Below the pieces are notes generated by a model. That model saw nothing but the letters and a program-made list of their open reading frames with translations. It had not been told where the DNA came from and searched no databases. A program made the translations under genes and the position numbers. Source: a virus. Taken from it: a DNA stretch of 39,504 nucleotides. The first letter of the stretch is position 1. The number at the start of each line of letters is the position of its first letter. Of this stretch, positions 1-39,504 are shown in pieces. Location: IMG/VR virus record IMGVR_UViG_3300020442_002616, positions 1 to 39,504 of that record, one strand, 5' to 3'.

Positions 1-1
1 T

Positions 2-3000
2 TATGAGGTTGGCTCTGGTAGGTACATTCCTGATGGTTCAAGTAGAGCTATCACGAGAAATGTACTCAGAAGCTCTAAATTAAATGCCGGTCCTTACTAT
101 ATATATGGTAGTGGGGCTGGAAACCACGCTGGTCAAGAGGGGTATTTTCATCCTGTTTGGCTAACTAGATCTGCGGCTATAAGTGGCGTAGGTGTTAATG
201 ACGGTCCTTTCACAGGTGTTCATGAACACACGTTTTCTGGTGTTCCTGGTGTTACCTTTTATATGCCGTCTGAACACATGGGTCATGCTCAAAGCTGGCA
301 CGCTGGCGTTAGTGGTTCAAATTACAACGATCTCTCTAAACCTGTTGACTGGACTGATGCAGGTCTTAAAGAGGTCTTTGTAACTTATCCCGGTAAAACA
401 TCTGTATTCAATGGCTACGGCTTAGTAGATGGAGTTAACGAACCCAAGAAAAGCGGCATTGCTTTCTGGGATAATGAGCAGGTATTAAATTACTCCTCCG
501 ATATTGTTTGGTCAAACTCCGAAAGCATGTTGGGAATCAAGCAACCGCAACCGTCTTTTGCTATTGACGTTGGCGGCTCTAAGGGTTTCTCAACCGTTCG
601 TGCTTCAGGATTTATCGAAGGGGGTTCTGGCATCCTGTTCTCTGGTGTTGCCGGAAGCTATTCTGGTGGAAAGCAGATGGAGCCGTTTTTAAGAAATCAG
701 CTTGGTAGCTCTGCCGATGACTTCATGAAACTCAGCGGTGTTGTTAATCAGTTTATAGATTTTAAAGCGGTTACTCAGCACACTGTTTTCGTTGGCCCAG
801 ATGAAGATTGTGGCTGCACAGATGGTGTTCCTTCATTTAGACTTCTGCAACCTGAAGATCTCCCACTCTCCCAGCTAGGCAATAGTTTTGTAGAGCAGGA
901 TAATAACGGCTTAGGAGCGGATCACGATTATCCTTTCAACGTCGGTCAAGTTGCTCTCTACGCACGGAGTGGTGATATTTCTTATCATAGCGGCATACTC
1001 TTTGATGTCACCAATAGTAGGTTGGGCGTTGGTAGTAATGATATTGGATTAATAGCACCTCAGCACACTCTTGATGTTAGTGGTAATATGGCTGCTAACT
1101 CTGGTTATTTTGATCAACTCATCTTTACAAACGATCTGGTTCGTATCGGCAACTCATCCGGTCGGGGTGGAGATTTACTAGCCACTAAAAATTATCAGAT
1201 TGTAAGCATTGGTTTCTCCGCTGGAAATAACGTCTCGGGTGTCAAGGACTCGTTCTTAGCGGGAGGTCTTGCGGGACGTAGTTTACAAAATTCAAGCGGC
1301 GTTATTGTTATCGGTTCCCAGAACGCAGATCAAGCAACACATCTTAACCAAGTAGTTTCAATTGGCAGTAGCGGAATGGCAACTGCTAGCGGGATGACTG
1401 GAGTTGTTTCACTTGGGTCAAACTCCCTTGCTACCGCACAAACAGTAGAAAATTCAGTTTCTATTGGTGAAGATTCAGCTAGCGGGTTAATCCAATCTAA
1501 TAATGTGGTTAGTATTGGAAGACAGTCTGCTATAGATGCTTCCGGTTTGACAGACGTTGTTAGCATTGGTCAGAACGCTGCTCAAGGTAACAGTGGTATT
1601 TATGACTCAATACTTGTTGGGCAAAGGGCAGCTAGTGGTTCTTATGATCTTCACTCTGTAGCCGGTTTTGGTAATCACGCTATAGGTGAAGCCAGAGAAG
1701 TTAAAAACTCAATCGCTATTGGTAAAGATTCTTTAAAATATGCTTACAATACATCTAACGTAATTGCTATTGGCGATAACACTGCTCGCTCCGGTCATTT
1801 AGTTAAAGACTCTGTAGCTATCGGCTGGAGATCTCTTGACAATGCTAGCGGCCTGTACAAGACGATTGGTGCGGGTTATTACGCTGCTTCTGATACCAGC
1901 GGCAACTTTAATGTATACATCGGTAACCGTGCCGGTGCTGGAGTCTCCGGTAATAAAAACATAGAAATTATAGCCTCCGGTTTATCCGAAAGCTTTTTAA
2001 CTAGTGCAGCCAACAACAAGGTCAACATCGGAAATATTATAGCCGGTGATACATCTACCTCGAAAGTTGGAATTGGTGCCCTTTCAGATGCTAATCCTCC
2101 TGCTACGCTTTTTGTTAGACCTAACAGCGAAAACGATGCAGCGTTTATTATCAAACATCAGGCTTCTGGGTCAAAGACTCCTTACTTTATGTTGCAGTCT
2201 GGCGATGGCACAACCTTCTTCCACATTACAAACAGTGGGGATTTAAAAACGAGCGGATGCGTTGAACCTAGCGGTGGGGTTTGTCTGCCAGATAAAGTTC
2301 CAAATATGACTAACTATCGCCTGTATAATAATGGCGGCACACTTTACTGGAACGGTTCTCAGGTTGATACAGCTGGCGGTACAACTCTCAAGGTTGCTAA
2401 CGACACAACGGATTCCACAGAATCAGACGGAAACATAACCAGTTGGACTGACGGCCAACTTCTTACGGTTAGTGGTGTTAGTGGAGTAGAAGTTCAGCAA
2501 GTCGGTAGATTCCTGAGAGTAGGTGCTAGCGGTCTTTCCGGAGTTTTACAAAGTCAAATCATTGCACAAACATACAACTTTAGCACGGTAGCTAGTGGTT
2601 ATGGAAGTAATAATAATCTAACTAAATTACAGACCGGCGGATCTGTAGTTGCATTATCAGGAATTAGTGGTGTTAATATTGACTTCACAAACCTTGATGA
2701 TGGCACTAATAGTAGTGGTGTCTTTACCATTGGTTACAACCCAAGCGTAACCTTTGACTGGAGAATCAGACACGCAAACAACGGCGTGAACGGTACTTCT
2801 TACACAGTTGTCAACGGCGACACTGTTACCGTGAGTGGTGCCAGTGGAATTGCAGCCCACTTTGACGACTCCAGTAAAATATTGAGACTTGGTGCTAGCG
2901 GCTTGTCTGGAGTTCTTGACGCTACCATACAAAATAGCGGAAATTATATTTGGTCCGATCACACAACTTGGCGTGCCAGCGGAATTGCCGTTAGTGGACT

Positions 3001-4726
3001 TGCTGTTTCAAACTACAACTCTATCCAAGGTATCACCACAAAAAGTGCTACGAGTGGAATCATTCTTAGAGATGATAAATATGTTTTAGACTCTGGCAGT
3101 TACGGTTGGTTGTCGGCCTTAGTTATAAAAGGCTTAAAAGCTGACGGCACAGCCAACAATAATATAGTCATTCACACGGGCAGCGGAACCGATGCTCTCT
3201 TGGGTGAGACCTCTGGAGTTATTGCCATTGGACAGTCTGCTGGAGGCGAGGCGACAGGTCATAACCACTCGGTATTTTTAGGGACGCAAGCTGGTTCTGG
3301 ATCTAAAATCCCAGGAAACATCACTAACTTTGGCGGCGACGTATTTATTGGTTATCAGGCAGGAGCCGATGCAGATAACCGCTCTTTCTCCCCCGTCGGT
3401 CATATCAACAATGTCGCGATTGGTTATCAGGCTGGTTATCAAGTCAATGGCCACGAGATTATTTGCCTAGGATCATACGCTGGAAGGGAAGCATCACACC
3501 CCGCAGACTCTATTTTCCTAGGTCAAAAAGCCGGTTATGAGTCTATATACGATAAAAATGGCACTTATTTAGGACAATCGGCTGGGTACAGAGCTGGACT
3601 TACCAGTACTAATTATAATTCTTCTGCTATCGGTATAGGTCAAAACGCTTTAGCAAACTCTACCGATTTAAATATATGTGCAGGTATTGGGTATAATGCT
3701 CTTGGCTTCGCCAGCGGTATAGAACAGACTGTTTGCCTAGGAATATACGCAGGACGTGATTCCCACGATCATAGGCAGAACATTTTTATCGGTACGCGGG
3801 CGGGACGTTTTTTCAACGGTTTTCCAGACGGTCTTAGTCTTGGAACCGCTGATCATAATGTTAGTATTGGATATGAGTCTTTTTATAATGCGTCTTATTG
3901 CGACAACGGTGTGGCTATAGGTTTTCATGCTGGTCGTCAAGCAAAAAGTGTAGATAATAGTATTTTCATAGGAAACAATGCCGGTCAGAATTTTGGAAGA
4001 AACTATGATGCTGGAGATGGTCACCTTATCATCAGAACAAAATCTTCGGAGAGTGTTGGAGATGTTCATCCTTCGTGGCAAGAGACCACAGTGGGCGGCA
4101 GCCTTATATCAGACTCAGACGAGACATTCAAAGGCGGCTTGATAGATATAGCAACGATCATTCAAGGTAAGTCAGACAATAACAGTGATTTATATCTGAA
4201 GATAGGTAAAGACCTTGGTGACTTCTCAGGAACCTTCAGCGACACACGAAAGAAAGAGATACTTAAAAATAGTACTCTTTCGATCATGTCTCCCAAAAGT
4301 TCAGATGTCGCCTTAAAACTTTGTCAGAATAGAGTATTAAATTCTAGCCAAGGGCAAAACTCTTCGTTACTTTTAGCTGAAACTTATGACGGGTCTTTGC
4401 ATCGAAATAATAATTATGAGGTTATTGACAGAAATGGTCACTTTAAACTTCAGGTTTACGCGAGGGCAGAATGGCTTAGAGTGCAAGCTACCATTGACGT
4501 ACAAGAAAGTAAGGACAACGAAGTAGTTGTTTACATATCTGAATGGCAAATCAGAGATGTGGACAATCGAATTGTAACTCCGGAAGTCGGAAGAATCGTC
4601 ATGGTTGAGCATGTTGTTAGGCAAACTGGTGGTCAATTTGGCTCCACCGGTGACGACTACGTATTCGTAGGTGCAAGAGCAAACAATGGCAACGTTGTTT
4701 GGAAGATGTTGCCTTGGGCGTTATAA
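2..4726 (+). CDS. Giant tail fibre / adhesin with YadA-like head repeats (5' truncated)
   Basis: The frame is open from base 2, so the gene begins upstream of the window; the first internal ATG at 263 is not a convincing start. About 1574 residues are visible, ending TAA. Seen in order: a Gly/Ser-rich N-terminal part; the motif PSFRLLQPEDLP near 830-870, a sequence type common in phage fibre proteins; a first block of about 15 xSIGxxSxA beta-roll units (1195-1960); a middle region with three TVSGxSG...LRLGASGLSG-type beta repeats (2450-2930); a second block of about 14 IGYQAG-type units (3210-4010); then a compact C-terminal domain rich in beta-like strands. The repeats resemble trimeric-autotransporter (YadA/Hep_Hag) heads, which form trimeric left-handed rolls. 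The inferred role is a trimeric receptor-binding or decorating fibre. No S74 self-cleaving chaperone motif was recognised at the C-terminus. About 50 Ser-Gly dipeptides occur. Confidence 0.8.
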   Translation, partial: YEVGSGRYIPDGSSRAITRNVLRSSKLNAGPYYIYGSGAGNHAGQEGYFHPVWLTRSAAISGVGVNDGPFTGVHEHTFSGVPGVTFYMPSEHMGHAQSWHAGVSGSNYNDLSKPVDWTDAGLKEVFVTYPGKTSVFNGYGLVDGVNEPKKSGIAFWDNEQVLNYSSDIVWSNSESMLGIKQPQPSFAIDVGGSKGFSTVRASGFIEGGSGILFSGVAGSYSGGKQMEPFLRNQLGSSADDFMKLSGVVNQFIDFKAVTQHTVFVGPDEDCGCTDGVPSFRLLQPEDLPLSQLGNSFVEQDNNGLGADHDYPFNVGQVALYARSGDISYHSGILFDVTNSRLGVGSNDIGLIAPQHTLDVSGNMAANSGYFDQLIFTNDLVRIGNSSGRGGDLLATKNYQIVSIGFSAGNNVSGVKDSFLAGGLAGRSLQNSSGVIVIGSQNADQATHLNQVVSIGSSGMATASGMTGVVSLGSNSLATAQTVENSVSIGEDSASGLIQSNNVVSIGRQSAIDASGLTDVVSIGQNAAQGNSGIYDSILVGQRAASGSYDLHSVAGFGNHAIGEAREVKNSIAIGKDSLKYAYNTSNVIAIGDNTARSGHLVKDSVAIGWRSLDNASGLYKTIGAGYYAASDTSGNFNVYIGNRAGAGVSGNKNIEIIASGLSESFLTSAANNKVNIGNIIAGDTSTSKVGIGALSDANPPATLFVRPNSENDAAFIIKHQASGSKTPYFMLQSGDGTTFFHITNSGDLKTSGCVEPSGGVCLPDKVPNMTNYRLYNNGGTLYWNGSQVDTAGGTTLKVANDTTDSTESDGNITSWTDGQLLTVSGVSGVEVQQVGRFLRVGASGLSGVLQSQIIAQTYNFSTVASGYGSNNNLTKLQTGGSVVALSGISGVNIDFTNLDDGTNSSGVFTIGYNPSVTFDWRIRHANNGVNGTSYTVVNGDTVTVSGASGIAAHFDDSSKILRLGASGLSGVLDATIQNSGNYIWSDHTTWRASGIAVSGLAVSNYNSIQGITTKSATSGIILRDDKYVLDSGSYGWLSALVIKGLKADGTANNNIVIHTGSGTDALLGETSGVIAIGQSAGGEATGHNHSVFLGTQAGSGSKIPGNITNFGGDVFIGYQAGADADNRSFSPVGHINNVAIGYQAGYQVNGHEIICLGSYAGREASHPADSIFLGQKAGYESIYDKNGTYLGQSAGYRAGLTSTNYNSSAIGIGQNALANSTDLNICAGIGYNALGFASGIEQTVCLGIYAGRDSHDHRQNIFIGTRAGRFFNGFPDGLSLGTADHNVSIGYESFYNASYCDNGVAIGFHAGRQAKSVDNSIFIGNNAGQNFGRNYDAGDGHLIIRTKSSESVGDVHPSWQETTVGGSLISDSDETFKGGLIDIATIIQGKSDNNSDLYLKIGKDLGDFSGTFSDTRKKEILKNSTLSIMSPKSSDVALKLCQNRVLNSSQGQNSSLLLAETYDGSLHRNNNYEVIDRNGHFKLQVYARAEWLRVQATIDVQESKDNEVVVYISEWQIRDVDNRIVTPEVGRIVMVEHVVRQTGGQFGSTGDDYVFVGARANNGNVVWKMLPWAL
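1195..1960 (+). repeat. YadA-head-like beta-roll repeat block 1 (about 15 units)
   Basis: Protein-level degenerate repeat inside the fibre gene. Units such as VVSIGSSGMA, VVSLGSNSLA, NSVSIGEDSA, VVSIGRQSA, NSIAIGKDSL, VIAIGDNTA and SVAIGWRSL recur with a spacing of roughly 13-20 residues. The [VI]x[IL]G core followed by two variable residues and a small residue is the hallmark of the left-handed parallel beta-roll of YadA-type heads. The DNA is not conserved enough between units to count as a tandem nucleotide repeat. Confidence 0.75.
3210..4010 (+). repeat. YadA-head-like beta-roll repeat block 2 (about 14 units)
   Basis: Second block in the same fibre protein, with a distinct consensus [VI]xxIGYQAG: VIAIGQSAGG, VFLGTQAGS, VFIGYQAGA, VAIGYQAGY, SIFLGQKAGY, TYLGQSAGY, IFIGTRAGR, VAIGFHAGR and IFIGNNAGQ. 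Spacing is about 16-27 residues. Aromatic and Arg residues after the IG core distinguish it from block 1, so the two blocks are probably separately acquired or separately amplified roll segments divided by a different beta-rich linker region. Confidence 0.75.
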
Positions 4727-4778
4727 TTTAGGAAACAATATTTTTAATTTTAGAGTAGTTTAATTTTGGAGAGTTAAA

Positions 4779-4970
4779 ATGCCAGATGAAGTAGTAAGAG
4801 CAGCTAGGGATGGTAACCCCATTAATAATGGTGGCCTTATCACCTTAGTGTTTCAAACCGGAACGGCAGCAAGCGGTTCACCCTTAGTGAATCAGTTCGT
4901 TGCTTCTGGTACGATGCAAGAGCGGCTCAACGACCGATTTGACGAACATTACGGCGGAGGAGCTTCTTAG
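4779..4970 (+). CDS. Small hypothetical protein (63 aa)
   Basis: ATG follows a GGAGAG ribosome site five bases upstream; the frame ends TAG at 4970 and the next gene starts 21 bases later. The product is short, Gly/Ala/Ser-rich and hydrophilic, with no signal peptide, membrane segment or recognisable motif. It carries the ASGS and ASGT micro-motifs that also occur in its larger neighbours, which supports a virion-related role. It could be a small fibre-associated or assembly protein, but no family was recognised. Coding status rests on the ribosome site, the tight spacing and the lack of any competing frame. Confidence 0.6.
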   Translation: MPDEVVRAARDGNPINNGGLITLVFQTGTAASGSPLVNQFVASGTMQERLNDRFDEHYGGGAS

Positions 4971-4991
4971 TAAGCTTTTAGAGGTGCCATA

Positions 4992-5474
4992 ATGCCAGTT
5001 AATATCCCAGAAAGCGTATTTGATAAATACTACGACGTGATAGACTCCACATTTAATATATTTGGGGTTACATGCCAATTAGTATTTATAGAAAAAACAG
5101 AAGAAATTTCTGTTACATACGACAATGTCCCTAGTAATAGATCTATAAATGCACATAGAAGGAGTAATAGCGATTTATACAAACGAGAGAACAAGGTAAT
5201 CAAAGAAGTAGAAAAGCTAGAGGATATCAAACTTAAGGTTTACTGGGATAGTAAAAGCTGGGTCAAGGTTGGCGGCGATATCGTCATTCCAGATAACTCC
5301 ATTCAGACCATTTTTATGGGTACTGACTTGGATAAAATAATGAGGGCCAAAGCACTTATAGTCCACAAGGACATCAAAGATCAAAGGGAGTTTAAGTTTA
5401 CCAAATTTGGTGAACCGTTCCCGATGGGGCTTAGGCATAAAAGATATTTTGGGTGTTTCTGGGAGCGAGCATAA
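4992..5474 (+). CDS. Hypothetical protein, head-closure/neck candidate (160 aa)
   Basis: ATG lies seven bases after AGAGG. The stop TAA overlaps the next start by one base (TAATG), implying translational coupling. The C-terminal half reads like a small beta-barrel: LKVYWDSKSW, then GGDIVIPDNSIQTIFMGTDL, then a Phe/Lys-rich end. An 'IPDxSIQT' turn followed by short strands is reminiscent of head-closure or stopper proteins that sit between the portal complex and the tail. Position just before a tail-completion-like gene agrees with that, but the assignment is inferred from local pattern and order only. It might be another neck or adaptor protein. Confidence 0.6.
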   Translation: MPVNIPESVFDKYYDVIDSTFNIFGVTCQLVFIEKTEEISVTYDNVPSNRSINAHRRSNSDLYKRENKVIKEVEKLEDIKLKVYWDSKSWVKVGGDIVIPDNSIQTIFMGTDLDKIMRAKALIVHKDIKDQREFKFTKFGEPFPMGLRHKRYFGCFWERA

Positions 5475-6097
5475 TGCTTAAACTCGTAGACTCAAATCAA
5501 AAAATATCAAAAGATATCGCTAGGGCAATGGCCGATAGTTTAAATACTATGGTCAAAAAAAACTCTTCAAGGGTAAAAAAACAGATCCAAAGTATTATTC
5601 CCACATGGATCAGGGAACAACCAGAGATTCAAGAAATACTACAGGAAGCTACACCGGGCTCTTTAAGTGCCCAACTCGGCTTTTATCAGGGAACAACAGC
5701 CGTAACTGTAGAAGCTGTAGTAAGAGCAGTAGAAAGCAGTGTAACACTTAAGTTCAAACCTTTTAACACTAAGTTTCAAGGAGGGTTAGAGTTTTTAATT
5801 CAACCTTCAACATTTGCTAACCTGTTGTCGTTACCAGAAGGTACGATTATTACTAGCATGGGAACAAGGTTGGAATGGCTCGACTGGATGCTTATGAAAG
5901 GTTCGGCAACCATAGTAACAGGTTATACTTATACACCTAATCTAGACGGACGATCTGGCGGAGGTGTGATGCAGGCTGGAAAGGCTTGGAGAATACCAAC
6001 AGCTTACTCAGGAACACCGTCAAATAACTTTATCACAAGAGCATTAAATGGTAAAGAAAAACAATTATCGACCATATTAAGAGGACTACTAGATTAA
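5474..6097 (+). CDS. Tail-completion / neck-like protein (207 aa)
   Basis: The frame can be extended to a GTG at 5453, but ATG 5474 is preferred: it overlaps the previous stop as TAATG and has GGGAG eight bases upstream. The N-terminal half is helical and Lys/Gln-rich; the C-terminal half contains GTRLEWLDWMLMKG, then GRSGGGVMQ and a WRIP...NNFITRAL ending. A basic or small GRSGG loop followed by a FITRAL-type helix is typical of the HK97-gp10-like tail-completion proteins in many phages. Gene order (after a neck candidate, before a terminator candidate and the tail tube) fits. The family call is inference from pattern, not a database match. Confidence 0.6.
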   Translation: MLKLVDSNQKISKDIARAMADSLNTMVKKNSSRVKKQIQSIIPTWIREQPEIQEILQEATPGSLSAQLGFYQGTTAVTVEAVVRAVESSVTLKFKPFNTKFQGGLEFLIQPSTFANLLSLPEGTIITSMGTRLEWLDWMLMKGSATIVTGYTYTPNLDGRSGGGVMQAGKAWRIPTAYSGTPSNNFITRALNGKEKQLSTILRGLLD

Positions 6098-7077
6098 TGT
6101 CTCTGTTTAGCCCACTTAAAGGATTCTCAAATATTCATTCATCCACTGTATCTAATGATATACAGGATGGACTGGTAGAGTATTTTGACTGGGCGTTATT
6201 GGACAAAGGAAACTACTTTAATGTAACAAAAGGTGAGACCTCACCAAACGGTCAGGACATGAGTCGTTTAAGAATGTCTTCTAACGATTCATACGCTTCA
6301 GGCCAAGTTTGGGAGGGGTTTAGGAAAAATTGGGTTTGGCAAAGTGGGGTATCTGGCGTTAATATGGACGCTCCGCTTGTTAGTACAAATCCCGATTATC
6401 CCGGAGTTTCAGGTGTCTACATAGACGATACTTTTGAGCCATCGTCTGGTGTAGGAACATACGCTCATACAATTGATCATTTTAACGGTAGAGTTATTTT
6501 TGATACAGCTGTAAGCAGCGGAACCAAGGTTCAGGTGGAGCATAGCTACAAATATATAAATGTAGTATACGCCAACAATGTTCCTTGGTTAAGAGAAGTA
6601 CAAAACAATACAATTCAACCAAATAGCAACTTTAGAGATGTTAGCGAAGGTGCTTGGGATATCCCGCCAGAGAGTAGGTTGCAGCTACCAGCTGTAGCAA
6701 TAGAAATGGTTCCGGGTCGTAGATTCAAGGGATATGCACTAGGGGGAGGACAATGGATTTATTCAGATGTCATCTTCCATTGTATAGCTGAAGACGAATA
6801 TACTAGAAACCAAATTGTAGATATAATTTCACTACAAAATAATAAAGTCATAGATATATTCGACAGTAATGCTATAAATGACGCAAACGCCTTTCCATTA
6901 GATAGAATGGGGTCTCCAGTCGCAAGCGGCCTGAGATTTCCAGATTTAGTCAAGTCTTATCCGGGTGGTAAGATCAGGCTAATAAACAGTTCTATCCAAG
7001 AGATGGTTATGGCAAAAGCGGACGTTTTTGGGGGCGTCGTAAGGATGACCGTAGAAGCGATAAAACCAAATATTTAG
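6097..7077 (+). CDS. Virion protein, tail-terminator candidate (326 aa)
   Basis: ATG overlaps the previous stop (TAATG); GAGGA lies about 11 bases upstream, so translation is probably coupled. Residues about 120-150 contain a beta-hairpin unit (HTIDHFNGRVIFDTAV...KVQVEHSY) of a kind seen in many phage structural proteins. The C-terminal half has alternating strands and helices (PAVAIEMVPGRRFKGYALG, then DVIFHCIAEDEYTRNQIVDI, then NKVIDIFD), resembling the alpha/beta fold of tail-terminator or neck proteins. It carries SGVSGV and PGVSGV micro-motifs. Placement directly before the tail tube favours a terminator or completion role at the head-proximal end of the tail. Exact function unproven. 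Confidence 0.6.
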   Translation: MSLFSPLKGFSNIHSSTVSNDIQDGLVEYFDWALLDKGNYFNVTKGETSPNGQDMSRLRMSSNDSYASGQVWEGFRKNWVWQSGVSGVNMDAPLVSTNPDYPGVSGVYIDDTFEPSSGVGTYAHTIDHFNGRVIFDTAVSSGTKVQVEHSYKYINVVYANNVPWLREVQNNTIQPNSNFRDVSEGAWDIPPESRLQLPAVAIEMVPGRRFKGYALGGGQWIYSDVIFHCIAEDEYTRNQIVDIISLQNNKVIDIFDSNAINDANAFPLDRMGSPVASGLRFPDLVKSYPGGKIRLINSSIQEMVMAKADVFGGVVRMTVEAIKPNI

Positions 7078-7085
7078 TTTTTTTG

Positions 7086-7113
7086 TGTATAATTTAATAG
7101 AAAAATATTTTTC
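7086..7113 (+). promoter_or_regulatory. Possible late promoter with adjacent 14-bp palindrome
   Basis: In the gap before the tail tube gene, TATAAT occurs at 7088-7093, followed at 7100-7113 by the perfect palindrome GAAAAATATTTTTC, which would overlap a start site. No convincing -35 hexamer is seen 16-18 bases upstream, so recognition by the host's housekeeping polymerase alone is doubtful. A promoter here would give extra transcript for a high-copy tube protein. It may be only AT-rich spacer. Confidence 0.25.
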
Positions 7114-7136
7114 ATCACGTTAAGGAGAGATCCCTC

Positions 7137-8336
7137 ATGAGTAGTAATGACAGAATATTCTACGCTTGCCAAGCGGTGGCGATCACGAAGCAGGGTGACG
7201 ATAGTGTCGGCACTGGTGATATGATTCACGGCTTGCAAAGCGTTGGAATGACCACCAATTTTAATCTAGAGCAGGCTTTTGAGCTGGGTCAGATTGAGAT
7301 TTATGAAAACATCGAAGGTACACCAGATATTGAGGTTACCTTAGAAAAAGTTTTAGACGGCAAGCCTTTGATCTATCATATGGCTAGCTCTGGAGTTGTA
7401 GGAACTACAGCTTCTGGTTTGGTTGCACGTTCTAAAGAAAGATGTGACCTTAGACTTGGTATTTTCGACGAAGCTGCCAATAACGTAAAAGAATCTACCT
7501 CCAACTCTGGTAAGTCAGAGGTTGAGGTTTATTGTTCAGGTCTTTATATCAGCAGTATTTCCTACACTATTCCTGTTGATGGTAACGGAACTGAATCTGT
7601 CACGCTTGTTGGTAATAACAAGCAGTGGCTAACTGGTAGTAATGTTAAAATTACCAATGCCGCCGTAGAGGGCTTTGATGGTACAGACTCTCCAGCGTTT
7701 GGAACGGCAGCATCGCCTAGCGGTGGTATTGTAAGACGTGAAGACGTGATGCTTTCTGGCTCTATTCTTCCTAAATCAATTAAAGGTGTTGTTGGTAGTG
7801 GTTATGGAAATGCAGTCACTGGAACAGTTGCTGCTGGTGACGTTAGCAACCGTGTTCATATCCAGAACTTCTCTGTTAGTACAGACTTCAGTCGAGAAGA
7901 TGTTCTTGAACTCGGAAGAAAAGCACCTTACAGAAGAACGGCTAACTTCCCAGTAGAAGTAACATGTGAGATTGAAGCTATCACTACTTCTGGTGACTTT
8001 GTAGGTGCTTACGAGCTTGGTGATCCAACCCTCGACGCTACTGTTGATTCTGGTAACAACCTGCAAAATGAAGTAATCTTCGTTGCCTTGAGACAAGGTT
8101 ACGGATTTGACTTGGGCGGTAAAAACAAACTTTCTAGCGTAAGCTATGGTGGTGGAGACGCTGGTGGTGGAAACGTTACATGTTCATACAGTTATACTAA
8201 CTTCAATGACTTGGACGTTCAGCACGCTCAAAATGGATACTTTGGATTTAACGGACTAAAAGGTAGAACAGGCAACTTTGGTTCAGATATTGGCCAAGGA
8301 GCACATCCGTTTAATTCGATTAGCAAGTTGTTCTAA
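7137..8336 (+). CDS. Probable major tail tube protein with duplicated fold (399 aa)
   Basis: ATG follows AAGGAG by about nine bases. Two segments align by eye: residues about 30-75 (HGLQSVGMTTNFNLEQAFEL then G-IEVTLEKVLDG) and residues about 240-285 (VHIQNFSVSTDFSREDVLEL then FPVEVTCEIEA). Each has the pattern of a strand, [ST]T[ND]F[NS]xExxxELG, then a second strand, which is the signature arrangement of tail-tube beta-sandwich proteins. The protein therefore looks like two tube folds in tandem. It precedes the chaperone-position genes and the tape measure, the usual order in long-tailed phages. Probably expressed at high level; a hairpin follows immediately. Minor alternative: a baseplate or sheath-related protein with the same fold. 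Confidence 0.7.
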   Translation: MSSNDRIFYACQAVAITKQGDDSVGTGDMIHGLQSVGMTTNFNLEQAFELGQIEIYENIEGTPDIEVTLEKVLDGKPLIYHMASSGVVGTTASGLVARSKERCDLRLGIFDEAANNVKESTSNSGKSEVEVYCSGLYISSISYTIPVDGNGTESVTLVGNNKQWLTGSNVKITNAAVEGFDGTDSPAFGTAASPSGGIVRREDVMLSGSILPKSIKGVVGSGYGNAVTGTVAAGDVSNRVHIQNFSVSTDFSREDVLELGRKAPYRRTANFPVEVTCEIEAITTSGDFVGAYELGDPTLDATVDSGNNLQNEVIFVALRQGYGFDLGGKNKLSSVSYGGGDAGGGNVTCSYSYTNFNDLDVQHAQNGYFGFNGLKGRTGNFGSDIGQGAHPFNSISKLF

Positions 8337-8359
8337 TCGGCAAGTTTTAGTTGCCGGTT
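8335..8359 (+). terminator. Terminator-like hairpin after the tail tube gene
   Basis: AATCGGCAA (8335-8343) pairs with TTGCCGGTT (8351-8359) with one T-G wobble and a seven-base loop GTTTTAG; the stem begins within the stop codon. Only a few T residues follow, so it is likely a leaky terminator or a 3'-end stabiliser that lowers transcription into the chaperone and tape measure genes relative to the tube gene. Confidence 0.45.
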
Positions 8360-8365
8360 TAAAAC

Positions 8366-8409
8366 CCCCTTCGTTGCGATAGCATACAGGAAGCGAGTAA
8401 CGCAAGGGG
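8366..8409 (+). promoter_or_regulatory. Second leader hairpin
   Basis: CCCCTTCGTT (8366-8375) pairs with AACG-C-AAGGGG (8399-8409), a ten-pair stem with one bulged C and a 23-base loop. The GC-rich arms stand out from the AT-rich surroundings. It lies just upstream of a ribosome site and a short upstream ORF, so it may control translation or RNA processing. Confidence 0.4.
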
Positions 8410-8429
8410 TATCAGGAAAAGGAACGCAT

Positions 8430-8483
8430 ATGAAAACAAACGATACTCCCGTTTACTATGAGGTTTACCATGACTCCATATGA
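8430..8483 (+). CDS. Upstream ORF / leader peptide (17 aa)
   Basis: ATG at 8430 has a strong purine-rich ribosome site (CAGGAAAAGGAA, 8413-8424). It encodes MKTNDTPVYYEVYHDSI and stops at TGA 8481-8483, eleven bases past the start of the following gene. The frame differs from that gene. This is the arrangement expected for a translationally coupled leader peptide: ribosomes translating it would open the inverted repeat at 8443-8493. No homology is claimed; it could be a chance ORF. Confidence 0.35.
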   Translation: MKTNDTPVYYEVYHDSI

Positions 8484-8493
8484 GCGGGAGTAT
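8443..8493 (+). promoter_or_regulatory. Inverted repeat enclosing a ribosome site and start codon
   Basis: ATACTCCCG (8443-8451) is perfectly complementary to CGGGAGTAT (8485-8493). The 33-base loop contains GAGG (8460-8463) and ATG (8470) of the next gene. The right arm is inside that gene's coding sequence, encoding the Arg-Glu-Tyr near its N-terminus. In RNA it would display or constrain the initiation region, and it overlaps the upstream ORF. Confidence 0.45.
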
Positions 8494-9507
8494 TTCATTT
8501 CTAGGCTGAGGAGTGGATTTTATCCTATAAAAATTGAGGGATTTCAGGTAAAAGTCCTCACCCCCACCATAGAAGATGAATACTTTGCAAACGAAGTGTT
8601 CTTTGAAACGTTTGATAAGTCTAGACAAGATGACATAATGACAGAAGCAGAAATGCTGGATTGGTGTATAGATCGTGGCCTTTGGTCGGAAGAAAAAGAT
8701 GAAAAGATAAAAGCGATAGACAAAGAGATAGAAAAGCTAAAGATAGAAATTTTTAATGCCAGAAGCAATATAAAACTAAGGGAAAGAATACGGCTTTATC
8801 TAAGGGCGGCAGAAAAAGCCTCCGGTAAACTATTAGCAGAAAAAAATCAGAACTTCTCGAACACTTGTGAAGGCTTGGCAATTCAAGACAAATCTCACGA
8901 ACTGTTCAGAAGATGTTGTTTTATAGGAGCCGAGCCGGTTAACTTTGACGAAGTAGATATAAATGAAATTTTCTACAAGTATAACAAATTAGTCTTTAGC
9001 GAGAAACAGTTAAGAGAATTAGCAAGAAACGAACCTTGGAGGTCGGTATACATCTTAAAAGACGAGACAACACTTTTTGCTAACGAGGATGGTAGACAGC
9101 TATCTCTCGACCAAAAGGGAATATTAATCTGGTCTAGAATGTACGACAACGTACAAGAGTCGATGGAGTGCCCAACTGAGGAAGTAATTAACGATGACGA
9201 CATGCTGGATGGGTGGTTTATAGTACAGCGTAAAAAGCAGGAGTCTGATAAAGCAAAATCCGAACTAGAAAAGAGAACACAGAATAGTAAGATTTCTAAC
9301 TCGCAAGAGATATATGTCTTTACTGACGATAAGAAAGAAGCAGAAACAATTGATAGCATGAATTCCGTTGGTTCCTCAATAATCAAAAAGCAGAGACTAA
9401 ATGTTATCAAGTCCAAGGGCGGTGCTCAAGATCTAGACTTCCAAGACCAACAACTTAAACTACAAAATATGAAAACAGAACAATTTAAAGGAAGATTCGG
9501 GAGGTAA
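8470..9507 (+). CDS. Tail-assembly-chaperone-position protein A (345 aa)
   Basis: An ATG at 8458 is also in frame, but ATG 8470 is chosen because GAGG lies six bases upstream and 8458 has no ribosome site. The N-terminal region contains a short beta segment (IKIEGFQVKVLTPT) followed by QDDIMTEAEM...DRGLWSEEKDEK and a long charged helix/coiled coil (about 70-120). The C-terminal 100 residues are Lys/Glu/Ser-rich and probably flexible. The first 160 residues are colinear with the downstream 292-residue protein, so the two are paralogues. Location between tail tube and tape measure is where tail assembly chaperones are encoded in long-tailed phages; that role is inferred. The stop overlaps the next gene's ribosome site (GGGAGGTAACA). 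Confidence 0.65.
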   Translation: MTPYEREYFISRLRSGFYPIKIEGFQVKVLTPTIEDEYFANEVFFETFDKSRQDDIMTEAEMLDWCIDRGLWSEEKDEKIKAIDKEIEKLKIEIFNARSNIKLRERIRLYLRAAEKASGKLLAEKNQNFSNTCEGLAIQDKSHELFRRCCFIGAEPVNFDEVDINEIFYKYNKLVFSEKQLRELARNEPWRSVYILKDETTLFANEDGRQLSLDQKGILIWSRMYDNVQESMECPTEEVINDDDMLDGWFIVQRKKQESDKAKSELEKRTQNSKISNSQEIYVFTDDKKEAETIDSMNSVGSSIIKKQRLNVIKSKGGAQDLDFQDQQLKLQNMKTEQFKGRFGR

Positions 9508-9509
9508 CA

Positions 9510-9881
9510 ATGGCAGGCTTTGATGACCTAATAAGACAACAGTCTGAGTATAAAAATCTCAGAGATGATAAATATAAAAACGACTCCAAACATAGACTAT
9601 CTAAAATTTTGAAGAAAAAGGTAGAGACCACTATGATTGGGGCTTTAAGCTCTATAGAGGAACACTTTTCGTTTTTGTGGTCTTCAGACAATCCGGAGAT
9701 GACACCAGAACAAAAGATGATGTATGACACCTTTCAAAAGGTTAGATCAGAAATACTAGACAAAGGAAACACACAAGCCAGAAATGTTGATGCTGAGTTA
9801 GCTCAATATGATATAAAATGGCTAAGGTATAACGCAGTAATTCCAGTTAAAAAGAACTTAGGAGAAGGACAAAATGAGTAA
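9510..9881 (+). CDS. Small helical protein between chaperone paralogues (123 aa)
   Basis: The GGGAGG ribosome site lies five bases upstream and overlaps the preceding gene's end. The product is highly charged and mostly helical. A central segment, GALSSIEEHFSFLW, followed by TPEQKMMYDTFQKVR and ILDKGNTQARN...YDIKWLRYN, suggests a compact helical domain. No enzymatic motif, signal or membrane segment is present. It ends with an 8-base overlap with the next start. Its conserved position between two paralogous genes suggests it belongs to the same tail-assembly complex. The family was not recognised with certainty. Confidence 0.6.
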   Translation: MAGFDDLIRQQSEYKNLRDDKYKNDSKHRLSKILKKKVETTMIGALSSIEEHFSFLWSSDNPEMTPEQKMMYDTFQKVRSEILDKGNTQARNVDAELAQYDIKWLRYNAVIPVKKNLGEGQNE

Positions 9882-10752
9882 GAACAAAATCGAGAAAACC
9901 GTTAAAATGGATGACAAAGAGATAGAAATCTATGTTATCAAACCTACCAATAATACCGTTAAACAGGCGGATAGACACAAGTCTAAGACTTGGAATCAGG
10001 CCATTCAGGATGACGTACTAACTAAAAAGGAGTTAGGCGTTTTAATGAGAAAGCGTGGTATTTGGGATGAAGCTAAAGACAAAGAAGAAGAAGATATCAC
10101 AAAACGTATTGTAGAGTTGGAAAAACAGCTATATAACGGCGACGGCAAGAGAAAGCCAAAAGTGTCTGAAGGTCGAGATTTAGCGGTAGACATCAGAAGG
10201 GCACGACTAGAACTCAGGGATTTAATCGCAGAACGTATCTCCCTAGAAGAAAATACGGCAGAATCACTTGCTGATAACGCTAGGTTCGATTATTTGGTAG
10301 CACACTGTACTTTCTATAAAGACGGCAATCCCGTGTATAATTCTTTTGAAGAGTATAACAATAAGAGTGCAGATGAGATTGCTTTTGCGGCTGCTGGTGC
10401 ATTAGCAGAAATGCTGTACAATATTGATTCTTCGTTTGAAAAGAATCTGCCAGAAAATCAATGGCTCACTAAATTTGGGCTAGTTGATGATGAACTCAAT
10501 CTGATCGACCCCACCAGTGGGGATAAGATTGACACAAAAGGCAGAAAAATCGACGACGAAGGATATCTCTTAGACGACGACGGTAAAAGGGTAGATAAAG
10601 ACGGTAACGAGATTACATCAGAAGGTCTGTATAAAATGGCCGACTATCAAAACGATCTTGCACCAAAAAAGAGAAGATCTACTAGGAAGGCAAAAGCGGA
10701 AGAAAAAGAACAGACAGAAACCAATGAAGAAGCATTAACAACGGAAAGTTAA
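9874..10752 (+). CDS. Tail-assembly-chaperone-position protein B (292 aa)
   Basis: ATG overlaps the previous gene by eight bases and has GGAGAAGG upstream. Residues about 45-72 (QDDVLTKKEL...KRGIWDEAKDKE) match the equivalent part of the 345-residue neighbour, and the similarity continues through a charged helix to ENTAESLADNARFDYLVAHC. The central NSFEEYNNKSADEIAFAAAGALAEMLYNIDSSFEKNLPE-type region is helical. Near the C-terminus are five exact seven-residue Asp/Gly repeats (10519-10626) and then a Lys/Glu-rich tail. The inferred role is recruiting tube subunits to the tape measure during assembly. The frame relation to the previous gene would need a +1 shift for fusion, and no slippery site was recognised. 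Confidence 0.65.
   Translation: MSKNKIEKTVKMDDKEIEIYVIKPTNNTVKQADRHKSKTWNQAIQDDVLTKKELGVLMRKRGIWDEAKDKEEEDITKRIVELEKQLYNGDGKRKPKVSEGRDLAVDIRRARLELRDLIAERISLEENTAESLADNARFDYLVAHCTFYKDGNPVYNSFEEYNNKSADEIAFAAAGALAEMLYNIDSSFEKNLPENQWLTKFGLVDDELNLIDPTSGDKIDTKGRKIDDEGYLLDDDGKRVDKDGNEITSEGLYKMADYQNDLAPKKRRSTRKAKAEEKEQTETNEEALTTES
10519..10626 (+). repeat. Five Gly-led Asp-rich heptads
   Basis: Protein repeat in the 292-residue protein: GDKIDTK, GRKIDDE, GYLLDDD, GKRVDKD, GNEITSE and then G. Gly recurs every seventh residue with a hydrophobic residue at position four and an acidic residue usually at position five. A short Asp/Gly beta-roll, possibly cation-binding, is plausible. Confidence 0.7.
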
Positions 10753-10792
10753 ACTGGATAGTGTAGTCATTTAAAGACGTAAAAGGTCCACT

Positions 10793-13700
10793 ATGTCAAA
10801 ATTTGTACTGACTGCACAGCTACAGTTACAAGCACCTAGAAACGCATCACAGGTATTAAACCAAACTAGACAGCAGTTGTCTGGTGGGGTTACTATACCC
10901 GTGAATGTAAAAAATGCTAAACAAGCTCAACAGCAGATAACTAATGTCGCTAAAGCTACTCAACAGGCGAGTAGTGCCGCTCAAAGTATGGGTAAATCTT
11001 TTGGTTTAGCTACCAAGAGGTTTGCTGCATTTACTGTTGCTAGTAGGGCGATTAGCTTAGTTACTAATGGTTTAGCTAACGCTGTAGATGAAGCCATACA
11101 ATTTCAAAGAGAAATGGTTAAGATTTCCCAAGTTACTGGGCAGTCTATCAAGCAGCTTCGTGGACTTCAAGACACTATAACATCTCTTTCTACCGGTCTT
11201 GGCGTTGTAAGCAAAGATCTTCTTTCTACCACCAGAATTCTTGCTCAGGCCGGTATACAGGCTGGTGACCTTAAGGTCGCCCTAGACGCTCTTGCAAAGA
11301 CCACACTCGCTCCTACGTTTGAAGACATAGAAAAGACAGCTGAAGGTGCGGTTGCTATTCTAAGTCAGTTTGGAGAGGGTGTGGGAGCCTTAGAGAGGCA
11401 ACTTGGTGCTATCAACGCTGTTGCTGGTCAGTTTGCCGTTGAGTCTGGTGACCTTATTGGTGCTGTTCGTAGGTTTGGTGGTGTCTTTAAATCCGCTGGT
11501 GGTGAATTAGAAGAATTACTAGCTTTATTCACTTCTGTTAGAGCGACGACTCGTGAAAGTGCTGAATCAATTAGCACTGGTTTACGTACTATCTTCACTC
11601 GTATTCAACGTCCTAAAACGATTGAGTTCCTTAGACAGTTTGGCGTGGAACTTCTTGACGTAGAAGGCAAGTTTGTTGGACCGTTTGAAGCTGCTAAAAG
11701 GCTTAGTGATGCTCTTGCCGGTTTAGGTGAGGGTGACATTACCTTCATTAGAATAGCTGAAGAGCTTGGTGGTTTCCGTCAGATCGGTAAAGTTATCCCT
11801 CTTTTGCAGCAGTTTGAAGTTGCTGAAAGAGCTAGACAGGCAGCTGTAGAGGGCGGCAACTCTCTAACTAAAGACGCTGAGACCGCACAACAGGCGTTGG
11901 CCGTTCAAATCACTAAGGTTAAAGAAGAGTTCTTTGCATTAGTTCGTGCTATCACAGAAACAGCTTCCTTTCAAGTTTTTGCTAAAACTGCCTTACAGAT
12001 AGCCAGTAATCTTATTGCGATTGCTGATGCTATTAAACCTCTCATACCTCTTCTCACTACGCTTGCAGCTATTAAGTTCGCTAAAGGTTTTGGTGGATTT
12101 CTGTCAGGTGTTGGTGCCAGCTTTAAAGGGAAGAATCAGGGCGGCGTCATACATCAGTTTGCTAGAGGTGGCTTAGTTCCCGGTCAAGGAAACAGAGATA
12201 CTGTACCGGCGATGCTTACACCCGGTGAGTTTGTTATTCGCAAGAGCAGCGTTAATAAAATGGGTGCTTCTACACTTGCCGCCATGAACGAGAATCGGTT
12301 CAAGAATGGTAAACACGTAAAGAAGGGAGATTCAAATCGAACAGCGGCATTTGATCTTACAGATGAGTCACAGGCTGTTTTTACTCCAATAGATAATGCT
12401 TTCGGTGGCTTTTTTACAAAGGTGGGCAAAGAACAATCATTACGAGGTGAAGGGGGACAATTTACTCTAAAACACAAAGGTTTCATAAGGAGACTTGGTG
12501 GAACGGGCGACGAGATGCAGGCAACGCTTGCGGATGCACAATATAGTGTATTTCATCCACAGCTTAAAGACGTAGAAGAAGGTAGCTTCAAAGACGTAAT
12601 AATGGCTAGGCTTGGTGGACCATTAGCCTCAGCCGCTCAAGGCGTTGTAGAACAGATGGCAAACGAAGGATTATTTGATTTTGATCCTGCGATTAAAACC
12701 GACGCCAGTTTATTGAAAGTTGCAAAAGATCAAATAGATTCAGATAATGCATTTAAAAACTCTGCCGCTGGGTATTTGTATGAGTCTATTATAACCGCAT
12801 TTACCGGAGCAAAAGCTAGCGGTGGTAACACTGCTTTTGATTTTAGTAATAAACAAATCTCTAAAAATAGAGATAGGTTTGTATCAATGTTTGGAGCTGA
12901 AGAGCTAATTAGTAAGCTTAGAAAGGGTGATGCAAAATCAGAGCGAAGTAGCAAGCATTTTAAACTTAGTGATTCAGGTAGTTTACCGAGAAAGGTTGTT
13001 TCAGAGATAAACAGAGGCAGCTTGATAGGCACAATGGTCCAAGCTACGACTGGCAATCTGCACAGCGATCTTGCCCATATGAACAAACTTCAATCCAGCC
13101 AAGATACCAAGAAGAAGGCCGCAGGTGGTGGTATTGGTGGAACCGACACTGTTCCCGCCCTTCTAACTCCCGGTGAGTTCGTTATAAACAAAAAAGCGGC
13201 ACAAAGTATTGGTTATGCCAATCTCCACAGTATGAACAAAAGCGGTGTTGCTAAATACGCCAAAGGCGGCACTGTTTCTGTTGGGGGTGTACCAGTACAA
13301 AAATTCTTTACCGGCGGTGCTGCTGATGACATTCAAAGGGCACAAGGATCAATACTTCAGAATGTAGAACAGGCTGGAGAAGTTTTTAAATCCATGATGG
13401 AACAAGTTGCTCCAGAAATAAAAGCGAAAATTCTTGAAACATTCACAGGTATTGAAGAGATCAAAGCTGGATCAGCGGGATCATTGTCTGGTCAACAAGG
13501 CAAAGCCTTTACTGAGGGCACAAGAGGTAGAGCAGCAAAAAATAGATCTGGAGAAACATCTATTGGGTTACAAATCAAAGGTGCAAGGGTTGCAGCTACC
13601 GAAGAAACAGTTGCACACGAAACTGGACACGTCGCTGACTGGGCTTTAGGTGGTAGTAAAGGTTTGGCCAGCAAACAAGAGGGTACATTCCAATTTGATT

Positions 13701-16700
13701 TGATGGAAAAAATCAAACCAGAAATGGAAGCGGCTTTTACCTCTGCTGGTATGAGTGCCGAACGCATACAAAAATATTTAAGTTCTAATGAAGAATTATT
13801 TGCCGAATTCTTTGCCAAGGCTAGCCCAGAAGTCAGAAAAATCTTAACCAGCACAACTGACTCTGCCAAGGGAATGGCTGAATTAAAGGCTCATCTTGAA
13901 GAGGCTGGGCCTACATATGCTGGACTAGAAGCCAGTGACATAGAGGTCGCCGCACCGCGACAACCCACAAACAAAAGTGTTCAAAAAGAATTAAGTATTG
14001 GAGGAAGAGATAAACTTCAACAAGAAATTCAAGCTTCCGCCGCCAGTATTGCCAATCTTAAAAGCGAAGCTGAAAGTCTTGGCGAAGCAAAGAGAAAAGC
14101 CGCCAGCATAGTGAGTAAATTGGATGTCCAAATTCAGAAAACTATGGACTCCGCTATGAGCCATGAGGAGAAGAATCGAAAATCAGCTGAACTAGCCGAG
14201 ATGAGAATAAAGGCCGAACAAGAACATCTACAAACAACCGAAGAACTAGCGGAAGTAGAGAGAAAACTTAAAGAAGCAGAACAGAAAAAAGTTGAGCAAA
14301 TAGAACAAGCGAGGGGCATGAAAGAGAAATCTAGGAGCGGCTTAACAACGGGAACACAAGGCAACATCACACAGGCTATCAAAAGTCAGGGCGAAACTCA
14401 GAAAAGAATCAAAAACGCTGCTGCTGCTGCTGAAGCTGCTCGAAAGGCCGAGATCGCTAAAATGAAAGCGAATCAAAAATCTATACTAAGTTTAGAACAA
14501 TTAGCCGGTGCTACCTTTGGTGTAACAACGGCATTAAGCTTCCTTAGACCCACTATTGATGAAAATAGCTCTGGATTTGAGAAAGGTTTGGCGACTACTG
14601 TTGACGGCCTGATGAGGCTAACTTCTATCGTAGGCGTTGTGGCGGGTGCTCTTCAGGTCTTTGGTATAAAACTAAGCAAGCAAAACTTTTCAGACCTTGG
14701 AAGCTTTTTAACGGGCGGAAAAATTGGTGGAGCAAGAGGAGCTAAGAGAGTTCAACAGCGATTCAGTATCGGTGCTAAAAAAGTCGGAAAGTCAATGCAG
14801 AATATACCCGGTTTAGGTAAATTTGGAAAACACATAACAAAGATTGCCCCTCAGTTAGGAAAATTTGCTGCTGGCTTGGGACCAATAATAGCCGGTTTCG
14901 CCGCTGCCGTTGGTGGTATATATGTATTTACAAATCTACTGGACAGATTCACAGGTGTCCATAAGAAGGCTGAAGAAGCCATAGAAAAAGGCAACAGAGC
15001 ACAAGCTGGACAGCTTGCTGTTAATTCTAGAGTACAAAAAGACTTTAATAATTTAGCTATGGCAGCTGCTGGTGTTGGTGCGATGTTTGGGCCGGTTGGT
15101 GCTGCTGTTGGTTTTGCTGTTGGTGCTATAATTAAGCTGGTTGGACAAACGGAAGCTGGCCAAAAAGCTATGAAGGCGTTCAGAGATAATGTCTTAGTTT
15201 TGTTTGGCGGTGACTCAACTAAAACAATAGAGGCTCAAGCTAACCTACAAGCATCTGTTAACAAATTAAAATTAGAAGAAGCGGACAACACCAAGAAAGC
15301 TGCCGAGGCTATGAAGGCAGTTGAAAAAGGCTCAAGGACTCTAGCTGACGCTTGGGCAAGCGGTGACTTAACCGGCAACCTAGAAAATCAATTAGCAGTC
15401 TTCACAGACACTGTAGCTTTAGAGGCCAGTAAAATGGCCGACCTTGAGAAGATGTACCAAGGTGGCACAGCAAGTGCGATAATGGGAGGTGCGATTGGCT
15501 TTGCTACAGCGGGTCCAGCCGGAGCTGCCGGTGGTGCTGCACTTGGTTCACAGGTGGGTATTGGGGGCATCTTCAAAGAAGCGGGTGCCTTCTTAGGCCT
15601 GACCACTAGTTATGAAGAAGATCGAAAAGCAAGTGAAGAAGCATTCAAAAAGGCCAACAAAGAGTTCACTGCTCAGTTTAAAGAAAATGGCGAAGTATTC
15701 TCTAAAGTTTCAAGATCTATTATTGGTGCCAATCCGGGTGCTAGCTTAGAAGAAGTTAGAGCTACCTTGCTCCGCACAAACCCAGCTATTGCAGCTGCTG
15801 TTGAGGGCATGGGTTCTGATGAAAGAAGAAAGTTCCTAGATCAAACAATTGAAGGAAGTATAAAAGCCTATGAAAAACAAATGAAGTATATTGAGGCACT
15901 CAACTTTGGTATGCAAAAATTTGCTGATAGACTCGCTGGAACTACTGCTTTGATGTCTAGCACGTCTACACTCGGAGAGTCTGGAGGAACAAGCTTTGAT
16001 CGTTCCGCCGAAGTGTTAAACGTAGCTCTTAGCGGTGCAGCCAACACCCTTTCTGACGGCGAGTTAGAGGGTGCTGTTAACGACATGAAGCAATCGCTCA
16101 GAGACGCTGGTGCTAGCTCCGAAGAAATAGAAAAAACTGTAAGCAGATTTAAAGGCTTAAACGAAATAAACAAAAGGCTGGATGAGTCTAGCCCAGCCTT
16201 TAAGAAATTCCAACAAGACCTTCGTGATGCACAAGTCGGCGGAGCCGGAGACCTTAGTCCAGACGCAGTCCTAAAGTCGTTCGCAGATTCAATGACTGAA
16301 GGCCTAGATGAAGATGCAGCAAAACAAGTTAGAGATAGCATCGAATCTCTGAACCTTGATCAAAAAGCAACTGATCAAATTTTAAATAACGATCTAACAC
16401 CTCTTTACAATGCTCTCGGAGAAGCGGGAGAAGAGTTTAGAAAGCAAATCGTAGACGGCATTGTCAAACAAAGGGGTGCCGCAGAGAAAGAATTAATTAA
16501 TAGCATAAAGAAACGCAAGGCATCTGAAGATGAGTTTATTGCTGCACAAAGAAAGGCGATTGATATACAGCTAGAAGCAGCCAAGATCTTTGAAGATTTT
16601 GGTGGTCGAGCACTAACAGGACAAGAAAAATTAAGTGCTAGGGTTGCACAGTTTAATGTCGGTGCTGATGCAGCTGGTATAACTGGTCTGGGTAGCGGAA

Positions 16701-17881
16701 GTGCTAGTGACATCCAGAGAGTAGCCAGTGAGATAAGCGGCAACTTTAATACTTTACAAAGTCAAGCTACGGCGGGTGTAGTAGCTGGAAAAGGTGCTTT
16801 TGATAATGTTGAGGGTGCAGAAAGAGACAACAGAGAAAGATTAAAGAAAGCTAATGATGACCTCCTTAACTTTACAAAACAAAGAATAGGTCTTCTTAAA
16901 GAAGAGCTTGCAATCGTCCAGAAGAAAAACCAAGAAGAAAAGAATGCACTTGAAAAACTACTTTCTGGCGACATAGAAGGATTCTTACAAGGTCAGGCCG
17001 CTGCTGGTGCTGGTGCCGCACTGAGAACCGGAGATGCTGGATTAGCGGGTCTGTTTGGTGCTAGTGCCCTAGGTGCTGGATTCAAAAGCCTTGAGGGTCA
17101 AGGTTTAGGAGATTCAGCTATGGAAAGAGCTGCGGGTTTAAGCCTTGGAGCTGTGGGTGTAACCGATACCAGATCTGCCCAAATTCTTGCTGGAACAACG
17201 GCTGAAGAAGAAGCTATCAAATCTGAAGGTAGAGAGCTTGCTGGCGTGATGGGAGATTTAGCACAACAATCAGCACAGTTTGAAAAAGCAGAGATTAACA
17301 CCCAAGAGGCTATTATAAATGCACAAGAGCTTAGACTTGAAAATCTGACTGCGGCAGCTAATCAAGCACAAGGGTTTGCTAGAGGCGGTCCTGTTTATGC
17401 CAGCCGTGGAATGTTCGTACCTCGCGGTACTGATACGGTTCCAGCCATGTTGACCCCCGGTGAATTTGTTGTAAACAGATCTGCTGTACAAAGAGGCAAC
17501 AACCTCCAATTATTAAGAGCTATGAATAGTGGCGGAGGTGCTAGCGGACCGGGCAACATGAGTGGTGGAGGACAGGTTAGATACTACAACCTAGGAGGTA
17601 TTGTTGAGAGTATTGGTTCAGCGTTCTCAGACGCACTTCCAAACCTTCAAAATGTGTTCTCAAACTTTGCTGCAAGTGTAGATAAATTAGTAAACACCAA
17701 GTTCAACGTAGCCTTAGACACTACAAACGTAAATGTAAACTTTAATGGGGCATCGTTCTTAGAGACCCTTAAAGAAGATATTAAAAATGAGTTACTAGAA
17801 GAAGTCAGTGAACAGATCAAGAAAGCTAAACCAAGCACCTCCGGAGACATGGAAACAAGAAGTACGGTATTAGGAAACTAG
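10793..17881 (+). CDS. Tail tape measure protein with embedded enzymatic-looking modules (2362 aa)
   Basis: ATG has AAGG six bases upstream. The N-terminal 450 residues have the Ala/Gln-rich helical composition and the FQREMVKISQVTG...ILAQAG pattern of TP901-type tape measures. Three DTVPAMLTPGEFV-type motifs occur at residues about 469, 785 and 2214; this motif is typical of phage tape measures. Between the first two is a PD-(D/E)XK-like module (E664, D683, D713-x-K715); after the second is an HETGH zincin-like module (942-946). Residues about 1070-1230 form a charged coiled coil. Hydrophobic, Gly/Ala-rich segments follow at about 1290-1310, 1355-1385, 1420-1455 and 1560-1600. At about 0.15 nm per residue the full chain would correspond to a tail of up to about 350 nm, less if the inserted modules fold out. 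Confidence 0.92.
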   Translation: MSKFVLTAQLQLQAPRNASQVLNQTRQQLSGGVTIPVNVKNAKQAQQQITNVAKATQQASSAAQSMGKSFGLATKRFAAFTVASRAISLVTNGLANAVDEAIQFQREMVKISQVTGQSIKQLRGLQDTITSLSTGLGVVSKDLLSTTRILAQAGIQAGDLKVALDALAKTTLAPTFEDIEKTAEGAVAILSQFGEGVGALERQLGAINAVAGQFAVESGDLIGAVRRFGGVFKSAGGELEELLALFTSVRATTRESAESISTGLRTIFTRIQRPKTIEFLRQFGVELLDVEGKFVGPFEAAKRLSDALAGLGEGDITFIRIAEELGGFRQIGKVIPLLQQFEVAERARQAAVEGGNSLTKDAETAQQALAVQITKVKEEFFALVRAITETASFQVFAKTALQIASNLIAIADAIKPLIPLLTTLAAIKFAKGFGGFLSGVGASFKGKNQGGVIHQFARGGLVPGQGNRDTVPAMLTPGEFVIRKSSVNKMGASTLAAMNENRFKNGKHVKKGDSNRTAAFDLTDESQAVFTPIDNAFGGFFTKVGKEQSLRGEGGQFTLKHKGFIRRLGGTGDEMQATLADAQYSVFHPQLKDVEEGSFKDVIMARLGGPLASAAQGVVEQMANEGLFDFDPAIKTDASLLKVAKDQIDSDNAFKNSAAGYLYESIITAFTGAKASGGNTAFDFSNKQISKNRDRFVSMFGAEELISKLRKGDAKSERSSKHFKLSDSGSLPRKVVSEINRGSLIGTMVQATTGNLHSDLAHMNKLQSSQDTKKKAAGGGIGGTDTVPALLTPGEFVINKKAAQSIGYANLHSMNKSGVAKYAKGGTVSVGGVPVQKFFTGGAADDIQRAQGSILQNVEQAGEVFKSMMEQVAPEIKAKILETFTGIEEIKAGSAGSLSGQQGKAFTEGTRGRAAKNRSGETSIGLQIKGARVAATEETVAHETGHVADWALGGSKGLASKQEGTFQFDLMEKIKPEMEAAFTSAGMSAERIQKYLSSNEELFAEFFAKASPEVRKILTSTTDSAKGMAELKAHLEEAGPTYAGLEASDIEVAAPRQPTNKSVQKELSIGGRDKLQQEIQASAASIANLKSEAESLGEAKRKAASIVSKLDVQIQKTMDSAMSHEEKNRKSAELAEMRIKAEQEHLQTTEELAEVERKLKEAEQKKVEQIEQARGMKEKSRSGLTTGTQGNITQAIKSQGETQKRIKNAAAAAEAARKAEIAKMKANQKSILSLEQLAGATFGVTTALSFLRPTIDENSSGFEKGLATTVDGLMRLTSIVGVVAGALQVFGIKLSKQNFSDLGSFLTGGKIGGARGAKRVQQRFSIGAKKVGKSMQNIPGLGKFGKHITKIAPQLGKFAAGLGPIIAGFAAAVGGIYVFTNLLDRFTGVHKKAEEAIEKGNRAQAGQLAVNSRVQKDFNNLAMAAAGVGAMFGPVGAAVGFAVGAIIKLVGQTEAGQKAMKAFRDNVLVLFGGDSTKTIEAQANLQASVNKLKLEEADNTKKAAEAMKAVEKGSRTLADAWASGDLTGNLENQLAVFTDTVALEASKMADLEKMYQGGTASAIMGGAIGFATAGPAGAAGGAALGSQVGIGGIFKEAGAFLGLTTSYEEDRKASEEAFKKANKEFTAQFKENGEVFSKVSRSIIGANPGASLEEVRATLLRTNPAIAAAVEGMGSDERRKFLDQTIEGSIKAYEKQMKYIEALNFGMQKFADRLAGTTALMSSTSTLGESGGTSFDRSAEVLNVALSGAANTLSDGELEGAVNDMKQSLRDAGASSEEIEKTVSRFKGLNEINKRLDESSPAFKKFQQDLRDAQVGGAGDLSPDAVLKSFADSMTEGLDEDAAKQVRDSIESLNLDQKATDQILNNDLTPLYNALGEAGEEFRKQIVDGIVKQRGAAEKELINSIKKRKASEDEFIAAQRKAIDIQLEAAKIFEDFGGRALTGQEKLSARVAQFNVGADAAGITGLGSGSASDIQRVASEISGNFNTLQSQATAGVVAGKGAFDNVEGAERDNRERLKKANDDLLNFTKQRIGLLKEELAIVQKKNQEEKNALEKLLSGDIEGFLQGQAAAGAGAALRTGDAGLAGLFGASALGAGFKSLEGQGLGDSAMERAAGLSLGAVGVTDTRSAQILAGTTAEEEAIKSEGRELAGVMGDLAQQSAQFEKAEINTQEAIINAQELRLENLTAAANQAQGFARGGPVYASRGMFVPRGTDTVPAMLTPGEFVVNRSAVQRGNNLQLLRAMNSGGGASGPGNMSGGGQVRYYNLGGIVESIGSAFSDALPNLQNVFSNFAASVDKLVNTKFNVALDTTNVNVNFNGASFLETLKEDIKNELLEEVSEQIKKAKPSTSGDMETRSTVLGN
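12197..12240 (+). other. TPGEFV motif 1 of the tape measure
   Basis: DTVPAMLTPGEFVIRK (from residue 469), preceded by GGLVPGQGNR and followed by a Ser-Val-Asn-Lys-Met-Gly segment. The same module recurs at 13145 and 17432. It ends the N-terminal helical part and begins the region carrying inserted domains. Confidence 0.85.
12670..13100 (+). other. PD-(D/E)XK-nuclease-like module inside the tape measure
   Basis: Between the first and second TPGEFV motifs the sequence becomes globular. GYLYE places Glu664 in a helix; FDF (682-684) gives Asp683 at the end of a strand; GDAK gives D713-x-K715. This E...D...DxK order with a small-residue-rich loop matches the core of PD-(D/E)XK nucleases. Spacing from D683 to D713 is long but tolerable. 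This is a motif-level inference without fold confirmation. Confidence 0.35.
13145..13190 (+). other. TPGEFV motif 2 of the tape measure
   Basis: DTVPALLTPGEFVINKK (from residue 785), with the same preceding Gly-rich stretch and the same following AAQSIG...LHSMNKSG helix as motif 1 (ASTLAAMNENR). It lies between the nuclease-like and the peptidase-like modules, suggesting that this element marks domain junctions. Confidence 0.85.
13490..13890 (+). other. Zinc-metallopeptidase-like (HExxH) module inside the tape measure
   Basis: EETVAHETGHVADWALGG contains His942-Glu943-x-x-His946, the zincin motif; Ala and Val positions before it and the ADW helix after it fit an active-site helix. About 55 residues later NEELFAEFFA (999-1008) supplies a candidate third ligand (Glu1001 or Glu1005), as in minimal gluzincin-like domains. 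A LKIKGARVAA-like edge strand precedes the helix. The arrangement is that of a compact metallopeptidase; activity is inferred. Confidence 0.6.
17432..17480 (+). other. TPGEFV motif 3 of the tape measure
   Basis: DTVPAMLTPGEFVVNRS (from residue 2214), preceded by GGPVYASRGMFVPRG and followed by NNLQLLRAMNSGG. It is close to the C-terminus, about 1400 residues from motif 2. Confidence 0.85.
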
Positions 17882-17882
17882 G

Positions 17883-20800
17883 ATGTCACAACAATTTGTT
17901 AAAAGCTTAGAGTGCCACTGCATCGCCGGTCTATCGGGAACCTGCGGTGGAGGCGGATCAATTAGTGCCAAGCTAACTGTTAAACCGGCAGCACTAAAAG
18001 CCTCAATAAAAACCAACTCTAAGATTACTTCTCCCGGTGAAAAGTTATCCGTATCCTTTGCTCGCGTTACCGGTGACGGCCCGCTATACGTTGTTGAGGG
18101 GTGCTCTGGATCTGACTGTAACCTCACCGCTGAGGGCTGGCAAGTTACGATTACTGGAACCGATGATTCCACACCGTTCTCAATTACTACCAAGGCACTG
18201 AACAGGTACGAAAACGGCTCACTCTTAATTCTAGAAAATACAGTTAATCTAACCTCTAACACCGTTACAGTAAGCTCTATTACAGCGAATGGTGTTGCCC
18301 ATAAAACAAAACCAAAGATTATTAGAACAAAAGGTTTTGTACAAACTGTTTCTTCTTTATCTGAAATATCTTCTAGGCTAAACATATCTGAAGCAAAAAT
18401 ATATCCAAAGGAACAAGCTTTAGACAGCCCACTGTCTGTGTTTTCTTCGTTCTTTTCTTTTAGAGCTAATATTGACGTAGAAACTGTGGATGACCCATTA
18501 CTCAGAAGAGTAACACTTGGTCAAGATGCCGTACCTATAGATAGGCTAGAAATATTTAATTTAGCCAGAAGGAACGGCGGTACTTTAAAAATTGAAACTA
18601 CAGATGATTCTGGGACGACTGTAGCCCAGACATTTACTATAGTTAATGTAGAAAATTCCAGCCAGCTTATTATCAAACCTCAAAATGGCGATAGTTACGC
18701 CGATGGTATTTTTGATAACCCTCTTTCTATAGCTACTATTTTTACTACCATTAATACGATTAAGGCTATAGTATCTACGGGACATGTTTCACCAACCCTT
18801 ACAGCAAATTACTCGGTCGGTGAGTCCTTTACATTTACTGGAAACCTCAGAAATACCTACACAGACAAGGTCGCGGGTGACTTTAGCAATTATGGATGTG
18901 TAGAAAAACTATACCCTTCAGCCGACCTACCAATAGCTAGCGGTTTTGGTGGGTTTGTTAGCCCCACAAAGTCAGACCAAGATCTCTATACACAGATAGA
19001 CGAAGGTGTTTATAATGGAGTATTGCAAGACAAGGGTGATGCGTCTCTAGTTAGCGACGATACAAATACATACATTATACCAAACACTGTACATACTGAA
19101 GGGTTTTTCCAGTATAAGTGTCAGCTCTCAAATTTCAATGTCAGACCGGAAGAAACTCGTCTTCACATGCGTGTCTCTGCACCTATTGAGAACTACGAAT
19201 CTAAGATTCCACCGCAGTATACCATATACAATATTAGACTGCAAGACCCTTCCGGCAATCTTATTGTCAAATATAATGACATAACACTACGTGGTGACGC
19301 ACTTTCAAGAGACCATGCAAACTACACAACGTACTCATCCGCACCAGAGATAAATGTAGTCACAGAAAAATATGGATGGCAAAGACAAGGTGTGGTACAC
19401 CTCCAAGAAAAAACTGGATACAGCCTAACCTTTAGTGTTAAATCTGTCGCCTTTGATGACGCATTTACGGAAGGTTTTGACGAAGGTTTTGAAGAGAACT
19501 ATATTATACCCGATATCATAACAGATAAAAAGGGAAATAATTATCTTGCCTTAGATGGTACTCCACTATCTTCTCATGAAAATAGATTTATAAACCCAAC
19601 AGACGGGTTCAAAATTTCTGCCATAGAAATATGCAACAGTGGGTCATATGGACCCGGTATCGAAAACTATTTACCTGTTCGTATCGAAATGCCAATAAAG
19701 GGTAGAAGGCTAGAAAGAAGCATACTCCCAACCTTTATGCCCCTGTATGATTTTGACACCTCTATTTATCCGTCCGTTACCACTACTTGGCAAGACACAA
19801 AAACATCGGTATTTGATAACACTGACAAATGCGGATCTGAAGAACTTGTAAAAATATTAAGAGACAATAACGAGAATAGCTCCATAACGCTTTCTACAGC
19901 CGTTGGTGGCGGCGTTGCTGACTCCGGTAAGTTAACACTTAAGTTTTCCCATACAACCGCTACTCCTAGAGAGATAACTAAAGGAGCCTTCAACATAGCC
20001 TTTGACCAAGGAACTAAAAATACTTGGTGGCAACCCAGCGGTTCCTTCAATGTAGAAAACACACGAACAACCTCGGATTACGATATACCGTTCTTCGCCG
20101 TTGACTCACTAACACTTAAAGTATTAGCAAAGAAAGAGGCGGGTTCTAGAGACTATGCGTTAGATGTTGTTGGCTACAGTGACGATGGATTACTAGAAGT
20201 AACATCTGCCTCTGGAGGGTTTATACAAGACCCATCAGAAATTCACTTAAACGATCTCATTATAACACAAGACGGTCAATATCCAACAACTTCCGGCTTT
20301 AGATCAGACAATGACGACCTTTCTTTAGGCGGCACATCTATATCAGAAAAAGAAAAGTATTTCACAGCCAGCGGGAATGACCATTATAAGCTAACTCAAT
20401 ACCCTTACGTGACAGGAACTGATTTTGAACTGTACGAAATACCACTTCAAATCAACTCTGACACAGTTAAATATGGATTATCAAAAGACTATACTCTAAG
20501 TTCACTGTTTGAGCACTTATACTTAGATATATTCCCCATACCTAGCGGTGCGTCAATTGCACATATATCCTTAGATGTTAGGTACAATCCTCAAAACGGA
20601 ATGAATCTTGCGACTCGCGGTGGTATACCGGTAGATTACATTCAGCCCGGTAGATCAGAAGCCGCACTATTCCCAAGCTACATGCGATCCAATGACGATA
20701 TTATTAATGCTGGATCTGGATACGCACCATTATCAAGAATAGAAAATATACCACACGCATACTCATCGGAAGAGACAACCTTAAAAAGTAATTATTCAAG

Positions 20801-23800
20801 ACGATGGAGAGGCGTCGAGGGAACCGTTCGTGGGCCTTACGACCCCGACTCTTTCTCCTTCAGTTTTGAGAATCCAGTTATGGACTACCCGTTCCTGTCT
20901 GGCTACTTTAAGTTCGATAATCTAGATAATCGCTATGTAAAGTCTGTGGATCTTGGTGATGACTTTGGAACTGTTAGTGGGCTAGCAAAAATAACCCCAG
21001 AGGTTTATCACAACATTGGTTGGAGATTTAGCAGCGGCACATTGTTTGCGGACCACTTACCAAATTACAGTGGAAACTACACCACCACAGACTGGACCTC
21101 CTTGTCAAAAGCTGGTGATACATTCGTCGGCAACCCGATGTACGGTAAAATTGCCGATGCGTTTGACAGGGTAATTAGACTAGAAGGTAATACTCAAAAT
21201 ATTAACTTCGGTAACATTGATACCACCAGTGGATTTTCTATCTTCACTAGGTTTACACCAGATTCAAACATTAGTGGCGTAGGTTACGACCTGTTTGAAA
21301 GTGGGGTAATCTTTTCTAAGTGGGAAGACCCAAATAGTTTAGACTTTGCTCTTGGGTTTAAAGGCGGATTTATCTGCGGGTACGCAAAGAACGATGAAGA
21401 TGGTTCTATCGTAGAAGTTGTTGACACCATACCTTATAGCGGGTATAGCTATCCACTCAATGTCCTGTTAACATATAATGACAATCAAAGTAGTGGTCTT
21501 AAATTATATATCGACAATGAGTCTGTTATACATCCTATAGAAGCTGGAGACTTCTCCCCAAGCTACGAAACTCCGTACATACTAAGAGCAAGTTCAAGTA
21601 AATTCTACAAGAGACCTAATAACGCAGATTTGGTGTTAGGTTATTCAGCCGGTTCTGGCGTGGGTATGAATATGCTTGTCAGCGAATTTGGTATATCTAC
21701 TTGGAGTTCTGGCGTTGACACCCTTTACGGTTCTGGTACTAACATTGTAGAGTCTAATCCAGACGCCACGTACAAACGTGTCACAGCGGACAAGTTCTTT
21801 GAGAATTTACGTGTTACATACTTTGATCCGTCAACCACGTATGGTAACGATAGATATAAACTGTGGGACAGAGTAAATGAGGACACTTATAACGACTGGA
21901 GTATCGGTGCGTTTAAGCATTGTCCATTTAGCTTTGCTTTTGATTCACTACAGAAACGGCCAAATAGAGAGCAGATAGTATTTGATATCAATCATCATGG
22001 TTCTGGATATATGCAGTCAGCAGATCTATCCATGCCTTCTACTGTTAACAGTGGAGCTTCTTACCACACACAAATCGAAAACGACTTCTTAAGATTCCAC
22101 CTTAGTGACGTTCCGGATAATTTCAATGCAGCCGATAAACGTATAAGTAAAAACTTACCGGTTGGCTATAAGTTTAACGAAAGAGCTTTGGTTGTAGAGA
22201 GCGTTATAGAACACAAAACGCAAGACTCTATTGTGTGGTCTGACTGTGATAACAAAGTTGGCCCTAAGCTAATAGTCAGCTTGTACACCAAAAACCAAGA
22301 ACCTTACTTTAGTAAATTCAGTCCTAATCAACCTAACTGGGGTCTTGTCAATAGAAAGTCTCACTACCTAGAACCCTCTAGCTGCCTTATCAGACTAGAC
22401 TCGACGTTTTCTTATGAAGACTTGGATGATGATTCTGAAAAGTGGTCTATCTTCCCAGACGAACCAAGAACAAAAGAGTTTAAAGAAAGGTATTTCTCTA
22501 AAGATGTGGACGACATGTTCGTTCAATACGACTTGGTTTATCCATCAGGCCCATCGTTTAACTCTAGAATAGAGCTTCATTCTTCACACGTTAGAATGGA
22601 ACATGCTACTGTTAAACCTATAAAGGCGTACAATACCGCGAACCTATTTGCTAGTGGTGGATACCCAAGTCAGGCTAGCATGAACCTAGTTGTTGGCGAG
22701 AATCCAGAACCCGTATCTGGAATGTTGCCATTGCTAATGAACGTTCCTATCCCCGTTGACGTGAGCGTGCCAAGCGGCTTTACATTAAATGTAAGTGGTG
22801 CGTACACAACATTTGCTAGTATGAACTTATATACGCCTAACTTCTCTGGCGTTGGGTTCTTAAATCTACATTGTACCTCTGGTATGATACCAAGTTCTGC
22901 CGCCCAATCAATGTTCTTATCGTTGCCAAGTGCAATGGATAGAATATCTTTAGGCGATGACTCTGTAAAAGATAAAGAGCTTACTTATCCGGACGGCTTC
23001 TCGTCTGAGTCAGCCGCAAAGCAAGAAGCGAAAAAACTTGGACTTTCAGGATCTCACCGAAATGAGACCACAGGAAAATACTTCCCAGGTGCTGCCTCTG
23101 ATTGGGATGAAAATTCGGATGGCTATTCAGATGCTTCTAGACTTAGAGGTCCATTTGTACCACTGTTCGTACTTAATTCAGATATCCCTAATTCTGGCTC
23201 ATTACCTTTATATGGATTCTGGAGTTCTGGAGATGCAATCAGGAAGTCCGTAAATCTCTACCTGCACAACGAGCTTGCACCTAGCAGAGAAGGACCAGCT
23301 AGCGGTGACTTGAACATGGTAACCGTTGGTATCAACAAATTCCAAAGCATCATCAGAAGAGCTACCCTTCCTCTGTTCATACATGCACCAAATGTGATCA
23401 ACGGTGCGTTACCATTAACTATTGGTTATTCAGAACAAGATCCTGTTACATCTACGGGTCAAATGAACCTGTTTACTGCTAACTATCCAGTTGGGGCGAA
23501 AGGGGTAGGCTCTGCTTACGGTCTATGGTCTAATGAGAACTTTGGTACTGGTATAGAATTACAAGACAACTATCTTGCTTCTATAAGTGTTTCCAACGAA
23601 ATTAGAGGTGTAGACCTAATCGCTTATGGTAGCTGTGACGGAAATAGTGACAGTAAAGCTATAGACAAAGCCTTAGAGACAGACGACGTTATTTGGAGAG
23701 AAGCGGTATGTAACGACGGCGGTATATTTAGAGCCAAAGACACATACACAAATTCTGGAGCTATCAATTTTGAAGGTGGTTTCGGATACAGTGGTAATTA

Positions 23801-26800
23801 TTATGGTGTAAGAAAGTTCACGCAACTCTTACCAAATATGAATTATGACACCACTGTAACAATTAAAACAGGATCTACAGACCCGATTAAAGTCCCTAGA
23901 ACATTTGAAGAGTGGGAATATGGGATGTGCGGTCCAAACTGGGACGCTGACGGATGCTGCACAGAAGACTGTGATCAAGATATAGTATTCTCCGGTGTCA
24001 AGTTAGTTGCAGATGACTCTAATCTAGTTACTGATCCCGCACTACTTGTAGCGTCTGGTAGAAATATAGATGATAAGTATGGCTATAAAGTTTCTGTCAA
24101 AGGAGACTTGATGGCTGTTTCCGCTCCAAACTTAGATCTTCCAGACTACTCTCCTTATGATAGTGCTAATGTAACAGTACCAAATGCAGGAGCGGTATTC
24201 CTGTATAGACGCGGTGCAGACACTGCGGGCAAGAAAGCTGGCTGGTCTTATGAAAATATCTTAACACTACCGGACGGTTATCGAAAAGATTACGTCGATC
24301 ATGTGGTTAATAACTTAATAAAATTTGACGACTTCTCCATATCAGGAAATAAGTGGCAGATAGGTCAAGAGGGCAGGCGATTCGGTGAGTCTCTAGATAT
24401 GTGCTCTAGTGGTGACAGAGAAACGGTTGTTGTTGGAGCACCTAGAGCTTCTTGGAGCAGAACCTTTACAGATATAACAACTAGCGGCGTACCATGCGGA
24501 ACGCTAATTGTTGCAGACCTGTTCTCCTACAACCCCTCGGATTATGGTAAGATCGCATCCGCTGCCAAAAAGTTTGATATACTTTGGAAGTACTTCTCGG
24601 CACCTTGGTACACTGACTGTAGTATCAAGTGTGTTCCGGAGGAGCAGCAGTTCTACCCAAGGATCGAGATGAAGTCTATAGTACTTCAGGTTATACACTC
24701 ACACAAGAACAGACGGAATGTTCCAAAAGATACAGACCTCGTTGTACACAAATACATAAACAGATTAGACGATTATGACCTTGTAATTAAAGAGGGGTCT
24801 GGAGTACTTAACGGGGTCGGCACCAGACAAGACTTCTTTGCTTCAGGTCAACCGGTTGTGTTCAGCGGCATGGTAAACACTATGAAGGAAGCGTTTACTG
24901 AAGCGTTCCCAGGAAATGATAGTAGCCTACTGTACAGCGGTATCCCAGCAATATTTGGAATGTTTAAAGAGCAGACGGGTTCAACGGCAGGTGCTTTGTC
25001 TTACAGGGACGACCAAGGCGTTGTTCACTCTTTGTATAGTGAGTTTGAAAAGTTCTACAAGCAGCACTCATACGCTAGCGGTGTCTTTGATCAAACAACA
25101 GGATTGAAAGCTAGTGGACACTTGAACACCATAACTGGAAAATCAGAAAACTGGGCTAGCTCGACAGTCTCTATGATATCCGACACATTTGACTCTGGAA
25201 GATTATCCACAACGTTTACTGACACCACCCTTAATAGAAACTTTATAACTAGTGGTGTGGGTCAAGAGTGGGGAGATACGCACTCCTTTGATGTCAGACA
25301 GTTCCAAGTTCCTCCAGAGTCTGGTGGTAGAGTATACATATTTGAAAAAGAAAGAGACAACTTCAACTGTGTGCAAATTATTACGTCTCCGAACGACACC
25401 TCTTCTTTTGGTTCGAGTACGACACTAGACGACTACGATTTCTACTTAGGTTACGGCAAGAAGTTTAACGATAGGTTTGGACACTCCGTAGCAATCAGTA
25501 AGAATAGCGAGGTTATTTCTATTGGATCTCCATTCACTACCTCTCCTTGTAGAGTGTACGAAAGGGATGACGCAGCAACTAAGAAGGTTTATGACAATGT
25601 TAAATCTTGGATTGATAGAAACAACAAAACAGATGCAGCAGCCAACTACGACGCAATACTAGCTGAGTCTGGCATCAGTAAAGCACAAACATCTGCATAC
25701 GATCACTTATCGGCATCTGAACGCTTTGCATTTAGAAATGATAAAGATTTCTGGAACACTAAACCGCCCGCCCTTTACAAACTTGTTTACAAATACGATT
25801 ACTCATCTATATCATATAGAGGTACTAGGCAGTTCCTACCAGGTCACTTTGCACCAACATCTAGATTGGGTTGGAGCACTTCTGTTTCCGACGAAGGTAA
25901 TATGGTTGCGTTTGGAGCACCTACAGACTCATTCAATCTGTATGAAGATGCAAATGTTTATGCTGAAAACCTAGACTACTGGGCTTCGTTCCAGTATGCT
26001 GGTGCTGTAAGAACATTTAAGGCCAGAAAATACTATCCTCATAGCGGAGTGGTTGAGTTTGGTAGATTTGGAAATCTTGACAGAAGTCTTCATCCAGCAG
26101 AAAGAGAGGCTGGGAACTACGACGAAATGCAGCTGTTCTTTAATGAGGGTGCGGATGGAACCTCCAACTACGCCAGAAAACACTTTAGAAGAACAGATTT
26201 CTCAGAAATAGAAATTCCGCAGGATGCCGGACTCGCATTTATTATTACGCCAGAAATTGATGCTGCCAGCGATGAGATTATAGACAATATCAAGAACTGG
26301 CTTGCACTTGGCGACAGAAACCTAGTTCTCGTTGGTAATGACCCAGTATGGGAAGAGAATGGTATCTATAAACCATCAAATGATATTATCAATAAAATAT
26401 TAGAAAAATTAAAATCTAGGATGCGTATACTTCCCGCGAAGAGTAGAGATCTTTCTTTGCCGGACTGCGTTTCAGAAGAACTAAAGAATGATCAGAAGTA
26501 TAATATCACCACGTCGTTCAAGCCAGCTCGCTCTACAGACAGAACAGTAAAAACTGGAAACTACTACGCTAAAGGCGTTGGGGACATTCGCATTGACTTG
26601 TCTCAGGACAAAAAGCAAGATCACATAGAATACATGCATTGCCCAGAGGGTGGGTTCAAAGACGGAGAGCCGGTTATTTTAAATAGCAAGTGTGAGTTTC
26701 CACAAAAACATAGCGGAGACCTACGTGCTGAATGGATCGAAGAGTGTGTCAGAACTCTACCGAATGGTAGCAAAAGAAAAATTCAGTATCCAAACAACTG

Positions 26801-29800
26801 GGCTTTGCAATTTGGTACGTTTGTACCCGACTGTGATATTCCACCAAAGCCGCTGATAAATAGAAAAACATTTGAACCTATTCCACTATTAACCACTGCG
26901 GAGCATTTGCCCGATAGGACGATTAGATACCCCGACACGTCTGGCTTGATTGATGTCAATTGTAGAACCATCACAACAACAAAGACTTATGAAACCAATA
27001 CTCCGTTTGCTGAATTTGAACCGCCTCATGTAGACCACCTTTCCTTTAACATACGGGAAGATTCCAGCTCTACCTTGTCTGGCAAGTTTAGCGACTTTGA
27101 TATCGGTAGCTTCAAAGATCCGCAAAGCAAAAATGGCAGAGACGCCATTTTACAAGGCGATGCTGTACAATTTACCCCAGACGTTTCTGAATACAAAACC
27201 ATAACACTCTACGACAAATCTCCTCTAGCGGTTGTAGAATCGGGCAGAAATATAAACAACAAGTTCAACAACTCAAGAGCTTACTTAATTGCCACTCAAT
27301 GGTCTGAAGACGACGGCTCTAGGGGTATAGCATACGCCACAGATAATGAAGATAAAAACACAGAGTTTTATATTAACTTGGTAGCTGCTAATTGCAAAGA
27401 AGCTCCAGTTGGCGTTCATCTCGGTGGATGGACAGGTAACACCTCCCTTGAAAATGCCTACTATAATGGTGCATCTTTCTCAAGCTCAGACAGTCTTCAC
27501 AGTTTGGCTGATAAGTTTAGGTCTGAGTTTACACTTGAAGGCGGATCTTTTGAAGAGAATAAAACTTACGAAGATTTCGAGATTATAGACCCCTCGGTAG
27601 ATTTTGTTTGGATTGCAAATCCCGAAAGCAAACCCTCAGACTTGGATATTAATCGAATTCGGAATTGGATGAATACAGGTGATAAAAAATTAATAGTCAC
27701 CTATTCTGCCTCTAACCATACAAAGACTCAGAAGTTTGCTCAAAACGTCAACTATATTTGCGATCAATTAAATATTAGCAGTAGACCATTCTTTGTTCCT
27801 CAAGAGGGCGAATACTTCATATCTGATGATATTAGCTCGTGGGGACAACAGGAAGATCCTACCGCCCCTAGTGAACAGAGGGTTAATTATCAAAACAAAT
27901 CTATACAGGGATGTGAAACTGGGTTTGATTTTAGTTTCTCTTACAATGAATCAACTGCGGTTTCTGGGTTGCATTTCTCAAAAGAAACGAAGGATATGTT
28001 CGGTGTCCAAGATATGGACCTCGACGGCAGAAGCTTTGTACCAATCTCTGGAGGGGCAAACTATGAGAATATAATCTGGTTCCCAGAACCAATTACTACT
28101 AGGGTTCCAGTTAACCCAGACCCGCTATGGAAGATAAAACATGACGCTTCTGTAACGTTCCCAGCTATACCCTATTCTGGCTATAAGTTATTCTTTGAGT
28201 GGGTTTCTGAAACCAAGGTTGATAACCTTCCAATCAGTGTTGATATTGAAGGAGCGAGATTTAGTCCTAGACCTTGCCATTACTTCCCACTGTTAGATCA
28301 GTGTAAAAATGCTAGCGAATTTGATGACCCACAATTTGGCGACGAGATACAACTTGAGGAAACCAGTGTCGGAGTGCCAGCAAGATTGTCTACCAATGTT
28401 ATTCCTACGGGCGACACCTTTACCGTTAACTTCAGTATTAATTGGGGTTCTGTGCCTAAACGTTTTGTAATTCCTGATTCAACACCGGCGACCGTTAGAC
28501 TTTTATCTGTTTCTGGATATCCTTTACCTATAGAATCTGGGATAACAACAAAAGTAAAAACCGTAACCAAAAGCTACACTACTTGTGATCAAGAATATGA
28601 GGTCACACCTGGATACGATGTTACAATACCTGGTATTTCTCGTCCCGTTAAACATAAGAGCGAGTTGTACTGCAATCCAGACGTTACTGAGCCGAGCTGC
28701 ATGGCACTAGGTAATGAGCTAATAGAAGATGGGCCGGTTGTAGCTGCCGAAGAATTTGAAACATTCTCCTCCTTCCCCAACGGTGTTAGAAGGTCTAAAA
28801 TTATAGTTATATCTGATTCAACGATGATCCAAGGTCAATGCGATCACTACAGGTCTAACGCAACCCTTTCAAACACTAATGCTACATTCATTAGAGGTTT
28901 ATATCCACCAAGCCCTTATGATAACAACAACCCGCAAGATTTGATTGGTTTTAATCCAGATGAAGAATTAGAAGAGATAAATCTTGATGGAAGAAAGTTT
29001 GAATTTTCTCAAAAGCTTAGAGCCGCTGAAAGAGGAAGTGTTGCTAAATATCACGCCGTTAGTGGAGCTTCAGTTCCGAATATGACTGAACCTCTTTATA
29101 ACGGCCTTGCTGGAAGTGTTGGCTCTCTCGGTAGATTTGTTGATTCAGAAGATGAGATAAATCCATCGACCCTGACTAGGCCAGACGAAATTTTCATGCC
29201 AGAAGAAATCAAAAATAAAATTAAAAACTGGGGCAATGATCAGAAATCAGAGTACGGAATCTTTACTAGGTGGAGTGGGGACTTCTTAGATTATGTAACA
29301 CCTAGTCGTCATTATGGTAATTGGCCCGGCAACCCCCTAGAGGTACCAAAAGATAAAAATGGAGTTCTAAAAGAAAGAAATGTTATCCTTGATGCTGGTA
29401 TAGAGGGCGGCTTAACAGACCTAATGAAACTCAATAACACAGATTATCTAGATTTAGATATTTATGAGTCTGGATGCTTGGGTGATTTGTTTGGCTATTC
29501 TGTTGACCTGTCGGAAGGCAAGTTAGTTGTGGGCACTCCTTTCAATGCGTTCCATGCAGAGGGTGCTATTAGTGGCGTTAGCGGTATTGTGCAATGGCAC
29601 GAGATTCAAAATGATGACAGCTTGTCAGGCATCAAAGTCGCTGAAGATGGCGGTGCTGGTGCAGCGTTCTACTTTGAACAAACCGGAAGCGGACAAGACT
29701 TACTTCAAGAGCTTTTACCTTGGGAGTTCGTATCTAAGATTAAACCTAGCAGCTTGAATGTGGGAATTTATGATTTCTCTAACGGTGCGATTAGTGCATT

Positions 29801-30980
29801 AGGTGAATTACGGGGAGATCACAATCTAGATGACCCTAACTTCATAACACGACATGCTAGAAAATCAGATAACTTTGGTGTTTCTGTAGCTATTGATTCG
29901 GACATGATTGCGGTTGGTGCCCCTAATCATGACTTTGAAACCTTACACCATCACATATACAGCGGCTCTATAGTATCAAACGACCTGAATACAGCCTTCC
30001 TAAGAAAGAGTTTTAATTCTGAGTTTGATATTCCAAAACACTCATTCTATGATTTAGGTGGATCTGGCATACGGGTAGATAAGTTTAGCGAAAATAGCGG
30101 AACTATGATACTTAATAACGGGGCAGTGTTTAACTATAGACACGAAATGACAGACTTCCAAAAACGTAAAAAATCTTGGATTTTTGCTGAAAAAATCAAC
30201 GCTCAGGGCTATAATGATAGGAGAAGTACGCGATATGTCGATGTGCTTGGAACTCCAGTCGTAAGTGTTAGCGGTGCGGAGAATGATAGGTTTGGATGGT
30301 CTGTTTCTATTGATCGTGCAAAGAGGGGTGACAGTGACTACACCTTAGTTGCTGGTGCTCCATATCATGATTGGCCTGTTAGTGGTCACCACCCAACGAG
30401 TGGATTAGATAATGCGGGCAGTGCCTATACCTTCGACGCAATGTTAAGAGAGCAGTTACCAACTATCCCTAATAGTGGGGGGTGGTTAGAAGTTGATGTA
30501 TTTGCTCACGACGTAGATTCTAGTGACTCTATGAAAATAAGAGTCTACCAGAATACACAAGGTGAACCAAAAACTTACACCAAACAAGGAATAGTCACAT
30601 CCAATGATAACGGGGATATTTTCTTAGAGGGGTCTGGATTTGATCCATCTGCTAAGGGGTTTATAGCACATCGTCCTTATGTCGAGTCTGTCAAGTTTAG
30701 TTTAGCTTCAGGAGACCCAGCGAAGGCTGGAATGACGCTAACAACTATTGGAAAGCCAGACAGTGCGTCGGGCAGTTTAGACCTTTCTATCAAAGGTCCA
30801 GACAGCTCATATGTGTATAATAATATGAACTTATATCAGTTTGGGGTTAGTGGATCTACGAGTGGTAGTATGAATATGTACCTAGAAGTTGCTTCTGGGG
30901 CCAACAGTGGGATATTAAATTTAAACGTTACAAGCACTCAAACAACCGGTAACCTAGACTTAAGAATTAGAGGTTTCTAA
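17883..30980 (+). CDS. Giant tail protein with LamG-like, MNLY-repeat and split FG-GAP propeller regions (4365 aa)
   Basis: ATG lies one base after the tape measure stop, with TTAGGA eight bases upstream; the frame is uninterrupted for 13.1 kb. Seen in order: a Cys-rich N-terminus (CHC...C); beta-sandwich-rich regions to about residue 1000; a LamG/concanavalin-like region at about 1010-1275; MNLY-type repeats at about 1590-1700 and 1770-1875; a cysteine cluster at about 2016-2031; four FG-GAP-like blades at about 2059-2740; two related alpha/beta Rossmann-like segments at about 2780 and 3239 and a strand KIIVISD near 3639; three more FG-GAP-like blades at about 3866-4190; and C-terminal MNLY repeats. 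Its place after the tape measure and its lectin/integrin-like folds suggest a distal tail or side-fibre protein that binds cell-surface glycans or protein. No enzyme active site was identified. Confidence 0.85.
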   Translation: MSQQFVKSLECHCIAGLSGTCGGGGSISAKLTVKPAALKASIKTNSKITSPGEKLSVSFARVTGDGPLYVVEGCSGSDCNLTAEGWQVTITGTDDSTPFSITTKALNRYENGSLLILENTVNLTSNTVTVSSITANGVAHKTKPKIIRTKGFVQTVSSLSEISSRLNISEAKIYPKEQALDSPLSVFSSFFSFRANIDVETVDDPLLRRVTLGQDAVPIDRLEIFNLARRNGGTLKIETTDDSGTTVAQTFTIVNVENSSQLIIKPQNGDSYADGIFDNPLSIATIFTTINTIKAIVSTGHVSPTLTANYSVGESFTFTGNLRNTYTDKVAGDFSNYGCVEKLYPSADLPIASGFGGFVSPTKSDQDLYTQIDEGVYNGVLQDKGDASLVSDDTNTYIIPNTVHTEGFFQYKCQLSNFNVRPEETRLHMRVSAPIENYESKIPPQYTIYNIRLQDPSGNLIVKYNDITLRGDALSRDHANYTTYSSAPEINVVTEKYGWQRQGVVHLQEKTGYSLTFSVKSVAFDDAFTEGFDEGFEENYIIPDIITDKKGNNYLALDGTPLSSHENRFINPTDGFKISAIEICNSGSYGPGIENYLPVRIEMPIKGRRLERSILPTFMPLYDFDTSIYPSVTTTWQDTKTSVFDNTDKCGSEELVKILRDNNENSSITLSTAVGGGVADSGKLTLKFSHTTATPREITKGAFNIAFDQGTKNTWWQPSGSFNVENTRTTSDYDIPFFAVDSLTLKVLAKKEAGSRDYALDVVGYSDDGLLEVTSASGGFIQDPSEIHLNDLIITQDGQYPTTSGFRSDNDDLSLGGTSISEKEKYFTASGNDHYKLTQYPYVTGTDFELYEIPLQINSDTVKYGLSKDYTLSSLFEHLYLDIFPIPSGASIAHISLDVRYNPQNGMNLATRGGIPVDYIQPGRSEAALFPSYMRSNDDIINAGSGYAPLSRIENIPHAYSSEETTLKSNYSRRWRGVEGTVRGPYDPDSFSFSFENPVMDYPFLSGYFKFDNLDNRYVKSVDLGDDFGTVSGLAKITPEVYHNIGWRFSSGTLFADHLPNYSGNYTTTDWTSLSKAGDTFVGNPMYGKIADAFDRVIRLEGNTQNINFGNIDTTSGFSIFTRFTPDSNISGVGYDLFESGVIFSKWEDPNSLDFALGFKGGFICGYAKNDEDGSIVEVVDTIPYSGYSYPLNVLLTYNDNQSSGLKLYIDNESVIHPIEAGDFSPSYETPYILRASSSKFYKRPNNADLVLGYSAGSGVGMNMLVSEFGISTWSSGVDTLYGSGTNIVESNPDATYKRVTADKFFENLRVTYFDPSTTYGNDRYKLWDRVNEDTYNDWSIGAFKHCPFSFAFDSLQKRPNREQIVFDINHHGSGYMQSADLSMPSTVNSGASYHTQIENDFLRFHLSDVPDNFNAADKRISKNLPVGYKFNERALVVESVIEHKTQDSIVWSDCDNKVGPKLIVSLYTKNQEPYFSKFSPNQPNWGLVNRKSHYLEPSSCLIRLDSTFSYEDLDDDSEKWSIFPDEPRTKEFKERYFSKDVDDMFVQYDLVYPSGPSFNSRIELHSSHVRMEHATVKPIKAYNTANLFASGGYPSQASMNLVVGENPEPVSGMLPLLMNVPIPVDVSVPSGFTLNVSGAYTTFASMNLYTPNFSGVGFLNLHCTSGMIPSSAAQSMFLSLPSAMDRISLGDDSVKDKELTYPDGFSSESAAKQEAKKLGLSGSHRNETTGKYFPGAASDWDENSDGYSDASRLRGPFVPLFVLNSDIPNSGSLPLYGFWSSGDAIRKSVNLYLHNELAPSREGPASGDLNMVTVGINKFQSIIRRATLPLFIHAPNVINGALPLTIGYSEQDPVTSTGQMNLFTANYPVGAKGVGSAYGLWSNENFGTGIELQDNYLASISVSNEIRGVDLIAYGSCDGNSDSKAIDKALETDDVIWREAVCNDGGIFRAKDTYTNSGAINFEGGFGYSGNYYGVRKFTQLLPNMNYDTTVTIKTGSTDPIKVPRTFEEWEYGMCGPNWDADGCCTEDCDQDIVFSGVKLVADDSNLVTDPALLVASGRNIDDKYGYKVSVKGDLMAVSAPNLDLPDYSPYDSANVTVPNAGAVFLYRRGADTAGKKAGWSYENILTLPDGYRKDYVDHVVNNLIKFDDFSISGNKWQIGQEGRRFGESLDMCSSGDRETVVVGAPRASWSRTFTDITTSGVPCGTLIVADLFSYNPSDYGKIASAAKKFDILWKYFSAPWYTDCSIKCVPEEQQFYPRIEMKSIVLQVIHSHKNRRNVPKDTDLVVHKYINRLDDYDLVIKEGSGVLNGVGTRQDFFASGQPVVFSGMVNTMKEAFTEAFPGNDSSLLYSGIPAIFGMFKEQTGSTAGALSYRDDQGVVHSLYSEFEKFYKQHSYASGVFDQTTGLKASGHLNTITGKSENWASSTVSMISDTFDSGRLSTTFTDTTLNRNFITSGVGQEWGDTHSFDVRQFQVPPESGGRVYIFEKERDNFNCVQIITSPNDTSSFGSSTTLDDYDFYLGYGKKFNDRFGHSVAISKNSEVISIGSPFTTSPCRVYERDDAATKKVYDNVKSWIDRNNKTDAAANYDAILAESGISKAQTSAYDHLSASERFAFRNDKDFWNTKPPALYKLVYKYDYSSISYRGTRQFLPGHFAPTSRLGWSTSVSDEGNMVAFGAPTDSFNLYEDANVYAENLDYWASFQYAGAVRTFKARKYYPHSGVVEFGRFGNLDRSLHPAEREAGNYDEMQLFFNEGADGTSNYARKHFRRTDFSEIEIPQDAGLAFIITPEIDAASDEIIDNIKNWLALGDRNLVLVGNDPVWEENGIYKPSNDIINKILEKLKSRMRILPAKSRDLSLPDCVSEELKNDQKYNITTSFKPARSTDRTVKTGNYYAKGVGDIRIDLSQDKKQDHIEYMHCPEGGFKDGEPVILNSKCEFPQKHSGDLRAEWIEECVRTLPNGSKRKIQYPNNWALQFGTFVPDCDIPPKPLINRKTFEPIPLLTTAEHLPDRTIRYPDTSGLIDVNCRTITTTKTYETNTPFAEFEPPHVDHLSFNIREDSSSTLSGKFSDFDIGSFKDPQSKNGRDAILQGDAVQFTPDVSEYKTITLYDKSPLAVVESGRNINNKFNNSRAYLIATQWSEDDGSRGIAYATDNEDKNTEFYINLVAANCKEAPVGVHLGGWTGNTSLENAYYNGASFSSSDSLHSLADKFRSEFTLEGGSFEENKTYEDFEIIDPSVDFVWIANPESKPSDLDINRIRNWMNTGDKKLIVTYSASNHTKTQKFAQNVNYICDQLNISSRPFFVPQEGEYFISDDISSWGQQEDPTAPSEQRVNYQNKSIQGCETGFDFSFSYNESTAVSGLHFSKETKDMFGVQDMDLDGRSFVPISGGANYENIIWFPEPITTRVPVNPDPLWKIKHDASVTFPAIPYSGYKLFFEWVSETKVDNLPISVDIEGARFSPRPCHYFPLLDQCKNASEFDDPQFGDEIQLEETSVGVPARLSTNVIPTGDTFTVNFSINWGSVPKRFVIPDSTPATVRLLSVSGYPLPIESGITTKVKTVTKSYTTCDQEYEVTPGYDVTIPGISRPVKHKSELYCNPDVTEPSCMALGNELIEDGPVVAAEEFETFSSFPNGVRRSKIIVISDSTMIQGQCDHYRSNATLSNTNATFIRGLYPPSPYDNNNPQDLIGFNPDEELEEINLDGRKFEFSQKLRAAERGSVAKYHAVSGASVPNMTEPLYNGLAGSVGSLGRFVDSEDEINPSTLTRPDEIFMPEEIKNKIKNWGNDQKSEYGIFTRWSGDFLDYVTPSRHYGNWPGNPLEVPKDKNGVLKERNVILDAGIEGGLTDLMKLNNTDYLDLDIYESGCLGDLFGYSVDLSEGKLVVGTPFNAFHAEGAISGVSGIVQWHEIQNDDSLSGIKVAEDGGAGAAFYFEQTGSGQDLLQELLPWEFVSKIKPSSLNVGIYDFSNGAISALGELRGDHNLDDPNFITRHARKSDNFGVSVAIDSDMIAVGAPNHDFETLHHHIYSGSIVSNDLNTAFLRKSFNSEFDIPKHSFYDLGGSGIRVDKFSENSGTMILNNGAVFNYRHEMTDFQKRKKSWIFAEKINAQGYNDRRSTRYVDVLGTPVVSVSGAENDRFGWSVSIDRAKRGDSDYTLVAGAPYHDWPVSGHHPTSGLDNAGSAYTFDAMLREQLPTIPNSGGWLEVDVFAHDVDSSDSMKIRVYQNTQGEPKTYTKQGIVTSNDNGDIFLEGSGFDPSAKGFIAHRPYVESVKFSLASGDPAKAGMTLTTIGKPDSASGSLDLSIKGPDSSYVYNNMNLYQFGVSGSTSGSMNMYLEVASGANSGILNLNVTSTQTTGNLDLRIRGF
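20900..21720 (+). other. LamG / concanavalin-like lectin region
   Basis: Within the giant protein, VIRLEGNTQNINFGNIDTTS, then GFSIFTRFTP, then SLDFALGFKGGFICGYA and later LNVLLTYNDNQSSGLKLYID and NADLVLGYSAG reproduce the strand order of LamG-type jelly rolls (the 'SGFSIxxRF', 'xLxxTYDxxxSGxxLYxD' and 'LxLG' segments). Such domains usually bind carbohydrate, consistent with host recognition. Confidence 0.6.
22650..23500 (+). repeat. MNLY-type beta repeats, internal blocks
   Basis: Short beta units ending in M[NT]L[YFV] or LPL: ASMNLVVG, GMLPLLMN, FTLNVSG, ASMNLYTPN, GFLNLHCTSG, GSLPLYGF, KSVNLYLHN, GDLNMVTVG, ATLPLFIH, GALPLTIG and GQMNLFTAN. Spacing is roughly 15-25 residues. A short connecting region with poorer repeats separates about 22960 from 23190. 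Confidence 0.6.
24055..26100 (+). repeat. FG-GAP-like beta-propeller blades 1-4
   Basis: Blade cores in the giant protein: DKYGYKVSVKGDLMAVSAPN...NAGAVFLYRR (24070); RRFGESLDMC...VVVGAPR (24374), with its closing strand GGRVYIFEKE only at about 25325 after a long insertion; DRFGHSVAISK...ISIGSPF (25470); and SRLGWSTSVSDEGNMVAFGAP...YAGAVRTFKA (25860). The F/YGxSV...VGAP...GxVxxY pattern is the integrin-type FG-GAP repeat. Canonical DxDxDG calcium loops are not evident. Confidence 0.65.
26220..28960 (+). other. Large insertion with duplicated Rossmann-like segments
   Basis: Between propeller blades four and five lie two similar alpha/beta stretches: AFIITPEIDAASDEIIDNIK-N-W then GDRNLVLVGND (26235), and DFVWIANPESKPSDLDINRI-R-N-W then GDKKLIVTYSA (27600). 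A later strand, RRSKIIVISDSTMIQ (28790), resembles the 'GRVVVIGDS' element that closes GATase1-like/ABC-auxiliary-type folds. The intervening sequence is beta-rich and contains scattered cysteines. Function is unknown. Confidence 0.4.
29475..30460 (+). repeat. FG-GAP-like beta-propeller blades 5-7
   Basis: DLFGYSVDLSEGKLVVGTPF...SGIVQWHE (29490); DNFGVSVAIDSDMIAVGAPN...NNGAVFNYRHE (29867); DRFGWSVSIDR...LVAGAPYHD...NAGSAYTF (30286). Same core as blades 1-4, and a better match to the FG-GAP consensus. Together with the earlier four they would complete the seven blades expected of one propeller. Confidence 0.65.
30718..30975 (+). repeat. MNLY-type beta repeats, C-terminal block
   Basis: AGMTLTTIG, GSLDLSIKG, NNMNLYQFG, GSMNMYLEV, GILNLNVTS and GNLDLRIRG recur about every 13-17 residues up to the last residues of the giant protein. 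The same unit as the internal blocks, here denser; probably a terminal beta-stack. Confidence 0.65.
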
Positions 30981-32707
30981 TGCCAATTAGAGTAAGATAT
31001 CAGAACGATCCAAATCAAGAGTGTACGATTAGACCAACACCCTTTATACAAATTTCTTCTGAAGTTCTCAAGAACAAAGAGGGAAGCTTTGGTGTTACTT
31101 ACAATATTACACTAACTGGAACCCTACTTCCGGACGAAGGTACGCCTTACGCCCTAGATCCTGCTACGAATAACCCAGTTGAGTTTTTTCCTGGGCAAAC
31201 TCCCCCAGAATTTATAGGCCCATACAACTTATTTGACAAAGTGCCGCTGTCCCAGCGTTCAAGACCTCCTAGACAGAAAGTAACCAAATCGGCCTCTGCG
31301 ATTCTAAGCAAACAGAGGGCTTTAAAAGCACTGTTCGCCAAAGATGGTCAACGTGTAGAAGTTACCGATATTTTTGATAATGCTGGAGCAACCGTTGTTT
31401 GTAACCCACGAGTTGTCAGTGTTGACTTTACGGAAGGTGCCTATGTAACCAAGTGTGAGTACACAATCGTTTTGCAAGCAGATGTTCTTTATAGGCAAAA
31501 TGGTCATGTCGATTTAGACGCTCAGTTAGCAGCTAGTGGTGTACAAGCTGGAGCCAAAGTAAAAGACGAACTATCTCTTATAAATTTCGTTGACGACGAA
31601 GCTGCTGGAGGTGGTGCTACATTTATAGAAAGTTATGACGAAAACTGGGGTTTAGAGGTTGATGACTCAGTATCAGAAAGTTTTGCCTTACCAAGAACTT
31701 ATAGAATATCACACAGCCTAAACGCTACAGGTAAAACCTTTTACAACGAAGATGGTTCTCTCGGCAAAGAGGCTTGGGAGCAAGCTAGAGATTTTTGCTT
31801 ACGCAGAATTACTGACAGACCTAGTGGTAACTACCCAAACGTGGCAGGCTTAATTGGAAGTGGCACCGTAAACTTGGTAGATACCTACCGAGGTTATAAT
31901 CATACCAGAACCGAGCAAATAAATCAAACGGCTGGTAGCTATAGCGTTACTGAAAACTGGTTATTGGCAAGCGGTATTAGTCACGAAAACTATAGTATGA
32001 GTGTTTCTTCGTCAAATACAGATCCGTTTGTATCGGTTTCTATAGATGGCGTAGTTAAAGGTCTTAATGAAATAAACCCCAGCGGTTATGGCTCAAGCAC
32101 AAGTATTGCCAATAGTGGTGCCTACAAAAACGCACTACTTAAATACAATCAAATATCTAATAGTGGTAGGTTTGGACTATCTAGCGATCTTTACAAACGT
32201 GCTAACAATACCGTGGCGGTCGCACTAAATTCTCAACCAACCTCGGTGTCACTAGGAACTAATGAGTTTACAGGAGAAATTAGTTACAGTTTAGCTTTTA
32301 ATAACCGACCAACTAACATTGTCTCTGGTGTGATAGCGGAAAGTATTCAAGTAAACGACACTTACCCCGGAGACGTATTTGCCGTAATACCTGTTTTAGG
32401 CAGAGCAACCGGACCGGTGTTGCAGTACATAGGGGGAAGAACAGAATACAAGAGAGATGTCTCCATAAATTTAACTATGGACTACACTAAGGTTCCCTAT
32501 GGCTCAGGTAGAAACACGCTACTTCTTAAGAAGCCAAGCTTAGTCGAACCCACAGCGACACAGATAGCAGATTTACTTAAAGAGTTAAGCCCGCAGGGTG
32601 AGTTTGGGGTTAGGAAATACTTTATTTCACCACCCTCCGAAAGCTGGAGTCCCAAAGAGGGAACCTATTCCTTCAATGTGTCTTTTACCTATGAGTTGGA
32701 TAAATAG
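30980..32707 (+). CDS. Tail-tip / baseplate-type structural protein (575 aa)
   Basis: ATG overlaps the previous stop (TAATG); TAGAGG lies six bases upstream. The N-terminal part is beta-rich (GVTYNITLTGTLLPDEG). Residues about 110-175 contain LFAKDGQRVEVTDIFD, NPRVVSVDFTEGAYVTKCEY and TIVLQADVLY, a strand-loop pattern seen in phage distal-tail and baseplate proteins that bridge tube and hub. The C-terminal half contains more strands with conserved-looking SGxYKNALLKYN and RDVSINLTMDY segments. Coupling to the giant protein and the hub candidate suggests assembly at the tail tip. No catalytic motif or membrane segment seen. The specific role (distal tail protein versus hub subunit) is inferred. 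Confidence 0.65.
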   Translation: MPIRVRYQNDPNQECTIRPTPFIQISSEVLKNKEGSFGVTYNITLTGTLLPDEGTPYALDPATNNPVEFFPGQTPPEFIGPYNLFDKVPLSQRSRPPRQKVTKSASAILSKQRALKALFAKDGQRVEVTDIFDNAGATVVCNPRVVSVDFTEGAYVTKCEYTIVLQADVLYRQNGHVDLDAQLAASGVQAGAKVKDELSLINFVDDEAAGGGATFIESYDENWGLEVDDSVSESFALPRTYRISHSLNATGKTFYNEDGSLGKEAWEQARDFCLRRITDRPSGNYPNVAGLIGSGTVNLVDTYRGYNHTRTEQINQTAGSYSVTENWLLASGISHENYSMSVSSSNTDPFVSVSIDGVVKGLNEINPSGYGSSTSIANSGAYKNALLKYNQISNSGRFGLSSDLYKRANNTVAVALNSQPTSVSLGTNEFTGEISYSLAFNNRPTNIVSGVIAESIQVNDTYPGDVFAVIPVLGRATGPVLQYIGGRTEYKRDVSINLTMDYTKVPYGSGRNTLLLKKPSLVEPTATQIADLLKELSPQGEFGVRKYFISPPSESWSPKEGTYSFNVSFTYELDK

Positions 32708-32709
32708 AC

Positions 32710-33420
32710 ATGCCGCACACTTGGAATGATTTTTATGAAGGTCAAGATCCGCCACTGGGACCACAGCTACCACTCACTAGTGGTCAGCAGCAGCCTGTTG
32801 GTTCTGGCGTTTTACCTTCTGGCGAATCTAATTTTCAAGACGTTAGACAAGACAGAAGTCTAAACCCTAACTTTAATGGTGGCGGTAGCGGTATAAATTT
32901 TCCTTGGCCCTATCCAAATGAAAACACTGAAGATAAACTCAAATATACTACGGGCGAGGTTCCGGAACAATTAGCAGATAAATTTACAAAGGATTGGTGG
33001 GAAGCTAGCGGTGTTTTCAAAACGTATCCCGCCGATATTGATGTTGTATCTAAAAGGGTTGATAAAAGACCTCGTACTGACCAATCGGGTTCGGGAATTT
33101 TTCATCCTAAAAAACTCCTCGTCAATTTTTCCAACTCTAGCGGCGTCAAACAGAGACAGGTTGACGACTTTAGAATATTTAATAACTACATACATTTTCA
33201 CAGGACAGAAACGGACGTTAGACCACAAACCGTGGTGGACCCAATTACCGGCGAAGTGACAGTGAGAGTTATACCTTTAGGCGACGAAATAAGAATAGTC
33301 GATATACTCTCTTCAGGTTTAATTCACTTTGAATCTCAACTCAAACAGTTTGAAGATTTTAACAATACTTATGATCAAGATACCTCTTCACTAGAGGACG
33401 GAGAAGGAGACGATGGGTAA
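32710..33420 (+). CDS. Unrecognised tail-tip-associated protein (236 aa)
   Basis: The start is two bases after the previous stop; only a weak ribosome site is seen, so it is probably coupled. It ends with an 8-base overlap with the next gene. The N-terminal 85 residues are Pro/Gly/Asn/Gln-rich and probably disordered. The C-terminal half forms a small beta domain (FHPKKLLVNFSNSSGVKQRQ, then FRIFNNYIHF, then VTVRVIPLGDEIRIVDILS) followed by a very acidic tail. SGV/SGI/SGL micro-motifs occur. A disordered N-terminus with a compact C-terminal domain would fit a linker or adaptor in the tail tip, but nothing identifies its partner. Confidence 0.55.
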   Translation: MPHTWNDFYEGQDPPLGPQLPLTSGQQQPVGSGVLPSGESNFQDVRQDRSLNPNFNGGGSGINFPWPYPNENTEDKLKYTTGEVPEQLADKFTKDWWEASGVFKTYPADIDVVSKRVDKRPRTDQSGSGIFHPKKLLVNFSNSSGVKQRQVDDFRIFNNYIHFHRTETDVRPQTVVDPITGEVTVRVIPLGDEIRIVDILSSGLIHFESQLKQFEDFNNTYDQDTSSLEDGEGDDG

Positions 33421-36400
33421 TTTAGAGAACCATAAGTATAGCACAATACCTACTACTGGTGCTATCACGCCCACCACAGATTGGCCAAAAAACCATGTGT
33501 TACCACAAGGGAAAAATGGCTCATTATCTACAGGTGGCTGGACGGATAATGCACAAGGCTTTATACAGCAGACGTTCTTAGGTGCATCAATAACTGACTT
33601 CAATATTAATGCTGGTTTTGGAGACACTAGCTCTACCCTTTCCGTAAAACTAGTAAATGATGAATTTAATTTATCTGATGGTACTGCCGCAGGTTTTGGC
33701 GATGACCCATATCATAGCGGTGCTTGGCTAGAAGCAAACAACAATGCACTTGTCGGTAAGGGCGGGGACATGTTTGCACCACCCATTCCCGGTAGTCCAG
33801 TTTTCTTTAAATTTGGTAAGAATCCCGCCAGTGTTGAGCAAGCGTTCAGGAAAACTTTTGATGATCTATATGGAATTAGAACCCTTCCAAAAGAAAGCGG
33901 TTTTCCGGTTAGATCTTACAAAGAACCACTCGATTTAGCTGAAGAGAATCTAAAACCCTATGAATTTGTTGACCTGCAAAACAAGGTTATAATTGATAAG
34001 TCTAGATTATGGAGGTATGATGACTCCTTCGAGACTTACGATAGAGGTAGAAATCACTTTAACTTTGGTGGAATTTTACAAAGCTACACGCAAAACAAAA
34101 GTAGTGCGGGTGCCCCGATCTATAGTGTAAATGTGAGTGACCCAAGAGAGATCCTCTCAAACGCAGTGATGTTATTTAATAACTATCAAGGGTCAACATT
34201 TAATAATAAAAATCTGTTTAATATATACGGTTTTCTAGAATATGACCCCTCAAGTAAACTTCTTCAGGATTTAAACGGTAGAGCACTAGGCAAGGGAATA
34301 GTTGCAAAAAGCACTTCAGGGGTTTTAGGAGAAACTCTATATAGAGGCGAAAGAGATTTGACCATCGGGATTGATGACCCCGGCTTTGGTCTTCAGCCGG
34401 ACGTTGACGTGATGGTGGTCACTGAGTATCTCCCAGATACCAACGGAATTGTTTCAAAAGAACTTAAAAAAATTACTGTAAACCTAAAAGACGAGTATAA
34501 TTTTCCTAAAGTCGATTTTGGGAATTACATTCCTGGTCTAGACAGTCTTCCAGAGTTTTTTCCTGTAACCGGCCAAGGGTTTTCTCGCCGCAGTGATAGG
34601 GGTATACCGTTCTACAGAGTTAAGCAGGCTATAACTGCGTTGTTTGAATACAACGGGGACTTACCGGAAGAATATGTAGAAGCCGGATTTGGTGGTGTTA
34701 TCAACTTTAGGGGCTTCAATTATGTTGTAGATTTTAGTGGTATACCAGTAGAAAGAATACCACTTTTATATTACATGGACTTTGACCAACTAGACATGCT
34801 GAGTTTTGCCCAAGAGCTTTGCGATATAATTAGTCATGAATTGTACGTTACACTGTTACCAGTTATAGACCACCCCGCCTCCCAAATATTATATGAAAGA
34901 AATCTGTCCTTCGCTAAATCAGGACAACCAGAGAAAATGGTTGCTGGCATCATTAGGATTGATGCGATTGACAAGACACAGCAACCTAGATACGGTGCTA
35001 TTAAATCATATATAGACCAGTTAGACGCCAGAGGTATTTCTGTAGAAAACCAAGATGTCGGATTTGAGTTATCTAACGTCACTACAGACAAGTTTGTGGT
35101 TGGCGGTCAAAAGGTTGATATGTACTTGTTTAACAATAATAAAGACAGGGATGACCTAGCACAACGAAGACTTGAGGCTGGAATTGATCAGACTGAAGTA
35201 GAAAGGTTAAGAAAAGACCAGTGGCACATCTCCACTCAGCTTTGCCAACAGTTTTTACCTTTCTATGGCTTTATAGGTAAAGACAAAGCACTCTCAATAC
35301 CAAAAGGTTTTGGACCTTATCAACAAATTGTTCTTGATACTGATGGCTTAGATGCGTTTGGGGTTGGAAAATATTATATTACCACAGAAATGGAGCTTAG
35401 AGCGGCACTAGTTTCATTTGACAGATGGAAAGAGTTTCTTTTATCTTACAACGAAACCTACGTACAGGATGTTTCTCAGTATGGTGCTACTTATGCTGCT
35501 CTGGGTGGACAAGGTGGAAACGACGATATAAACAAAGCACTTCAGAATTGGAGAGAGCTTCTTGGCGTTCAGCCGGGCGATCCCCTAGACTTGGCAACGG
35601 CAGGTTTTGCAGAAAGAAAGTTTGCTGTTTCTGTACCACGCTCCGTTTGGAATAATCCAGATAAACCGTACATGGGTAAAGATAACCTTCCAGCAAGCCC
35701 TTGTGATCCACCTTTTGGTTATCCCCTTTACTATAAAAGAGCACAAAAAATTGGAATCCCTGAAGCCGGTGTTGTTGAAATTCAAAATGCCGTCACCAAG
35801 GTTGTTACCGACGTGGAAAATTTATCTAATGCCTCCAACGAACTTGGTAATTATGTTAGCCAACAAAAAGATGAAGCCTCGGCACGGATAGAGTTTTTCA
35901 AAAAGAAGCTATCTAGGTTTGTTAACAACTGGAAGCGTGGAAATCCTGTTTTAGCAGATACTGACCAATACACGCAAAACCCTGAGTATAAAAGTCTTAA
36001 AAAATCTATAGACGATGCGAAAAAGTTTTATAATGACTATAAGACCCGCATAAATAGCCTTGATAAAAAGGCTAAAAAAAGAATAGCTGCAACTAGAAAC
36101 GCTCTAGGCGTAACAGATAAAAATGGCAAACCTAAAGACACACCTTTAAGTAGAATGATAGCCAACCTACCGTCTACTGCCAAGTTCCACCTCAAAAACG
36201 CACAAAAGGTCTACAACTTCATTAAGAAGGTTGCTGAAGAAAACTTAGGCAAAAAATATCTTGTTAAAATTCCCAAGGTTTGTAACGCTAGATACCAGAA
36301 TGACGTTGTAATGTACAACGAGCCTACCGTTAACATAGCGGCTGGGCCATTTGGATTTAGACCAGAACCCATCAATTCCGGCACGACGTTTGTCAACACC

Positions 36401-38680
36401 GCTGGCTTTCAGCAGCAAATCAACCAGTATTCTCATAGATTCGGTCCAAACCAGCCCTTTGAGCACTACCTAGACTACAAGATCGACACTGCGTCTGGAG
36501 TGTGGATGGGCAAGACAAATTCTGCTGGAGTATCTGCTTGGGGTGGTACAAGTTATAATGACAACTACTCTTTTGGTGCCTTAAAATGTAACTTTAATCC
36601 ATTTTCAGAAAACTGGGAATACAACTACAAACCAGAACCTCAAGGTGGATTTTTTGACTTTTCTTTGTTTGGTCCTACTTTGTTATCAAAAGCTAAGGTT
36701 AGTCATGGGGATGCCAACTCTTTACAGGGTGATGCGATAGATCCCAACACTCTACCGTTAGGGGCTAGACAGGGACTGTTCCCAGTTGACACTATGGCCA
36801 TCATAGAAGATAGTAATAGAATAAAGTGCTTCGCAAAGTATGATAACAGCCACTTCTTAGACTTCGCTGGAGTTTCTCCTGATGATCTCACGCAGCAATC
36901 CATTGACAAGGCGGGTAATATTGTTCCAGACATTATGCAATCCCTACCCAATACTAATCCGGATAAGAGATTAGCGTTTGATACAATAGCTGCCCAAGAA
37001 GATGCAAATAGCTTACTAGATAGACAAAGACCCTCTATAGCTTTCGTCAAGTGCGATCTAGACGAAGATTTCTATATGCCTCCTAAATTTAAAATGCAAG
37101 AAGTTGACGTTTATGGAAATGATTATGTGATGTCTATTTCGGAACCAGCATTTGATATTGTGGAAACTAAAGACGACAACGGTTGCCCAGCTCATGAGTT
37201 TCAAGTTAGAAGAGCCACGCCAATTTTTCAAGTTGCTGATAGCGGCGGTTTAGACGGTCAAAAATATACAGATGTGTTCTACAACTCAACGCTCCCTTCC
37301 GGAGGAGAAATAATATCTAATAAGCAGGATTTAGACCCTAACCATGTCTATGCTTTGATAACAGTACCGGGTAGAATAAAGTCCACGATAGATCAGCGGT
37401 GGGCCTCTGGACCGATGAAGGCGTTTAACACCGTACAGATAGAGAATATCTTGACGGCAGATGTTACTAGACACGAGGCGTTTATAAGACCGGCTTTTCC
37501 CGAGTTGGAAGACAAAGTTATTGCCTGTCAGTCTCGTGAAGACCAATGGGGGTCAACTGGCTTTGCTACGATAACGCAGGCTTTAGCATCGGGTGCGGCT
37601 AAAGGATTCATCGGTGCCCATCAATCAAAAAGAAATGAGCGTGCTCCATTTGACCCAGAACTTGGAAACTGGTTCCCCGGTCAGCCAGAAGACTACGTTG
37701 AACTTTCTTTTACACAATTAAATCAAGCACAGCAAGCTCAAAGAGACGTGATGAAAGGCGTTGCCCTCAATAGTCCAGAAGGCAATCTTTCATTTATCCA
37801 GCCGTCCCCAATTTATCCAAGCATGGTTGCCCTCCCCCTAATGTCGATGGAAAGGTGCTATGGACCTTGGTTGTCTGCGGCTGCCTTAAATCCGTTTAAT
37901 CCTAGACAGAGATATACAGACGTAGGAGGCAAAATTGAGTTTATCAAGGACGAGAATCTCACCCCTTGGAACTATGCAGGATATCAATTACTAAACGAAG
38001 CTGGAAGATTACAAGCAGACTTTTCTAATAGTTTACTTCTTGTTAGTGAGCGTGGAGGTTTTGTTTATCCAGATGCACCAACAGGTATAGCGATAGCTAC
38101 AGCCCTGCAAAATGAAGGACCATTAATTACTTCAATAGGTGTTAGCGTTGGGGCCGGTGGTATTAAAACAACTGTTAAGCTTGACCTATATACTGCACAA
38201 TATGGAAAACTACAAAAACAAAAAGAAGGAGCTATTTCACAGATAGCAAGGGAAAGACAAAAGGTTATTGACCAAAACAATAGTGCCATAAGAAGAGGTT
38301 TAGGAAAACGTAATGGCAATAAAGATCTCGTTGGTTCATTATTAGCGACCGGCGGCAGTGCAATCAAGAAACTAGCCTCAGACAATGCAGACTTCTTCTC
38401 TGATTTTGAGATGGGTAAGAAACCAACGATGAATATTGTTGTTGATGAAGTCAGTGCTGCGGTATTGTCGGACGAAGAATTGAGAGGTAGACTTTCTGCA
38501 ATTCCAGAGGAGCTTGATATGGCTGCAAAATTAAATGAAAATGCTGTAGGAAGTTTTTCAGACTTTGTAATTGGCGTGGGTGGAGATCACGATGATCCAG
38601 ATATGGCTAGCCCAGAGTATAACCATTTCCCCGCAATCAATGAAATGCTCAATCCAGATTCGGAACACTTAAGTAGTTAG
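33413..38680 (+). CDS. Large baseplate / tail-hub candidate (1755 aa)
   Basis: ATG overlaps the preceding gene by eight bases and has GGAGAAGGAG upstream. The N-terminal region (QTFLGASITDFNINAGFGDT, then STLSVKLVND, then PPIPGSPVFFKFG) reads like the first beta domain of hub proteins: a ring domain defining how the protein starts the tail. Residues about 790-910 form a charged coiled coil (ARIEFFKKKLSRFVNNWKR...INSLDKKAKKRIAATRN). The C-terminal third contains ITSIGVSVGAGGIKTTVKLD, then YTAQYGKLQKQKEGAISQIA, a beta-turn-helix pattern found near the ends of several large phage hub proteins. No lysozyme or peptidase motif was recognised. Role in nucleating the tail and contacting the cell is inferred from position, size and these patterns. 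Confidence 0.65.
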   Translation: MGNLENHKYSTIPTTGAITPTTDWPKNHVLPQGKNGSLSTGGWTDNAQGFIQQTFLGASITDFNINAGFGDTSSTLSVKLVNDEFNLSDGTAAGFGDDPYHSGAWLEANNNALVGKGGDMFAPPIPGSPVFFKFGKNPASVEQAFRKTFDDLYGIRTLPKESGFPVRSYKEPLDLAEENLKPYEFVDLQNKVIIDKSRLWRYDDSFETYDRGRNHFNFGGILQSYTQNKSSAGAPIYSVNVSDPREILSNAVMLFNNYQGSTFNNKNLFNIYGFLEYDPSSKLLQDLNGRALGKGIVAKSTSGVLGETLYRGERDLTIGIDDPGFGLQPDVDVMVVTEYLPDTNGIVSKELKKITVNLKDEYNFPKVDFGNYIPGLDSLPEFFPVTGQGFSRRSDRGIPFYRVKQAITALFEYNGDLPEEYVEAGFGGVINFRGFNYVVDFSGIPVERIPLLYYMDFDQLDMLSFAQELCDIISHELYVTLLPVIDHPASQILYERNLSFAKSGQPEKMVAGIIRIDAIDKTQQPRYGAIKSYIDQLDARGISVENQDVGFELSNVTTDKFVVGGQKVDMYLFNNNKDRDDLAQRRLEAGIDQTEVERLRKDQWHISTQLCQQFLPFYGFIGKDKALSIPKGFGPYQQIVLDTDGLDAFGVGKYYITTEMELRAALVSFDRWKEFLLSYNETYVQDVSQYGATYAALGGQGGNDDINKALQNWRELLGVQPGDPLDLATAGFAERKFAVSVPRSVWNNPDKPYMGKDNLPASPCDPPFGYPLYYKRAQKIGIPEAGVVEIQNAVTKVVTDVENLSNASNELGNYVSQQKDEASARIEFFKKKLSRFVNNWKRGNPVLADTDQYTQNPEYKSLKKSIDDAKKFYNDYKTRINSLDKKAKKRIAATRNALGVTDKNGKPKDTPLSRMIANLPSTAKFHLKNAQKVYNFIKKVAEENLGKKYLVKIPKVCNARYQNDVVMYNEPTVNIAAGPFGFRPEPINSGTTFVNTAGFQQQINQYSHRFGPNQPFEHYLDYKIDTASGVWMGKTNSAGVSAWGGTSYNDNYSFGALKCNFNPFSENWEYNYKPEPQGGFFDFSLFGPTLLSKAKVSHGDANSLQGDAIDPNTLPLGARQGLFPVDTMAIIEDSNRIKCFAKYDNSHFLDFAGVSPDDLTQQSIDKAGNIVPDIMQSLPNTNPDKRLAFDTIAAQEDANSLLDRQRPSIAFVKCDLDEDFYMPPKFKMQEVDVYGNDYVMSISEPAFDIVETKDDNGCPAHEFQVRRATPIFQVADSGGLDGQKYTDVFYNSTLPSGGEIISNKQDLDPNHVYALITVPGRIKSTIDQRWASGPMKAFNTVQIENILTADVTRHEAFIRPAFPELEDKVIACQSREDQWGSTGFATITQALASGAAKGFIGAHQSKRNERAPFDPELGNWFPGQPEDYVELSFTQLNQAQQAQRDVMKGVALNSPEGNLSFIQPSPIYPSMVALPLMSMERCYGPWLSAAALNPFNPRQRYTDVGGKIEFIKDENLTPWNYAGYQLLNEAGRLQADFSNSLLLVSERGGFVYPDAPTGIAIATALQNEGPLITSIGVSVGAGGIKTTVKLDLYTAQYGKLQKQKEGAISQIARERQKVIDQNNSAIRRGLGKRNGNKDLVGSLLATGGSAIKKLASDNADFFSDFEMGKKPTMNIVVDEVSAAVLSDEELRGRLSAIPEELDMAAKLNENAVGSFSDFVIGVGGDHDDPDMASPEYNHFPAINEMLNPDSEHLSS

Positions 38681-38689
38681 GAGAGGAAT

Positions 38690-39504
38690 ATGACTAGTCC
38701 ATTTACAACACCAAATATCAAATCGCCAGAGCGTGATTTTCATATTATAAAAACTGATCACCCGTATATGCGTGCTATAGGTTTAGGCGTATTTACAACT
38801 GGGGATTTCATCGCTTGGATGAACCAAAGAAAACCTGACAATCCAGGTGTTTATAAAAATAGACACCTTATTCGCGGCTTAGTTGATGACGATGGTAATG
38901 CTATTGCAAACCCATTTGACGTTGTGCTTGGGGTAGATAACGAGGATGATACTGACGATGAAGGCAACAAAGCTTGGGGGTCTTGGCTTGGCTGGAGGCG
39001 AGATAGAGGTACTGGCCGCTACGAAAAACAATATGTTGATAGTTGGAACTGGTCGTTTGAAGGAGCAGACATAACTTACACCGATGCAGACTTATTCTAC
39101 TGGCCACATTGGAGCTTAAATGGACTAGTCTCTGATGGCGTTGAAATAGTAAGTCAGACAGACACTAGTATCGTTCTTCATATTGATGACGTTGCTGACT
39201 CAAACAATGTTTTAACACAAGTAGAAGAATTAAAAACCCCAAGTAAAATAGTAAACATCATACAGTTAAACAGATTTATAAATGACTTTAAACTGGAACT
39301 CCCCAAGTCCGACTGGAAAAAAACAAATTTTGATCACTTAAAAATATTAGCAACAGATAAATACATTACGGACATAAAGGGAAGTAAGTTTGGTTATGTT
39401 GACTTTTACGCCGATATTACGTTTGTTTTTGATTTAGCGGAAGGCGGCATACAGTGCGACAAAACAGACAGAGTGAACTTTAGATTATATCTCTACGATG
39501 ATGC
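38690..39504 (+). CDS. Unrecognised virion-region protein (3' truncated, 271+ aa)
   Basis: ATG at 38690 follows AGGAGAGG nine bases after the previous stop, and the frame stays open to the right edge. The visible product begins MTSPFTTPNIKSPERDFHII and is rich in Asp, Trp and aromatic residues, with GLGVFTTGDFIAWMNQRKP, a run of acidic residues (about 70-95), a Trp-rich stretch (WGSWLGWRRD, WNWSFEG, YWPHWSLNG) and later helical and beta segments. No family was recognised. It is co-directional with and close to the hub gene, so it is likely another tail-tip or baseplate component. Confidence 0.65.
   Translation, partial: MTSPFTTPNIKSPERDFHIIKTDHPYMRAIGLGVFTTGDFIAWMNQRKPDNPGVYKNRHLIRGLVDDDGNAIANPFDVVLGVDNEDDTDDEGNKAWGSWLGWRRDRGTGRYEKQYVDSWNWSFEGADITYTDADLFYWPHWSLNGLVSDGVEIVSQTDTSIVLHIDDVADSNNVLTQVEELKTPSKIVNIIQLNRFINDFKLELPKSDWKKTNFDHLKILATDKYITDIKGSKFGYVDFYADITFVFDLAEGGIQCDKTDRVNFRLYLYDD

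What the first reader, a model, noticed from the sequence alone, without database searches (positions are those of the whole stretch)
13490..13890. Zincin-type metallopeptidase module embedded in the tape measure protein
The tape measure contains VAHETGHVADW, a full HExxH, followed 55 residues later by NEELFAEFFA with candidate third ligands. The flanking composition changes from helical tape-like sequence to globular. Tape measures are extruded ahead of or with the genome, so a peptidase here could trim the tape, breach the envelope, or act on a host target. Lytic transglycosylase and M23 modules are known in tape measures; an HExxH gluzincin-like module is much less familiar to me.
Basis: partly seen in the sequence, partly recalled or inferred. 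Interest (0 to 1): 0.7.

Follow-up and report, generated by a model that had tools for sequence, protein, structure and literature searches.

The report
Injected protease module in phage tape-measure
The protein that sets the length of this phage's tail carries a swappable insert that looks like a working zinc protease, so the phage probably delivers a protein-cutting enzyme into its host together with its DNA.

Summary
ORF 10793-17881 is a tape-measure protein (TMP; PhageMin_Tail E 1.3e-21) with HETGH at aa 942-946 and NEELFAEFF from aa 999. It is not chance: 76 distinct related TMPs (163,104 residues) should hold 0.065 HExxH motifs and hold 10, all in this one module. In 13 distinct copies (<90% identical) H942, E943, H946, D949 and E1001 never vary; E1005 does. 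The AlphaFold2 model of aa 841-1051 (pLDDT 84.4, pTM 0.84) matches M34 gluzincins best: lethal-factor catalytic domain Z 9.2, Pro-Pro endopeptidases Z 7-7.7. Pfam gives only sub-threshold M90/MtfA and SprT scores. The ~200-aa module is cleanly absent from a close relative (L012), was found only inside TMPs, occurs in 2 of 51 complete TMPs sampled by backbone, and is exchanged independently of the backbone (r = 0.21). Best explanation: a host-directed protease carried as optional TMP cargo beside other enzyme-like inserts; self-cleavage of the TMP is the main rival. No activity was tested and the host is unknown. New variant of a known kind (enzymes in phage-injected proteins).

The parts
10793..17881 (+). 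Tape-measure protein, 2362 aa
   Evidence: PF10145 1.3e-21; PHROG tape-measure families; relatives in 411 IMG/VR stretches
11171..11731 (+). PhageMin_Tail core, aa 127-313
12206..12241 (+). Linker motif copy 1 (PAMLTPGEFVIR), aa 472
   Evidence: phrog_35029 matches three stretches of the TMP
12296..13138 (+). First insert, aa 502-782, with a PD-(D/E)XK-like pattern E..FDF..DAK
   Evidence: motif in alignments A6/A7; structure model failed
13154..13189 (+). Linker motif copy 2 (PALLTPGEFVIN), aa 788
13313..13945 (+). Metallopeptidase module, aa 841-1051
   Evidence: alignment A5, AlphaFold2 model, fold search, clean absence of aa 859-1058 in L012
13616..13630 (+). HETGH, aa 942-946: two zinc ligands and the general base
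   Evidence: invariant H, E, H in 13 of 13 copies
13637..13639 (+). D949, third residue after HExxH
   Evidence: invariant in 13 of 13
13775..13777 (+). Y995, candidate active-site tyrosine
   Evidence: 12 of 13; role inferred from M34 enzymes
13793..13795 (+). E1001, likely third zinc ligand
   Evidence: invariant in 13 of 13; E1005 is not
17441..17476 (+). Linker motif copy 3 (PAMLTPGEFVVN), aa 2217

Best explanation
Aa 841-1051 of the tape-measure protein are an intact zinc metallopeptidase module of the gluzincin type, resembling M34 enzymes. Zinc would be held by H942, H946 and E1001, with E943 as general base (assigned by analogy). The module is optional cargo: it travels in the tail as part of the tape, is ejected with the tape at infection, refolds in the host envelope or cytoplasm, and cuts one or more host proteins, for example a defence or regulatory factor. 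Shown here: presence, conservation, predicted fold, modular gain and loss, exchange between backbones. Inferred: zinc binding, proteolysis, delivery, host target.
For: Invariant HExxH, Asp and third-ligand Glu in 13 distinct copies down to about 30% identity. Confident model whose best structural matches are M34 enzymes, Z 9.2 over 142 residues. Purifying selection in two pairs, dN/dS about 0.19 and 0.25. Module cleanly absent in L012 with 53% and 41% identical flanks; 2 of 51 complete TMPs sampled by backbone have it. One copy per carrier record, always in the TMP frame, and none elsewhere in 7 large records whose TMP lacks it. Module and N-terminal identities hardly correlate, r 0.21. Other enzyme-like inserts share the region. 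Enzyme delivery by a TMP has a precedent in P23-45 (PMC10770324).
Against: No activity, zinc content or delivery is shown. Foldseek E-values are modest (best 7.5e-3) and the alignment holds only 8 sequences. The closest pair, L021/L024, has dN about equal to dS. A folded 200-aa domain has to pass the tail tube, so it must travel unfolded or extended. The host is unknown, so no target can be named.
Confidence: 0.5

Rival explanations
1. Self-processing: the module is an active zincin that cuts its own tape-measure protein, during assembly or after injection, to trim the tape or free the other inserts.
For: Iyer and colleagues propose this for zincins in polyvalent phage proteins (PMC5512222). 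In the window the module sits directly after another insert and a linker motif.
Against: Relatives with the same backbone lack the module (L012; 49 of 51), and most TMPs with the first insert have no module, so neither tape nor first insert needs it.
Confidence: 0.27
2. Envelope breaching: the peptidase opens a protein or peptide barrier in the host envelope so that tape and DNA can pass.
For: Lytic enzymes in TMPs are known to help penetration (established knowledge, and the finding's own remark).
Against: The fold matches endopeptidases that cut proteins, not cell-wall amidases; no peptidoglycan-enzyme family matches; presence is sporadic among close relatives.
Confidence: 0.1
3. A non-catalytic role: the zincin fold is kept as a structural spacer or binding domain in the tape.
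For: No activity has been measured; a spacer could be gained and lost, and dN is about equal to dS in one close pair.
Against: All catalytic and ligand residues are invariant in 13 copies although overall identity falls to about 30%.
Confidence: 0.08
4. A chance motif in helical tape sequence.
For: HExxH alone is a short motif.
Against: Expected 0.065, observed 10, all in one homologous domain; confident zincin-like model.
Confidence: 0.01

Closest known systems
Peptidase family M34: lethal-factor catalytic domain and Pro-Pro endopeptidases PPEP-1, -2, -3
   Same: Predicted fold (Z 9.2 and 7-7.7); HExxH with a later Glu in a helix
   Different: 12-17% identity; PF07737 not matched; here it is an insert in a phage tape-measure protein with no sign of a secretion or receptor-binding part of its own
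Peptidase family M90 (MtfA)
   Same: HExxH to Glu region aligns in 3 of 8 members, best E 1.2e-3
   Different: Below Pfam's cut-off (18.9 against 26.2 bits)
Zincin-like metallopeptidases of polyvalent proteins (Iyer et al. 2017, PMC5512222)
   Same: Zincin inside a multidomain phage protein thought to be injected; one clade has Asp three residues after HExxH, as here; the N4 virion RNA polymerase zincin was tied to lethal factor
   Different: That paper does not mention tape-measure proteins; no Pfam polyvalent zincin family matched here
P23-45 tape-measure protein with fused RNA polymerase (PMC10770324)
   Same: An enzyme built into a giant tape-measure protein, which also has a metallopeptidase domain of a type not stated in the passages read
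   Different: The enzyme is a polymerase; no exchange of an M34-like module between backbones is described in the passages read
Tape-measure-related effectors of contractile injection systems (Sle1, PMC13277306)
   Same: Tape-measure-like protein used as a carrier of an effector domain
   Different: Bacterial injection system, not a phage; no peptidase domain named

Membership tests
Gluzincin (clan MA) metallopeptidase | HExxH plus a Glu in a later helix as third ligand, all conserved | tested here: met
   13 of 13 copies; HExxH in helix 97-116 and E1001 in helix 159-169 of the model
Gluzincin (clan MA) metallopeptidase | Zinc binding and proteolytic activity | not testable with these tools
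   needs purified protein
Peptidase family M34 (ATLF) | Fold of the catalytic domain | tested here: met
   Z 9.2, 142 residues, rmsd 3.5; all rows above Z 6.4 are M34; Foldseek E only 7.5e-3
Peptidase family M34 (ATLF) | Match to the Pfam profile PF07737 | tested here: not met
   not listed for any of 8 members at E up to 5
Peptidase family M90 (MtfA) | Pfam PF06167 over its cut-off | tested here: not met
   best 18.9 bits, cut-off 26.2
SprT-like | Pfam PF10263 over its cut-off | tested here: not met
   14.9 bits, cut-off 25.6
Polyvalent protein zincins | Zincin embedded among other effector domains in one phage polypeptide | tested here: met
   SNase over cut-off in L010 TMP; PF03496 in one TMP; PD-(D/E)XK-like motif
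Polyvalent protein zincins | Conserved His at the end of strand 2 (one phage-type clade) | tested here: not met
   no such invariant His; the residue invariant near strand E82-86 of the model is Gln
Polyvalent protein zincins | Delivered into the host cell | not testable with these tools
   needs infection proteomics
Tape-measure protein | PhageMin_Tail domain, long helical protein in a tail gene block | tested here: met

The most novel reading that the evidence does not exclude
In this uncultured phage group the tape-measure protein is a general delivery scaffold: repeated DTVPALLTPGEFVI linkers frame a cargo region in which different enzymes (nuclease-like, SNase, nucleotidyltransferase-like, ADP-ribosyltransferase-like, HAD-like and this M34-like protease) are gained, lost and swapped, and all are injected to act on the host.
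Probability: 0.4. Interest if true: 0.75.

Novelty: new variant of a known kind. Interest (0 to 1): 0.57.

Why it matters
Tape-measure proteins enter the cell envelope with the DNA, so enzymes built into them are among the first phage proteins the host meets. An exchangeable M34-like protease there would show that phages can deliver proteolytic effectors through the tape, would extend the polyvalent-protein idea to tail proteins, and gives a concrete, testable set of candidate injected enzymes in uncultured phages.

Tried and rejected
Chance motif: rejected. M23, lytic transglycosylase or other known TMP peptidoglycan enzymes: no Pfam match. INPHARED phage genomes: no relative of the module, nor of two other window genes; the TMP matches there only over short stretches around the linker motif. 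PDB sequence searches: nothing meaningful. NCBIfam: nothing. GTDB genome contigs: one hit, an 8.2-kb contig in a Chitinophagia MAG that is itself a TMP fragment. AlphaFold2 model of the first insert: pLDDT 50.9, too poor to search. psbA and tail-sheath families were not found in the related records although both rang in control genomes; T4 gp23 rang nowhere, so that test says nothing. Literature, open-access only: 'tape measure' with 'HExxH' gave two contractile-injection papers that were not read; with 'lethal factor' and 'metalloprotease' nothing; 'tape measure proteins' with 'zincin' nothing; 33 papers hold 'tape measure', 'metalloprotease' and 'phage', none opened.

Full report
The feature. 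ORF 10793-17881 (+) encodes 2362 aa. Pfam PF10145 (PhageMin_Tail) matches aa 127-313 with E 1.3e-21 and PHROG tape-measure families match as well. HETGH lies at aa 942-946 and NEELFAEFF starts at aa 999. No other main ORF of the window has an HExxH.

Is it more than chance? Histidine is only 0.26% of residues in these TMPs. In 76 distinct TMPs (163,104 residues) 0.065 HExxH motifs are expected and 10 are found, each in the same homologous module. Some of these TMPs were fetched with the module as query, so 10 is not a frequency. In the set fetched by backbone every HExxH is again in the module.

Homologues and conservation. Scans of IMG/VR with the module and with the TMP N-terminal region (411 relatives, 80 fetched), plus one GTDB scan, give 13 distinct modules under 90% identity. 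H942, E943, H946, D949 and E1001 are the same in all 13, and Y995 in 12. dN/dS is about 0.19 for L032/L097 and 0.25 for L032/L011; for the close pair L021/L024 dN and dS are about equal, on few changes.

Fold. AlphaFold2 on the 8-sequence alignment A5 gives pLDDT 84.4 and pTM 0.84. Foldseek's best matches in the PDB are structures of lethal factor (E 7.5e-3, prob 0.93) and related proteins, then Pro-Pro endopeptidases (E about 0.1). VIA-align 2 places the model on the lethal-factor catalytic domain (Z 9.2 over 142 residues, rmsd 3.5, 16% identity) and on PPEP-2, PPEP-3 and PPEP-1 (7.7, 7.4, 7.2); M36 enzymes follow at 6.4. The E-values are modest. What convinces is that all the top VIA rows are of one peptidase family and that the residues expected of it are invariant. 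Pfam gives only sub-threshold scores: M90/MtfA in 3 of 8 members, best 1.2e-3, and SprT 0.025; PF07737 is not listed. I call the module M34-like, not an M34 member. A shared fold does not show function.

Modularity. Against L012 the window TMP aligns over aa 1-858 (53% identity) and aa 1059-2362 (41%), and the roughly 200 aa between, the module, have no counterpart. Among 51 complete, distinct TMPs fetched by backbone, 2 carry the module. Each of 9 carrier records searched whole has exactly one copy, in the long open frame of its TMP, and 7 of 7 large records whose TMP showed no module have none anywhere (the TMP of one of them, L029, is incomplete in the stretch held). Identities of the module and of the N-terminal region hardly correlate over 36 pairs (r 0.21): window and L021 share 75% of the N-terminal region and 33% of the module, window and L007 39% and 59%. 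The module is therefore gained, lost and exchanged apart from the tape.

Company. The stretch after the PhageMin_Tail core holds other inserts framed by a repeated motif, DTVPALLTPGEFVI, at aa 472, 788 and 2217 in the window. The first insert, seen in most of the TMPs aligned, shows a PD-(D/E)XK-like pattern G..FE..FDF..DAK, but its model failed, so that is motif evidence only. L010 has an SNase domain over the Pfam cut-off and, by eye, HAD-like and ADP-ribosyltransferase-like stretches; one member of alignment A6 matches PF03496 at 9.4e-5. L009 has a nucleotidyltransferase-like stretch by eye.

How it most likely works. Inference: zinc bound by H942, H946 and E1001, E943 as base; carried within the tape, ejected at infection, cutting a host protein. 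Optional presence and exchange argue for a host-directed role rather than a need of the tape. Self-cleavage, proposed for zincins in polyvalent proteins (PMC5512222), is the main rival; it is weakened because relatives with the same backbone and first insert lack the module. Envelope breaching and a non-catalytic role are less likely. Nothing here shows activity, delivery or a target, and the host is unknown. No tail-sheath family was found in 12 related records, which fits a non-contractile tail without proving it.

Relation to known systems. Enzymes in TMPs are known: P23-45 has an RNA polymerase in its TMP and a metallopeptidase domain of a type not stated in the passages read (PMC10770324). 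Zincins in injected polyvalent proteins are known, and the N4 virion RNA polymerase zincin was tied to lethal factor by profile search (PMC5512222); that paper does not mention tape measures. A 2026 paper reports TMP-related effectors of contractile injection systems (PMC13277306). I found no report of an M34-like module exchanged between TMPs, in a search of open-access papers only.

Noticed in passing
window 12296-13138: First insert of the TMP has a PD-(D/E)XK-nuclease-like pattern shared by most related TMPs; the structure model was too poor to test it.
   Followed up: partly
L010:4407-8020: A 4171-aa TMP with an SNase domain over the Pfam cut-off and, by eye, HAD-like and ADP-ribosyltransferase-like stretches before the metallopeptidase.
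   Followed up: partly
L009:4002-7997: By eye, a nucleotidyltransferase-like stretch (PLTRGHAE ... ISGTATR) and a second nuclease-like stretch in the TMP; Pfam gave no match.
   Followed up: partly
window 12206-12241, 13154-13189, 17441-17476: Repeated linker motif DTVPALLTPGEFVI that frames the inserts; the same motif is in TMPs of Gordonia phages and in cyanophage S-SM2. Its role is unknown.
   Followed up: partly
window 17883-30980: A 4365-aa ORF follows the TMP directly; its function was not studied.
   Followed up: no
window 263-4726: 1487-aa protein with many repeated short Gly/Ser-rich motifs, reminiscent of fibre or adhesin repeats; no Pfam match.
   Followed up: no
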